Origin: a virus
Length of the DNA: 52,215 nt
Reading direction: 5' to 3' (one strand)
Virus record (IMG/VR): IMGVR_UViG_3300046169_000121
Coordinates: 1 to 52,215 of that record
Shown here: piece after piece, positions 1-52,215 of the stretch
How the letters are laid out: the number at the start of each line of letters is the position of its first letter
How positions within the stretch are numbered: position 1 is the stretch's first letter
The notes under the pieces: model-generated
Told to the model about the DNA's origin: nothing
Seen by the model: the letters and a program-made list of their open reading frames with translations, nothing else
Database searches by the model: none
Made by a program: the position numbers and the translations under genes

Positions 1-583
1 TAAAACACAAACTGGGGGATATATCTTTGTTTTTATTTAAACCTTCTCCGGTGAAATATATTTCTAGGCCATGTTTATTTATTGGGAGATTTATTTTACA
101 AGATTGTAAGAATAGATTTTTTAAGAATTTATTAAAAATATAATAGTACCTATGATGTGATATACCTGAAGTTGATTTGTCTACCGAGTTGCTATAATTA
201 ATTAATTTATTAATTTTTAACCCTGATATTGCGCTAGAGTAACGGTTATTTGTTATGTGGTGTCTAAACGATAGAGCTACTCCCGACAAGCCTATTGATC
301 TGTCTGTGTTCTGAGGGAGTTGTGAATTTATCAAAAGCTGTTCCCCGTAATTAAGAAAATTTGATTCTTTAAAGAAAAACTGCTTGAACCAGGAATTTAC
401 AATTGGGTACTGGTTGACTATTTTTACGTAAAACTTTATAGTTAAAAGGTTTTTTTTTGAATAATTAATCCCTAAACCATCAATGATTTGATTGTCCAGT
501 CTTAGGGAACGCGATTGTTCTATAAAGTCTAAATTATTTTTATTCTGCGCTAGAGATTGATTTATTATTTTTTCGATTTTCAT
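1..583 (-). CDS. Hypothetical protein, C-terminus cut by window edge
   Basis: An open frame runs leftward from an ATG at 583 to base 1 with no stop, giving at least 194 residues beginning MKIEKIINQ. I do not recognise the family. The visible part is mixed alpha/beta with many aromatic and Asn/Lys residues, for example LTIKFYVKIV near residue 50 and HHRYYYIF near residue 145; there is no signal peptide or clear membrane segment. Its start overlaps the end of the citryl-CoA lyase-like gene by 44 bp on the same strand, so it is probably the next gene of the same leftward operon and translationally coupled to it. The low-GC codon usage looks like that of its neighbours. Function unknown. Confidence 0.6.
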   Translation of the reverse strand, partial: MKIEKIINQSLAQNKNNLDFIEQSRSLRLDNQIIDGLGINYSKKNLLTIKFYVKIVNQYPIVNSWFKQFFFKESNFLNYGEQLLINSQLPQNTDRSIGLSGVALSFRHHITNNRYSSAISGLKINKLINYSNSVDKSTSGISHHRYYYIFNKFLKNLFLQSCKINLPINKHGLEIYFTGEGLNKNKDISPSLCF

Positions 584-1181
584 TTTTTATACTTTCAAAA
601 GAAGGGACCACTTTATTAAATTTGTTTTTTGTTTTATTGTAAAGTTTAAGCCACCCAAACATTCTTCCCATTAATGGAAGAAATAAACAATTGCTTGGAT
701 CAATTCCGCTATCAAGAGAAAGGGCTGCGATTGCGCATCCAATATTCATTGGAACAGGCATGTGTTCTTGCAATCTTAAACAGAAATTTGTGTGATTATC
801 TATCAGGTCGGCGAAATTAGTTATAAGATAAACAACTCTTGCGTCTTCTTGCTTTATTGAAGGATGTCCAAAGCCGGGAATTTTTCTTCCATCATTTTCG
901 CGCACGACATCAATCGGATTTTTATGGTAATTTTTTGATACGAACTCTGCGATTTGATTGATTGGAAGGTGTTGGTTGGTTATGCAATTTAGTCCCGCTG
1001 CAAGTGCGTGTGGCAAATCAGAGCCACAATTTGCCGCAAGAGCAACAACAGCCGAGCTGGGTGGCTCATTATCAATCGGAAACTCAATGAAAACACTTGC
1101 CAATGCATCAAACAATCTGCGCTGTTGCTTTGTGTAAGCTTGCTTGTCAATTAAATATTCTAATACTTGATCAAAAAACAT
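540..1181 (-). CDS. Citryl-CoA lyase / citrate synthase-family protein
   Basis: A 213-aa protein resembling the short citryl-CoA lyase branch of the citrate synthase fold. Seen: a PSSAVVALAA stretch and an AVAAGL-like helix (residues 41-64), a His at 71 where the family has its first active-site His, the signature PGFGHPSIKQEDAR (residues 102-115, His106 matching the conserved second His), and NIGCAIAALSLDSGIDP (146-162) followed by a GRMFGWLKL helix (172-180). The position of the catalytic Asp of true citrate synthases (NVDG) is Gly148 here; as I recall, some citryl-CoA lyase-like proteins also lack it, so condensation activity is doubtful and C-C lyase or another acyl-CoA reaction is possible. 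At 213 aa it is shorter than citrate synthase (about 400) or typical citryl-CoA lyases (about 270). It overlaps the upstream GNAT gene by 11 bp, which suggests a shared acyl-CoA-linked task. The fold call is fairly secure; the reaction is inference. Confidence 0.7.
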   Translation of the reverse strand: MFFDQVLEYLIDKQAYTKQQRRLFDALASVFIEFPIDNEPPSSAVVALAANCGSDLPHALAAGLNCITNQHLPINQIAEFVSKNYHKNPIDVVRENDGRKIPGFGHPSIKQEDARVVYLITNFADLIDNHTNFCLRLQEHMPVPMNIGCAIAALSLDSGIDPSNCLFLPLMGRMFGWLKLYNKTKNKFNKVVPSFESIKNENRKNNKSISSAE

Positions 1182-1677
1182 CTATTTTTCCTTTAACTTT
1201 AAATGAAATTAAATCTGCGTCACAGTTTAATTGTTTGGCGAGTTTTTGAGCGTTTAATAGCGAGGCTTTGTTTGTAGTGTATATTTCGAACATATAACTA
1301 TCAAAACCTCTTAATTTTAATTCTTTAGTTAAGGATAATCTTAAATCACTTCCTATTCCAACCTTTCTGAAGTCTGGGTGAACTATAGTAATAATACCAT
1401 GAGCTATTTTGCTTTTTGTATCATACATTTTATCAATTTGCGTGGAACAACAAGAAAATCCTACGCAAGTTTCATTATGAATACATGCGAGCGCTGGGTC
1501 ATCATTAAATATTGCTTGAAATACTTCATACTTATAAAAGCTTAGAACATTTTTTTCTGTATTTTTTAATGAACATAACCCATGTATTTCTTCATTGTTT
1601 GATATTGAAAGCCTAATGATTTCGAGCACATCTTCTTCATGATCATGAGATAATGGTACTATATGGGTTTTGTCCAT
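1171..1677 (-). CDS. GNAT-family N-acetyltransferase
   Basis: A 168-aa protein of typical GNAT length. The core strand and acetyl-CoA pyrophosphate-binding loop are visible as ITIVHPDFRKVGIGSDLRL (residues 96-114), with R104-x-x-G107-x-G109 fitting the family motif A, followed by a helix and the strand SYMFEIYTTNKASLLNAQKLA typical of motif B. The substrate cannot be read from sequence; protein side chains, amino sugars or small amines are all possible. Its 3' end overlaps the start of the citryl-CoA lyase-like gene by 11 bp, so the two are co-expressed. No strong ribosome-binding site precedes the ATG; 26 nt separate it from the 41-aa peptide gene upstream. Confidence 0.8.
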   Translation of the reverse strand: MDKTHIVPLSHDHEEDVLEIIRLSISNNEEIHGLCSLKNTEKNVLSFYKYEVFQAIFNDDPALACIHNETCVGFSCCSTQIDKMYDTKSKIAHGIITIVHPDFRKVGIGSDLRLSLTKELKLRGFDSYMFEIYTTNKASLLNAQKLAKQLNCDADLISFKVKGKIDVF

Positions 1678-1703
1678 AATAATATTATCTTTAATTGTGC
1701 ATT

Positions 1704-1829
1704 TTATTTACTATAAAATTCATCGTCTTTATTTTTTTGAAATACAAAAACAATTGCAGATAATAATCCAAAAGCTAAAAAATCACCTGTAAAAAATTCA
1801 AAATATGAGGAGGCGAGAATTGTAATCAT
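1704..1829 (-). CDS. 41-aa single-pass membrane peptide
   Basis: A small frame reading MITILASSYFEFFTGDFLAF and on to a lysine-rich tail ending in FYSK. The first two thirds are hydrophobic and could span the membrane once; the C-terminus (QKNKDDEFYSK) is charged. Its ATG at 1829 overlaps the TGA of the deoxyribosyltransferase-like gene as ATGA, the same translational-coupling arrangement seen between many genes in this window, which is the main reason to call it real. Function unknown; a small membrane effector is possible but unsupported. Confidence 0.5.
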   Translation of the reverse strand: MITILASSYFEFFTGDFLAFGLLSAIVFVFQKNKDDEFYSK

Positions 1830-2365
1830 CTATACTCTTTTCTTAAAAGCCGCCAACGGTCTGAGTCGATAGGTTTATTTCCATCATCAATAGCATACAG
1901 CATTTGAATAATTTCGTCAACACTATTATAAATGTATTTATGAGGAAACATACCAAGCATCCATAGAGGAGTCTTTGCTTTGCCACCTTCCATACTAACG
2001 AATACAGGTTTTTTCTCGCGAACCGCTGTGACAATTTCTTCGGCACTTCCCCAACTTGCGACTTCAGGCACAAGATGTGCAATAATAAAATCACTGCGAT
2101 CTACCAAATTTAAATCGTATGCACGCACAGTTTTCATTCGCTCGGTTACTCGATCATATTGCTTGGTGCTCATCCAAGTTTCCATTTCTTGGCGACTAGC
2201 TTCGTCCTCTTCTACATCTTTAATGAAGGGTTTCTTGTATGGATCAAAACATGTAATACTTAATGGTTTAAGTTCTTCTGCTACATGATCTCTCCAATTA
2301 CGACCGCTCACATACTGCATGTGGCCCACCAAATAACATTTGGTTCTGTACAATAGATTTTTCAT
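1826..2365 (-). CDS. Nucleoside 2-deoxyribosyltransferase-like protein
   Basis: A 179-aa Rossmann-like protein. Seen: an N-terminal strand YLVGHMQY (11-18) with GRNWRD following, FDPYKKPF (40-47), a DLNLVDRSDFIIAHL strand (84-98) and ASWGSAEEIVTA (103-114). The last resembles the family signature in which a catalytic Glu lies near a small-residue turn and a Thr/Ser-rich loop precedes an E-I helix start; Glu101 or Glu110 are the candidate catalytic residues. Members of this family transfer deoxyribose between bases or hydrolyse nucleotide N-glycosidic bonds, so a role in phage nucleotide salvage or modified-base metabolism fits. It is the first gene of a leftward operon and is preceded by a sigma70-type promoter with almost no leader (2372-2400). 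Confidence 0.65.
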   Translation of the reverse strand: MKNLLYRTKCYLVGHMQYVSGRNWRDHVAEELKPLSITCFDPYKKPFIKDVEEDEASRQEMETWMSTKQYDRVTERMKTVRAYDLNLVDRSDFIIAHLVPEVASWGSAEEIVTAVREKKPVFVSMEGGKAKTPLWMLGMFPHKYIYNSVDEIIQMLYAIDDGNKPIDSDRWRLLRKEYR

Positions 2366-2371
2366 GCTTCA

Positions 2372-2400
2372 ACTATACCAGATAGTCGAAGCTTTGTCAA
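2372..2400 (-). promoter_or_regulatory. Sigma70-type promoter, leaderless architecture
   Basis: On the minus strand TTGACA (2400-2395), a 17-nt spacer, then TATAGT (2377-2372). Only six bases (TGAAGC) separate the -10 hexamer from the ATG at 2365, so the expected transcription start coincides with the start codon. The -35 is a perfect consensus and the -10 matches 5 of 6. There is no room for a Shine-Dalgarno site. Confidence 0.8.
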
Positions 2401-2403
2401 GCA

Positions 2404-3426
2404 TTATCTCGTTGCGTGAATATGAAGCTTGGCGTCTTCTGGGAGATCTGACACAAATGAAACTTTAAAAGACGAAGTTGTTGATTCGCTAATTAGATAA
2501 GAAACGATAAAATTTTCACTTTCTAAACTTGTTGACAGTATAGGTGGTGCGATAAATGCTTCTGGATATGTTATTTCAAATGAAGACTGCCCTGATGCAA
2601 GATCCTCGACCAACGATATTGTTTTTGTTTGTCTAAAAGACGCTCCTCCTGTTGGTTTCGCGAGAGTGTGAATCTTGTACGAATCATTAGGTATATTACT
2701 TGCAAAATTAACTGTATAATTCTGATTTGTTACATTCGTAATAAGGTATGGCACAGCTGCAGATCCAGATCCCTGAAGATCCAGAGTTACAGATGGGGGA
2801 CTCTCAAAAGTTTTTGGAAAATCTATATTATACTGCGAGATTCCTGAAACTAATGAAAGTGTGAAATTGACAGACTCTTCTGGATGAGAAGATATTTTTA
2901 CAAACCCACCTGCGTCATCTGATACATATAAATTATTAAAATATCCATCTCCATTTACCGTAAGAGCTCCCGATGAAGATGTTGTGTTTATCGAAAGCGA
3001 CCCAGTGCTGTCAATATTCATGGTTTGGCCGCTAACATCTATATTGATTGAATCATTTGCTGCAAAATTAATCTTGCCCGACTCGAATTGAATATAAGTA
3101 TCTAAATCATCTTTGTGATAAATATAATCTTCCACAGTATAAGAATCCACCCCCAAGCCCCCACCAAAAGAACACTCATCAATGAAAGTTTTTGAACCCC
3201 TGATTTCTTGATCTCCACTTAATAAAACTGATGTGTCAAGTATTGATTTTTTTAAATTTTTAAATTTTATTTTTTCATTACTGATGCCTGAAGATGCAAT
3301 CATAAAAAGAACATCATCATCTTGATTGCCAATGTTTGGGTCGAATCCAGAGGGAATGAAAGACGAATCGAAGGAAGATAAGCTTGTTGCTTCATCTAAA
3401 TTTGAGATTCTATTATTTGTTGCCAT
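2404..3426 (-). CDS. Fibre/lectin-like structural protein (paralogue of next gene)
   Basis: A 340-aa protein with a phage-fibre look: an N-terminal RISNLDEATSL segment, a DDDVLFMIAS motif (residues about 36-45), an NLKKSIL segment followed by QEIRGSKTF, a beta-rich Ser/Gly centre containing GALTVNGDGYFNNLYV, and two C-terminal beta-sandwich repeats of about 70 residues each with the pattern YNIDFPKTFESPPSVTLDL ... PYLITNVTNQNYTVNF. The repeat resembles H-type lectin domains. The gene lies 1 nt downstream of its paralogue and shares its entire architecture, so the pair arose by tandem duplication. A virion-attached adhesin or decoration protein is likely; placement in the tail is inferred from context. 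Confidence 0.6.
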   Translation of the reverse strand: MATNNRISNLDEATSLSSFDSSFIPSGFDPNIGNQDDDVLFMIASSGISNEKIKFKNLKKSILDTSVLLSGDQEIRGSKTFIDECSFGGGLGVDSYTVEDYIYHKDDLDTYIQFESGKINFAANDSINIDVSGQTMNIDSTGSLSINTTSSSGALTVNGDGYFNNLYVSDDAGGFVKISSHPEESVNFTLSLVSGISQYNIDFPKTFESPPSVTLDLQGSGSAAVPYLITNVTNQNYTVNFASNIPNDSYKIHTLAKPTGGASFRQTKTISLVEDLASGQSSFEITYPEAFIAPPILSTSLESENFIVSYLISESTTSSFKVSFVSDLPEDAKLHIHATR

Positions 3427-3427
3427 T

Positions 3428-4495
3428 TTAATTTCTTTCTTGAGATAAAGTATGTATTGTATAATTTTGATCCACTTCTGATTCGAAGTGAATAGTATAT
3501 GAATTATTATTTACACTAGATATGGCATATGCAACAATGTTATTTGCACTCTCTATTGAGGCATGTACAGAAGGAGCGGATGAATATGCAAAAGGAAAGT
3601 TGATTGTGTGAGTCAAAGATTGAGAGGTTAATTGAGTGTGAAAACGTTGTATTGTTTGCGCATCAGACACACTGCTTTCGCTTGAGTCAGGAAGGATAGA
3701 GGGGCTAAATGCTGACACATGTAAAGAGTAATCATTTCCTGTAATTACTGAGTCAAATTTAATTTGAAAACTATGGGCATTAACATTCGATAATATAAAC
3801 GGTACATATGCTTGAGAATTTTCGCGAAATAAGTTTGCAGTTATAATTGGTTTATATTTAAAAGTTTTCGGGAGGTATATTGTAGAGATCGTTGTTCCTG
3901 CCTCTATTTTATGATTAAAACATACCGTTTCGTCCTCTAAGTCTTCAAGTGGTAACTTGCTATAATTACCTTTTATATTTTTTACATAAGTATTATTTAT
4001 GTATCCGTCACCATTAATATTTAATGCCCCTTTATTTGTGTTTGTATTAATATTGAGGCACCCGCTGTTTGAAAAGTATACGTTTTTATTTTGATCAGAA
4101 TAAAATGAAACTTCTTTATCTGAATTTAAAAATAATTTACCTTCTTCAAATCTTGCCGAACAAGATCCATCTGATTCATCATTAATATACTCATCAATGT
4201 ATAGATTTTCATAGGAGACTGCGTCTTGTGTTTTAAGAAAGCATAGATCCATGAAAACTTTTGATCCAGATATCTCTTGCTCTCCTTCAGTTAATAATGA
4301 ATTATCTATATTTGATTTTTTTAAATTTTCAAAAGATATTTTTTGATTAGACGCATTCTCTATTGCAGTCAAAAATAAAATATCGTCATGATCTGAGCCA
4401 AGTGTGGAATTATTAGACGCAGATACCGCCTCTTTAATGCAGTCAGAGAATAATCCCGAAGTTTCTTGCAGTTCTGATATTTTTTGATTCGGCAT
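3428..4495 (-). CDS. Fibre/lectin-like structural protein
   Basis: A 355-aa protein from the ATG at 4495 (an upstream TTG at 4504 is also in frame but less likely). Same layout as the 340-aa gene just downstream: QKISELQETSGL, HDDILFLTA, NLKKSNID, QEISGSKVFMD, GALNINGDGYINNTYV, then two H-lectin-like beta repeats (IYLPKTFKYKPIITANL and INFPFAYSSAPSVHAS). The shared NINGDGYINN segment is typical of triple-helical fibre stalk or trimerisation parts. A GTGTAATA motif sits 13 nt upstream (4516-4509), one half of a divergent pair, so the gene should be expressed late with the other structural genes. Confidence 0.6.
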   Translation of the reverse strand: MPNQKISELQETSGLFSDCIKEAVSASNNSTLGSDHDDILFLTAIENASNQKISFENLKKSNIDNSLLTEGEQEISGSKVFMDLCFLKTQDAVSYENLYIDEYINDESDGSCSARFEEGKLFLNSDKEVSFYSDQNKNVYFSNSGCLNINTNTNKGALNINGDGYINNTYVKNIKGNYSKLPLEDLEDETVCFNHKIEAGTTISTIYLPKTFKYKPIITANLFRENSQAYVPFILSNVNAHSFQIKFDSVITGNDYSLHVSAFSPSILPDSSESSVSDAQTIQRFHTQLTSQSLTHTINFPFAYSSAPSVHASIESANNIVAYAISSVNNNSYTIHFESEVDQNYTIHTLSQERN

Positions 4496-4508
4496 AACGA
4501 GCAATGTT

Positions 4509-4516
4509 TATTACAC
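4509..4516 (-). promoter_or_regulatory. Putative late promoter motif GTGTAATA (leftward)
   Basis: Exact GTGTAATA on the minus strand, 13 nt from the ATG at 4495. It forms one arm of the inverted repeat ATTACACTA-N11-TAGTGTAAT (4510-4538); the other arm is the rightward copy. No -35 consensus accompanies it. Confidence 0.55.
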
Positions 4517-4531
4517 TAAACAGTATAAATA

Positions 4532-4539
4532 GTGTAATA
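4532..4539 (+). promoter_or_regulatory. Putative late promoter motif GTGTAATA (rightward)
   Basis: Exact GTGTAATA six bases before the GTG start codon at 4546, divergent from the leftward copy with 15 nt between the two motifs. The distance to the start codon mimics the leaderless sigma70 promoters of the non-structural operons. The sequence TATAAATA overlaps just upstream (4524-4531). Confidence 0.55.
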
Positions 4540-4545
4540 TGATTC

Positions 4546-6030
4546 GTGGCACAAGGAACAATTACTCGTTTAACTTACGAAAGGCTTGGTATTTTACTAA
4601 CCGATGCACCTGCGTACAAAGAGAGCGGCACTAAATATAGTGATTTAATACGTATACAAAGTATGGATTACAGCTTCTCTCATGAAGTTACAGACATAAA
4701 GGCTGTTGGTAGCGATAAACTTGTTACGAGGAGCGGGCAAAGTCCAATTATTAGAGCCCCCTCCATTAACTGCAATATAGAGTATTTATTTTCAGAGGGT
4801 CAAAATGAAATTGCAGCAGGTCTTCATATGGGCAGGAATGACAGTGTCATTAAAAATTATGTACAAACATCTTCTACTGATGATATTAATATACTTGTTG
4901 TTGCTTCTGATGAAGATAGTCATAAAGATCTTTCTTTCTTGAATAGTGAGTCTGATTTTGAAGATTATAATGTTATTGGTATTGGTAATGCATTTTTAAT
5001 GAATTATGCATATAATGCTTCGGTCGGTTCATTACCAACCAGTTCTTTAAGTTTTGCCGCGAGTAATATGAAGTATGACGCATATTCTGCAAGCAGTCGA
5101 CCAACTTTACCCGCCGTGAAGCTTGGAGTGAATAACATTAACTCTACCGAAGAGGTCCATTTAGATGTATCAAAAATAAAAGACCATAGCCACGATCGAG
5201 AAAATCAAGGTTATATATTTGACCAGCATTTTAATCCAGAAGTCTCTGCCATAAAGCCTGGCGACATAAAAATAACGATGACAAAACGAAGCGGAGGAAG
5301 GGGGGGTGCAATTCTTGATTCTTTGTCTGCAGCAGTTCAAAGCATATCTATTGATCTGCCTATACCTCGTCAAGATATTTATGGAATGGGCAGTAATTAT
5401 GTTTTTAATAGAAAATTAAAGCTTCCAATAATTGGCTCGCTATCTGTAGATATGGTTGTTAGAGGGTATGCTCAAGATCAAGTCGACTCGTTTTTAACTC
5501 AAACGGATGTCTACAATATACTGGTTGAACATGCCACGCCAAAAAGAGTTGTTGGCAATCAAGGAGAAACTTTAGTTGAGAATCTTTATTATTATATTGC
5601 TGTTGAAAATAATGACTGGAGGAGAGTTTTAATGGAGTCGTTTACTCATTCAGTCTCTGGAAGCGCTGGAGATACGGCTTTTAGTAGTGACGGCAACTTT
5701 TATTATGTTTGTATAAACGGTTTTACTTGGGGAAAAATAAATTTAACAAATTCAAGTGAGTCGTTTTCTGGTAACATTGCTTATTCTTATAATTTTATAT
5801 ACGTTCTGGATGGAACTACTTGGAAAAAATTCTCCGTCAATACAATTGACTTTGATTCTATTGGTGCGGGAACCGCATTGGATATTTCTTCGGGTATAGC
5901 TTTTGAAGTTAATAGAGCTCAATTAAAAAATCAGTCGTACAGTCATGCGATTGGATCTAATGTTCAAGTAAATAGCGCTATGACTTTTGATGTTACTAAA
6001 ACTGACGGACTGAGATTGTATTTTAAATAA
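4546..6030 (+). CDS. Tail-tube-like structural protein, long intact paralogue
   Basis: A 494-aa protein starting at GTG (no upstream in-frame ATG fits). Its first 340 residues match, in order, the two overlapping leftward frames at 6093-7413: RIQSMDYSFSHEV, the NIEYLFSEGQNE strand, VIGIGNAFLMNY followed by ASVGSLPTSSLSF (about residue 158), then IKPGDIKIT and QSISIDLPIPRQDIYGMG. This is the tail-tube/minor-tail beta-sandwich pattern. The C-terminal extra part (about 350-494) is beta-rich and resembles a small Ig-like or lectin domain (FYYVCINGFTW). It may be a decoration or tube variant. It ends 1 nt before a bidirectional terminator shared with the convergent gene. Confidence 0.6.
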   Translation: MAQGTITRLTYERLGILLTDAPAYKESGTKYSDLIRIQSMDYSFSHEVTDIKAVGSDKLVTRSGQSPIIRAPSINCNIEYLFSEGQNEIAAGLHMGRNDSVIKNYVQTSSTDDINILVVASDEDSHKDLSFLNSESDFEDYNVIGIGNAFLMNYAYNASVGSLPTSSLSFAASNMKYDAYSASSRPTLPAVKLGVNNINSTEEVHLDVSKIKDHSHDRENQGYIFDQHFNPEVSAIKPGDIKITMTKRSGGRGGAILDSLSAAVQSISIDLPIPRQDIYGMGSNYVFNRKLKLPIIGSLSVDMVVRGYAQDQVDSFLTQTDVYNILVEHATPKRVVGNQGETLVENLYYYIAVENNDWRRVLMESFTHSVSGSAGDTAFSSDGNFYYVCINGFTWGKINLTNSSESFSGNIAYSYNFIYVLDGTTWKKFSVNTIDFDSIGAGTALDISSGIAFEVNRAQLKNQSYSHAIGSNVQVNSAMTFDVTKTDGLRLYFK

Positions 6031-6031
6031 C

Positions 6032-6069
6032 AAAAAACCCCCGACCGAATTAACAGTCGAGGGTTTTTT
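6032..6069. terminator. Bidirectional rho-independent terminator
   Basis: Stem AAAAAACCCCCGAC (6032-6045) pairs with GTCGAGGGTTTTTT (6056-6069) across a 10-nt loop, with one C-A mismatch. A-tract on one side and T-tract on the other make it work in both directions between the convergent genes ending at 6030 and 6093. Confidence 0.9.
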
Positions 6070-6092
6070 AAGAACAAGTTGTTATATTATAA

Positions 6093-6752
6093 TTATGCGA
6101 AATACTGGTGAATGCCAGTTGCGTTTCTTGATCCTGAAATAAAGATTCCGTTAGATTGATCTTCTGGACCTCCGACTTGAGCTGTAAATGTAAGATCTAC
6201 ACTCTTATTATCTCCGATTGAAGAACTGAACGATTCCCCTTCAAGCCGCGCTCCTTTTACTGTATACTGCATTGCAATTGGACCATTCCCACTTTGAGTG
6301 GGCTCTCTCATTGTAAAAACAAGATCGTGTTCCTCTTCATCAAACAGCATGTCTGCAACGTTTCCTTCTTTAAGGTCAGAAAGGATTGCATTTACTGATA
6401 CAGATATATTTACTGGAAAATCTGTTACTTTTGCGTATGCATATGGATTTCCAAGACGACTAATGTTACTGCGACTTATTGGTAAATCAATACTAAAGCT
6501 TTGAACGTGTGCAGATCCAGAACCTTCGTAATCATCTGTAGGATCGGCGGAAGGTAAAAGTTCGAATTCACCTGCGCGTCCTCCAGCTCCAAGCTTCAAG
6601 GATATATCTCCTGGGCGCAAGCATGAAATTCCTTCATCTCCAAAACCATCACTGTTTCCTGTCCAACCGTCATCTGTACTTCCCCAGATTCCATCATGAC
6701 CAATTAAAGCTCTCTCCTTTTCCGCTAACGGCATCTGGAAGAGAGAACTCAA
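6093..6752 (-). CDS. Tail-tube protein, C-terminal part (frame-shifted from upstream ORF)
   Basis: A 219-codon frame with no obvious start of its own (TTG at 6752 or ATG at 6734). From about residue 45 it matches the C-terminal half of the intact 494-aa paralogue: LRPGDISLKL, QSFSIDLPISRSNISRLGNP and NISVSVNAILSD. The upstream frame (6694-7413) matches the N-terminal half, and the two overlap by 59 bp in frames related by +1. Together they would give one tail-tube protein of about 430 aa, the expected major tube subunit given its place in the connector operon. Either a programmed +1 shift, an indel, or separate expression of two halves explains this. Confidence 0.6.
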   Translation of the reverse strand: MSSLFQMPLAEKERALIGHDGIWGSTDDGWTGNSDGFGDEGISCLRPGDISLKLGAGGRAGEFELLPSADPTDDYEGSGSAHVQSFSIDLPISRSNISRLGNPYAYAKVTDFPVNISVSVNAILSDLKEGNVADMLFDEEEHDLVFTMREPTQSGNGPIAMQYTVKGARLEGESFSSSIGDNKSVDLTFTAQVGGPEDQSNGIFISGSRNATGIHQYFA

Positions 6753-7413
6753 CGCCTTCTACCTCATAACCGTGCGTTGTGTTTATAGAGGGAACTTTTA
6801 AATTTTCTGTTCCGTTGTAACTACGAAGATTTAAACCGTCAATCGTTACACTTGCTGTTGGCATTCCTCCTACAGCTGCTTCGATTGAATAGTTGGAAAC
6901 GAATCCGTTACCAAGAGCAATAACGCTCCTTTCAGAATCAACGTCAGTGTTGTTCACTGCATCTGTTCCTTCTGGAGTTGTCAAGATAAAGAAATTTTTA
7001 CCACCTGGGTTTTCAGCAGAATTTGATTTACCGAGAAGTATTTCGTCTGCTAAGGATGAAGTTTGACCACCAACATCAAAACCTAAAAGGCGCTCATTAA
7101 TTCCATTCGTTAAGTAGTAAGAAAAATCTAGCGTTACTGTGGGTGGTTCAATTGATACACTATCAATACGAGCGAGTTGACCAAATTGATTTACGTCTTG
7201 ACGATTAACGCTAAAACTGTAGTTTGCACTTTGTACTCGACGAAGTTGCATAATTCCTGTTTTAACCTCTCCTCCTGCAGCTGTAGCTGCTGCATCTGCT
7301 AGTAACTGGGTGTTATAACCAGTTCCGTTTACTTTGAAGTGGTGACCTGTGGCGTCTACTGTACCAGCGTATAATGCCTCACTTTGATAAATTACTCTTG
7401 CTCTATTTGCCAT
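6694..7413 (-). CDS. Tail-tube protein, N-terminal part
   Basis: A 239-aa frame starting MANRARVIYQSEAL. It carries QSANYSFSVNRQDVNQFGQL, the strand PPTVTLDFSYYLTNGINERLLGF, SVIALGNGFVSNYSIEAAVGGMPTASVTIDGL and ends at a UGA in the middle of what is continuous in the 494-aa paralogue. The order of this leftward operon (connector, neck, terminator-like, this gene) is that of the tube gene in siphophages. Candidate slip sites in the overlap are UCA-UGA at the stop or the A-run in GGAAAAGG; UCA is a poor +1 slip codon. SPP1 is known to make a second tube protein by +1 frameshifting, but there the shift only adds a C-terminal domain. Confidence 0.65.
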   Translation of the reverse strand: MANRARVIYQSEALYAGTVDATGHHFKVNGTGYNTQLLADAAATAAGGEVKTGIMQLRRVQSANYSFSVNRQDVNQFGQLARIDSVSIEPPTVTLDFSYYLTNGINERLLGFDVGGQTSSLADEILLGKSNSAENPGGKNFFILTTPEGTDAVNNTDVDSERSVIALGNGFVSNYSIEAAVGGMPTASVTIDGLNLRSYNGTENLKVPSINTTHGYEVEGVEFSLPDAVSGKGESFNWS

Positions 7414-7477
7414 GATATGTATAAAATTGAAGTTAAATTTCTGCTGTTAATTACATTTTTTAAGTATTAAAGGGAAA

Positions 7478-8326
7478 TTATGATCTAGGAAATCTTAAGT
7501 TTGTGATTTCGAAGTCAATAAATCCCACAAAAAGAGATGGGTCAATATTTTTACTAACGCGGTCACTAAGCTTGGAGCAGCGCACATCTTCCACATGAAA
7601 AAGATCACGCCCTTTACTGTGAATTAATGTCATATAGTTGAATCCTGTTGTGTCTCCGTATTCAGTTAATGGATAATCTGAAAAGTCTACTTTTTGAAAT
7701 ACTTCATTCTTTGAGTCGGCAAAAACCGACATTGCTCCATCAAGTTGATAGGTGTTTTCAGCGAAAACTACGCAACGAATGTTAGTGCTAGTTTTATCTT
7801 CTCCGCCAAATGCAAATGGCTCGTTTTCAACCAATTCAGGGTTTACGAAAATTGCAGGAACAACTTGTTTGTGAGGCGCAATTCCTGAAAGTTCTTGCTT
7901 GAACCTCCCATTAGAATCGAATTTGCTCTCCACAATGAGCTGCTCTTCAGTTTGGTTTGTAATGTACCAATTAAACTCTTTCACAGAATATGCGCCGCTT
8001 AGGGCGCTATTATTCGCACCAAAAGATGCATCAAGTATCACTCGACCGTCATCGAAATCAATAATTAATCCGTCCTCTCCACGACCAATAAATGAACCAT
8101 TATTATATATTCCACTTGGAATCTGTGCTCCATCAATACTTTCATCAAACACCCATTGCTTGTGTGGACTGCTATAAGTTACAAACCCCGAACCAAGTTG
8201 GTCATCAATTCCCATTGGATAAAGTGGAGATACATAATTTTGGAAAGCTTCTGCCTTGTCTACGACAAAATTGTCGGCCCAAAGCATAAAGCTTGTTGTT
8301 AATTCGTGTTGAAATTGCGGTTTCAT
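7478..8326 (-). CDS. Putative tail terminator/connector-type structural protein
   Basis: A 282-aa protein beginning MKPQFQHELTTSFMLWADNF. It is beta-rich with no signal peptide or membrane segment; segments such as GLIIDFDDGRVILDASFG, VKEFNWYITNQTEEQLIV and FVGFIDFEITNLRFP alternate strands and turns. I do not recognise a family. Its slot between the gp10-like neck gene (2 nt upstream) and the tail-tube gene is where siphophages place the tail terminator, though 282 aa is longer than usual for that role. A 64-nt gap separates it from the tube gene. Confidence 0.5.
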   Translation of the reverse strand: MKPQFQHELTTSFMLWADNFVVDKAEAFQNYVSPLYPMGIDDQLGSGFVTYSSPHKQWVFDESIDGAQIPSGIYNNGSFIGRGEDGLIIDFDDGRVILDASFGANNSALSGAYSVKEFNWYITNQTEEQLIVESKFDSNGRFKQELSGIAPHKQVVPAIFVNPELVENEPFAFGGEDKTSTNIRCVVFAENTYQLDGAMSVFADSKNEVFQKVDFSDYPLTEYGDTTGFNYMTLIHSKGRDLFHVEDVRCSKLSDRVSKNIDPSLFVGFIDFEITNLRFPRS

Positions 8327-8328
8327 TT

Positions 8329-8952
8329 TTAAAAATATTTACTTGATACTCTTGATGCTTGTATTGAGTTTAAGTTTGTTTCGAATTGTTGTAATAATTG
8401 TTTGATGTATGGTATTTGTACACGTCCACCTTCAGGTCGATTGCGATTTTGAAAACCAGCTCCACTTCGACTAGAGTTGATTCGTTTGTGCATGTATTGA
8501 CCTAGATTGGGAATGCCGCGACCTTCAAGCTCACGCAGCCAACTTGATCCGCTGGCCCATGGTAGTGGAGTTGCTGCATACAAATCTTGCATTGATGGAG
8601 ATGTAACCATGTAAGTCCACACAAATCCAAATGTACCCATTTTGCGGCGGCGTATTATAATGTCTGTTTTTACTAGCATTTTTTCGATTGTTTTAATAGG
8701 ATCTGCGCCAGTCTCAAAACCAATAAATCCAAAAAGATTTCCTTCGGGTAATGTGCCACTAATATTAGAACTTCCTGGGCCCGATCGTAGTTCTCTGGTT
8801 ACTGCGTGACCTTCAAATTCACTCATCATTTTTTGTTTTGCAACACGAAATTGCTTTTCAATCAATAATCTTACTTTTAGTTGTAATTCTTTATCTCTAC
8901 TGAGTTGCCGAGCAATGGATGTTTTAATTGATCTATTGAGTGGATTGGCCAT
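8329..8952 (-). CDS. HK97 gp10-like neck/tail-completion protein (putative)
   Basis: A 207-aa basic protein from the ATG at 8952 (a TTG at 8961 is also in frame). The N-terminal 60 residues are helical and Lys/Arg rich (SIARQLSRDKELQLKVRLLI), the middle has GFIGFETGADPIKTIEKML and RRRKMGTFGFVWTYMV, and the end is a helix IKQLLQQFETNLNS. Small basic proteins of this type with a helix followed by a beta core are typical of neck or stopper proteins. The start overlaps the end of the connector gene by 20 nt, indicating coupled translation. Confidence 0.5.
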   Translation of the reverse strand: MANPLNRSIKTSIARQLSRDKELQLKVRLLIEKQFRVAKQKMMSEFEGHAVTRELRSGPGSSNISGTLPEGNLFGFIGFETGADPIKTIEKMLVKTDIIIRRRKMGTFGFVWTYMVTSPSMQDLYAATPLPWASGSSWLRELEGRGIPNLGQYMHKRINSSRSGAGFQNRNRPEGGRVQIPYIKQLLQQFETNLNSIQASRVSSKYF

Positions 8953-9412
8953 TTGCTTCAATAGGTCTTAAGAAAATAGTTGTAAATTGTACAACATCAA
9001 ACAATCCGTGTGGACGCGGATCCGATTCAACATGAAACATTCTGCCGTCAAGCTCAATCCGTTTTGCTTCTTTTATATAGTCGTAATCTTCAACTTTTAA
9101 TTTGATGCGTACTGTACTGCTTGGATCTGGTCGATTTACTTTGACTTGGGCATCTGTTTCGCCAAAATATTCCAAACTACGATCGGTGTCGTATCTAACA
9201 CGCGCCTTGAAAACTTTGCGAACAGGCACGTTTTGTACGCTGGGAGTAGTTTTTCCAGAATTACCGTATAGATAATTATAAGACGGATCTGTACTAATAA
9301 TTACTTTTTGTGCTTCTTTATATACAATAATCTCTCTTCCGAATGTATCGTGAAGATCAAGTAAATTCGCCGCAATGCTAGCTCGTTCAGAAGGTGATAA
9401 AAACTCTGCCAT
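8933..9412 (-). CDS. Head-tail connector-type protein
   Basis: A 159-aa protein starting MAEFLSPSERASIAANL. The segment LHDTFGREIIVYKEAQKVII followed by STDPSYNYLYG is a pattern I associate with a conserved protein of marine siphophages encoded just before the neck and tube genes. The C-terminal half is beta-rich (VRIKLKVEDYDYI, MFHVESDPRPHGLFDVVQFTTIFL). First gene of the leftward connector/tube operon, six bases downstream of a GTGTAAAA late-type motif, so it is predicted to be translated from a nearly leaderless transcript. Confidence 0.55.
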   Translation of the reverse strand: MAEFLSPSERASIAANLLDLHDTFGREIIVYKEAQKVIISTDPSYNYLYGNSGKTTPSVQNVPVRKVFKARVRYDTDRSLEYFGETDAQVKVNRPDPSSTVRIKLKVEDYDYIKEAKRIELDGRMFHVESDPRPHGLFDVVQFTTIFLRPIEANGQSTQ

Positions 9413-9418
9413 AAATGT

Positions 9419-9426
9419 TTTTACAC
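9419..9426 (-). promoter_or_regulatory. Putative late promoter motif GTGTAAAA (leftward)
   Basis: TTTAGTGTAAAA on the minus strand, six bases before the ATG at 9412. It matches seven of eight positions of the GTGTAATA motif and is the leftward half of a divergent pair. Confidence 0.5.
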
Positions 9427-9441
9427 TAAAGAAAATTTTTT

Positions 9442-9449
9442 GTGTACTT
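9442..9449 (+). promoter_or_regulatory. Putative late promoter motif GTGTACTT (rightward)
   Basis: GTGTACTT, 21 nt before the ATG at 9471 and 15 nt from the divergent leftward copy, the same separation as in the pair at 4509-4539. This is the weakest match of the set. An AAGG ribosome-binding site (ATAAGGTTTA) lies directly before the ATG. Confidence 0.4.
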
Positions 9450-9470
9450 CATTTCAAGGTATAAGGTTTA

Positions 9471-9758
9471 ATGAACGCAGAAGACATTTTTAAAAAATGT
9501 TGTCACAGGAATACGGTTTCCCTTTTTAAGGGTTTCCTCGTAATGCTTGAGGACTTACATAAAGAGCATGAGATTAATTTCAATAAGTTAAGAGATAATC
9601 TTCCAGAGGGTTGTGTCCCTATTGTTGATCAAGCCGACTACTTCGACGAAGAAAAATTACAACATCTTCGCAAACGTACTCTCGATATTGGTAACGAAAC
9701 AATTAGAAATATCATGGGAGATTTAGATAATTATACTATAGGCTTTACATTTAAATAA
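9471..9758 (+). CDS. Small hypothetical protein upstream of tail chaperone genes
   Basis: A 95-aa mostly helical protein (MNAEDIFKKCCHRNTVSLFK ...), with an FLVMLEDLHKEHEINFNKLRDNL helix and a DNYTIGFTF end. No family recognised. It heads the long rightward tail operon, with an AAGG ribosome-binding site and a late-type motif upstream, and is followed after 2 nt by the 275-aa gene. A tail assembly role is inferred from position only. Confidence 0.55.
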   Translation: MNAEDIFKKCCHRNTVSLFKGFLVMLEDLHKEHEINFNKLRDNLPEGCVPIVDQADYFDEEKLQHLRKRTLDIGNETIRNIMGDLDNYTIGFTFK

Positions 9759-9760
9759 TC

Positions 9761-10588
9761 ATGTCAGAATCAGCAACACAACAAAAAACGCTTCCTACAA
9801 TGGATGATACTCGAAAGAAATTACGTGAAATTTATAGTTTTACGTTTGAAAAAGAGGAGAAAGTAAAACGTACTGAAACAAGTAGCGTAAAGAATCCCGA
9901 AACAGGAGAACAAGAAGAAGTGTCCGTAACCAAAGAGGTTACAGATAAGGTTCCCTATCGCATTGTAATGAAGCAACCCACGCGCCGTCAGATTGAAGAG
10001 GCTGAGCTTGAGTTTAGTGTCGAGATGAGTAATTGTATTAAAAAAGGCGTGCTCACCAAAGCGATGCTCGCCAAAAAGTATAGTGACACAGGTGGACTGC
10101 TTGCCGAAGAAGATGCAAAAGCATTAACAAGTATGTATGTTAAGTACGGCGAACTATCTCAAGAAAGTGAAAAGCTTGGAATCAAATCATCCACTTTAAG
10201 TGATGAAGATACTCAACGCATGAAAGATATTGCGGGAGAAATTGCTACTCTGCGAAAAGACATTGTTAATGTTGAAACATCATATTCTAATTTATTCAAT
10301 CATACTGCCGATGTGAGAGCAGAAAATAAAGTTATACAATGGTATATATTGAATCTTACATTTTTACAAAAATCAGATGAAGATAACATGACTGCATTGT
10401 TTGCAGGAAATGACTTTGAACAAAAATTACAAACCTACTATGAAATGGAAGAAGAAGGAGATGAATTGTATGACATTGTGGGAGGAAAGATCGCGGCGCT
10501 TTATAGCTTTTGGTATTACAGCAGTGGTGCAGTGGGCAAAGCTGATTTCGAAAAGCTTGACAACGACATCGAAGAAGGAAATATATAA
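9761..10588 (+). CDS. Putative tail assembly chaperone (first of two)
   Basis: A 275-aa acidic protein. The N-terminal part has a charged linker (NPETGEQEEVSVTKEVTDK, about residues 46-64) before KVPYRIVMKQPTRRQIEEAELEFSVEMS; the remainder is helical, with a likely coiled coil around SQESEKLGIKSSTL to VNVETSYSNLF. Position two genes before the tape measure is where siphophages encode the G and GT-type tail chaperones. It ends with TAA at 10586-10588, and the following gene is in exactly the same frame one codon after the stop. Confidence 0.5.
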   Translation: MSESATQQKTLPTMDDTRKKLREIYSFTFEKEEKVKRTETSSVKNPETGEQEEVSVTKEVTDKVPYRIVMKQPTRRQIEEAELEFSVEMSNCIKKGVLTKAMLAKKYSDTGGLLAEEDAKALTSMYVKYGELSQESEKLGIKSSTLSDEDTQRMKDIAGEIATLRKDIVNVETSYSNLFNHTADVRAENKVIQWYILNLTFLQKSDEDNMTALFAGNDFEQKLQTYYEMEEEGDELYDIVGGKIAALYSFWYYSSGAVGKADFEKLDNDIEEGNI

Positions 10589-10591
10589 TGC

Positions 10592-11578
10592 GTGGAATCG
10601 ACGAAGCGCAGAAGAATCTTTAGGGACGTTGTTCGCGGCTACTCTAGCACGCTTTTCAACGACAAGCTTGTATATATAAAACATCTCACTCCACACGATC
10701 AGGTGGAGCTTGAGGAAATCGAAGAACGTTATCACAACGAGGCATTGCGGCGCGGTGTGCCCACCGAGGCGGACATGCTTGAGTTTCTGAAGGGGGAAGG
10801 TCAATGGCTTGACGAAGACGAACGTGTGATCACCGAGAAAACTCTTTATCTTGAGAATTTAAAAAAAGCATTAACCAAGCTCGTGCTCAAAAAAGATGTT
10901 GATCGACAAAAAAGTGTGATTGCAAAAGAGGAAAAGTTGCTGCTCGAAAAACAAACACAGAAAATACAACTTGTTGGCAACACATGCGAAAAGTACGCGA
11001 AAGATCGACTCAATGATTTTTATATGATCAAGAGTTTCTTTAAAGATGCCGACATGAAAACAGAATTGTTCAGCGAAGAGGTGTTTGACGAGCTTGAAAA
11101 TTACGACATCAAAAAAATAATCTTTACATACAACGATATCTTTCAAAGTTTCAGCGAAGAAAATATACAATATACAATACTAGAAGATTTTTACAATCCA
11201 TATCTCAGCTTTGCAGAAGATAGTCTACAATTTTATGGCAAACCATTTTGTGATCTAACATACAATCAAATAAGATTGATAGTATATACTAGAGTGTTTA
11301 AAAATATATTTGACTCGAATGAAAATATACCCGAAAACATAAGAAAAGATCCCGCGAAATTATTAGAGTTTGGTAGCAGTTCAAAAGAAGAGCGTGACAA
11401 AGTGAAAGACAAATTATCACAAGGAGATGGTGGTACAATTGTTGGCGCAAAACGCGAAGATTATGAACAACTAGGAGTCAAAAAACAAAAGGGCGGAGTT
11501 GATCTACATGAAGAAGCAAAGAAAAAAGGTGGAACATTAAATATGGAAGATTTGATGAAATTGCACGGTGTGACATAA
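10592..11578 (+). CDS. Putative tail assembly chaperone (second of two)
   Basis: A 328-aa protein read from GTG at 10592 (VESTKRRRIFRDVVRG in literal codons). It is helical and charged, with a coiled-coil-like stretch KKDVDRQKSVIAKEEKLLLE, and a Lys/Gly-rich C-terminus. Its frame is the same as the upstream gene, separated by the stop TAA and one codon. The stop also forms TAATG with an out-of-frame ATG at 10588 that reads 11 codons to CTT-TAG, from which a +1 slip (CUU to UUU) would enter this frame at AGG GAC. GTG initiation is the simplest reading; readthrough or the +1 shift are alternatives. It lies directly before the tape-measure gene, so a chaperone or scaffold role in tail assembly is likely. 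Confidence 0.5.
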   Translation: MESTKRRRIFRDVVRGYSSTLFNDKLVYIKHLTPHDQVELEEIEERYHNEALRRGVPTEADMLEFLKGEGQWLDEDERVITEKTLYLENLKKALTKLVLKKDVDRQKSVIAKEEKLLLEKQTQKIQLVGNTCEKYAKDRLNDFYMIKSFFKDADMKTELFSEEVFDELENYDIKKIIFTYNDIFQSFSEENIQYTILEDFYNPYLSFAEDSLQFYGKPFCDLTYNQIRLIVYTRVFKNIFDSNENIPENIRKDPAKLLEFGSSSKEERDKVKDKLSQGDGGTIVGAKREDYEQLGVKKQKGGVDLHEEAKKKGGTLNMEDLMKLHGVT

Positions 11579-11583
11579 TTTTG

Positions 11584-11591
11584 GTGTATTA
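11584..11591 (+). promoter_or_regulatory. Putative late promoter motif GTGTATTA
   Basis: GTGTATTA 26 nt before the tape-measure ATG, in the 39-nt gap after the chaperone-type genes. It differs from GTGTAATA at one base. A ribosome-binding site (ATAAGGA) follows 5 nt before the ATG, so this transcript would be led rather than leaderless. Confidence 0.45.
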
Positions 11592-11617
11592 ATACCTTAT
11601 CTAAGGAATAAGGAAAT

Positions 11618-14600
11618 ATGGCTATTGATCTTGATGTACATGGTAATACAAAACCGCTTGAAGCGGCGGTACAGGCGGCTGTAAACAGAATTCGTCGTCA
11701 ACCAATAAAAATTACTGTTGATGACAAGGGCGCCACCCAGCCATTGGGCAACATGAAGCGTGGTGCTGATGAGTTTACCAAATCGATGGAAGCGGCGAAT
11801 GCTCGTATTCTTGCGTTCGGTGCGAGTATGGCAATCATAAATGGTGTGGCTAATGCATTCAAGGGTATGGTCAAAAACCTTGTTGAGGTTGAGAAAGCTA
11901 TGGCTGACGTTAATGTGGTCATGGGTTTGAGCGCTCAAAACTTGGAAAAATTTAGTGATGGACTTTTTAAAGTGGCAAAAGAAACTGGTGCGGCATTCAG
12001 GGTTGCTGCAGATGCCGCTACAGAATATGCTCGTCAGGGCTTGGGTGTTGAAGAATCTCTAAAAAGAACGAGAGACGCTTTGGTTCTTACTCGCTTGACT
12101 GGCATGGACTCTGCCGAAGCAGTAAAATCCTTGACTGCCGCGATGAACACATACGGCACACAAATCAAAGATACCACGCAATTGGTTAGTAAGTTTGCTG
12201 CTGTTGATGTTAAGTTTGCGGTTAGCGCCCAAGATTTTGCGGACGCTATTTCTCGTACTGGTCAATCTGCTCAAAGCGCTGGGGTGAGCATTGACGAGCT
12301 TGTGGGTATTGTAACTGCTGCTCAGCAAAAAACTGCTCGTGGTGGTGCGGTTATTGGTAATGCGTTGAAAACAATTTTCACAAAAACAGGAAAAACCGAT
12401 ACTCTCAATCAACTTGAAAATTTAGGAATCGCAGTTCGCGATCTTGAGGGAAATACAATTGGTGCACAACGCATACTGAATGATCTCGCCAATACGTTTG
12501 ATACTCTTAGTGCTGCGCAAAAAGCTCAGATTACTCAAACAATGGGTGGTTTGTTTCATATCAATATTTTAAAAGCTGTTTTGAGTGATGCCGCAAAGCA
12601 AAATGGTATCATGGCTGAAGCTACTAAAATATCTGCTGGCGCTACAGACGAAGCTATACAAAAAAATGAAGAGTTGCGCAAAACAATGTCTGCGGTTGCC
12701 ACAGAAACAGGCCTCGCAATCAAACAAGTTAGTACTCAAATAGGTGAAATTGCACTTGCTCCAGGAATGGAAAAGATTCTCAACTCTGTTAAAAGTCTGG
12801 CCGAAGGATTGAGTGGAGTGTTGGGAGATGGAGAAAGTACTGGAAGTAGTTTTGCTACTGGCCTTCTTAAAGGTATTGGTAATGTTATTACTGGGCCAGG
12901 ACTTGTTGTTCTCGCGGGTGTATTTTTCAAATTATTTGGTCAAGCGTTAAAGTTTACAAAAGAAAGTTTAACTTCGTTGGTCGGCGTAACAACCGAAAAA
13001 CAAAAACAAAAAGCCATACAAACAAGCTTGGTTGCACTGTTTGGTCAAAACGCAGCGCTCAACAAAGAGATGTTGCGTACTGATATTGGTCGCACCGAAA
13101 AAGAAAAAATCATACTCGGACTGCTCAAGGCGCAAGTTCTTGAAGCTAAATCTTTGAGCACATTGACTGCTGGCATGGCTGGTACATTATATCGAAAAGG
13201 GTATGGCGCAAATTTAACACCTGTTGGTAAAAAAGCAAGTGGACACATTCCTAATTATGCAAACCCAGAACGCGCACAAGCTGCGCAGGGTGGATATGCT
13301 GCTGGAAATATTAGAAGCATGAACATGCCTGGCGAAGGCTCGGTAATATACAACAGTGCAGAAAAAGTCAAGAATTTTAAGGGCATGAGCCAACCTGCAA
13401 TCATGCCTCCTTATTCAAGCAAGGCTGGAAAAAACTATCAACAAGCATTTGGTAGTATACATGGATTTGATCCATATGCTGCGGGAGGATATATACCCAA
13501 CTTTGCGAAAACTGCGGCTCAATATTTAGAGAGTGCAAGAAGTGCAAAAACAACTGCTAATTTAACAAAAATTGCTAGGGGCGAGGAAATAGGAGGGAAA
13601 ACATTCTCTCTCGAACAACAAGCTGATGCAGCTGCAGCTTTACTAGAAAGATCTGCAGCAATAAAAACCACAGCAAACTCAAGTCAACTAAAAGACACCG
13701 GAGCTATTTCTTTGGCTGCAATGCTTGTTCCTAAAGAGGGTTACAAATTTAAAGCTGGCGATAAACCGCCTTACGCTAGCTATGGAACTGGAAAAGGTAA
13801 AATGACTTGGCCTGTTTACACTTTGAGATCACAGATTCAAAAACCAATGGATCTTACTGATAAAGTAAAGAAAAAATTTGAGTCGGTTGGATCTAAATAC
13901 TCAACTGAAGTCTCAAGGTCTGTGGGAGGAGGAAATGTCACTGCTAATAAATTTTGGAAAGAAATAGAAAATGATAGAGCGGGCGGAGGTAAAGGGGCCT
14001 GGAAGGCTGCAGTTGGAGCTATTTTTGAGGCATCTCTAAATGCTGCAATAGGTTATAAAGCGGCTAAAGGACACCCAGAACAAGGAGATTTTGATGTTAG
14101 GGGTGGTGAAAATCTCAATAAAGTTCGAGAACTTTTTGATCTGCCCCCGGGCATTCCTGTGGCTGATTATAAAAGCAGTGCAGCTAGCAAAGGTAACAGA
14201 AAGTCTTTTAGAGATAAAGTTTTAAAAGAAGGCGCGTTCAAGGCCGCTCAAAAGAAAAACAAAACAAGAGCCTACGGCCACATCCCCAACTTCGCCGATC
14301 CATTATCTGATGCAATAGGCCGAGAAAAAGCGGCTGGCGTTCCAGTTTCACAAATTCGTGTTGGCTCACACGGCGCACTCATGGGCAAGGGAAACCCCCT
14401 CGGCCTCGGCGTAACCAATACACACGATGAGCCAAATGGTTTGCGTGATGTGTTTGGTGCGAATGGATTCGTGCCGAATTATAAAAAAGGATTCATTCGA
14501 AAAGGATACAACAAGTTAAATAAAAGATTTTCAAAAACATCTGCAGGAAAAGTGCTAGACTCTAGCGCTGGACAAATGGGTGTGGCGATTGGACTTCCAA

Positions 14601-17600
14601 TGGCTGCTGCTGCAACTGATGGCGCAGCATTATCTGGAGCTTTACAAGGGGCAGGAACAGGTGCAATGATTGGCAGTATGTTTGGTCCACTGGGTACGGC
14701 TGTAGGTGCTGCAGGAGGAGCGTTACTCGGATTTATTGGCGGATTAAACGATGCAGAAAAAGCGACTAAAGAAAAAGCAAAGCAAGACCGCGAGGTTGCC
14801 GCTCAGGCTTTCTCTCAAACTACGCAAGAAATTTTTGGTGGAGATTATAGTCCATCTCAAAAATTGAACGGCAAAACGTTGTTGGCAACCTTCGAAAGTG
14901 TGCCATTACATATGGGTATTGCAATGCAGGAAATGAGAGAGCAGCTGAGAGACTTTAAGGGTACAGGTCGAGAAAAGTTAGCTGAACAAGAAAGGTTAAA
15001 ATCTGAACTTCGTTATAAAAGCAGCGAAGATTTAGACCGCGAAAAAAAGTCTATTCTCGCTTCGTTGATGAAGGGTAGGGAAAATGAGGTTTTTAGGGGT
15101 AGAGAAAAATTAGAGAAAATAGGATTAAAGCAAGAAGCGGCTACAGGTTTAGAAATTATTGAAGCTATAAAAGTTGCAGATCCTAAGCAGATTCAAAAAT
15201 TTTTCAATGATATGAAGATGAATCTACAAGAAAGAGCAGGATCTGAAAGAGATCTAACTCGAGCGGTCATACTTCAGCTGAATACACAAAAAGCAATTGT
15301 TGATGCTCAGCATGCATCAAAATTGCGACAATTAGAAATTAATACAAAATATTCTTCAATCGTTGATTCTTTAACTCTTCAAGAGCGAGTAATTGGTTCA
15401 TCAATAACAGAACAACAAAAAGCGAATTTTACTTATACCAAAGCAATGCAGAATGCTGCTAGAAAATATGAGGTAGGAGAAGAGGCTTCTGGATTTAAAT
15501 TTAGAGAATCTATGCTTGATTTTGCTAAAGGTGGAAATGTTATAGCTCAACTTAAAACTGTTCTGGCTTCTGGTAAATCAATTGATTCTGATAAGGTGAA
15601 CTTAAACCAAGAGCTTTCAAATCTAAGCAGTCAAGAATTGAGTCATATGATGGCAAAGCTAGATCTTACTGATGAGGAAAGACTTTCACTTGAACAAATT
15701 GTTGAAGCAAGAATTCGAAATTTAGAACTACTGAAAAAAGAAAAAGAAATCGCCGAACAGAGAGCGAAAACAGAAAAGTATATAAATGATACAGTTGGAA
15801 AACGAAATGATATTATATCTAAGGAAAAAAATAATTTAAAATCTAGATCTAGTGCCCTATCACACACTCAGACGATGCGCGGTTTCGGTGTGGAACTTTC
15901 TAGCGCAAGAAGGGCAGCTGATTTTGGAGGAGGGTATAAAACACATCGGCAGAAAGCAGAGTTCGATTTAAATGAATCATCAATAAATACTCAGCTAAAA
16001 ATTACAGAGATAAAAGAAAATAATCTGCTTGAAATACAAAGAAAGAAACTTGCTCTTAAGAAAGAAGAGCTTGCGCAAGAGGAGATGCTTGATTTTTACA
16101 AAAAGAAAGAAGTTGAAGGTCATACTCTAAGTACAGAAGAGGAAACTTACTATAAAAGTTTAGAAATGGGTGAAAAGGATAGATTACGTACAATAAAAAT
16201 AATCAATCAAGAAATCGATCAGCAAGAAGAAAAAAGTAAAGGTCTAATAGAAAATGCTGAAAGATTATTAGAAGTGGAAAAACAAATATCAAAAGAAAAT
16301 TTAAGCAGAGCTCAAAGATTAGAAGCGTTAGAATTTGCGAAAACTCAAGCTCAGTATCAAGATCAAATTTCTTCAGATGAATTCGAAATAGAGCAAGGGC
16401 AGTTAAGGCTTTCTAGGGGGCCTGGTTATATATCAGATTTTCAAAAAAGAAGAAATGATTTATCTAATAGAGGTGCTAGAGAAAAAATAGGTTTTGCGAG
16501 TATGGAAGAAGGTGCAAGATTACAAATATCTACATTAAAAGAATCGCATGATTACGAAAAATTAGCGTCCGAACAATCTAGGTATGAAGAATTATATTCT
16601 AAGCTTGGCAAAGAATATGTTTCTCCAAAAGAAATGAATGAACTTGGTGGCTTACAACAAACTTTAAAAAATAGAGAAGAAACTTTAAGTAAAATCGAAG
16701 AACAATCTCAAATGATCAACTCTGCTAAAGATAGCGCAATAGAAAAAACTAAAACCTTATTGAATTTAGAAAAACAAATCTTGGAGCAAGAAATCGCTCA
16801 TAAAACTGGCCCAGGTGCATTTAGTAATGGAATGACAGACTCTTTTGAAATGATGCGCGATCAGGTTTCAATGATGGACTACGAACTTGGCAAAAGAATA
16901 CCAACCGCTTTCGCCGACGGACTTAGTGGAGCACTAATCGGCGCAATCAATGGAACAAAAAGCCTAAAAGAAGGATTGATGGATGCGGCAGTGAGCTTTT
17001 TAAGCATGATGCAACAAGCCATGATGCAAAAGTTGGTTTATCAATCAATGGGTGCAATGGGATTTTCGAAGGGTGGAAATGTTCGCAAATATTCAAAAGG
17101 TGGCGGAGTGCCTGCTATGGTAAGCAACGGTGAATATGTGATGAGTCGCGATGCAGTAAATAAATATGGCGGATCATTCATGCATGGAATAAATGCTGGT
17201 GGACAAATACCTGGATTTAGCAAAGGTGGGATGACCGGTACTATTGTCGACGACAGCGGCATAGGTGGCGCATTGGTGATGAAAGAAAAAAGATTTCAAG
17301 AAGCCGTAGAAAATCATTTATTATCAACAGGAAAAATAAAAAGAGAGGCTGCGCCGGGAGGTCCTGCAGCGCAAGGCTCTGCATTAGCATCTAATTTTGG
17401 GGGAGGACGAGGATTTGATTCTGGTAGATTATACCAAAGAAAAGCAATGAGCAGTTCTTTTTACGCTCAATCTGGTAATGTGGGACTTGGTGAAGACACA
17501 AGTGCAATGCAAGCAATACTTTCAGAAGAAGAGCGTGTTCGTCAAGAAATCAAGGCGAAACGAGAAGCGGCAAAAGCAAAGCGCAGACAGATACTGGGAA

Positions 17601-18229
17601 TGGTTGCAAGTACTGTTCTTATGGCGGGATTATCTAAAGGTTTTGGGTCTGGGTCTAAGTCTGGGTCTAAAATTGGTGGATTTGGTGAGGATTTGTCTAG
17701 AGATGCAATGCTATCTCAACCTTCAACAAATTTTAATTTTAACCCAGACCCTGTAAGTAGCTCGATGGCTATGAGGCTCGGCAACCCATTTGGTTTAAGT
17801 TATGGAGGCTCAATTCGCAAATACGCCAGCGGTGGACACATCGCAGGAAAATCTGGCATCGACCAAATTCCAGCCATGCTCAGCGAAGGAGAATATGTTA
17901 TTCGCGCAAGCAGTGCTCGCCAAATTGGCAAACCAATGCTTGATCAAATAAATGCAGGAAAATTTAATGAAGGAGGATCTGTTAGTGAGATCGCAGGCTC
18001 TAGTGAAACTGGGTCGACCGGCGGAAACACAAACAACATTAGTATTTCTGTTAACATGGAACGTGGTTCATCAAACAAGCAAGAACAGCAAAGTGAATCA
18101 ACTGGCAAAAATCCTTCAGATAAATCGAAGGAAGAACAAGGTAGCGCTAAGCTTGCGGAGCGTATAAAACAGCAAGTAGTTTCTGTAATTATTGAAGAGC
18201 AACGTCCAGGAGGGTTATTAAGTGATTAA
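11618..18229 (+). CDS. Tape measure protein with internal nuclease-like domain
   Basis: A 2203-aa TP901-family tape measure that sets tail length and is ejected with DNA. Residues about 50-350 are the conserved domain (LVEVEKAMADVNVVMGLSAQ, KETGAAFRVAADAATEYARQ, RGGAVIGNALKTIFTKTGK). Hydrophobic segments lie near 430-445 and 1010-1045. Motifs GHIPNYA (542-548), GYIPNFA (624-630), GHIPNFA (887-893) and GFVPNY (950-955) bracket modules. Between the second and third, E804, D824/D826 and D850-Y-K852 with the right spacing look like a PD-(D/E)XK nuclease. Residues about 1060-1790 are predicted coiled coil. The C-terminal part repeats a VPAMVSNGEYVMSRDAV-type module (about 1830 and 2085). It is preceded by a good SD and followed after 2 nt by a tube-like gene. 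Confidence 0.92.
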   Translation: MAIDLDVHGNTKPLEAAVQAAVNRIRRQPIKITVDDKGATQPLGNMKRGADEFTKSMEAANARILAFGASMAIINGVANAFKGMVKNLVEVEKAMADVNVVMGLSAQNLEKFSDGLFKVAKETGAAFRVAADAATEYARQGLGVEESLKRTRDALVLTRLTGMDSAEAVKSLTAAMNTYGTQIKDTTQLVSKFAAVDVKFAVSAQDFADAISRTGQSAQSAGVSIDELVGIVTAAQQKTARGGAVIGNALKTIFTKTGKTDTLNQLENLGIAVRDLEGNTIGAQRILNDLANTFDTLSAAQKAQITQTMGGLFHINILKAVLSDAAKQNGIMAEATKISAGATDEAIQKNEELRKTMSAVATETGLAIKQVSTQIGEIALAPGMEKILNSVKSLAEGLSGVLGDGESTGSSFATGLLKGIGNVITGPGLVVLAGVFFKLFGQALKFTKESLTSLVGVTTEKQKQKAIQTSLVALFGQNAALNKEMLRTDIGRTEKEKIILGLLKAQVLEAKSLSTLTAGMAGTLYRKGYGANLTPVGKKASGHIPNYANPERAQAAQGGYAAGNIRSMNMPGEGSVIYNSAEKVKNFKGMSQPAIMPPYSSKAGKNYQQAFGSIHGFDPYAAGGYIPNFAKTAAQYLESARSAKTTANLTKIARGEEIGGKTFSLEQQADAAAALLERSAAIKTTANSSQLKDTGAISLAAMLVPKEGYKFKAGDKPPYASYGTGKGKMTWPVYTLRSQIQKPMDLTDKVKKKFESVGSKYSTEVSRSVGGGNVTANKFWKEIENDRAGGGKGAWKAAVGAIFEASLNAAIGYKAAKGHPEQGDFDVRGGENLNKVRELFDLPPGIPVADYKSSAASKGNRKSFRDKVLKEGAFKAAQKKNKTRAYGHIPNFADPLSDAIGREKAAGVPVSQIRVGSHGALMGKGNPLGLGVTNTHDEPNGLRDVFGANGFVPNYKKGFIRKGYNKLNKRFSKTSAGKVLDSSAGQMGVAIGLPMAAAATDGAALSGALQGAGTGAMIGSMFGPLGTAVGAAGGALLGFIGGLNDAEKATKEKAKQDREVAAQAFSQTTQEIFGGDYSPSQKLNGKTLLATFESVPLHMGIAMQEMREQLRDFKGTGREKLAEQERLKSELRYKSSEDLDREKKSILASLMKGRENEVFRGREKLEKIGLKQEAATGLEIIEAIKVADPKQIQKFFNDMKMNLQERAGSERDLTRAVILQLNTQKAIVDAQHASKLRQLEINTKYSSIVDSLTLQERVIGSSITEQQKANFTYTKAMQNAARKYEVGEEASGFKFRESMLDFAKGGNVIAQLKTVLASGKSIDSDKVNLNQELSNLSSQELSHMMAKLDLTDEERLSLEQIVEARIRNLELLKKEKEIAEQRAKTEKYINDTVGKRNDIISKEKNNLKSRSSALSHTQTMRGFGVELSSARRAADFGGGYKTHRQKAEFDLNESSINTQLKITEIKENNLLEIQRKKLALKKEELAQEEMLDFYKKKEVEGHTLSTEEETYYKSLEMGEKDRLRTIKIINQEIDQQEEKSKGLIENAERLLEVEKQISKENLSRAQRLEALEFAKTQAQYQDQISSDEFEIEQGQLRLSRGPGYISDFQKRRNDLSNRGAREKIGFASMEEGARLQISTLKESHDYEKLASEQSRYEELYSKLGKEYVSPKEMNELGGLQQTLKNREETLSKIEEQSQMINSAKDSAIEKTKTLLNLEKQILEQEIAHKTGPGAFSNGMTDSFEMMRDQVSMMDYELGKRIPTAFADGLSGALIGAINGTKSLKEGLMDAAVSFLSMMQQAMMQKLVYQSMGAMGFSKGGNVRKYSKGGGVPAMVSNGEYVMSRDAVNKYGGSFMHGINAGGQIPGFSKGGMTGTIVDDSGIGGALVMKEKRFQEAVENHLLSTGKIKREAAPGGPAAQGSALASNFGGGRGFDSGRLYQRKAMSSSFYAQSGNVGLGEDTSAMQAILSEEERVRQEIKAKREAAKAKRRQILGMVASTVLMAGLSKGFGSGSKSGSKIGGFGEDLSRDAMLSQPSTNFNFNPDPVSSSMAMRLGNPFGLSYGGSIRKYASGGHIAGKSGIDQIPAMLSEGEYVIRASSARQIGKPMLDQINAGKFNEGGSVSEIAGSSETGSTGGNTNNISISVNMERGSSNKQEQQSESTGKNPSDKSKEEQGSAKLAERIKQQVVSVIIEEQRPGGLLSD

Positions 18230-18231
18230 TC

Positions 18232-19098
18232 ATGAGTTATTCGAACTATGAACAAAAAGTCATTATCAATGGTTATGAATTGCTTGGCATTCAGAGTGTT
18301 GATGGTAATTATGGTATAAGTGAAAAACCAGTTCGAGTTGCAGGTGTAGGCTTTATTGATGCAACAATAGATCGTCCACTACAAGGCAATTTTAGTATCA
18401 ATAGAAAAATGGTCAGCGCTGACCCCTTGATTGAAAAGTCTGGAAGTCAATATTTATATGATGAACAGGAAATTAGTGGAGTAATATTATATGACAATGA
18501 CACAAAGGGTTTTGGTTTTACAAAGGGTAGAATGTCTAGATATACAGCTAGTTGCTCTGTAGGTGAGATTCCTGATATACAGGTTGATGTAACTGTATAT
18601 GGAGATTTGGGTAGCGGAGTAAGTATGGACTCCCCTTCAGAAACACATCCTCCTGTACAGTACCCTGATCAATCTAGTATGCGCGTAACGGTTAGTGATT
18701 TTTCGATTGATGCAATAAGTGATTTTAGTTTTAGTAGGACCATAAATACCGAACCGTTCTATGCTGTCCCGAGAGGCGATTTTTCGGACTGGACTAATGG
18801 TGTCGCTGGAACAAAAAATTTAGAACCTATACAAATAGACACTCAATATCCTATAGAAACTGATATCAATTTTACTATAATTGCTGATAATTATGAAGTT
18901 CGCGAAATAAAAGATAGAATACAAGCTGCTCCAGAGAGTGATGTTAAGATAGAAATATTTGATTCTATTAGTGGTACATTGATAAATGAGTTTGTTGGTG
19001 AAAATGTGAGATTGATTAGCGAGAGTATAAATAGTACAACAGAAGAAGAAATGAGTATCTCTTTAACATATAAAGGATATAAAACTTTGCATAATTGA
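18232..19098 (+). CDS. Tail-tube-fold minor tail protein
   Basis: A 288-aa beta-rich protein (MSYSNYEQKVIINGYELLGI). The segment RMSRYTASCSVGEIPDIQVDVTVYG matches the SVGxxP beta hairpin of the tube-like proteins at 4546 and 6694-7413, so it probably has the tail-tube fold. A second beta domain (SMRVTVSDFSIDAISDFSFSR, TDINFTIIADNYEVREIKDR) forms the C-terminal half. Placed immediately after the tape measure, as distal tail proteins are. It begins 2 nt after the tape-measure stop. Confidence 0.6.
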   Translation: MSYSNYEQKVIINGYELLGIQSVDGNYGISEKPVRVAGVGFIDATIDRPLQGNFSINRKMVSADPLIEKSGSQYLYDEQEISGVILYDNDTKGFGFTKGRMSRYTASCSVGEIPDIQVDVTVYGDLGSGVSMDSPSETHPPVQYPDQSSMRVTVSDFSIDAISDFSFSRTINTEPFYAVPRGDFSDWTNGVAGTKNLEPIQIDTQYPIETDINFTIIADNYEVREIKDRIQAAPESDVKIEIFDSISGTLINEFVGENVRLISESINSTTEEEMSISLTYKGYKTLHN

Positions 19099-19100
19099 TA

Positions 19101-20003
19101 ATGACTACTCCACTTTTAAGGTTTGAAGATGGTAAAATTGCTATTGGCGGAGAAAGCTTGTTTGCAAGTAGTGCAAATTTATCTCTAGGCCCATCACTTC
19201 AAATTGAAAGAGTTTATGGAGATTACGATGCAAGCTTGGCGGGAGCAAAAACTCAATTTGTAAAATTTTCACCAACCACTGGGCTAAAAGGTAAATTGGA
19301 TGTTTCTTTTTTTATATCTGCCGAACAATTTGCGCATGGAGGAAATCCTAATACGATACATAGAATGTTTGAAATTGCAGAAGGTATGGGTGAAGCACCT
19401 ATTCATCAAAACAGAGTTGGTAGATACGCTTTTGATAATATGTATCTCACTTCATTTTCTTTTGATATGAAACCTTTTCAAATTATACAAGCTAGTGCAA
19501 GTTATGATATATATGGAAGCGTTAATAAGGTAATAGATACAAGATTCAATAAAAGTCAAATTGATTTTGCGCACTCATTGAAATCGTTTGGAGGGTTGTC
19601 TGCAACAGGAGTGACTAGTGGAGAGCTTGAAATATCCAGCTTGAACTATAATATAATTGTTGGGCGAAAAGTTTATAATCATATCAGAGGTAATGAAAAT
19701 ACAATTGTAAATACCTCTCCAAATGGAGTGGTTCCTGTTAGAGTTTCTGTAGAAAATATCGAAAAAGAAATGACTATAGGATGCAGTGAAATGCTTGAGA
19801 ATTTAAACGCATACGGAGACAAACAAGATTCAACGACTCCATCAGGGCTCCCAGATTCTAAAATTGAAGCGTTTCTCTTGTCTATGCAGGGTGATAGAAT
19901 AGCTAGATTTTCTGCGTCAGGAAAGATACAATCTGAGTCTATGAGTATTGCAGAGGGAAAGCATGCTGATGGAAAAATAACAATAAAAGAAATAGTTAAA
20001 TAA
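19101..20003 (+). CDS. Tail-tube-fold minor tail protein
   Basis: A 300-aa protein from the ATG at 19101 (a TTG at 19095 overlapping the previous stop is also in frame). LLRFEDGKIAIGGESLFASS opens a beta sandwich; FDNMYLTSFSFDMKPFQIIQ and ASASYDIYGSVNK match the hairpin seen in the other tube-like genes. It probably pairs with its neighbour as a distal tail component. Its last base is the first base of the next gene's ATG (TAATG). Confidence 0.6.
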   Translation: MTTPLLRFEDGKIAIGGESLFASSANLSLGPSLQIERVYGDYDASLAGAKTQFVKFSPTTGLKGKLDVSFFISAEQFAHGGNPNTIHRMFEIAEGMGEAPIHQNRVGRYAFDNMYLTSFSFDMKPFQIIQASASYDIYGSVNKVIDTRFNKSQIDFAHSLKSFGGLSATGVTSGELEISSLNYNIIVGRKVYNHIRGNENTIVNTSPNGVVPVRVSVENIEKEMTIGCSEMLENLNAYGDKQDSTTPSGLPDSKIEAFLLSMQGDRIARFSASGKIQSESMSIAEGKHADGKITIKEIVK

Positions 20004-22294
20004 TGGATAATTCAAATATATTTGGCTCTGAGTATTTTACTAACACTTCTAATTATAGTGGTATATTTCAGACTGGATCAAGTTATCGAAAATTTGATTT
20101 TGTTCGTGATACTGGAGATGGGTTATTTTATTATGCTAAAGAGGATGTCGTATATGGAGGCGGCGCACAAATATCTGGATCAAATAGATTAACTTTGGTT
20201 CCTAACGGATCGTACACAAGTGAGGGTAGTGCTCATTTTATAGTTGACGCTCAAAATCAATTAGAGAATTTAGGAGCTTCTTTTGAGGTTGGACAGATTG
20301 TTTCTCTACAAGGTTCAACTGGCACAAATGATGGAACCTATAAAATACTATCCATAGAGAAAGATTTATTGTCTGTAAATTATGACAATTCAATTACTGG
20401 ATCCTCGATGACAGTTATTGGGTTAAATAATAATGATTCAATCGACACTTTGGAGGTTGCGAGTGCAAACATATTGAGTTTATCTGAAATAAATATATCT
20501 CCTGGAGATAATGGTAATGTTTGGTCTAAAGATTTGTTCTTTTTTGACGCAGATTATGGAAGTAATGTAAGTTTTAAGGCAAATAATCATAAACATGAAT
20601 ATGGAAATGGGTATTATATACTTCAACCGAAAAATATTAATAGTTTAAATATTGAAGTTAATTTAAAATTTAAAAACCGCACAAATAGAGAATCAAATGC
20701 CATAGTTCACTTTTTAGAAAATCATCAGGGGCAGCAAGAGCAGGTAAGCGCTTCTCCAAATTTAACATATAGTCAGGGTATATCAGGTTTTCGATGGGAT
20801 GGATCCTCCACCTTTCATCCATATGATTCAACCGAGATACAATCAAAAAAGTTTGTATGTAGTGAATGGAATCATAGTTTAAATTTTGAAAACAGTAATG
20901 ATATAGACGCTAAGTTGAGAAATTTGGATTCATCTATCCTCCAGAAAACAAGCGGATTGTTTGTGTTTCCCGCAGAAACATATTCCAATTCTGAAACTTA
21001 CAGTAAAAATGATGTGGTATATAGTACGGGCAATAAGCGTCATTATTATTGGAGTGGTGATTCCAATTTGAGTGGATTTGCTCCATCACAAAGTAAATCC
21101 GAGTGGGATAGAGATGGAGGTTATTATCAAGACATAAACACACAATATTGGACTCGTGATTTTTTCTGGAAACCTTCTCTTGGATTGAATGTAGATCAAA
21201 AACCAAGAATGAATGAAATAAGTATTGGGGGCGCATATACACAAATATTTAGCGATGGAATTAATGAAAGTTTGTTAACTCTTAGTTTGGATTTTAATAA
21301 CCGCAACGATTCCGAAGCAAGATCTATTCTCCATTTTTTAGAGCAACATTACGGTTGCATACCTTTTAGTTTTACTGCTCCAGCTCCCTACGAAACAAGG
21401 CAAAATTTCGTATGTCAAGAGTGGAGTCATTCGTATAATTTTAAAAACAATCATAGTATAAGCGCTAAGTTTGAGCAATACCCCTTTAATTTAGAGCCTC
21501 AAGAGTATGATTCTATCTCTACACCATCTCCGAGGTCCAGCGGAGAGCTTTCTATTGAATCACCTCTTGTAATGAGGGAAGAAAACTCTGCCAGTAGGTT
21601 GTCGGTATATAATCCATTTAGATCAAAGCTGAAATTAAAAAATATCGGCGACGATCCTATTGATTTAACTTATTGTTCTATACTCGGAAACAATAATATT
21701 CAGTTTTCAATTCTGGGTCAAGAAAATAATGATGTACCCATGGTTTCAAAAAATTTAGTTGCTAGCGATTACGAATACACTCTACCTTCACAAGGAACGC
21801 TTGCAGCAGGATCAGAATTAAGTAACAGCTCTTCAACAATCGATTTGCATGGAGCTAGTATTAGGCTTAGAAAAGGCTTTCTTGAGGGTCCTGCGGGTGG
21901 GTATATTTTTGAGCTTCAAGACGGAACAAGATCGTTTATTCAATATAATGATGGATTGATTAGGGATCTTGGTGATTCAAGCTATCAACTTCAGACTGAT
22001 TATTTTATAAATTATGACTTTATTACTGGAAATAAGACAAGTGTATTAAATGGTGGTGAATCTTCTGATATAGAGGTTGTTTATGGTGGTTTAAATTCAG
22101 CTGATTTATTTTATAATTTACTTGATACAAATGGAGATAACTTAATTTATATGACCAATACTAATCCAAGCACTCAAGGCGGAAATATATTAATGGCAGA
22201 GGCTAGTAGATATTATGACCAAGCAGTATTGATAAATGGAAATTATTTGAATAGTCCAACCTCTGCAATGGTGAAGATTTACATAGATTCATAG
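20003..22294 (+). CDS. Lambda gpM-like minor tail protein, duplicated
   Basis: A 763-aa tail-tip protein containing two copies of a gpM-like domain. Copy 1 covers about residues 170-300 (LQPKNINSLNIEVNLKFKNR, NAIVHFLENHQG, FVCSEWNHSLNFENSNDIDA) and copy 2 about 385-500 (DGINESLLTLSLDFNNRNDS, SILHFLEQHYGCIPF, FVCQEWSHSYNFKNNHSISA). Between them lies a carbohydrate-binding-like module (YSKNDVVYSTGNKRHYYWS ... SEW). The C-terminal 250 residues are beta sandwich. Lambda gpM is 109 aa, so this is a much enlarged homologue. It sits before the gpL, gpK and gpI-J homologues, the lambda order, and is read by coupling from the upstream gene. Confidence 0.75.
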   Translation: MDNSNIFGSEYFTNTSNYSGIFQTGSSYRKFDFVRDTGDGLFYYAKEDVVYGGGAQISGSNRLTLVPNGSYTSEGSAHFIVDAQNQLENLGASFEVGQIVSLQGSTGTNDGTYKILSIEKDLLSVNYDNSITGSSMTVIGLNNNDSIDTLEVASANILSLSEINISPGDNGNVWSKDLFFFDADYGSNVSFKANNHKHEYGNGYYILQPKNINSLNIEVNLKFKNRTNRESNAIVHFLENHQGQQEQVSASPNLTYSQGISGFRWDGSSTFHPYDSTEIQSKKFVCSEWNHSLNFENSNDIDAKLRNLDSSILQKTSGLFVFPAETYSNSETYSKNDVVYSTGNKRHYYWSGDSNLSGFAPSQSKSEWDRDGGYYQDINTQYWTRDFFWKPSLGLNVDQKPRMNEISIGGAYTQIFSDGINESLLTLSLDFNNRNDSEARSILHFLEQHYGCIPFSFTAPAPYETRQNFVCQEWSHSYNFKNNHSISAKFEQYPFNLEPQEYDSISTPSPRSSGELSIESPLVMREENSASRLSVYNPFRSKLKLKNIGDDPIDLTYCSILGNNNIQFSILGQENNDVPMVSKNLVASDYEYTLPSQGTLAAGSELSNSSSTIDLHGASIRLRKGFLEGPAGGYIFELQDGTRSFIQYNDGLIRDLGDSSYQLQTDYFINYDFITGNKTSVLNGGESSDIEVVYGGLNSADLFYNLLDTNGDNLIYMTNTNPSTQGGNILMAEASRYYDQAVLINGNYLNSPTSAMVKIYIDS

Positions 22295-22295
22295 A

Positions 22296-23396
22296 ATGAG
22301 TGCTCCAATAGCAAATTTAAACAAACAGTTGGCTTTATTGACCCCCGACTCTTTGATCGATTTATATGAAATTGATTTTAGTAATATTCAGGCTGATTTT
22401 GAACAATTAAAAGATTTATACGGTATTAATATTGGGGCTGATACTGTATACAGATTTTGCCCCATGCAGAATGGAACCAACCCTATTGTTTGGAAAGGGT
22501 ATTCATATCAACCTCTACCTATAAAAACCGAAGGTTTTGAAGTGAAGTCGGACGGGCGCTTACCCAGACCAACCCTAACAATAGCTAATCCAGATGGGTT
22601 GTTTTCTAAAATTTTAAAATCTAACCAAGATTTTGCAAATTGTAAGGTAGTTAGGAAAAGAACGTATGCTAGATTCCTTGATTCAGTTAATTTTCAGGGA
22701 GGAGTAAATCCTTTTGGCTCAAGTCATGAGGATTCTCATTTGCCTGATGACATTTATTTCATTAATAATAAAAAAATAGAAAATCTAGAAGTTATCGAGT
22801 TTGAGCTTGTCTCAGCTCTTGAGCTTGAGGATTCATTTATTCCTGCGAGGGTAGTTTTATCTGGTTATTGCAATTTTACATATAGGTGTAGTATTGGTTG
22901 CGGTTATAAAGGTTTACCTATAGAAACGTCAGAGGGGCAAAGTTTAATTAAGGGCTTTGCGGTTAATAAACAAAAAATAGGAGATCAATACGATACAGGG
23001 ATTGTCGATCCATCTGTATATAGAGGAAGTATAGATGGAATAGTTCAATGGAGTAAGTATGGAAAAATGGGAGATTATCAAAATGAATCTGGGTATGATC
23101 TGGGAGATGTTGTTAAAATTATTTCCACTAATCCAAGTAATCCATATAAATCTACCCCTCATATTTTTGTTTGCGTGCAAGCGCACGAAAACCCTTCGAA
23201 GCATCATCCGTTTTTTTCAAAAAAATACTGGCTTAAGGATGCGTGCTCTAAGACAATCGAGTCTTGCAAGAAAAGGTTCACCTTAAAAAAAGATCCGATA
23301 ACAGATCAAGACTTAACCCTTTACAATGAAAGCTTAAAATCGAATGGGTTGAGGTTTGGGGGTTTTCCTGGAACACAAGCTTATCCATTTGAATAA
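22296..23396 (+). CDS. Lambda gpL-like minor tail protein with metal-cluster cysteines
   Basis: A 366-aa gpL homologue. The N-terminal half carries VWKGYSYQPLPIKTEGFEVK and GRLPRPTLTIANPDGLFSKI, typical of the family. Cysteines C192, C198 and C202 (GYCNFTYRCSIGCGYKG) plus C317 and C324 (DACSKTIESCKKRF) correspond to the cluster-binding cysteines of lambda gpL, which holds an Fe-S cluster. Between the two groups is an insertion of about 100 residues including YDLGDVVKIIS and HIFVCVQ ... KYWL, a carbohydrate-binding-like module. The C-terminal RFGGFPGTQ end is conserved in gpL. Its stop overlaps the TTG start of the JAB gene by 8 nt. Confidence 0.8.
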   Translation: MSAPIANLNKQLALLTPDSLIDLYEIDFSNIQADFEQLKDLYGINIGADTVYRFCPMQNGTNPIVWKGYSYQPLPIKTEGFEVKSDGRLPRPTLTIANPDGLFSKILKSNQDFANCKVVRKRTYARFLDSVNFQGGVNPFGSSHEDSHLPDDIYFINNKKIENLEVIEFELVSALELEDSFIPARVVLSGYCNFTYRCSIGCGYKGLPIETSEGQSLIKGFAVNKQKIGDQYDTGIVDPSVYRGSIDGIVQWSKYGKMGDYQNESGYDLGDVVKIISTNPSNPYKSTPHIFVCVQAHENPSKHHPFFSKKYWLKDACSKTIESCKKRFTLKKDPITDQDLTLYNESLKSNGLRFGGFPGTQAYPFE

Positions 23397-23721
23397 AATA
23401 AACAAAATAATACTTGATGAAATTAAAGAATATTGCTGTCAATTCACAAAAAAAGAATCTTGTGGGGTAATTTATTTGAATGATTCTCGCTTGTCTTTTT
23501 TACCGTGTGAAAATACAAGTCAATCGCCCGATTATTATTTTTCTATAGACCCTGTAATTTTAATAGATTATGATGTACAATATATTGTGCATTCTCATGT
23601 AATAGGATCATCTCAGCCAAGCGAAAGTGATATCAATAGTTCGAACGAATTATGTATACCTTATTTGATATATAGTTTAAGGGATAATGACTTTTTCCTG
23701 TATGAAAATATAGGTGTATAA
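23389..23721 (+). CDS. JAB/MPN-domain peptidase (N-terminal half of gpK type)
   Basis: A 110-aa protein from TTG at 23389 (another TTG at 23356 is in frame). The zinc-peptidase motif is complete: E23 in ESCGVIYL, then H68-S-H70-x10-D81 with Ser78 and Ser80 inside the loop. Lambda gpK joins a JAB domain to an NlpC/P60 cell-wall hydrolase; only the JAB half is present here and I see no NlpC domain downstream. It lies between the gpL-like and I-J-like genes as in lambda. Cleavage of a tail-tip protein during assembly is a plausible role. The GTGTATAA motif overlaps its last codons. Confidence 0.75.
   Translation: MNKINKIILDEIKEYCCQFTKKESCGVIYLNDSRLSFLPCENTSQSPDYYFSIDPVILIDYDVQYIVHSHVIGSSQPSESDINSSNELCIPYLIYSLRDNDFFLYENIGV
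23714..23721 (+). promoter_or_regulatory. Putative late promoter motif GTGTATAA
   Basis: GTGTATAA overlapping the stop of the JAB gene, 24 nt before the J-like ATG. The following AAGG ribosome-binding site (TTTAAGGTAAAAA) fits a short led transcript. The overlap with coding sequence makes this match less certain than the intergenic ones. Confidence 0.35.
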
Positions 23722-23745
23722 ACTATACAAGGTTTAAGGTAAAAA

Positions 23746-26700
23746 ATGAAAACGGTATATCTACATGGAAGATTAGGCAAGCGCTTTGGTAAAAAGTGGA
23801 AACTCGCTGTCGATAATGTACAAGAAGCTTTCTCTGCTATAGAGGTGAATTCCGAAGGTTTTTTTGATTACATAATTAAATCTGAAGCAGGTGGAAATGA
23901 ATATATTGTATTATCCAAAAATCCAAAATTTATAAAAGATGAAAATGATTTGCGAGAAAATATAATTGATGAAAAATTATCAAAAGTAAATTCAAAACAA
24001 ACAGAAATACATATTTTAAGTCCCGCTTCGGGGTCGAGTGTGGTTATGCCGTTTTTATTTGTTGCCGGTACGGTTGGCAGCGGTTTAACTACTGCAGGTT
24101 ATATTATTGCTAGTTTGGCAATAACTTATGCGGTAGCTGCACTAACCAAGACTCCAGATGAACAAAAAGCAAAAGACCCAACGAGCACAAAATCGTATTT
24201 AATAAGCGGGGGGTTAACTAGACAAGCTCAAGGGATAGCCGTGCCTTTAGGGTATGGCCGATTGAAAATCGGACCCGCGAATGTTGCAACTAGAAAAAAA
24301 AGTAAGAAATTTTTAGGTTATAATCCTGGAAGGGGCAGCTTATTAGAGAGTTATTCTGAGTTAGAGTTTGTAGATTTAATTTGCGAGGGCCCAATTCATG
24401 GGTTTGTTAATCAATATGGAGTAACTTTGAAGGATTATGATATACTTGAGGGTATATATCTTAATGACACACCAGTAAGGAATTCTGCTCCCTTGGAGGG
24501 GGGTTTGGGTGATTACAATTTCATTTTAAACGAAGATCAAGACAAGCCAAGGGGAAGACCTGTCGCTAAAATGGGAGAGGATTCTGATAGTAAAATATTA
24601 AGCGAAGGAGTTTTTTACGTAAAAGATTATGATACTCTGTTGCTTGGACCTCCACCTTATCAAAGTAGTGGGAAGAAGGGTGCTAAAGTACTGACCCATG
24701 TCGTTTCAAATAGCGCAGTAAATGAGATAACCATTTCGTTAAAAACAGAACTATCCCACCAATTAATGGATGGAGATGACGCAGGAGAAACAAGAAGTAT
24801 TGGGCTTCAGTTTGATATATTAGTTTTAAGAGATAATAAGTATTATAGTATTTTGGATGAAGAAAAATCTGGATGCACAATGATTACTAAGTCGGGGGAT
24901 GGGTTAAATTTTGAAACTCAAAAACTTGATAATTATTCTGATAGAGTGTTTGGTATTAGCGGTATCGCTACTAGTCCATATCAGTTTGATATAAATTTTA
25001 AAATTGATAGAAGTTATGATATTGAAAATGTTAGTGGGGGGATAAGTTTTCAAGTGGTCAGGTTGACTTCAGAGTTTGACCCATCCGCTAAGGGGGGAAC
25101 TTATGGTGGGATAGGAAAAGTTAGAAGATTGCAATTGGCCCACGTAGAGGAAAAAATAAGTGAGAATTTATTATACCCACACAGCGCAATGGTTAAATTA
25201 TTAGTTGATAGTAAAAACTTTTCAAAAGTACCTGATCGTAAATATGATTTAAAATTAAAAAAAGTGCTTATTCCTGAAAATTATGACCCAATATCAAGGA
25301 AATACGAGGGTCCTTGGAATGGACTTTTTAAGGGACAAACGGATTCGAGCATGTCTATACATTCAATACCTGACTCAAGTAAATATTGGACCGATAATCC
25401 TGCTTGGGTATTTTTCGATTTATTATATAACACTAGGTATGGAGTTGGTAAGTATGGACTAGAGGAAGAGAATATTGATAAATGGCAATTGTATAAGATA
25501 GCTAAGTACTGCGATCAACTTGTGGAGACAGATTATCCCGTAGAAACTGATAACGGGCAACCTATAGCGTTTACTTGTACAAATATTTTAAGCAATTACG
25601 ACTTGAGTCAATTAGAGATTCAGATAAAGATAGATGAAGGGTCTATACAGATTCCAACTCCAGACCCTCCGAGCTATGATTATAGCACATATGAAGTTAT
25701 TAATGGAAACTATACTTATTCACAGGCCAAAGCAGATGCAATATCTAGAGGTGGGAGACTCGCTATCATAAGAAATTCTCAAGAAAATGCACGGATGATT
25801 GATGCCTACAATTCCGGTATTGAAAAAGGAGGGTACCGTTTTTACCGTGCATGGATTGGTTTAGAGCAAGACGGTTCAGATAATTCAAGCTGGACTTGGT
25901 CAGACGGTTCAAGTTTAACTTATACAAATTGGGGGGGGAATAACCCAAATAACGATTGGGAAACTAGGGGTTTAATTGGTTGGGATGGGAAACATAGAAC
26001 AACATGGAATGATGCACAGTCATCCACGGTAGCTTCTTATATACTTGAAAAAGAAGGTGTAGACCTAAATAATCCGACTCCAACCCTGCTTGAATTAACT
26101 AGGGAAAAATTTATTTCTCTATTTGGGCAAGGAGATTTATATAAAGGTAAAAAGGTTGCGTTTTTTATATCAAGCGGAACCGATTCTATTAGCGAGGAAT
26201 TGTTGATCGACCAATCTGTTAATCGGGAAGGGAAAATAAATATAGAAGAAAGGGTTTTGATAAGTTCTAATCCAGATAATCTATCTCTGACTGTTTCCGG
26301 ACCAAAAATACAAGATAATCAGGGATTGTTCAATTCAGTTGTTGGCGCATGCGCTGTGCAGTTTAATCACCCTGTAGTTGAACCTAGGTTTTCTGCTAAT
26401 TTATTTTTAACCGATCGATCTGAAGCTTTAGGAATGATTACAAGCTTGGCTTCAATTTTTCGAGGAATATCTGCGTATTCTTCAGGTAAAATATTAGCTA
26501 TTCAGGATTCTGAAAAAAACCCCGTGCAGTTATTTAATAATTCGAACGTAAGCAAAGAAGGATTTTCTTATGTTGGCGTACAAAAAAACAAAAGAATCAC
26601 CGCATCTTTAGTAAGGTTTAATAATGCTGCAAAAAATTATCAACCAGATTTAGTTTATGAAGAAGACGCTGAAGCTATACAAAAATTTGGATATATAGAA

Positions 26701-28623
26701 AATGAAGCTATGGCATTAGGTACAACCTCTGAGAGTCAAGCCCGCAGGTTTGCAAAATGGATACTTGTTACCTCCCAGTTTGAAACAGAAACGATAGTAT
26801 TTACCGCTGGCCAAGAAGCTTCATACTTGTTTCCTGGGTGTATATTTGAGGTATCTGATGAATTGAGGACCGGTAAAACAAAAAGCGGGAGAGTTCTGGA
26901 TATAAAATCTTCTCGTACGATTAAAATAAATGAAATCCAATATATTCACAACGATCCATATATACTTTTAGATAAATCTATACAGGATGATCCTATATTA
27001 TCAAGAGTAGAAATTACAATCTGCGCAGGAGTCGCAAACTCAACTCTAGAAAATTTAGAATCAAGAGCTAGATCAGAAGGATCCCAAGAAGATCAAGATG
27101 AGGAAATTGAATCTCTTTTTACACCTCAAATTTACAAGTTTGATGCATTATTACAACAAGGTGGTAATATCAAAAAAGGACCAAAAGGGCAAAGAACGAT
27201 TGCGTGTGAGCTGTTACTTAAAATACCTTTAGAGGTTGACCTTGCGAAAAATAGGATAAAAAGATATAACCATAATTTTGATGTTGGAGAAAAAATAATT
27301 TTTAAAAGCGAAGGAGTCTTACCCGGGGGGTTAAGTCAGGATGATATATACTTTGTGGTCAATAAAACAAAAAACACTTTTCAAATCTCACTCGATGATC
27401 CGTCTTCTGTCTCCCAATATCAAGTAGTTCATATATTTGACCAAGGAAGAGATTTTCTTGGGGCTGATGGGGGCGATCATTATTTTTGTCCATTTTCCGT
27501 AATTGGTGTTAATAACGCAAAGACCCGCGAGGCTTTAGATCAAATATCTATAGGTTCTAGTTATTCCATAAAGGGTTTAATTGGCGCTTCTTCTAAGGAG
27601 GGTTTAAGTTATCAATCCTTAATACAAAACCTTGAAATAGAGGGTTCGCTAACTAATGGCTGGGGGGTCTCTTCTATATTTGGATATATAAATATAGAAA
27701 ACAATGATGGTTGGGTATATTCTGTTCAGTTAAATGAGTGGGTTTTTCTTAAACATAAAATAGAGAATAATTCTGGTTGGTTTTATTTAGATTCTTTGGG
27801 TTGGATCTTCTTGAAGAGTAATGGGGATAATTATTTATGGTATATATCCGCTCTGGATGAATGGGTTCATTCTGAAAAATATTCCAATAAGTTTTATAGA
27901 TTTCAGCAATCTACAAGTGGTATATCTACCGGTGACTCTATTAAAATAAAAGATAAAACAATATTTATTGAAAATGTATTTTCTAGTCACGGCTATTTCT
28001 TTTCGTTTATTGAAGATTCTTTGGGTATTATCCCAACTAACCCAAGTTCATCTTTTAATACTACTATATCTGAAATTAATCCAGGACTAAAATCGTCAAA
28101 TATTTCTGATGTAATATCTATAGATTCTACAGAATCTATACAAGGTCAAGAGGCAATAAGAATTGTTTTAAATTCTGGGCACGGACTTGATTTAAGAAAT
28201 ACTAGTGTTGTCTCTATATCTGGATTTTCAAGCAATAATTCAAGCCTGAATTCAGAATTGAATAAAGAAAATATTTCTTGTATTTTTATTAATTTAAATA
28301 CTATAGAGCTAATTAGCTCTAGAGATGGAGCTTTATTATTAAACTCCTCGACAATTTCTTCGAAGGGAGACCTTAGTTTTACTGTATCCGCAAAAAGCGA
28401 GATCGAAAGAATGTTAGAGTCTCAATTATTTAGGGTAATTAGTATTAAAGAAATCCAAATGGGTAAATATGAAGTTTCCGGTTTAACATATAACAGTTCA
28501 AAGTTTAATGTTGTAGATAAGAAAGGTTCTGTGCGGAAACCTCATTTACCGATACCCCCACAGGCGGATATGAATATCCCTGATGCGCCAACAGCACTAT
28601 CATTGAATGATTTAACTATATAA
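23746..28623 (+). CDS. Fused lambda gpI-gpJ-like tail-tip hub with C-type lectin domain
   Basis: A 1625-aa central hub/host-specificity protein. Residues 1-90 resemble the tail assembly protein I (VYLHGRLGKRFGKKWKLAVD) and lead to a hydrophobic segment at about 100-140. The J-type hub follows (GLTRQAQGIAVPLGYGRLKI, LEFVDLICEGPIHGFVN), with PAWVFFDLLYNTRYGVG near 545. At about 645-770 a C-type lectin domain is inserted (YSQAKADAISRGGRLAII, W703-IGLEQ, WTWSDGSSLTYTNW, NNPNND). The J core resumes (RSEALGMITSLASIFRGISA, ARRFAKWILVTSQFETETI). At about 1318-1380 are three tryptophan-rich repeats (GWVYSVQLNEWVFL and so on). It follows a late-type motif and an AAGG ribosome-binding site. Confidence 0.85.
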   Translation: MKTVYLHGRLGKRFGKKWKLAVDNVQEAFSAIEVNSEGFFDYIIKSEAGGNEYIVLSKNPKFIKDENDLRENIIDEKLSKVNSKQTEIHILSPASGSSVVMPFLFVAGTVGSGLTTAGYIIASLAITYAVAALTKTPDEQKAKDPTSTKSYLISGGLTRQAQGIAVPLGYGRLKIGPANVATRKKSKKFLGYNPGRGSLLESYSELEFVDLICEGPIHGFVNQYGVTLKDYDILEGIYLNDTPVRNSAPLEGGLGDYNFILNEDQDKPRGRPVAKMGEDSDSKILSEGVFYVKDYDTLLLGPPPYQSSGKKGAKVLTHVVSNSAVNEITISLKTELSHQLMDGDDAGETRSIGLQFDILVLRDNKYYSILDEEKSGCTMITKSGDGLNFETQKLDNYSDRVFGISGIATSPYQFDINFKIDRSYDIENVSGGISFQVVRLTSEFDPSAKGGTYGGIGKVRRLQLAHVEEKISENLLYPHSAMVKLLVDSKNFSKVPDRKYDLKLKKVLIPENYDPISRKYEGPWNGLFKGQTDSSMSIHSIPDSSKYWTDNPAWVFFDLLYNTRYGVGKYGLEEENIDKWQLYKIAKYCDQLVETDYPVETDNGQPIAFTCTNILSNYDLSQLEIQIKIDEGSIQIPTPDPPSYDYSTYEVINGNYTYSQAKADAISRGGRLAIIRNSQENARMIDAYNSGIEKGGYRFYRAWIGLEQDGSDNSSWTWSDGSSLTYTNWGGNNPNNDWETRGLIGWDGKHRTTWNDAQSSTVASYILEKEGVDLNNPTPTLLELTREKFISLFGQGDLYKGKKVAFFISSGTDSISEELLIDQSVNREGKINIEERVLISSNPDNLSLTVSGPKIQDNQGLFNSVVGACAVQFNHPVVEPRFSANLFLTDRSEALGMITSLASIFRGISAYSSGKILAIQDSEKNPVQLFNNSNVSKEGFSYVGVQKNKRITASLVRFNNAAKNYQPDLVYEEDAEAIQKFGYIENEAMALGTTSESQARRFAKWILVTSQFETETIVFTAGQEASYLFPGCIFEVSDELRTGKTKSGRVLDIKSSRTIKINEIQYIHNDPYILLDKSIQDDPILSRVEITICAGVANSTLENLESRARSEGSQEDQDEEIESLFTPQIYKFDALLQQGGNIKKGPKGQRTIACELLLKIPLEVDLAKNRIKRYNHNFDVGEKIIFKSEGVLPGGLSQDDIYFVVNKTKNTFQISLDDPSSVSQYQVVHIFDQGRDFLGADGGDHYFCPFSVIGVNNAKTREALDQISIGSSYSIKGLIGASSKEGLSYQSLIQNLEIEGSLTNGWGVSSIFGYINIENNDGWVYSVQLNEWVFLKHKIENNSGWFYLDSLGWIFLKSNGDNYLWYISALDEWVHSEKYSNKFYRFQQSTSGISTGDSIKIKDKTIFIENVFSSHGYFFSFIEDSLGIIPTNPSSSFNTTISEINPGLKSSNISDVISIDSTESIQGQEAIRIVLNSGHGLDLRNTSVVSISGFSSNNSSLNSELNKENISCIFINLNTIELISSRDGALLLNSSTISSKGDLSFTVSAKSEIERMLESQLFRVISIKEIQMGKYEVSGLTYNSSKFNVVDKKGSVRKPHLPIPPQADMNIPDAPTALSLNDLTI

Positions 28624-28627
28624 AATA

Positions 28628-31600
28628 ATGCAATCCTCATCAATATCTGTAGAATTTACTGTTAACGATTTAAGTGCTAACTACGAAGTTGTTGGAACTT
28701 CTGATAATTACTCTTTTCAGTATAAAATTGGCAAGGGTTCTGAGTTGGTTGATTCTTTAGGTGAGAGTTGTATAAAAATTATATCTCTAGAGGGGAACTA
28801 TGGCGAGTTCGAGGTAAAGGTTTTTGCTGTAAGTGAGATTGGTATTAGGTCTGATTTTATAATTGGGTCTGTTACTGTGTCACCCCCATTTCTCGATGAG
28901 ACGTTTAAATTTAATAATTTGAGATTTTCTTCGTTAAATGGAGGGGTTGAGGATACGCTAGTTGTAAACCAATCACCAATCGATACTGGAGGGGAGTTGA
29001 TTGTATCTCAACAATTTTTAGGTAGGGATGTAGAGGTTTTATGGGAACTGATCCCTCCGGTAGGACACCCCAAGGAGGGTCAATCTTTATCAACAGATTT
29101 ATTGTCAGACGATATGTTCTCTGGGTTCGAGGTGAATGTAAAAACTGGCGGGCAATTGGTTGATATTGGGTCTTATTCGGATTTAAATATAGCAATACAA
29201 TCTTTTTCAAGGCAAATAAATACTGCCCCTGGAAATGTATCGGGAGCCCTTAAGGAATATAGGCAGTTTTCTATACATCTAGATTCTGATGTTTTTAGCG
29301 GTTTAAATTTATCGAGAGACACTTCTTTGGAAATAATATCTATAGATAATCTTGGAAGAACTGCCACTGGAATAATAAGCGGCAATAATTATGAGACTGA
29401 GTTGTTGAATTTCTCTCAAAATTTAAATGGAGTTAATTCATCATTTAGTTGGTCTACTGAAGACCTTGATTATGATAGAGTAGAGATTGACATTCTTGGA
29501 ATACCTGAATATGTAGATTTAAGTAATTCTGGAGATCTAATTGAGAGTAAAGGTTTTATTGAAAAAATAAACAACACAGCAAGAAATGATGTTTCTTGGG
29601 TTTATGGTTTTAAGTATCAGTCAGGAGACATGGTTCTTGAAGACGGTAATGTTTACCAGTCCAGCTCTGGTCATAGTGGGGACTATACTAATAGGCCAAG
29701 CAATAACTCTTCATTGTGGAATAATGTTGGGAGAAGTTTTGATTATGTATACAGCAGGGAGAGCTCCGATAGTGATAGTTTTTCAACTCAGCAAATTTTT
29801 AGTTATAAATACTATTATACATTTAAGTTTTTTGATGATTTTGGACCTGGTAACTTAATGCTTTTAAGTAATGGGGGGCTTGTTGATCAAATAATTTCAG
29901 GAAGTGCCTTAACGCCTCTACAGTCAAATATAGAAATTGCAAATTTAAGATATTTAGAGAGAAAAGATGATTTAATATTTAATTGGGATATTGTTGATCA
30001 AGATAAGAATGCTGTCGATTTAATTCAATACAAAGCTTTAATTAAACCAGGAGGCATTCCTTCTGTTCTTGGGTTGAGTGGATCTCTATACGATGTCAAC
30101 TCCAATCAAACCTTAACAGGAATTACTGAAGGTTTTAATTCTGAATCAATAAAAAGAAATGAAGACCTAGAAATAGAAAGCGTCTATAATTTACCTACTG
30201 CTAAAATATTTGAAAGCTTTGAGTATACAAGGGAATTAAATAATTCTATATATGGTACGGGGGGGTTCCCCGCTTCTTATGAAGCTTTTAATTATACTGG
30301 AATTTATAGCTCTGGAGATTATGTAAGTGATTCGTTGGGTAAAGTTTATAAGGCTATATTAAGTACCGACCTAGAAGACCCTTCCATAAAACCTTCTTAT
30401 GATAAATGGTCTAAGGATTTGAATTACATTTCAGGACAATCTTTTATTTACGAGGGGGAAATTTATAAAGTTACTCAAGGTTTTGGGCCTAAGTATACGG
30501 ATGGATTATTTGATTTTTCAAAAACTTATTCTTCTGGAGATTTAGTGATATCCCCACTTCAGAACTATCGAAATTTCAACACTTCAAGTAACTACGATTT
30601 AAATGACCTTGTTGTGTATGATTCAACTTTGTATAAAAGCTTACAGTATCAAGAGTCCGGATCTGTATCCTTACCTGGGTCTGATCAGAGTAAGTGGAGT
30701 GTGACTTCTTTATTTTCAGAGGTTGAATGCGATATATACAAAGCTGTTGATTCTTCATCTGGAATAACCCCTTCTAATCGTACTGTTCAGGAGGGAGGCT
30801 TGCTGGTTGATAAGTGGGAACCATCTAGACCGCAAACATTTAGCGGTGCGCAGAGTTATATACAGCCGTATGGCTTACTGGTTAGTGAGTGGGGTAGTGG
30901 TAAGAATTTTTCGACCGGAGATCTTGTTGTTTATTCGAATGATATATGGAGCGGGGTTCAAAATAGTGGTCCGACAGAAGATTCTGGGTTTATTGTTCCT
31001 GGTACAAATGTTCTGTTTTGGCAAAATCAAAGCGCTGGTCAAGATATAATCTTTTCATATAATTCAGGAGATCTTGTTAATGTTGGAACAAGCGTTTACA
31101 AGGCTGAAGCAAATAATCCTGTTGGCGCTCCAATACCCGCAAATAATTTGGCAGGAGAAGAATCTCAGTCAACATACGAGGGTACAGAATGGATTCCATA
31201 TTGGCAGAGAGAAACTCAGTACGAAGATATTGTTTTTGGTCATGTAGGTATTCCTCAAAGCGGCAAAAGAAATGTCGGGATAGAGCTGGCATTAGTTGAC
31301 AGTAGGGGTGAAATTTTTAACTTAAATAGACTTTCTGCAGATAATCCTCCTCCTGTTATACTAAGGGATGGATTCGACGTTGATAGTATAAGTGAAGCCT
31401 CTAAAGTTAAATTTAATTTTAATTACGCTTTAGGTTTTCAGGAGAAAACAACAAAAGTACATTTATATAGATCAGAAAATAGTGTTTTTGATATTGTCGA
31501 TGAGAGTGGATTTGCTATATCTGAAACTGGAGATAATTCTCCGTTAGTTAGTATTACTCTAGGAGCTTCAGATTCAACTTTTGGAGAAAATATAAATCAA

Positions 31601-34513
31601 ATAATTGACGAACCTCCTATTTCTGGAATTGATGGAATTGATCAAATAACGGGATATTACTATAAGATTCTTCCTTTTGATGATTTTGGAAGCGGTGTTC
31701 TTTATAACGCCACAAATAACGCGGGAATTTTAGATAGAGTCATAGTTTACCCAAAAAGATATAATAATCCAAATCCAAACTCTATGCCTGGGAGGGTATT
31801 GCGTGCAGATCCTACTAGCGCTGCAGGTGCTGTACCAGGACCTGTGGCAAATCTGTCTGGTAGTACAGCTTTCGAGAATTTCTTTTTAAACTGGCAAGCA
31901 CCCAATTCAGAATATGAGAACGGATCAACAAGATTACTTAAACAACAACAAAGTGATATTGATCACTATGAAATTTGGTCTTGGACTGGCAACGCTTTAT
32001 ATACCGGAGATAGCCAGGGTAATTTAGGGAGTTTGTCTCAAGCTGATAATACTGGGTATAGAAAAATAGATGGTGTCGCTTACAGCTTTTCGGAGAATGG
32101 GCAAATTCCATCTGAGTCGTTTGATCCTGCGCTAGAAATATCTGGAGCTAAAAATATTTTTGATGTTCCTGCAAATTCTCCATCTTTAGAAACTATATAC
32201 CCGGGAAAAACAAATACAACTGAAAATTTTTGGATAAGAGCTGTAGATTTTGCGGGAAATAAAAGTCCATTTACTGGAGCAGCTCTAAGCGCAGGAGATG
32301 ATGTTTTAGGACTTTCTTTAACTCCAGGACAAGCAACCGCTACTGATATAACTGGTTTTGAGACATCACTAACTGAAACTTTTACAAATACAATAGCATT
32401 AAATCCAAACAATCCATTTTCACAAAATGGGAATTGGCAGAGTCATGCATTATTTTACTCTGGGGTTGAATACAATATTTCTTTAAATTCAACAAATATT
32501 AGTGACGGGTATATCTGGTGGCAAACTGGAAATACTGTTTATAATACAGGATCTATTCATCCCGCCAATGTAGATAATAATCCTGATTTTAATGATGGGG
32601 ATTTTATAATAGGTAGAATAAATTCTCTAGGCGAGGTAACTCCAGCCTTTAGTGTATTTGCAAACGCTTTAATTGGTACTGCTAATATTGCCGATGCCTC
32701 AATAGTTGATGCACAAATTAATAATCTTGGTGCAGATAAAATAAGAGCAGGAGAAATAAAAAGTGCAGACATACAAATAAGTTACGCAGGTAGCGATGCT
32801 GGGGTAATTAGGTCAGTTGGTTTTACTGGGATAGATCACTCTGATCCGAGTAAGTCAGGGTTCTATGTAAGTGGAGACGGAACTTTCGCTTTTCAGGGGG
32901 GAGGAAGCAGTTTAAGTTTTGAGGATGATACTCTAACGCTAAGAGGTAAATTGCGTCAAACGAATGGATTTGATTATGATTTTATAGATTTAGATGTCTC
33001 CCCGAACTTTTTTAATTATATAGAGGCTGAAAATTATGAGGATGGATCTGCTGGAATTTCCACTTTTATTCCTGATGATAATTCACCTACTAGCCTCGAG
33101 ATAATTTCAACTTTCAGGAATAGCTCTGTAACTCAAACAGGCGTTCGTTTTAGGATGGATGTTTTATCTGGAGATAATAGACGTTCTGTGTTTGGTTATG
33201 ATGAATTTATTAATAATGGGCAATATAATATTTCTGGATTTGAGTATAACCCAAATAATTTTATTGATGAATCAACCAGTGTACCAACCAAGATCGCAAG
33301 TGGTAGTTTTGCTTTAGGAAAAAGATTAGACTCCACTCCTTTAGTGCATGGGTTTGATTATATAATTGACGAAGCGTTTCCAGGGGTCGGCCTTGCTGAT
33401 TCAGTTATATTATATGTTTCTGGAGTAAATTCTTCTTACGAGAAATCTATTACCATAACGAGAATAAATGACGGTAAAGTGGGGGAATCAGGTTTTGCAG
33501 GTGTCACTCCAACGTATAGAGGTTTATGGAATAATACAGATGTTTATAATTTTACTCCGTCAACTACAGATTCTGCTGGTAGAGGTGATATAGTTAGCTT
33601 TAATCAAAACCATCCAGACAGAACTCCTGCTGACTCTATAAATAGTAATTATTTTATTGCTAAACAAGATGACTTTTCTGCACAGAAACCTATTATTGGT
33701 GGTAGTGTTAATTCTTCGTATTGGTCTGAATTTGGGACCGAATTAGAAAATGTAGCAACTAATATCTTACTTACTAATGAAGCATATATTACAGATAAAT
33801 TAATTATAGGGGGTGATGATGTTAGTGGTACGATTCAGTCAAATGGATTTACGGGGGGATTGATCAATTTAAATGTTTCACCATTTGAAATTCCCCCAAC
33901 AACAGAAAGTTATGATCCCGCGGGATTTCTTTTAGCCAGAACAGACTCTGGCGTATTTTTTGATGTCGGTGGGCCTGTTTTAGATTCCACGGGAGAAAAA
34001 ATTAGGTACGACTCAAATGGGGACGGCAATGAAGATGAGGATGTAATTTCATATATGAGATTTAATTCCTCTGCGGGTAAAATAGAAATACATGGAGCTT
34101 CTGTAAATAATACAAGTAGAGAACAGGTGAGTGCTATTCTTGATTCCGAAAACCAGGTTGAGGGGATGTCTGGGGTAAAAGATACTTTAGCTACATTTGT
34201 TGGGGGGGGTTACAATAATAACGTTAGTTCTCCGACACAAGCTAATTCTTTTAATTCTCTAGCTTCGGCAATTGTGGCTGGAGGGGAGAATTCAATCACG
34301 GGAAGATTTTCTTTTATTGGTGCTGGTTTTAGTGGCATATGTAACGATAATTTTTCAGCGATTGTTGCTGGTTATCAAAATTCAATGCCTGATGCAACAA
34401 GCCAGAATCAAGGCGCTAATTTTATGGGCGCAGGTCAAAATAATACTATTAGTGGAGGAACAAATCAAACAATACTTGGTGGTGATAATAATAGTATTAA
34501 ATATACATTGTAA
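28628..34513 (+). CDS. Giant tail-tip/fibre protein with repeated carbohydrate-binding-like modules
   Basis: A 1961-aa protein that probably continues the J-like hub into a fibre. The N-terminal 300 residues hold fibronectin- or Ig-like strands. From about 325 to 870 there are repeated short modules with the pattern Y-x-x-G-D-x-V ... Y-K/Q ... W (YQSGDMVLEDGNVYQS, YSSGDYVSDSLGKVYKA, FSTGDLVVYSNDIW, YNSGDLVNVGTSVYKA), resembling CBM5/12 chitin-binding modules; one more lies near 1625. At about 1340-1400 ANIADASIVDAQINNLGADK is the J-type C-terminal stalk. The last 100 residues form a beta-roll of AIVAGGENSITG-type repeats like the heads of trimeric autotransporters. It starts 4 nt after the J-like gene. 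Confidence 0.75.
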   Translation: MQSSSISVEFTVNDLSANYEVVGTSDNYSFQYKIGKGSELVDSLGESCIKIISLEGNYGEFEVKVFAVSEIGIRSDFIIGSVTVSPPFLDETFKFNNLRFSSLNGGVEDTLVVNQSPIDTGGELIVSQQFLGRDVEVLWELIPPVGHPKEGQSLSTDLLSDDMFSGFEVNVKTGGQLVDIGSYSDLNIAIQSFSRQINTAPGNVSGALKEYRQFSIHLDSDVFSGLNLSRDTSLEIISIDNLGRTATGIISGNNYETELLNFSQNLNGVNSSFSWSTEDLDYDRVEIDILGIPEYVDLSNSGDLIESKGFIEKINNTARNDVSWVYGFKYQSGDMVLEDGNVYQSSSGHSGDYTNRPSNNSSLWNNVGRSFDYVYSRESSDSDSFSTQQIFSYKYYYTFKFFDDFGPGNLMLLSNGGLVDQIISGSALTPLQSNIEIANLRYLERKDDLIFNWDIVDQDKNAVDLIQYKALIKPGGIPSVLGLSGSLYDVNSNQTLTGITEGFNSESIKRNEDLEIESVYNLPTAKIFESFEYTRELNNSIYGTGGFPASYEAFNYTGIYSSGDYVSDSLGKVYKAILSTDLEDPSIKPSYDKWSKDLNYISGQSFIYEGEIYKVTQGFGPKYTDGLFDFSKTYSSGDLVISPLQNYRNFNTSSNYDLNDLVVYDSTLYKSLQYQESGSVSLPGSDQSKWSVTSLFSEVECDIYKAVDSSSGITPSNRTVQEGGLLVDKWEPSRPQTFSGAQSYIQPYGLLVSEWGSGKNFSTGDLVVYSNDIWSGVQNSGPTEDSGFIVPGTNVLFWQNQSAGQDIIFSYNSGDLVNVGTSVYKAEANNPVGAPIPANNLAGEESQSTYEGTEWIPYWQRETQYEDIVFGHVGIPQSGKRNVGIELALVDSRGEIFNLNRLSADNPPPVILRDGFDVDSISEASKVKFNFNYALGFQEKTTKVHLYRSENSVFDIVDESGFAISETGDNSPLVSITLGASDSTFGENINQIIDEPPISGIDGIDQITGYYYKILPFDDFGSGVLYNATNNAGILDRVIVYPKRYNNPNPNSMPGRVLRADPTSAAGAVPGPVANLSGSTAFENFFLNWQAPNSEYENGSTRLLKQQQSDIDHYEIWSWTGNALYTGDSQGNLGSLSQADNTGYRKIDGVAYSFSENGQIPSESFDPALEISGAKNIFDVPANSPSLETIYPGKTNTTENFWIRAVDFAGNKSPFTGAALSAGDDVLGLSLTPGQATATDITGFETSLTETFTNTIALNPNNPFSQNGNWQSHALFYSGVEYNISLNSTNISDGYIWWQTGNTVYNTGSIHPANVDNNPDFNDGDFIIGRINSLGEVTPAFSVFANALIGTANIADASIVDAQINNLGADKIRAGEIKSADIQISYAGSDAGVIRSVGFTGIDHSDPSKSGFYVSGDGTFAFQGGGSSLSFEDDTLTLRGKLRQTNGFDYDFIDLDVSPNFFNYIEAENYEDGSAGISTFIPDDNSPTSLEIISTFRNSSVTQTGVRFRMDVLSGDNRRSVFGYDEFINNGQYNISGFEYNPNNFIDESTSVPTKIASGSFALGKRLDSTPLVHGFDYIIDEAFPGVGLADSVILYVSGVNSSYEKSITITRINDGKVGESGFAGVTPTYRGLWNNTDVYNFTPSTTDSAGRGDIVSFNQNHPDRTPADSINSNYFIAKQDDFSAQKPIIGGSVNSSYWSEFGTELENVATNILLTNEAYITDKLIIGGDDVSGTIQSNGFTGGLINLNVSPFEIPPTTESYDPAGFLLARTDSGVFFDVGGPVLDSTGEKIRYDSNGDGNEDEDVISYMRFNSSAGKIEIHGASVNNTSREQVSAILDSENQVEGMSGVKDTLATFVGGGYNNNVSSPTQANSFNSLASAIVAGGENSITGRFSFIGAGFSGICNDNFSAIVAGYQNSMPDATSQNQGANFMGAGQNNTISGGTNQTILGGDNNSIKYTL

Positions 34514-35211
34514 TGACAAATATACTTACAAATATAATTCCAGACCCAGATACAGGTCTTTATTCATCTAGGGTATTGGGGATAAATGGAAATGAATGTA
34601 TTATTAATGATTACGGAGCTAGTGATTTTGCAGATATGCAAGATACTGTTTTGTTTTATCTAAAAAATGATACTGATAATTCTAACAAGTTGTCATTTTG
34701 GGTGAATAAGCATTTAATTCCATCATTAACATTTAATCCTGGAATCGATCGAAAAGGATGGGTCCTTCATATTGAGGTAATTCAATCAAGCGTTATTTTT
34801 GGATTAGGATGGACTTGGCTGGAGCCGCAAATTTTTGAGCAGCAACAATACGCTCCGATTTGGATATGGCCTGACCAATTATTTTTAGATTATCCTACAA
34901 ATTCAAGCCAGCAAAAAATAAAATGGTGTTACTTTGATAGAAGTTATATAGGAGGGCATTGGAGTTTCGAAAAACAATACATCAACACAAATCCTACAAA
35001 TACATCTGATAAAATTTATGACACAGCATCAGGAATTGATATCGTTGAAAGTGGAAAAGTTGAAGGTTTCGGAGTGTATTTATGGGTTGACCGGTTGCAA
35101 GAGTATAGGTCATTTATTATAAATAGTGAATATAAAATATTTATGTCAAATGTAGCAATCAACACTACCCCTCCCACCTCAGGAGGAATTGATTATATTA
35201 GAGTAAGGTAA
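34513..35211 (+). CDS. Hypothetical tail-fibre-associated protein
   Basis: A 232-aa protein beginning MTNILTNIIPDPDTGLYSSR. It is beta-rich and unusually rich in tryptophan (LGWTWLEPQ, APIWIWPDQL, GHWSFEKQY), suggesting a glycan-binding surface. No family recognised. It starts on the last base of the preceding stop (TAATG) and is followed after 2 nt by the first S74-domain fibre, so it belongs to the same fibre set. Confidence 0.55.
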   Translation: MTNILTNIIPDPDTGLYSSRVLGINGNECIINDYGASDFADMQDTVLFYLKNDTDNSNKLSFWVNKHLIPSLTFNPGIDRKGWVLHIEVIQSSVIFGLGWTWLEPQIFEQQQYAPIWIWPDQLFLDYPTNSSQQKIKWCYFDRSYIGGHWSFEKQYINTNPTNTSDKIYDTASGIDIVESGKVEGFGVYLWVDRLQEYRSFIINSEYKIFMSNVAINTTPPTSGGIDYIRVR

Positions 35212-35213
35212 TT

Positions 35214-35900
35214 ATGACTTTTACCGCGCCAACCGATGTATCATTTAGTGATAGGCCTACAGATAACCCTGCTTTGTTTTTATTTGGATGGGATCCTGGT
35301 AATGTAATTTTAGCGGGTAGTTATAATTCTATAGTTGATTCTAGGAGGTGCACAATAGTTAATGGTCAATCAAATACCATTGGTGCGTCTGGGCGAGTAA
35401 ATGGTAAATATAATACTCATATAATAGGATCAAATAAAATAGCTCAAAAAAATAATATTTTATACGTTGCATGTTCTAATGGGATGAGTGTTAACGGGAA
35501 CATAGAAAATAAGAATGGTGCTACATTAAATATTGATGGAAACGCATTGATTGGTGGAGAATTGGCTGCGGATGGAGATATAATTGGTTTCAGTTTGTCT
35601 GATTTAAAATTAAAAACAAACAAAGTTCCTATCAATCAATCGTTGAGGAAAATAAATTCAATTATTCCCGCCAGATTCGAATGGAATAATCTACAATCAA
35701 CATACACTGGTAAAGATATAGGTTTAATTGCTCAACAGGTTCAAAAGATTGCTCCTGTTGCTGTTCGTGAAAATAAGAATAATTACCTGGCTGTTGATTA
35801 TAAAAAGATAATTCCGATATTGGTTGCCGCAGTAAAAGAGAAGCAAGAAAAAATTGATAAACTTCGATTAAAATTAAAATCTATAAAAGAAAATATTTAA
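35214..35900 (+). CDS. Fibre tip protein with C-terminal peptidase S74 chaperone domain
   Basis: A 228-aa protein. Residues 30-75 form beta-roll repeats (VILAGSYNSIVDSRRCTIVN), followed by a stalk-like NGATLNIDGNALIGGELAAD. From about 127 it carries the S74 intramolecular chaperone (SLSDLKLKTNK, then GLIAQQVQKIAPVAV and YLAVDYKKIIPILVAAVKE) ending in a coiled coil. S74 domains trimerise fibres and cleave themselves off. The canonical SSDxRLKxN is altered to S127-L-S129-D130-LKLKTN, so self-cleavage needs testing. A paralogue follows after 1 nt. Confidence 0.85.
   Translation: MTFTAPTDVSFSDRPTDNPALFLFGWDPGNVILAGSYNSIVDSRRCTIVNGQSNTIGASGRVNGKYNTHIIGSNKIAQKNNILYVACSNGMSVNGNIENKNGATLNIDGNALIGGELAADGDIIGFSLSDLKLKTNKVPINQSLRKINSIIPARFEWNNLQSTYTGKDIGLIAQQVQKIAPVAVRENKNNYLAVDYKKIIPILVAAVKEKQEKIDKLRLKLKSIKENI
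35718..35747 (+). repeat. 30-nt direct repeat, copy 1 (S74 genes)
   Basis: Thirty bases coding for the IGLIAQQVQK segment are identical to 36328-36357 in the paralogue, including all synonymous positions, inside genes that otherwise differ. This indicates a recent duplication or gene conversion at the chaperone core. Confidence 0.85.
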
Positions 35901-35901
35901 T

Positions 35902-36516
35902 ATGCATCAGGTTACAGGTTCGGCAATTTTAGCAGGTTCTAATAATGAAATATTGGATTCTAATTACTGTACTGTAATAAATGGATCAACTAACTATATT
36001 AGCGGAAGAAATAATACCCATGTAATCGGAGATGATATTGTTGCAACTGGGGTAAACGATGATGATAAGTTTTACGTCGGTTGTTATAATGGATTAGAGT
36101 GTTCTGGGCCAATTAGTGGTGCAGGAAATTTAATTATAGATGGAAACGCAACAATAGTTGGCGATCTTAATGTAGTTGGTGATATTACAGCTTTCTATTC
36201 ATCGTCTGATGAGAGATTAAAGGATAACATATCTGTTATTACAGGCTGCTTGGATAAAGTGCTTTCCCTTGATGCTATAGAGTTTGATTGGAATACAAAT
36301 CTTCAATCAACATATAGTGGTCACGACATAGGTTTAATTGCTCAACAGGTTCAAAAGGTTACTCCAGAAACAGTAGTAGAAAGAGATAATGGTTATCTCG
36401 CAATGAAATACGAGAAAATAATACCTTTATTGATCGGCGCTACTCAAGAACAAGATATTAAAATCTGTGAGTTAGAAAAACAAATTCAAGAACTGATCGA
36501 CAGATCTAACCATTGA
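35902..36516 (+). CDS. Fibre tip protein with peptidase S74 chaperone domain (paralogue)
   Basis: A 204-aa paralogue of the preceding gene. It has the same beta-roll (AILAGSNNEILDSNYCTVIN), the linker IDGNATIVGDLNVVGDITAF and a canonical S74 motif SSSDERLKDNI (100-110), then GLIAQQVQKVTPETV, YLAMKYEKIIPLLIGA and a coiled-coil end. The expected catalytic Ser/Asp/Lys positions are intact, unlike its neighbour. It ends by overlapping the convergent minus-strand gene by 11 nt, with no terminator visible between them. Confidence 0.85.
   Translation: MHQVTGSAILAGSNNEILDSNYCTVINGSTNYISGRNNTHVIGDDIVATGVNDDDKFYVGCYNGLECSGPISGAGNLIIDGNATIVGDLNVVGDITAFYSSSDERLKDNISVITGCLDKVLSLDAIEFDWNTNLQSTYSGHDIGLIAQQVQKVTPETVVERDNGYLAMKYEKIIPLLIGATQEQDIKICELEKQIQELIDRSNH
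36328..36357 (+). repeat. 30-nt direct repeat, copy 2 (S74 genes)
   Basis: Second copy of the identical segment at 35718-35747. Such tracts can allow recombination that swaps fibre heads upstream of a constant chaperone. Confidence 0.85.
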
Positions 36517-37345
36517 TCTCACGCATTAATATACGCGCATCAGTTGGAGAGATATCACTATAGTCACTCCAGTTTTTTGCGTTGTCGTTTTGATATTTTC
36601 CGTCTTTCCACCAATCTCGAAGCACAACTTTAAATTCTTCAAAATTAGAACAGTTTAATTTTTCTTTGGCTAGATTTTGCACCATTGAATATGGAGTAAG
36701 TGATGGTGAAATATTTAATGACGAATTGTTTGTTCCTCCCCCTGGATTGTTTGACTTATCAATCTCATCGTCACCTACAATGTGGACGTTTAAAAAATTG
36801 CGAACGCAGCGAACGAATGCCCGATTACATGCGATAGTTTCTAAAAACTTTGTAGCGAAACTACTTGTGTTGTCAAGAGTAGCATTTGCCATGTCTTGAA
36901 ATTGTACAGCCTTACCCCCGGTTTCGTAATTAGGTAGAAAGCTCATGTGGCAAATTACAGCGACATGATCAGGTTGACATTTAACAACCTCGTAAGATAC
37001 ATCTGTAAAACCACGAAGCTTTGCAAGTTCCTTGATTCCACTAAGCTTGATAAGTAGTTGATGATCCTTGAGGCCGTCTATACTACGTGGAAGATCTTTT
37101 TTGCGTAAATCAAACCATGAGCGGTTTGGAAATAAATGTTCATCTTTGATCATACTTCTCCAGTTGACCGAACCATCTTCTGCAAACTCATAGTCTACAT
37201 CACCTAGTAGTCCAAATGCATTGCGCTGAAACTTGCCTGGGCCGTCGGCGTAATTTTTCGGGTATTCTACTTTTGTTTCTTTTGTTTGAATCTCTGATTC
37301 ATATGTTACAGAATTGTCTGATGTGGTCTGTGATTTACGTGCCAT
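36506..37345 (-). CDS. Hypothetical protein, possible ssDNA-annealing/recombination factor
   Basis: A 279-aa protein. The N-terminal 35 residues are polar and probably disordered. The core runs SWFDLRKKDLPRSIDGLKD to a strand-helix region and the helix FLETIACNRAFVRCVRNFLN (about 170-190), which recalls the A-x-x-R-A-x-x-R-A-x-R-N pattern of Erf/Rad52-like annealing proteins. The last 60 residues form a helical domain (LAKEKLNCSNFEEFKVVLRD). Family assignment is tentative. It is the last gene of the operon headed by the SSB-like protein, which supports a DNA-metabolism role, and its start overlaps the GT9 gene by 11 nt. Confidence 0.45.
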   Translation of the reverse strand: MARKSQTTSDNSVTYESEIQTKETKVEYPKNYADGPGKFQRNAFGLLGDVDYEFAEDGSVNWRSMIKDEHLFPNRSWFDLRKKDLPRSIDGLKDHQLLIKLSGIKELAKLRGFTDVSYEVVKCQPDHVAVICHMSFLPNYETGGKAVQFQDMANATLDNTSSFATKFLETIACNRAFVRCVRNFLNVHIVGDDEIDKSNNPGGGTNNSSLNISPSLTPYSMVQNLAKEKLNCSNFEEFKVVLRDWWKDGKYQNDNAKNWSDYSDISPTDARILMREING

Positions 37346-38504
37346 TATTATTGTCGTTATAAAGTTTTAGATTGATTGCGTCTTCCCAGAACTCATCGCA
37401 GTCGATAACGGTATTGTGTTCTCCTTCAATACCATTTCTCCATGCCGCTTTGCTGGCATAGATTTTGTTATTGGATACGATGACTTGTGCGCTTTTATAA
37501 CGAGTATTATTGCATATTTTATGATGATTGTCAATATCATTTTTTGTTTTTTGTTCAAAAAAGTATACATCCCAATCGAAAAACTTTAATCTTAAATCAT
37601 TTATTATGTCATTATCTTTGCATATTAATTTTAATTTAATACCTAACTTTTTACATGCTTTAAAAAATGTTTCATTATCATCTGGCTGTACAAAATAATT
37701 GATTTGATTTATATTATTTTTGATTGCCTGTAGATAGTTGATTTGCATTGGTTGATCAAGAAATAGGTTCACCTTGCGGGTGTATGCCCATTGAGCTATA
37801 TTCTGTTCGTCAAAATGTTCGTGACCAAGTATGTTTGCAGGTTGACCTGCTGCGAAGCTTTTACCTAACACACAATTTGGGACAACTGCGAGCGAGCTTG
37901 CGTGATATGCAGCGCCAATGTGAAATGTTTCAATATTGTTTAAATTGTTTTTTATGTTTAATAACCTCAATACAGATTTAGCGACTTGCTCAGGCTTGAT
38001 TTCGTTGATTGTTTTTGGGTATTCACTGTCTGAGAATGAAGCTTTTCTTTTTGTCCTGTCTGGTTCGAGTAAAATTTGACTTGCTTTATCTCCCCAGTAC
38101 GGGCCACAACATTCTTTGTATAATGTAGAATATAAATTCACTATCTTTTTATCAAAGCCGCTTGCAACATGAGAGCTGAACGAATCAGTCCCGAGGTGAA
38201 GCATTGAGTTCTTAATGATATACGCGGCTTGACGAATAGTTGTTTGCCCTTGGTGGTGAACGCAGTGGTTTATTTTAGGTTCTTCTTTATTACCTATTTG
38301 TACAACTTTAATATTTTCCTTGTCTAGGTAGGGGGTGAGTAGATTTATTACATCATTGTAGTAATCGTAAGTTTTTGATTGTATTCGGTTACTTGTATGT
38401 AATGTGATATACTTGTTAGGTGCAATTGGAAAATAAGAGGTTTCGATTGAGGGCTTTCCTATTTTAACACCGCAGGAAAGTGCATATTGTTCGATTAAGT
38501 GCAT
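37335..38504 (-). CDS. GT9-type glycosyltransferase, C-terminal half, with extra domain
   Basis: A 389-aa protein beginning MHLIEQYALSCGVKIGKPS, which is where the second Rossmann half of heptosyltransferase-type (GT9) enzymes starts. ITLHTSNRIQSKTY and IIKNSMLHLGTDSFSSHVAS match the donor-binding half. The C-terminal 200 residues (from about 190) are a separate region containing NCVLGKSFAAGQPANILGHE and a Rossmann-like LICKDNDIINDL segment, unassigned. The N-terminal GT9 half is in the upstream gene, in the -1 frame, overlapping by 10 nt, so either the two halves associate or a frameshift joins them. Confidence 0.65.
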   Translation of the reverse strand: MHLIEQYALSCGVKIGKPSIETSYFPIAPNKYITLHTSNRIQSKTYDYYNDVINLLTPYLDKENIKVVQIGNKEEPKINHCVHHQGQTTIRQAAYIIKNSMLHLGTDSFSSHVASGFDKKIVNLYSTLYKECCGPYWGDKASQILLEPDRTKRKASFSDSEYPKTINEIKPEQVAKSVLRLLNIKNNLNNIETFHIGAAYHASSLAVVPNCVLGKSFAAGQPANILGHEHFDEQNIAQWAYTRKVNLFLDQPMQINYLQAIKNNINQINYFVQPDDNETFFKACKKLGIKLKLICKDNDIINDLRLKFFDWDVYFFEQKTKNDIDNHHKICNNTRYKSAQVIVSNNKIYASKAAWRNGIEGEHNTVIDCDEFWEDAINLKLYNDNNNGT

Positions 38505-40402
38505 AATTCAAATTGTATTTTATCTTTACCGTTATGTGGGAAGTTGACGATTCGTTGAGTGCCTAAAAATGGAATAAATGCAATCTCAAAATATCCTTCA
38601 TGATCTCCTTGGCCTTCCATGAGAGGTAGGTTTGCTAAAGAGTCGTGATAAGGTATACATTTGTGAATATGAGGATTTCCATCTAACACTTCGAAATATT
38701 GAGGGTGAGTTGCAAAATAAATATTTAAGTCTGGGTATTGTTTTTTTATATTTGGTAACAGTGAGGTTGTGAGGTAAATATCTCCAATTCTTTCAGGCAT
38801 TACAATTAACAATCTTTCTCCTTTATCGTCTTCGTCTAATAGGTCACTTAAATCTACCTTTTTGTTTTCACGGTTTTCTTTTTCTGCAACACTTCTGAAA
38901 TATTCTAATACGTCTTCTCTTTTTAAGTCATCATTTAACCTTTTCATCCAATGCTTGTGCCCTTCATCTGTTGGATATGTCTCTACTTTGAGTATGTTTT
39001 TATATAAATCACTTAACCATTCTGAGTCATTATCTGTTTGTATTGGTTCATAATTTGGATCTCTTTCCTCTGTCTCAAAATCAAAATTCCAATCAACTGG
39101 CTGCATTTCATCCAAAACCTTTTCGAGCTGCTTACCTATAACTTCTACACTGTAATTATCTATAACGAATTGTCTCGCCTGCTTACCCATTTTTTCACGC
39201 TTTTTAGGTTTCATTTCATAAACTTTTCGAAGTTGGTAAGCTATACTTTTGGGGTCGGTACTTGCTTTGATGAATTGAGTTCCTGGTTCACGGTATTCTG
39301 TCCAACTAAGAGGTAAACTTTCAGCCTCAGGTACGCAACAATCCTCTCCGCAACTATAATTTGTTACAAGAGTAACTAGCTCTGTTAACTTAGCTTCTTG
39401 AATGGGAATTTCTTGGCCACCACTTGTAAATGGGTGACAATAAACATTCATTAAATTATAAATTTCATTGAGCTGATCTTCATCTACTCCAGCTCTAGTA
39501 CTTGTTGTTACTTGAGTTTTTTCTCCACCACAAAATTTACAATCCTGATTTTCTCCCGAAAAATTTTTTACTTCATACTCTTTGCATTCTTTACAATAAT
39601 AAGTTGTTAGAATTTTTGTTGGATCTATATCTTTTTCTTTCAGTAGTCGTGGTATGTCCCAACCTTCACCCCAGTGAGTATGCAACAGTAATTTTGCATT
39701 GCATGTTGGGTTTTGTTGACAAAAGATTTTGAATCCTTCGAGAAGATTCGGGACACTTTTGCGAAGTTGATTGCGAAAAACAAAACCAATGATGAAATCA
39801 TCCGAGTTGACATTATGTCTCTGACGAAGCTCCCAACGTTTTTCATCTTTAAGTTTATAAAAATTAGATGTGTCTAATGCGCCACGAAGAGTCTTTACGT
39901 GATCTTGACCGATTTCATTCAAAGATCTTTGAGCGAAACTTGCCCATGTAAAATAGTTTTTAATTTTTGGGGCAGCTTTAACTGCGTCAGGTAAGATCGG
40001 AAGACTGTCTAACGTTGTCCAAATCATTGAATTTATCTTATTCCACCAAGTTTTTTCAGTGAAACCATTGAAAGCCCAAATATCTTCAATTCCAATGTAA
40101 ACGTCCGGCTTTTCACGTTCGATGATTTTATCTATCATCTCAGCTCCGTATCCAGCATTTCTAGCTAATTGAGGATCCTGTTGTAGTTTTTTTATAGTTC
40201 TGGAGTCGGAAGGTAGGGAACCTTCAGCTTTCCATGGTAGGTTTTTCAAACTTGGATCACCCCACCTTATTCCGTTTGAGAATTCTACTAAATCATACTT
40301 ACCAGTTTTCTGAAGATGTATCAGTATATTTTTGGTACATTTACCAAATCCAGTAAAAGCTTTACAGTGATTGCTATGTATTAAAACCTTCTTTTTTTTC
40401 AT
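38495..40402 (-). CDS. GT4 glycosyltransferase - DUF4214 - GT9 N-terminal half chimera
   Basis: A 635-aa multidomain protein. Residues 1-445 form a GT-B glycosyltransferase of the GT4 type (KVLIHSNHCKAFTGFGKCTK, then DDFIIGFVFRNQLRKSVPNL and EDQLNEIYNLMNVYCHPFTS, GGQEIPIQEA as donor site). A zinc ribbon (CKEC ... CKFC, about 267-293) is inserted in the second half. Residues about 460-515 (WLSDLYKNILKVETYPTDEG, HWMKRL) look like DUF4214. Residues 527-635 (ERLLIVMPERIGDIYLTTSL) are the N-terminal half of a GT9 enzyme whose remainder is the next gene. Likely acts on phage- or host-surface glycans. Its ATG uses the last base of the SSB-like gene's stop. Confidence 0.75.
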   Translation of the reverse strand: MKKKKVLIHSNHCKAFTGFGKCTKNILIHLQKTGKYDLVEFSNGIRWGDPSLKNLPWKAEGSLPSDSRTIKKLQQDPQLARNAGYGAEMIDKIIEREKPDVYIGIEDIWAFNGFTEKTWWNKINSMIWTTLDSLPILPDAVKAAPKIKNYFTWASFAQRSLNEIGQDHVKTLRGALDTSNFYKLKDEKRWELRQRHNVNSDDFIIGFVFRNQLRKSVPNLLEGFKIFCQQNPTCNAKLLLHTHWGEGWDIPRLLKEKDIDPTKILTTYYCKECKEYEVKNFSGENQDCKFCGGEKTQVTTSTRAGVDEDQLNEIYNLMNVYCHPFTSGGQEIPIQEAKLTELVTLVTNYSCGEDCCVPEAESLPLSWTEYREPGTQFIKASTDPKSIAYQLRKVYEMKPKKREKMGKQARQFVIDNYSVEVIGKQLEKVLDEMQPVDWNFDFETEERDPNYEPIQTDNDSEWLSDLYKNILKVETYPTDEGHKHWMKRLNDDLKREDVLEYFRSVAEKENRENKKVDLSDLLDEDDKGERLLIVMPERIGDIYLTTSLLPNIKKQYPDLNIYFATHPQYFEVLDGNPHIHKCIPYHDSLANLPLMEGQGDHEGYFEIAFIPFLGTQRIVNFPHNGKDKIQFELCT

Positions 40403-40974
40403 TAAAAAGGAACGTCTTCACTAGGCTCAGGGCTTTGACTTTCTTCTTTTTTGTTTGACTTGTAGTCTTTTAATTTTTTAAGCTCTTCTTTTCTGCGATG
40501 CGAGTAAAGAGTGTTTAAATAAAACTTTAAGAACTCACAAAGATTTTCTACCTCTCCAGGTTCAAGTGGAATTCTAAATGCTTGATTTCCGTTTCTGGTG
40601 AAATTTATTCCAAAGGCAGGAAGTGTTATCCATTCTTCTTTGTCTCCATTGCGAACTTTTGATTTCTTGTCCCAGGGAGCGCACTTGATTGTGGTTTTGT
40701 TTTCTTCGTAAGCGTGGTAAGATGAAAATTCATGACGTTTTTGAAACGCGCTAATCATTCCACCAATTTCGAATTCAGTAAATTTTAAATTAATTTTCTT
40801 TTCGGGGTCGCTAGCATTACCTGAGAAGTTTCCCGTCCTCCTCTTTTCGTCCCAACCGAATTGCTGAATTGCGTTGACGTATACTACAGGCTCTTTCTTT
40901 TTATCGACCCCGATAGAAAAGTTAAATGCGCAACCTGTGTTTTTACTGTTTGGTTTATATATTGCTAGCGACAT
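40402..40974 (-). CDS. Single-stranded DNA-binding-like protein with acidic tail
   Basis: A 190-aa protein. The core is beta-rich (GCAFNFSIGVDKKKEPVVYV, INLKFTEFEIGGMISAFQKR, FGINFTRNGNQAFRIPLEPG) with a C-terminal helix, like the Whirly/PC4-type ssDNA-binding folds of some phages. The last residues, PSEDVPF, copy the acidic tail ending in DIPF by which SSBs recruit partners. This is distinct from the classical OB-fold SSB at 46351. It heads an operon with a sigma70-type promoter and a short leader. The operon otherwise holds glycosyltransferases and a possible annealing protein. Confidence 0.6.
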   Translation of the reverse strand: MSLAIYKPNSKNTGCAFNFSIGVDKKKEPVVYVNAIQQFGWDEKRRTGNFSGNASDPEKKINLKFTEFEIGGMISAFQKRHEFSSYHAYEENKTTIKCAPWDKKSKVRNGDKEEWITLPAFGINFTRNGNQAFRIPLEPGEVENLCEFLKFYLNTLYSHRRKEELKKLKDYKSNKKEESQSPEPSEDVPF

Positions 40975-40995
40975 AGTTTAATAATTTGTTTAATG

Positions 40996-41023
40996 ATTAT
41001 ATCAACTATGTTGTTTTTTTCAA
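40996..41023 (-). promoter_or_regulatory. Sigma70-type promoter with extended -10
   Basis: Minus strand: TTGAAA (41023-41018), 16-nt spacer, TATAAT (41001-40996) preceded by TG-A, an extended -10. The -10 is a perfect consensus. About 21 nt separate it from the ATG at 40974, giving a leader of about 15 nt. Confidence 0.75.
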
Positions 41024-41108
41024 TTATATTATGTGCAATAAAAAACCCCCATTGACCGATAACTGTTCTGTACGCAATAACTCGCTTGGATATAGGGATT
41101 GAGCCGTT

Positions 41109-41957
41109 TTACAGGTCATTTATATGATGACACCAATCTTCTTCTGCTCTCAGTGAATCGTATCTTCTGTAACTAGATGTCCATGTGCGATTAGGTAGAT
41201 CGCGTATTCGAATAATGTCAAAGTGCTTTTTCATTTGTTCTTTTGAGCGATTTGGGTCAGGTTTATCGCGGAATTTTAAAATAGGGTCAAGGTAAGTTGA
41301 TATGACTCCGTGTGCAATTAGTTGTTCTGGACCAAGAGCCCCAATTCTATTCATGATACACCTCATGTAAGTATACTCAAAGATCTCTTGCATCCTTTTT
41401 TTATTGCCAGCTATTAAGTGGTCGGAGGGGTGAAATTTAACTTGTGAGTCTCTGCGGAAATAAATATTGGATGTTACGATTTTATACCAATTTTGCGAAT
41501 CTCTATTTGATTTAAGTATCTTTAGTAACGGATCAAGCGAGGGGTAACTTTCGTCAGATCGTGTTTTAATCGCAAAGTATCCAGTCGCTTCTTTTAATCC
41601 GTTATATGTTGTATGGTTTTGAAGTATAAGTGGATGCTTTTGGTTTGTGCGTTTGGCTTTTCCAAAAATATCTTTGTAGTTGTTGACTATAATTTTTATT
41701 TTATCTTTATATGCGTCCAGTAGTGATAAGTCATCATTATTCCAACAGCTTACAATAACCTCTCCACATTTTAAGTAATTAGGAATAGTATTAATACTTC
41801 TTTTGTTAAGTGGGCCCTGTATAATAATGGATACTGTATCTTCATAAGCTTCTATTTTTTTTAATAAGCATTTATTAAACTCAAGCCACCAACGATCCAA
41901 GCGGCTAACATACGGCTCGTGATTCACTGTAAATAATCTCCGCACAATCCAAAACAA
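41109..41957 (-). CDS. WavE-like glycosyltransferase (LPS core type)
   Basis: A 282-aa protein resembling the WavE family of lipopolysaccharide glycosyltransferases. Seen: DTVSIIIQGPLNKRSINTIP, a GEVIVSCW strand, KEATGYFAIKTRSDESYPSL with the acidic motif expected for nucleotide-sugar and metal binding, and VTSNIYFRRDSQVKFHPSDH followed by LIAGNKKRMQEIF. It is the last gene of a leftward glycan operon and overlaps the upstream phosphodiesterase-like gene by 34 nt. A target on phage-modified host LPS or a virion glycan is possible. Confidence 0.7.
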   Translation of the reverse strand: MFWIVRRLFTVNHEPYVSRLDRWWLEFNKCLLKKIEAYEDTVSIIIQGPLNKRSINTIPNYLKCGEVIVSCWNNDDLSLLDAYKDKIKIIVNNYKDIFGKAKRTNQKHPLILQNHTTYNGLKEATGYFAIKTRSDESYPSLDPLLKILKSNRDSQNWYKIVTSNIYFRRDSQVKFHPSDHLIAGNKKRMQEIFEYTYMRCIMNRIGALGPEQLIAHGVISTYLDPILKFRDKPDPNRSKEQMKKHFDIIRIRDLPNRTWTSSYRRYDSLRAEEDWCHHINDL

Positions 41958-42346
41958 TTTTTACCAACATAATTTCTTGTGTCCTCTAATACTAAAACAC
42001 TTTTTTCACAAACATTCTTTTTGGGGTATGTCCATATGTATCCTTTTGATGTTAATGTACGATCATCTTCTTGATGAAAGAAAATGTTTAAAGAATCAAA
42101 ATGTATGAGAGTAAATAATGCCGTGTCGTTTTTGCAATGTATCCATAATTTGTTATTGTTTTGCATCAGAAAGCTTAGTGGGCATGGATATTGTGGATTA
42201 TCATGACCAAGCCAAAACTGATTATGTCCCCAGACATCAATCTCTACATCGTATCCTCTATCAATTGCTTCAAGAATGTACTCAGGATCATTTTCACGTT
42301 GAGGGTTCGGGCCCTCAACGTTTCCTCTATGAGCTATTAATTTCAT
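41924..42346 (-). CDS. Glycerophosphodiester phosphodiesterase-like protein, short
   Basis: A 140-aa protein from the ATG at 42346. The metal and catalytic motifs of the GDPD family are visible: H6-R7-G8 (KLIAHRGN), E35-I-D37 (YDVEIDVWG) and H48 (WLGHDNP), then LWIHCKN and VLVLEDTR strands. It is about half the usual GDPD length, lacking much of the later barrel. Similar short proteins occur beside nucleotidyltransferases in sugar-phosphate operons, which fits here. It starts inside the end of the HAD-nucleotidyltransferase gene (20-nt overlap). Enzyme activity is uncertain because of the truncation. Confidence 0.65.
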   Translation of the reverse strand: MKLIAHRGNVEGPNPQRENDPEYILEAIDRGYDVEIDVWGHNQFWLGHDNPQYPCPLSFLMQNNNKLWIHCKNDTALFTLIHFDSLNIFFHQEDDRTLTSKGYIWTYPKKNVCEKSVLVLEDTRNYVGKNCFGLCGDYLQ

Positions 42347-43703
42347 ACTGCAAAAATAAATCCAAGTCTTCGGGAGTTCCGAGTCCCCACATTTTATCAA
42401 TATGAAAAGTTTTAACACGAGCTCCTCGAAGAAGTGCTTCGTTGTAAACAGGGCAAACATAAAATTCATTGTTTACTCGAATATCTTTTTTGATCATAGA
42501 TTCTGCGCATTCAACATAATCTTTTCCACGCTTCCAAAAATAAATTCCAACTGTAGCATGCTTACTGATTGGTTTTTTTTCTGCTACCTTAGTAACAAAG
42601 CCGTCCTCGTTTAATTTTGCGTAACTCCATTTTGGGTGAGTCGCTTCGAATGTCAATATTGATCCATCAATGTCGTCAGCCATGCATGAATACATGTATT
42701 CATTACTGTTCCAATTTACATACTGATCTGAGTTTGCTAGAATAAGCGGTTCGTCGTTGTTTATAAATTCTTTCGCAAGAAGTGTCGTGCATGCCGCACC
42801 TTCAGTGATTCCTTCTACTTGTACAATTTCACAGTTTGGCGCAATTAAATTGAGTGTGTGCTGAAGCGAATATTTTTCGTAATGTTCTTTTTGTACGATA
42901 AATATATGTCGAGCGTCCATGTTTAGATTCTCAACCACTCTTTGAATCATCGGTTTGCCGTTGACATCAATCAAGGGTTTTGGGAAAGTATAACCCGCCT
43001 GCTCAAATCGAGAGCCTGCACCTGCCATTGGAATTAATACGTTCATATTTCCCCCTTGCCACTTGGGCTGTATATGTGATGTTCGTTCTGCATTAATGAT
43101 AGTATTGTGAACTTTATCAAATGTCAAATCGTTGCTATCAGTTACAGCGCAGAGATGAGCTCCTGAGCGCAGAGCGCCCTTTCTACCAATGTGCGAATCT
43201 TCAATGATTACTGTTTCATCTGGATTGACTGCACATCTTAACATGCATCTCATATAAATTTCTGCATTTGGCTTTGGATTTTGTACATCTTCGTTTGAAT
43301 AAAGAAAATCTATATGTTCGAAGAATCCTTTTCTTATGAGTTGTAATTTTGCTGTGCTGCGTATTGAGTTGGTTGCACATGCAATTGTATAATTTTTTTT
43401 CTTGAGGGATTCAAGTATATCTTGTATTCGAGTGTCAACTGTAAAGCAATCAATTTCCTCAAGGGTTTTTTGTTGTTTTAATTTCCATACTTTGTTGTGA
43501 CTAGATTCAGGAAGTCCTTTTTCGCGAGTTAACTTTGCTAGTTTTTGAGTTGTGGTCAGCGCATCATACTTACAGAGATGTTCTTCTTTACTGATAACGT
43601 ATTGTTCACCAATATCGGATAGTGCTCGATTTAATGCAATAAAATGTAATTCGCGCGACTCAACAAGTACGCCATCAAGATCAAATATTATTAATTTTAT
43701 CAT
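42327..43703 (-). CDS. HAD phosphatase - sugar nucleotidyltransferase fusion
   Basis: A 458-aa bifunctional protein. Residues 1-215 are a HAD-superfamily hydrolase (nucleophile motif FDLDGVLVES with D8 and D10, ACATNS as motif II, K in NPKPNAEIY, and IEDSHIGRKGA as motif IV). Residues 218-458 are a nucleotidyltransferase (VLIPMAGAGSRF, FPKPLIDVNGKPMI, LILANSDQYVNW, EKKPISKHATVGIYFW). This would process a sugar phosphate and activate it as a nucleotide sugar for the adjacent transferases. It overlaps its upstream neighbour by 4 nt (ATGA). An internal ATG at the domain joint might allow separate expression of the second domain, which I cannot tell from sequence. Confidence 0.85.
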   Translation of the reverse strand: MIKLIIFDLDGVLVESRELHFIALNRALSDIGEQYVISKEEHLCKYDALTTTQKLAKLTREKGLPESSHNKVWKLKQQKTLEEIDCFTVDTRIQDILESLKKKNYTIACATNSIRSTAKLQLIRKGFFEHIDFLYSNEDVQNPKPNAEIYMRCMLRCAVNPDETVIIEDSHIGRKGALRSGAHLCAVTDSNDLTFDKVHNTIINAERTSHIQPKWQGGNMNVLIPMAGAGSRFEQAGYTFPKPLIDVNGKPMIQRVVENLNMDARHIFIVQKEHYEKYSLQHTLNLIAPNCEIVQVEGITEGAACTTLLAKEFINNDEPLILANSDQYVNWNSNEYMYSCMADDIDGSILTFEATHPKWSYAKLNEDGFVTKVAEKKPISKHATVGIYFWKRGKDYVECAESMIKKDIRVNNEFYVCPVYNEALLRGARVKTFHIDKMWGLGTPEDLDLFLQYEINSS

Positions 43704-44434
43704 TTTATTAATTTTGTTTTTAGATTACCATATTTTGTAGAACCTGTCAATGGTGAATATTTTATATTGTTCATTTTTAGATACATTGTTAATATGCATT
43801 CAGGAATTCGACACATATAATCTGGGTAACCTTGGTTCCACATAAAGTTAACTGGTTCCTCAATTGAGTCGAAACAATTCATGTATTTTTTCATTTGCTT
43901 GGGTGCACCAATTGCTATTTGATCGTTGATTTGATCTGGTAATATTGCTTTTTCGTAAACAAAGCTAAACGCGAGTTCTTTTTTTAATTCTTTTTCGTGG
44001 TCATATATTTTATGTCCTTCGTAATATGGTAACTTGATATGCTCGCGATTGATCGCATCTTTAATTTCGTGAGCCTTGATTTGATTTAGTACATCAAGAT
44101 CAGGGCGTAGCCTGATCACAAGATCATAATCTTTTTTAAAAAGTTTTACGTAATCCTCGAACACGCCAAAAACTTTCTTCATTCCAAATGTCATGGGTTT
44201 AAGTCCTGACCAAATATCGATTGTGGAGCTTTTCATTTTACTCTCATGATTACTGTAGTCAAGTGCTGAGAACCTGATCGGTTTGTAATGCTTGCAGAAA
44301 CTTCTATAATCCTCATTCTCCCACGTGGATAGAAAAATATCTGGCTTGAGTGGCGAAATTACATTTTCAAATATACTATCTCTTGTAAGTTTCCAAGCTC
44401 CGAGTTTTCCGCTAAAACATAAAGCTACCTTCAT
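43700..44434 (-). CDS. Glycosyltransferase-like protein
   Basis: A 244-aa protein starting MKVALCFSGKLGAWKLTRDS. The LKPDIFLSTWENEDY segment and DYDLVIRLRPDLDVL, with an acidic metal-binding-like motif, are the pattern of a GT-A-type glycosyltransferase group found in phage and capsule clusters. DQINDQIAIGAPKQMKKYMN is the typical following region. The acceptor is unknown. Both ends overlap neighbours by 4 nt. Confidence 0.65.
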   Translation of the reverse strand: MKVALCFSGKLGAWKLTRDSIFENVISPLKPDIFLSTWENEDYRSFCKHYKPIRFSALDYSNHESKMKSSTIDIWSGLKPMTFGMKKVFGVFEDYVKLFKKDYDLVIRLRPDLDVLNQIKAHEIKDAINREHIKLPYYEGHKIYDHEKELKKELAFSFVYEKAILPDQINDQIAIGAPKQMKKYMNCFDSIEEPVNFMWNQGYPDYMCRIPECILTMYLKMNNIKYSPLTGSTKYGNLKTKLIK

Positions 44435-44739
44435 GATTTTCCACGAACTATGAGTTTACCTCCATCAAGAACTACGGTCTCCAGCTTTGTTGCGGTCCTG
44501 TTGCAAGTCTTGAATCTTGATATGTGGTGAGCTTTCTTTAGTCGAGATAAGCTAGCAGATATCTTACCATAAGACATTCCACCAAGATCTTTACCGATTC
44601 TCTCGTTTGTGAAAAATATAGTTTTACCGTGACTCGCTTTAGTTACAAGATAATTATAAACTACGAGATCGTTACCTATTAATTTTCCATTAATTACATC
44701 CTCTTGGATGGCACTTGGTATCTGTGTGAATTTTCTCAT
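44431..44739 (-). CDS. Small winged-helix-like DNA-binding protein
   Basis: A 102-aa basic protein. NDLVVYNYLVTKASHGKTIF followed by TNERIGKDLGGMSYGKISAS and LSRLKKAHHISR reads as helix, helix and recognition helix of a winged helix like those in replication initiators and small phage repressors; a basic C-terminal wing follows. It is the first gene of the glycan operon and next to the divergent control region 44740-44913, so it may regulate both directions. The predicted transcript starts at its ATG. Confidence 0.6.
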   Translation of the reverse strand: MRKFTQIPSAIQEDVINGKLIGNDLVVYNYLVTKASHGKTIFFTNERIGKDLGGMSYGKISASLSRLKKAHHISRFKTCNRTATKLETVVLDGGKLIVRGKS

Positions 44740-44746
44740 GCAAACA

Positions 44747-44775
44747 ATACTAATTCAAAAACCATGTTTTGTCAA
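44747..44775 (-). promoter_or_regulatory. Sigma70-type promoter, near-leaderless (leftward)
   Basis: Minus strand: TTGACA (44775-44770), 17-nt spacer, TAGTAT (44752-44747), then seven bases to the ATG at 44739. -35 is perfect; -10 matches 4 of 6. TAGTATTG also resembles the -7 element of Bacteroidota promoters (TAnnTTTG), an alternative reading. Confidence 0.65.
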
Positions 44776-44790
44776 ACAAAATTTAATAAT

Positions 44791-44822
44791 TTGAATCCTG
44801 GACATTCAATTAATTGTACAAT
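44791..44822. promoter_or_regulatory. Palindromic elements in divergent control region
   Basis: TTGAAT (44791-44796) and ATTCAA (44804-44809) form an inverted repeat with a 7-nt spacer, and ATTGTACAAT (44813-44822) is a perfect 10-bp palindrome. They lie in the 174-bp AT-rich gap between divergent operons and could be operators for the adjacent winged-helix-like protein. No tRNA or RNA gene is seen in this gap. Confidence 0.4.
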
Positions 44823-44878
44823 GTTAATACAATACATATTCATAGATATATCTTAATTAATATATATAAATATAAGAA

Positions 44879-44907
44879 TTGACAAATTGATGAAATGTTG
44901 ATATACT
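44879..44907 (+). promoter_or_regulatory. Sigma70-type promoter, leaderless (rightward)
   Basis: TTGACA (44879-44884), 17-nt spacer, TATACT (44902-44907), then six bases (TGCTGT) to the ATG at 44914. The expected transcription start is the A of the ATG. Both elements are near perfect. Confidence 0.8.
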
Positions 44908-44913
44908 TGCTGT

Positions 44914-45210
44914 ATGAAAATTATAGATTTAAGTGATGGAAGATATTATATGATTCGTTGCTCAGACTGGTCAGTGATAATCCAAGCTGAAGACGAAACC
45001 GAGGCATGCACCGAAGCTCTCAGGGAGATGCTTGATCGGCGCGGCAAAAACCTGAAACTATCATCAGTTATGATTTCCCATGAACTCAAGGCTGACGCAA
45101 TGGATGATGAATTTGATGACCTAATATCGTACCATAGTGTATCAAGAATGTTAGCTAATGCTGGACAACATGACCTATCATCTAATGTTAAGATGGTATT
45201 CGGTGCATAA
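44914..45210 (+). CDS. Hypothetical early protein
   Basis: A 98-aa acidic protein, MKIIDLSDGRYYMIRCSDWS. The N-terminal half looks like a small alpha/beta fold with the helix EACTEALREMLDRR; the rest is helical (FDDLISYHSVSRMLANAG). Similar small proteins without known function are common in phage early regions. It is the first gene after a strong leaderless promoter and is followed after 2 nt by the dNMP kinase. Confidence 0.6.
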   Translation: MKIIDLSDGRYYMIRCSDWSVIIQAEDETEACTEALREMLDRRGKNLKLSSVMISHELKADAMDDEFDDLISYHSVSRMLANAGQHDLSSNVKMVFGA

Positions 45211-45212
45211 TT

Positions 45213-45761
45213 ATGAAACTCATAGGAATATGTGGGCTCGCTAGATGCGGGAAGGATACATTGTTTAACCTGTCAAAACCATTTCTTGACAAAGCTGGAA
45301 AAAAATATAAAAGGTATGCGTTCGCCGACTCATTAAAGGAGGAGGCAGATGAGTTACTCTCAAAGTATGCAGGAATATCCGCTTTTACGGAGGATACAAA
45401 ACAAAAAGAAATTATAAGACCACTCCTTGTTACTTATGGGACACACATCCGAAGGAAGTTGAATAAAAATTGCTGGGTTAACAAAATCAAAGATGATGTA
45501 TCTAGAGACCTAGGAAACCAAGTTTATGTTTTTGTAACTGATGTTAGGTTCGAGAATGAGATAGACTGGATCCATGAGATGGGCGGAGAGACAATACATA
45601 TAACTAGAACAGGGAACATAGCACCCAACCAAGAAGAATTGGATAACGATCCAATATTAAAAAGTAAATCCAGGAACCTCATTGAGTGGAATGATTTCAA
45701 TATTGAAGGTATGAATGAAATATCGAATAAAGTAAATCAAGTGTTATCATCTATATTATGA
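45213..45761 (+). CDS. Deoxynucleoside monophosphate kinase
   Basis: A 182-aa P-loop kinase. The Walker A is GLARCGKDT (8-16, with K14). FADSLKEEADELLSKYAGIS, then QKEIIRPLLVTYGTHIRRKL and FVTDVRFENEIDWI match phage deoxynucleoside monophosphate kinases of the T4 gp1 type, which phosphorylate dNMPs for phage DNA synthesis. It overlaps the sigma-factor gene as ATGA. Confidence 0.8.
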   Translation: MKLIGICGLARCGKDTLFNLSKPFLDKAGKKYKRYAFADSLKEEADELLSKYAGISAFTEDTKQKEIIRPLLVTYGTHIRRKLNKNCWVNKIKDDVSRDLGNQVYVFVTDVRFENEIDWIHEMGGETIHITRTGNIAPNQEELDNDPILKSKSRNLIEWNDFNIEGMNEISNKVNQVLSSIL

Positions 45762-46354
45762 ATGAAGACGTAGAAGACTCACAGCTCATAGAGAACATCC
45801 AAAAACAAATTGATGTAGAAGATAGTCTTGGAGAGTTAGTTAATAGGCATAGCGGTATCTACCTTGAGATGATCAACAATTACGCAAGTCCCAATAACCC
45901 CTTTATTGATTATAACGAATTAATACAAGATAAGGAATATAAAATATATAATGCCGCCAAGAAATATGACCCTGACCGAGGTGCGAAATTTAGCACTTAT
46001 CTTGGAAACGAAACTAAATGGATGTGCCTAAATCTATATAACAGAAACAAACGTCGCCCAGCATTTCAGAGTGAATTCATAGAAAATATGGCAGACAATA
46101 CCGATCTAAATGAAGATACAATCTCTGAAAGTATAAAACAAGATCTGTTTAATAAAGTATTAGGGGTAATCAGAGAGCATCCTGATACAAGAGTAGAAAA
46201 GATATTTGAAATGAGATACATTGTTGGAACAAAAAATAAAGTTATGCCATGGAAAAGGATAGGTGAATCAATGAACTTAAGTATTCAAGGATGTATAAAC
46301 ATTCACAACTCAGCAATAGAACACATACAACAAGAATTATTAGAAGAATTATGA
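45758..46354 (+). CDS. Phage-encoded sigma-70-family factor
   Basis: A 198-aa sigma-like protein. Region 2 is recognisable as YDPDRGAKFSTYLGNETKWM (about 70-89), which corresponds to core-binding and -10 recognition sequences, and region 4 as the helix-turn-helix WKRIGESMNLSIQGCINIHN (about 165-184). Regions 1 and 3 are reduced, as in T4 gp55 and other phage late sigmas. It is the obvious candidate to recognise the GTGTAATA motifs before the structural operons. ATGA overlap with the dNMP kinase upstream and with SSB downstream. Confidence 0.75.
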   Translation: MNEDVEDSQLIENIQKQIDVEDSLGELVNRHSGIYLEMINNYASPNNPFIDYNELIQDKEYKIYNAAKKYDPDRGAKFSTYLGNETKWMCLNLYNRNKRRPAFQSEFIENMADNTDLNEDTISESIKQDLFNKVLGVIREHPDTRVEKIFEMRYIVGTKNKVMPWKRIGESMNLSIQGCINIHNSAIEHIQQELLEEL

Positions 46355-46737
46355 ACAAATATATAGCACTAGGAAATTTAACCCGCGACCCAAAGTTTCG
46401 CGAAATCAAAGGAGATAATAAGGTTTGTGATTTTGCAATCGCAATCAACAACAAGGTAAACAATAGTGTTTTCTATATTGATATAGAAACATGGAATAGT
46501 GTTGCTGAAAACTGTAATCGCTTTCTAAGTAAAGGTAGGAAAGTGTTGGTCGAAGGTCGACTTACTTCCAGCAGCTGGAAAACAAAAGATGGAGAGAATC
46601 GTACGCGCACATATTGCGTTGCAGAGAAAGTAACATTCCTCGATAAGTCCGAAGATGCCTCCAACGGAGATCAATCAAGAAATAAAGAGCCCCGCGCAGA
46701 AGAAGTGGACGACGAATTTGCAGATATCCCATTTTGA
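46351..46737 (+). CDS. ssb: Single-stranded DNA-binding protein (OB-fold SSB)
   Basis: A 128-aa classical SSB from the ATG at 46351, which overlaps the sigma stop as ATGA; longer upstream starts are not needed. NKYIALGNLTRDPKFREIKG, VCDFAIAINNK and NRFLSKGRKVLVEGRLTSSS are the OB-fold core; the tail ends in DDEFADIPF, the partner-recruiting acidic tip. Coats ssDNA during phage replication and repair. Confidence 0.9.
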   Translation: MNKYIALGNLTRDPKFREIKGDNKVCDFAIAINNKVNNSVFYIDIETWNSVAENCNRFLSKGRKVLVEGRLTSSSWKTKDGENRTRTYCVAEKVTFLDKSEDASNGDQSRNKEPRAEEVDDEFADIPF

Positions 46738-46738
46738 T

Positions 46739-47794
46739 ATGACAAAACTAATATACAAAGGGCCTCTAAACTCATTATCATTCGGTAATGTATCCTATAA
46801 TCTACTCAAGGCGATGTTCAAAAAAGGTATGGATGTTGCCTTATTCCCAATTGGAAAGATTGATGTTAGTTCATTCGGAGAAGATCAGGGCGACTTCAAG
46901 AAGTGGCTTGAGGAGTCAGGTAGGCAGAGATATTCAAAATTAGATAGTGAAATACCAACACTACAAATGTGGCACATAAACGGGTCCGAACACAGAGTGT
47001 CTTCTCGCCAAATACTTTATACTTTCTATGAACTTGACGAACCAACACAAGCAGAAGAAAAGCTTGCATCCTTTCAAGACAAGGTTGTGTTTAGCAGCAG
47101 TTATGCCGCAAGCAAATTCGAGAACGCGCACAGTGCACCGCTTGGATTTGATGAATCATTTCATAAAACAAACAAAACGTACATGCCAAACAAAATTCAT
47201 TTTGGCTTAATGGGTAAATTCGAAAAGCGAAAACACACACAAAAAATAATTCAATCTTGGATAAAAAAATACGGAAATAACTATGATTACCAATTGACAT
47301 GCTGTATAACGAATCCGTTTTTTAAGAAAGAACAAATGGAAAGTACAATTGCAAATATTACTCAAGGTAAGCGGTATGGTAACATAAATTTCCTTCCATT
47401 CTTACCTCAAAATGCCCAAGTAAACGATTTTATAAACTCGATCGACATTGATCTTGGCGGAATGAGTGGTGCAGAAGGATGGAATCTACCATCATTTAAC
47501 GCCACGTGCTTAGGCAAATGGAGTGTTGTATTAAATGCAAGTAGCCACAAAGACTGGGCGACAAGCGAAAACAGTATACTAGTGGAACCAAACGGAACAG
47601 AACCTGTCTATGATAATATCTTCTTTCATCAAGGAAGCGAATTCAATCAAGGAAATATACATACTTTCGACGCAGATGAATTTATTGCAGCTATGGAAAA
47701 AGCAGAAACAAAATGTAAAATAAATAATAGTGAAGGTGAAAAACTAAAACAAACCTTTACTTATGAAAATACATTAAATAAAATTCTAGAATAA
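46739..47794 (+). CDS. GT4-type glycosyltransferase
   Basis: A 351-aa protein from the ATG at 46739 (an upstream start overlapping ssb is possible but unneeded). GPLNSLSFGNVSYNLLKAMF opens the N-terminal Rossmann domain; KIHFGLMGKFEKRKHTQKII starts the C-terminal domain and DIDLGGMSGAEGWNLPSFNA contains the acidic donor-binding loop of GT4 enzymes. It sits 1 nt after ssb, so a phage transferase is expressed with replication genes. Substrate unknown. Confidence 0.7.
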   Translation: MTKLIYKGPLNSLSFGNVSYNLLKAMFKKGMDVALFPIGKIDVSSFGEDQGDFKKWLEESGRQRYSKLDSEIPTLQMWHINGSEHRVSSRQILYTFYELDEPTQAEEKLASFQDKVVFSSSYAASKFENAHSAPLGFDESFHKTNKTYMPNKIHFGLMGKFEKRKHTQKIIQSWIKKYGNNYDYQLTCCITNPFFKKEQMESTIANITQGKRYGNINFLPFLPQNAQVNDFINSIDIDLGGMSGAEGWNLPSFNATCLGKWSVVLNASSHKDWATSENSILVEPNGTEPVYDNIFFHQGSEFNQGNIHTFDADEFIAAMEKAETKCKINNSEGEKLKQTFTYENTLNKILE

Positions 47795-48138
47795 TGCCTC
47801 TTTATACATACGAACATCCAGAGACAGGAGAAACTATTGACTTACTTCAATCAATGAAGGATGAACATGTTCATATTGACGAAGATGGATTAAAGTGGAA
47901 TAGGGTATTTTACAGTCCAGAAGCTGCTATAGATAGTAGTATTGATCCATTTAGTAATCAAGCTTTTGTTGAAAAAACTGGAAACTCAAAAGGCACTGTT
48001 GGCGAACTAATGGACAGAAGTAATGAAATGAGTCAAAGACGCACAGATAAACTTGGTTACGACCCGATGAGGCAGAAATACTTCAAGGAATACAGTAAGA
48101 AAAGAAACGGTATTAAACATCGCCTAGATAAGGGGTAA
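47794..48138 (+). CDS. FmdB-like protein lacking zinc cysteines
   Basis: A 114-aa protein beginning MPLYTYEHPETGETIDLLQS, which copies the N-terminus of FmdB-family zinc ribbons (MPxYxYxC), but the metal cysteines are gone. The rest is charged and helical (FKEYSKKRNGIKHRLDKG). Such proteins are frequent in marine phages near tail genes; function unknown. It overlaps the previous stop by 1 nt (TAATG). Confidence 0.6.
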   Translation: MPLYTYEHPETGETIDLLQSMKDEHVHIDEDGLKWNRVFYSPEAAIDSSIDPFSNQAFVEKTGNSKGTVGELMDRSNEMSQRRTDKLGYDPMRQKYFKEYSKKRNGIKHRLDKG

Positions 48139-48144
48139 AAAAAA

Positions 48145-48152
48145 GTGTAATA
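48145..48152 (+). promoter_or_regulatory. Putative late promoter motif GTGTAATA
   Basis: Exact GTGTAATA, preceded by an A-run, nine bases before the ATG at 48162, in the 23-nt gap between the FmdB-like gene and the first fibre gene. It marks the switch from non-structural to structural genes. Confidence 0.55.
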
Positions 48153-48161
48153 GTTTCTGAA

Positions 48162-49196
48162 ATGCCAGAAACTAATATTCATAGCCATAATCCGTGTTAT
48201 ACGGATATAATAAAACTTGACTACGATACACCAGGTCCCTCCTTTAATTACAACTGGAATCTAGAAAGTCAAAGATGGGAGCCTGCGGTAGGGGTTACTA
48301 TCGATAATGTAAATATTGATAGTTTGGATATTGATTTCTCTGACACAAATCAGATCCTATCTTTAATATCAGATCAGGTATCTGGATTATCTGGAGTAAT
48401 ACAAAATTTAAATCTTTCAGGTTTATCGAGTACGTCCACAGCTATATCTGGGTTGATACAAGATCAAGAAACTCACAGGTTACTATCTGGACTATCTGGT
48501 CAATTTGACTCAATAAACGACCAAGAAACACATAGATTACTCTCGGGTGTATCTGGACAATTATCGAATTTATCAATATCTACAGACTCCTATAGATTAT
48601 CAACAAAAACCGTAAACCTAAAAATAGAAGAAGATTTTATACTTCTCGAAAACATTCCAGATCAAGACAGATTTGGAAATGTAACCGGAAATACTTACGG
48701 AATTGATAGATTTGTAATGAACGACATATTCAATACCCACTATCAAAATGGAAGAACAAACCCCAGTACCCCAGAAACAGGTCATGTTAATTATTTCCTC
48801 CATTCAGAAAGTACAGACCCCGATAGAAGTACAGATTCCATACATACTTTTCATAGCGACACGTTACATAGCATGCGTTTTGAAAATGACTCAGCTAGTT
48901 CAATAAACTCCTACGAACTAAAAGATTTCACAAGTTTATATGAGAGTGGTCTTGCCCAGAGCATATTATTAATCAATGAATCTAGTTACCCCATAAAATT
49001 CCACACTATAGATGAAGACTTTAAGAAACATCAACTAGATGATCCAGAAAATACAAACCTTATAACACTATACGGAGGAAGTTCGGTTGAGATAGATAGT
49101 GATGAAGCTCAAAAAATATACATAAAAAGACCACACACGATATCCGGCTTTATGATGAAATACACAATTACTTATAGGGAAAAAGTAAATAATTAA
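48162..49196 (+). CDS. Fibre protein with heptad-like SGLSG repeats
   Basis: A 344-aa structural protein. The N-terminal 40 residues are aromatic-rich (PSFNYNWNLESQRWEP). Residues about 55-145 hold short repeats of the type QETHRLLSGLSGQ, twice almost identical, likely a trimeric coiled-coil or beta-stalk. The rest is beta-rich (NYFLHSESTDPDRSTDSIHT). No family recognised. Preceded by an exact late-type motif. Confidence 0.6.
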   Translation: MPETNIHSHNPCYTDIIKLDYDTPGPSFNYNWNLESQRWEPAVGVTIDNVNIDSLDIDFSDTNQILSLISDQVSGLSGVIQNLNLSGLSSTSTAISGLIQDQETHRLLSGLSGQFDSINDQETHRLLSGVSGQLSNLSISTDSYRLSTKTVNLKIEEDFILLENIPDQDRFGNVTGNTYGIDRFVMNDIFNTHYQNGRTNPSTPETGHVNYFLHSESTDPDRSTDSIHTFHSDTLHSMRFENDSASSINSYELKDFTSLYESGLAQSILLINESSYPIKFHTIDEDFKKHQLDDPENTNLITLYGGSSVEIDSDEAQKIYIKRPHTISGFMMKYTITYREKVNN

Positions 49197-49198
49197 AT

Positions 49199-49588
49199 AT
49201 GAAATTCCAACAAGTAAGAAACCCACTGACAGAAGTTGAGCCTGGAAAATTTGTTATAGGAAACGACCCCCTTAACCCTGAGCTTGTAGTGGGTGGTGGA
49301 GAAATCCAAATACCCTCGACCCTAAAAATAGAAGGAATTGATTTTAAGGAATATATTACTGGGGACGTAATAGTAAGTAACACAATTTTAAATAATTATA
49401 CATCCGGAAGGTATACATTAGAAGAGGCTTTTGAGCTGGATGCAGAAGGGGACATTGTTCCATCTAATGCTCAACACATATCTGACTCTATGTGGATACT
49501 AAGAAGTGATAACGATCTTGAGTTAAAAAATAACTTATGGAGATACAATACCGGTCCAGACTCGTTTACAGATGAGATATCATTCTAG
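49199..49588 (+). CDS. Small structural/fibre-associated protein
   Basis: A 129-aa protein, MKFQQVRNPLTEVEPGKFVI. STLKIEGIDFKEYITGDVIV resembles the N-terminal linkers of the neighbouring fibres; the C-terminal half (MWILRSDNDLELKNNLWRYN) is beta-rich. It starts 2 nt after the SGLSG fibre gene and probably works with it. No specific function can be given. Confidence 0.5.
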   Translation: MKFQQVRNPLTEVEPGKFVIGNDPLNPELVVGGGEIQIPSTLKIEGIDFKEYITGDVIVSNTILNNYTSGRYTLEEAFELDAEGDIVPSNAQHISDSMWILRSDNDLELKNNLWRYNTGPDSFTDEISF

Positions 49589-49597
49589 ATATATTTT

Positions 49598-49605
49598 GTG
49601 TAATA
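49598..49605 (+). promoter_or_regulatory. Putative late promoter motif GTGTAATA
   Basis: Exact GTGTAATA six bases before the ATG at 49612, in the 23-nt gap before the large fibre gene, with the same spacing as at 4532-4539. Confidence 0.55.
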
Positions 49606-49611
49606 AATAAG

Positions 49612-52197
49612 ATGGCTACAAGAAATTTAGTACCAAGAAATAGTGGTGAAGGCGGAGTTGGTAGACCAACTAAAGCTTGGGCGACCGGTGTGTTTGATAA
49701 TCTTTATATTAGTGGATTATCTATTTCTTTAGATCAGAACGTAAGAACTTCAGATAATGTTGTATTTTCAAGCGGAGAATTTACCCAAGGGTTAACTATT
49801 AATGGAGTTGATGTAGCAACATCCGTTGAAACAATTGAACAAACATTAGAAGAATCTTCCCCCTTTATATTTTTCTCTGATGCTATAGATAACCAAGGAG
49901 TTACAAACAAAGACTTTTATCAAACTCCCACGCCAAACACTCAACTTTCTGGAATTACTGTTGCAAGCGCGCAAAATATGAAAGTTTCTCTTCAATGGGA
50001 TGGACCAAACGATGAATATATTGGAGCTGCAAGTATAAACGGACAACAAATACCCTTCAACAACATAAATCAATTAGGAACAAATACCAGACGCTTTGAA
50101 GGTTTCATTGATAACCTTGATGCCGCAGGACTCACAGGAATTACTGGGGAAGCAAACGGAAGAGAAGTGATCCTCCCGCTAAATGAGCTTGGAGCTGGTC
50201 CTGCCCCAATAAATATACTGATTGACTCTATAGATAACGTAACACCAAAACAAGGTGAGCTCTTAGGTTCGACGCATTTAAAACAAGGGGACACAATAAA
50301 TATATATGTAGACTTTGATAGAAGTGATATACAAAGCATCAAAGTTCATGACCACGGGCTAGCTGAAGAAATTGATTTTACGAGTTATAATTTACAAAGC
50401 ATAGGCGGGAATTTCAGAGCTACTATCCCAGTAACTGTATCCAGTAGAAACGGATCTCAATCTGTAGCAATTCAGGCTATTGATAATTTCGGTAGTACAG
50501 GCCAACTAAGAGAGGCTATAGACTTTGCTCATTCCAGCGGATCAAGAGACCTTGATCAAACATATCCAAATGTGATCGCCTCAGACCCCAGCTCCTACAA
50601 TTCAAGAAGTGACGGATTAAGAGAATCAGAAAGTACAACCTTTAATAATAGTATATCCAATTGGAGTAGCACTACAGATTTCGTTAGTTATACAAGTCTA
50701 ACAAATGATATATCCATAAATAATAGCGGAGATTTTGAAGCAATCAAGACCGTCAATTATGAAGATGGCATATACAGCAATACGGATAATATAGAAATAT
50801 ACGCAATAAGAACAGGAAATGGAGCAACAGACACAGAAAGGGTTTCAGTTAATATAGCCAATGGCCCAGTTATCATATCAACGCAAATGGATAATCTTGC
50901 TACCAATTCAACTTCACCCCACATTGTTGGAACAAATCAAGTTAAAGCAGGAGACACAGTTAACTCATCTATTGAGGTTGACGGAAAAGGTGTTGCCATT
51001 GAGGATATATCAATTTCAGTCTCAAGTGCAGGTATAAGTGATGGATCACAAACTTCATTTAGTTCTAGTTATTCAAAAACAACCCTTCATAATGGAAATT
51101 TCGAGTTCTCAGTACCATTAAATGTTTTTGGGCCACTTGGCGCAGCATCTAGAGACGGAAATCAACCCGCAACATTCACAGCTAAAAATAATTTTGGAAC
51201 CATTGGTGATTCTGTAACAAGTTTAGATACAGCAGAAGTTCATAATGCAACAACTCCATCTATCAGCATTGGATCAGTGTCTTACCCTTCTAATCAAGAA
51301 GCAATAAAATCAACAGAATCAGCCTCCGTAAACAATACAATTTTAGATCAAGATATAATTTCTTATACTTCACCCAATAATCAATTAACTGTTTCCAACT
51401 CAAGTACTTACGAAACAAATAAAAATGTTTCATATTCTAGTGGTGGATATAATATAGATGGAGATGGAGGTGTAAATAATTTAAAAATTACAGCAACAAA
51501 AACATCAAACGGCGCAGTCAGTGAATCATTTAAAATAGTAAATATTGCAAATACTCCATTAACAATAAGCATAAATAACCTTGCATCAAAAATAAAAACA
51601 AGCACAAGTAGCACAAGTGATAATTTTAATTTATCAACAAGTCAATTAATGCTGAATGCACCTACGGTAACAGTTGATTCAAATCAAACGAATCCATCAA
51701 GCCTTTCGCAAACAGCAAGCGGTACAGGAAAATTAAGTAATGCATACAGCTTGACAGTCACAGATACAGACACAAAAGGAACATTCAACTGGGGTGCCAG
51801 CGCTACCAATTTAGCAGGCATAACAACAACCTCTATACTAAGCAACCCCAATTATACGCTCGAAGGATTCACATCAAGAACCGTTATCGCATCCCCAAAC
51901 AGTTTGGGTGCTGGACTAGCTCCTATTGGGACAACCGTTTCAGTACCAGGAAACATAACATTTGAAAATGTATCAGAAGGTGGTACCGCCGCAAATGGCG
52001 GAACAATTTATACATACCAAAGCTTTTTAGATGGAGTGCAGCTTGATAATAGTTATGATATAAACAATAAGTTTACTGTTTGTGATAGCAATGGAGTAAC
52101 AGACTCTGACGGAGATTATGTATTCAACTTAGATCAATTAAACAGAGCAGCAAACAGCTCAACGAGCAACCCCGCGACTTATATAATCTCAGAATAA
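49612..52197 (+). CDS. Large tail fibre/adhesin with alternating Ig-like repeats
   Basis: An 861-aa protein. The N-terminus RNLVPRNSGEGGVGRPTKAW is the virion-anchoring pattern of many marine phage fibres, followed by FDNLYISGLSI and SSGEFTQGLTINGV. From about 200, two domain types alternate: A (LKQGDTINIYVDF ... QAIDNFGS; second copy QVKAGDTVNSSIEVDG ... TAKNNFGT) and B (RESESTTFNNSISN ... VNIANGP; second copy KSTESASVNNTILD ... VNIANTP), each about 90-110 residues and Ig-like in strand pattern. The C-terminus (about 690-861) is a separate beta domain. Preceded by an exact GTGTAATA motif. The last 18 bases of the window after it hold nothing recognisable. Confidence 0.7.
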   Translation: MATRNLVPRNSGEGGVGRPTKAWATGVFDNLYISGLSISLDQNVRTSDNVVFSSGEFTQGLTINGVDVATSVETIEQTLEESSPFIFFSDAIDNQGVTNKDFYQTPTPNTQLSGITVASAQNMKVSLQWDGPNDEYIGAASINGQQIPFNNINQLGTNTRRFEGFIDNLDAAGLTGITGEANGREVILPLNELGAGPAPINILIDSIDNVTPKQGELLGSTHLKQGDTINIYVDFDRSDIQSIKVHDHGLAEEIDFTSYNLQSIGGNFRATIPVTVSSRNGSQSVAIQAIDNFGSTGQLREAIDFAHSSGSRDLDQTYPNVIASDPSSYNSRSDGLRESESTTFNNSISNWSSTTDFVSYTSLTNDISINNSGDFEAIKTVNYEDGIYSNTDNIEIYAIRTGNGATDTERVSVNIANGPVIISTQMDNLATNSTSPHIVGTNQVKAGDTVNSSIEVDGKGVAIEDISISVSSAGISDGSQTSFSSSYSKTTLHNGNFEFSVPLNVFGPLGAASRDGNQPATFTAKNNFGTIGDSVTSLDTAEVHNATTPSISIGSVSYPSNQEAIKSTESASVNNTILDQDIISYTSPNNQLTVSNSSTYETNKNVSYSSGGYNIDGDGGVNNLKITATKTSNGAVSESFKIVNIANTPLTISINNLASKIKTSTSSTSDNFNLSTSQLMLNAPTVTVDSNQTNPSSLSQTASGTGKLSNAYSLTVTDTDTKGTFNWGASATNLAGITTTSILSNPNYTLEGFTSRTVIASPNSLGAGLAPIGTTVSVPGNITFENVSEGGTAANGGTIYTYQSFLDGVQLDNSYDINNKFTVCDSNGVTDSDGDYVFNLDQLNRAANSSTSNPATYIISE

Positions 52198-52215
52198 ATA
52201 GATATTAAATACTAT

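What the first reader, a model, noticed from the sequence alone, without database searches (positions are those of the whole stretch)
540..1677. Phage citryl-CoA lyase-like enzyme coupled to an acetyltransferase
A citrate synthase-fold protein with the GFGHP...DAR signature overlaps a GNAT gene by 11 bp. Both families bind acyl-CoA. The position of the citrate synthase Asp is Gly, as could be tolerated in a lyase or a repurposed enzyme. Such a pair in a phage would be an unusual auxiliary metabolic unit, possibly supplying or using an acyl group for modification.
Basis: partly seen in the sequence, partly recalled or inferred. Interest (0 to 1): 0.62.

Follow-up and report, generated by a model that had tools for sequence, protein, structure and literature searches.

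The report
Phage acyl-CoA and prenyltransferase-like gene trio
A group of large marine-type phages carries a tightly linked set of three genes - an acetyltransferase, a stripped-down relative of citrate synthase that has lost key catalytic residues, and usually a protein with the predicted fold of a prenyl-attaching enzyme - which looks like a small phage-borne chemical modification pathway of unknown product.

Summary
ORF 540-1181(-) is a real citrate-synthase-superfamily protein (PF00285; best structural match citryl-CoA lyase 6hxp), and it overlaps a GNAT gene by exactly 11 bp. Both refutation tests are passed: the predicted fold is right, and all 18 related viral contigs keep a GNAT overlapping by 8-17 bp.

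The protein is not a citryl-CoA lyase by residues. The catalytic Asp is Gly in all 14 sequences checked, and a substrate His is probably Phe; two His and two Arg are kept. Loss of the Asp is not special: a large cellular group annotated "citryl-CoA lyase" lacks it as well. No close cellular relative or GenBank phage relative was found.

The unit is larger than a pair. In 14 of the 18 contigs (and in the window) a third overlapping gene follows, cut by the window edge at 2-583(-). Its relative's predicted fold matches ABBA prenyltransferases (PirF, DciF, CymD); this rests on structure only. In the other four contigs different genes follow. The set sits in a variable cargo slot of jumbo-type phages. 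Selection is purifying (dN/dS 0.06-0.11).

Best reading: a modular acyl-CoA/tailoring pathway; substrate and product unknown.

The parts
1171..1677 (-). GNAT-family N-acetyltransferase, 168 aa; first gene of the coupled set
   Evidence: PF00583 27.2 bits (cut-off 20.7); present upstream of the citrate-synthase-fold gene in 18/18 viral contigs
540..1181 (-). Citrate synthase / citryl-CoA lyase-fold protein, 213 aa, catalytic Asp replaced by Gly148; His71, His106, Arg115, Arg173 kept
   Evidence: PF00285 E 2.6e-8; PDB 6hxp; fold; residues; dN/dS 0.06-0.11
2..583 (-). Third gene, first 194 codons, truncated by the window edge; allele 'type 2' of a family whose predicted fold is ABBA-prenyltransferase-like; overlaps the citrate-synthase-fold gene by 44 bp
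   Evidence: 87% identical over 194 aa to L006:6599-7402, whose AF2 model (pLDDT 84, pTM 0.85) matches PirF/DciF/DMATS1/CymD/KgpF/FAMD1; no sequence-level match
1826..2365 (-). Nucleoside 2-deoxyribosyltransferase-like gene; conserved left border of the cargo slot, not necessarily part of the pathway
   Evidence: PF15891 29.3 bits, just under the cut-off of 30; 79-100% identical in the 80 best lineage loci

Best explanation
The genes form a translationally coupled auxiliary pathway, carried as cargo by a lineage of large contractile-tailed phages. The citrate-synthase-fold protein is a diverged CoA-thioester enzyme acting on a carboxylate- or oxo-acid-like substrate other than citryl-CoA. It makes or breaks a C-C or thioester bond, using His71/His106 with Arg115/Arg173. 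The GNAT then transfers an acyl group to an amine of the same substrate. A third, exchangeable enzyme finishes the product: usually an ABBA-fold prenyltransferase-like protein, in some relatives other genes. The product would be a modified small molecule, peptide or nucleotide used during infection. Shown: gene order, overlaps, folds of the first two proteins, residue changes, purifying selection, and co-occurrence. Inferred: catalysis by the altered active site, the order of the steps, a shared substrate, prenyl transfer, and the purpose.
For: GNAT overlaps the citrate-synthase-fold gene by 8-17 bp in 18/18 contigs, and a downstream gene abuts or overlaps it. 14 of the 18 carry the prenyltransferase-like gene next. 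dN/dS is 0.06-0.11 for the citrate-synthase-fold gene, 0.11-0.19 for GNAT, and 0.15 for the third gene, so all three are maintained. His71, His106, Arg115 and Arg173 are invariant in 14/14 phage sequences, which argues against a dead relic. The third protein has 10 strands with paired helices; the four best solved-structure matches and eight of the best ten are ABBA prenyltransferases, the best with probability 0.99. Two third-gene alleles about 25% identical swap behind nearly identical citrate-synthase-fold genes (window against L004: 94% identical over 202 aa), as expected of exchangeable tailoring enzymes.
Against: No activity data. The general base of the fold is missing and a substrate His probably too, so the protein might not be catalytic. 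The prenyltransferase assignment is structural only (Foldseek E 4e-3, TMq 0.47-0.50, nothing at E <= 0.001, no sequence signal), and the folded protein is the L006 relative, not the window's cut copy. No isoprenoid supply gene was looked for. Genes that travel together need not share a substrate.
Confidence: 0.45

Rival explanations
1. Nucleotide or DNA modification: the set acts on a nucleobase or nucleotide together with the neighbouring nucleotide-metabolism genes, giving modified phage DNA or nucleotides that evade host nucleases. This is a version of the main reading with a specific target.
For: The slot lies beside a nucleoside deoxyribosyltransferase-like gene; many relatives carry a GMP reductase gene directly before the GNAT; dCMP deaminase and dUTPase-like genes lie a few kb downstream in relatives.
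Against: The cassette is absent from many members of the lineage that keep the nucleotide genes. No recognised DNA-modification gene was identified among the proteins annotated here. Jumbo phages carry nucleotide genes generally.
Confidence: 0.2
2. Pseudoenzyme: the citrate-synthase-fold protein no longer catalyses. It binds CoA or carboxylates as a sensor or scaffold, or interferes with the host's dimeric citrate synthase.
For: Catalytic Asp is Gly in 14/14 and a substrate His is probably Phe. The protein is short (202-218 aa) compared with about 245-279 aa for the annotated cellular citryl-CoA lyases in the sample. A citrate synthase homology domain can serve a non-catalytic, allosteric role, as argued for human ACLY (PMC10115795).
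Against: Two His and two Arg of the active site stay invariant under strong purifying selection. A strict GNAT overlap is not what a stand-alone inhibitor needs.
Confidence: 0.2
3. True citryl-CoA lyase or citrate synthase that redirects host carbon flow (a classical auxiliary metabolic gene).
For: Fold and closest solved structure.
Against: Catalytic Asp absent, His238 equivalent probably absent; far below family cut-offs; outside the cellular citrate synthase/lyase clade.
Confidence: 0.06

Closest known systems
Citryl-CoA lyase, Hydrogenobacter thermophilus (PDB 6hxp), and the lyase module of ATP-citrate lyase
   Same: Short citrate-synthase fold without the N-terminal half; His at both His positions, GxGH motif, two Arg
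   Different: Catalytic Asp is Gly, the DH(G) His is probably Phe, further N-terminal shortening, GNAT-coupled, very long branch
Cellular proteins annotated 'citryl-CoA lyase' without the catalytic Asp (Pseudomonadota, Actinomycetota; e.g. Roseomonas, Sulfitobacter, Bosea, Burkholderia glumae)
   Same: Asp replaced (S/A/T/N), GHP motif
   Different: They also lack the first His (His71 position) but mostly keep the DHG/EHG His; the phage family shows the reverse
ABBA-fold prenyltransferases (PirF, DciF, KgpF, CymD, DMATS1, FAMD1)
   Same: Predicted ten-stranded alpha-alpha-beta-beta barrel; conserved K-x-Y residues in strands
   Different: No detectable sequence similarity; TM-score about 0.5; phage location; partners unlike cyanobactin clusters

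Membership tests
Citrate synthase superfamily (PF00285) | Profile match above curated cut-off and same fold | tested here: met
   33.7 bits against 27; Foldseek to 6hxp E 1.6e-6
Citryl-CoA lyase | Score above NCBIfam citryl-CoA lyase cut-offs | tested here: not met
   46.4 bits against a cut-off of 212
Citryl-CoA lyase | Catalytic Asp (NxDG) with two His | tested here: not met
   His71 and His106 kept, Asp is Gly148 in 14/14
[quoted passage not shown]
   needs an enzyme assay
Citrate synthase | His274, His320, Asp375 triad and His238 (pig numbering, own knowledge) | tested here: not met
   Asp375 position Gly in all three alignments; His238 position Phe in two of three alignment modes and unaligned in the third
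GNAT acetyltransferase (PF00583) | Profile match above cut-off | tested here: met
   27.2 bits against 20.7; relatives too
ABBA / PT-barrel prenyltransferase | Ten-stranded antiparallel barrel surrounded by helices | tested here: inconclusive
   AF2 model of L006 relative with 10 strands, pLDDT 84; Foldseek PirF prob 0.99 but E 3.7e-3, TM about 0.5
ABBA / PT-barrel prenyltransferase | Sequence-family match (PF11468, PF11991) | tested here: not met
   No hit by hmmscan; hhalign probability below 1%, hardly better than reversed controls
ABBA / PT-barrel prenyltransferase | Prenyl diphosphate-dependent transfer | not testable with these tools
   needs an enzyme assay

The most novel reading that the evidence does not exclude
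Jumbo-type phages carry a modular biosynthetic cassette - a GNAT, a repurposed citrate-synthase-fold acyl-CoA enzyme and an exchangeable ABBA-fold prenyltransferase (or other downstream genes) - that makes a prenylated/acylated molecule or peptide during infection, a type of phage chemistry for which the papers searched gave no report.
Probability: 0.3. Interest if true: 0.82.

Novelty: new variant of a known kind. Interest (0 to 1): 0.55.

Why it matters
If the three proteins work together, phages encode a multi-step tailoring pathway that uses CoA thioesters and perhaps isoprenoids, rather than a single host-derived metabolic gene. The phage citrate-synthase-fold family shows a residue pattern not seen in the cellular sequences sampled (both CoA-side His kept, Asp lost), useful for asking what that fold does without its general base. 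The residue table also indicates that many proteins annotated "citryl-CoA lyase" in bacteria lack two catalytic residues and may be misnamed.

Tried and rejected
Phages in GenBank: no relative of the citrate-synthase-fold protein or the third protein, nor of an L005 GNAT copy. First genome scan for close cellular relatives: none; the second, broader scan found only about 24-34% identical matches, and a profile search of 398 Pseudomonadota genomes (the phylum of Luminiphilus, G011) found only weak matches. Third protein in 398 genomes of the same phylum and in nine genomes that carry lyase homologues: nothing (there was no positive control, so these negatives are weak). Sequence support for the prenyltransferase reading by hmmscan, hmmsearch of the PDB and hhalign: none. 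Viral structure library: no ABBA match. A precursor-peptide gene between the third gene and the next one: only a conserved basic ORF of about 55 aa by eye, rejected as an obvious precursor. Papers on phage citryl-CoA lyases or phage ABBA prenyltransferases: no report found.

Full report
The observation. The window is a virus record of 52,215 bases from a contractile-tailed phage with a tape-measure protein (11618-18229) and a tail sheath (49612-52197). The sheath's hits in GenBank phages are mostly to Pseudomonas phages of about 276-282 kb, and related contigs reach 211 kb, so "jumbo phage" is a fair inference. "Marine-type" is likewise an inference, from the IMG/VR sample numbers as I know them, not from a tool. 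ORF 540-1181(-) is a citrate-synthase-superfamily protein by Pfam, by sequence comparison with solved structures and by fold comparison of an AlphaFold2 model. ORF 1171-1677(-) is a GNAT. They overlap by 11 bp, and Gly148 stands where citrate synthase has its catalytic Asp.

Conservation. Scans of IMG/VR gave 13 and then 18 contigs that encode the protein. In all 18, a GNAT gene overlaps its start by 8 to 17 bp. The citrate-synthase-fold gene is under strong purifying selection, dN/dS 0.06-0.11; the GNAT (0.11-0.19) and the third gene (0.15) are slightly less constrained. Several contigs are near copies of one another, so 18 overstates the number of independent cases.

The missing third gene. 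The window begins inside a third gene (2-583, minus strand) that overlaps the citrate-synthase-fold gene by 44 bp. Fourteen of the 18 contigs have a member of this family in that place. It has no Pfam, PHROG, NCBIfam or PDB sequence match. The AlphaFold2 model of the complete L006 relative is confident (pLDDT 84, pTM 0.85) and shows ten strands interleaved with paired helices. The four best solved-structure matches, and eight of the best ten, are ABBA prenyltransferases: PirF (probability 0.99), DciF, DMATS1, CymD, KgpF and FAMD1. The E-values are modest (best 3.7e-3), TM-scores are about 0.5, and profile-profile comparison with two prenyltransferase families gave almost nothing above reversed controls. 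The assignment is therefore a fold-level lead, not a membership. The window's own copy was not folded because it is truncated; it is 87% identical to L006 over 194 aa.

What the citrate-synthase-fold protein is not. An alignment with 46 cellular homologues and 14 phage sequences shows that all phage members keep the two His of the CoA side (His71, His106, corresponding to pig His274 and His320 by my knowledge of the enzyme) and two Arg (Arg115, Arg173). The Asp is Gly in 14/14. The position of His238 is Phe in 14/14 in two of three alignment modes; in the third mode that short segment is not aligned, so this point is probable rather than settled. Cellular citrate synthases and true lyases in the sample (7) have His, His and Asp. 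The other 39 cellular homologues, many annotated "citryl-CoA lyase", lack both the first His and the Asp. Those 39 were collected mostly with a GHP pattern, so their proportion is not a census. A maximum-likelihood tree puts the ten phage sequences used in one clade on a branch of 6.4 changes per column, outside both cellular groups, with full support; such a long branch cannot be placed reliably. NCBIfam lyase models score far below cut-off.

The slot. Using the neighbouring nucleoside deoxyribosyltransferase-like gene as a marker gave 123 lineage loci, 80 kept. Between that gene and a small conserved gene found downstream in many of them, the content varies: nothing, GMP reductase alone, GMP reductase plus GNAT, a different gene of about 174 aa, or the GNAT / citrate-synthase-fold / third-gene set with or without GMP reductase. 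In four contigs (L194, L197, L202, L206) a Cupin_8-type gene (tested in L194 and L202) comes before GMP reductase, and after the citrate-synthase-fold gene come a 156-173 aa gene without a convincing Pfam match and a gene with a weak UPF0489 match in one copy. Two third-gene alleles only about 25% identical are found behind citrate-synthase-fold genes that are 94% identical (window against L004). The left flank (NDRT-like gene, 99% identical; lectin-domain gene, 98%) is nearly unchanged in that pair, so the boundary lies near the end of the citrate-synthase-fold gene.

Mechanism. I favour a modular auxiliary pathway. The citrate-synthase-fold protein works on a CoA thioester with a carboxylated partner, the GNAT acylates an amine, and an exchangeable third enzyme completes the product. 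What is shown is co-occurrence, coupling, folds of the first two proteins, residue changes and selection. What is inferred is catalysis, order, a shared substrate and prenyl transfer. Two rivals remain open: a nucleotide or DNA target, suggested by the neighbours, and a non-catalytic citrate-synthase-fold protein. For the latter, work on human ACLY argues that its citrate synthase homology domain has an allosteric role, using a mutant of Asp1026 in that domain (PMC10115795).

Novelty. The fold and the GNAT are known kinds. The residue combination, the strict coupling and the phage setting are new as far as these searches go: no GenBank phage relative, no matching report among the papers held. 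If the third protein is a prenyltransferase, the set would be a phage-encoded tailoring pathway, which would be of real interest; at present that is a prediction.

Noticed in passing
window 1826-2365 and loci L154-L232: The interval after the nucleoside deoxyribosyltransferase-like gene is a variable cargo slot across a large phage lineage: empty, GMP reductase, GMP reductase plus GNAT, a different 174-aa gene, or the full set.
   Followed up: partly
L194:5655-6626, 8665-9141, 9128-9784; also L197, L202, L206: A different arrangement around the GNAT / citrate-synthase-fold pair: a Cupin_8 (JmjC-like) gene upstream, and a 156-173 aa gene plus a weakly UPF0489-like gene downstream instead of the prenyltransferase-like gene.
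   Followed up: partly
L045, L047, L050, L051, L054 and most of L055-L134: Many bacterial proteins annotated or grouped as citryl-CoA lyase lack both the first His and the catalytic Asp, and the two residues are lost together; they may have another reaction.
   Followed up: partly
L008:4516-5514 and equivalents: GMP reductase-like gene (close to but below the NCBIfam cut-off) directly before the GNAT in many relatives, absent from the window.
   Followed up: partly
L006 7403-7624 and equivalents: A conserved basic ORF of about 55 aa lies between the third gene and the next gene in all six relatives inspected.
   Followed up: no
L163:5669-6193: A 174-aa gene without Pfam match takes the place of the set in this and about seven other loci, judged by similar N-termini.
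   Followed up: no
window 38495-40402 and 46655-47794: Two glycosyltransferase-like genes matching the same PHROG, 2170.
   Followed up: no
window 2404-3426 and 3428-4504: Two adjacent genes with H-type lectin-like C-terminal segments (only the second above the Pfam cut-off), probably tail fibre or adhesin proteins.
   Followed up: no
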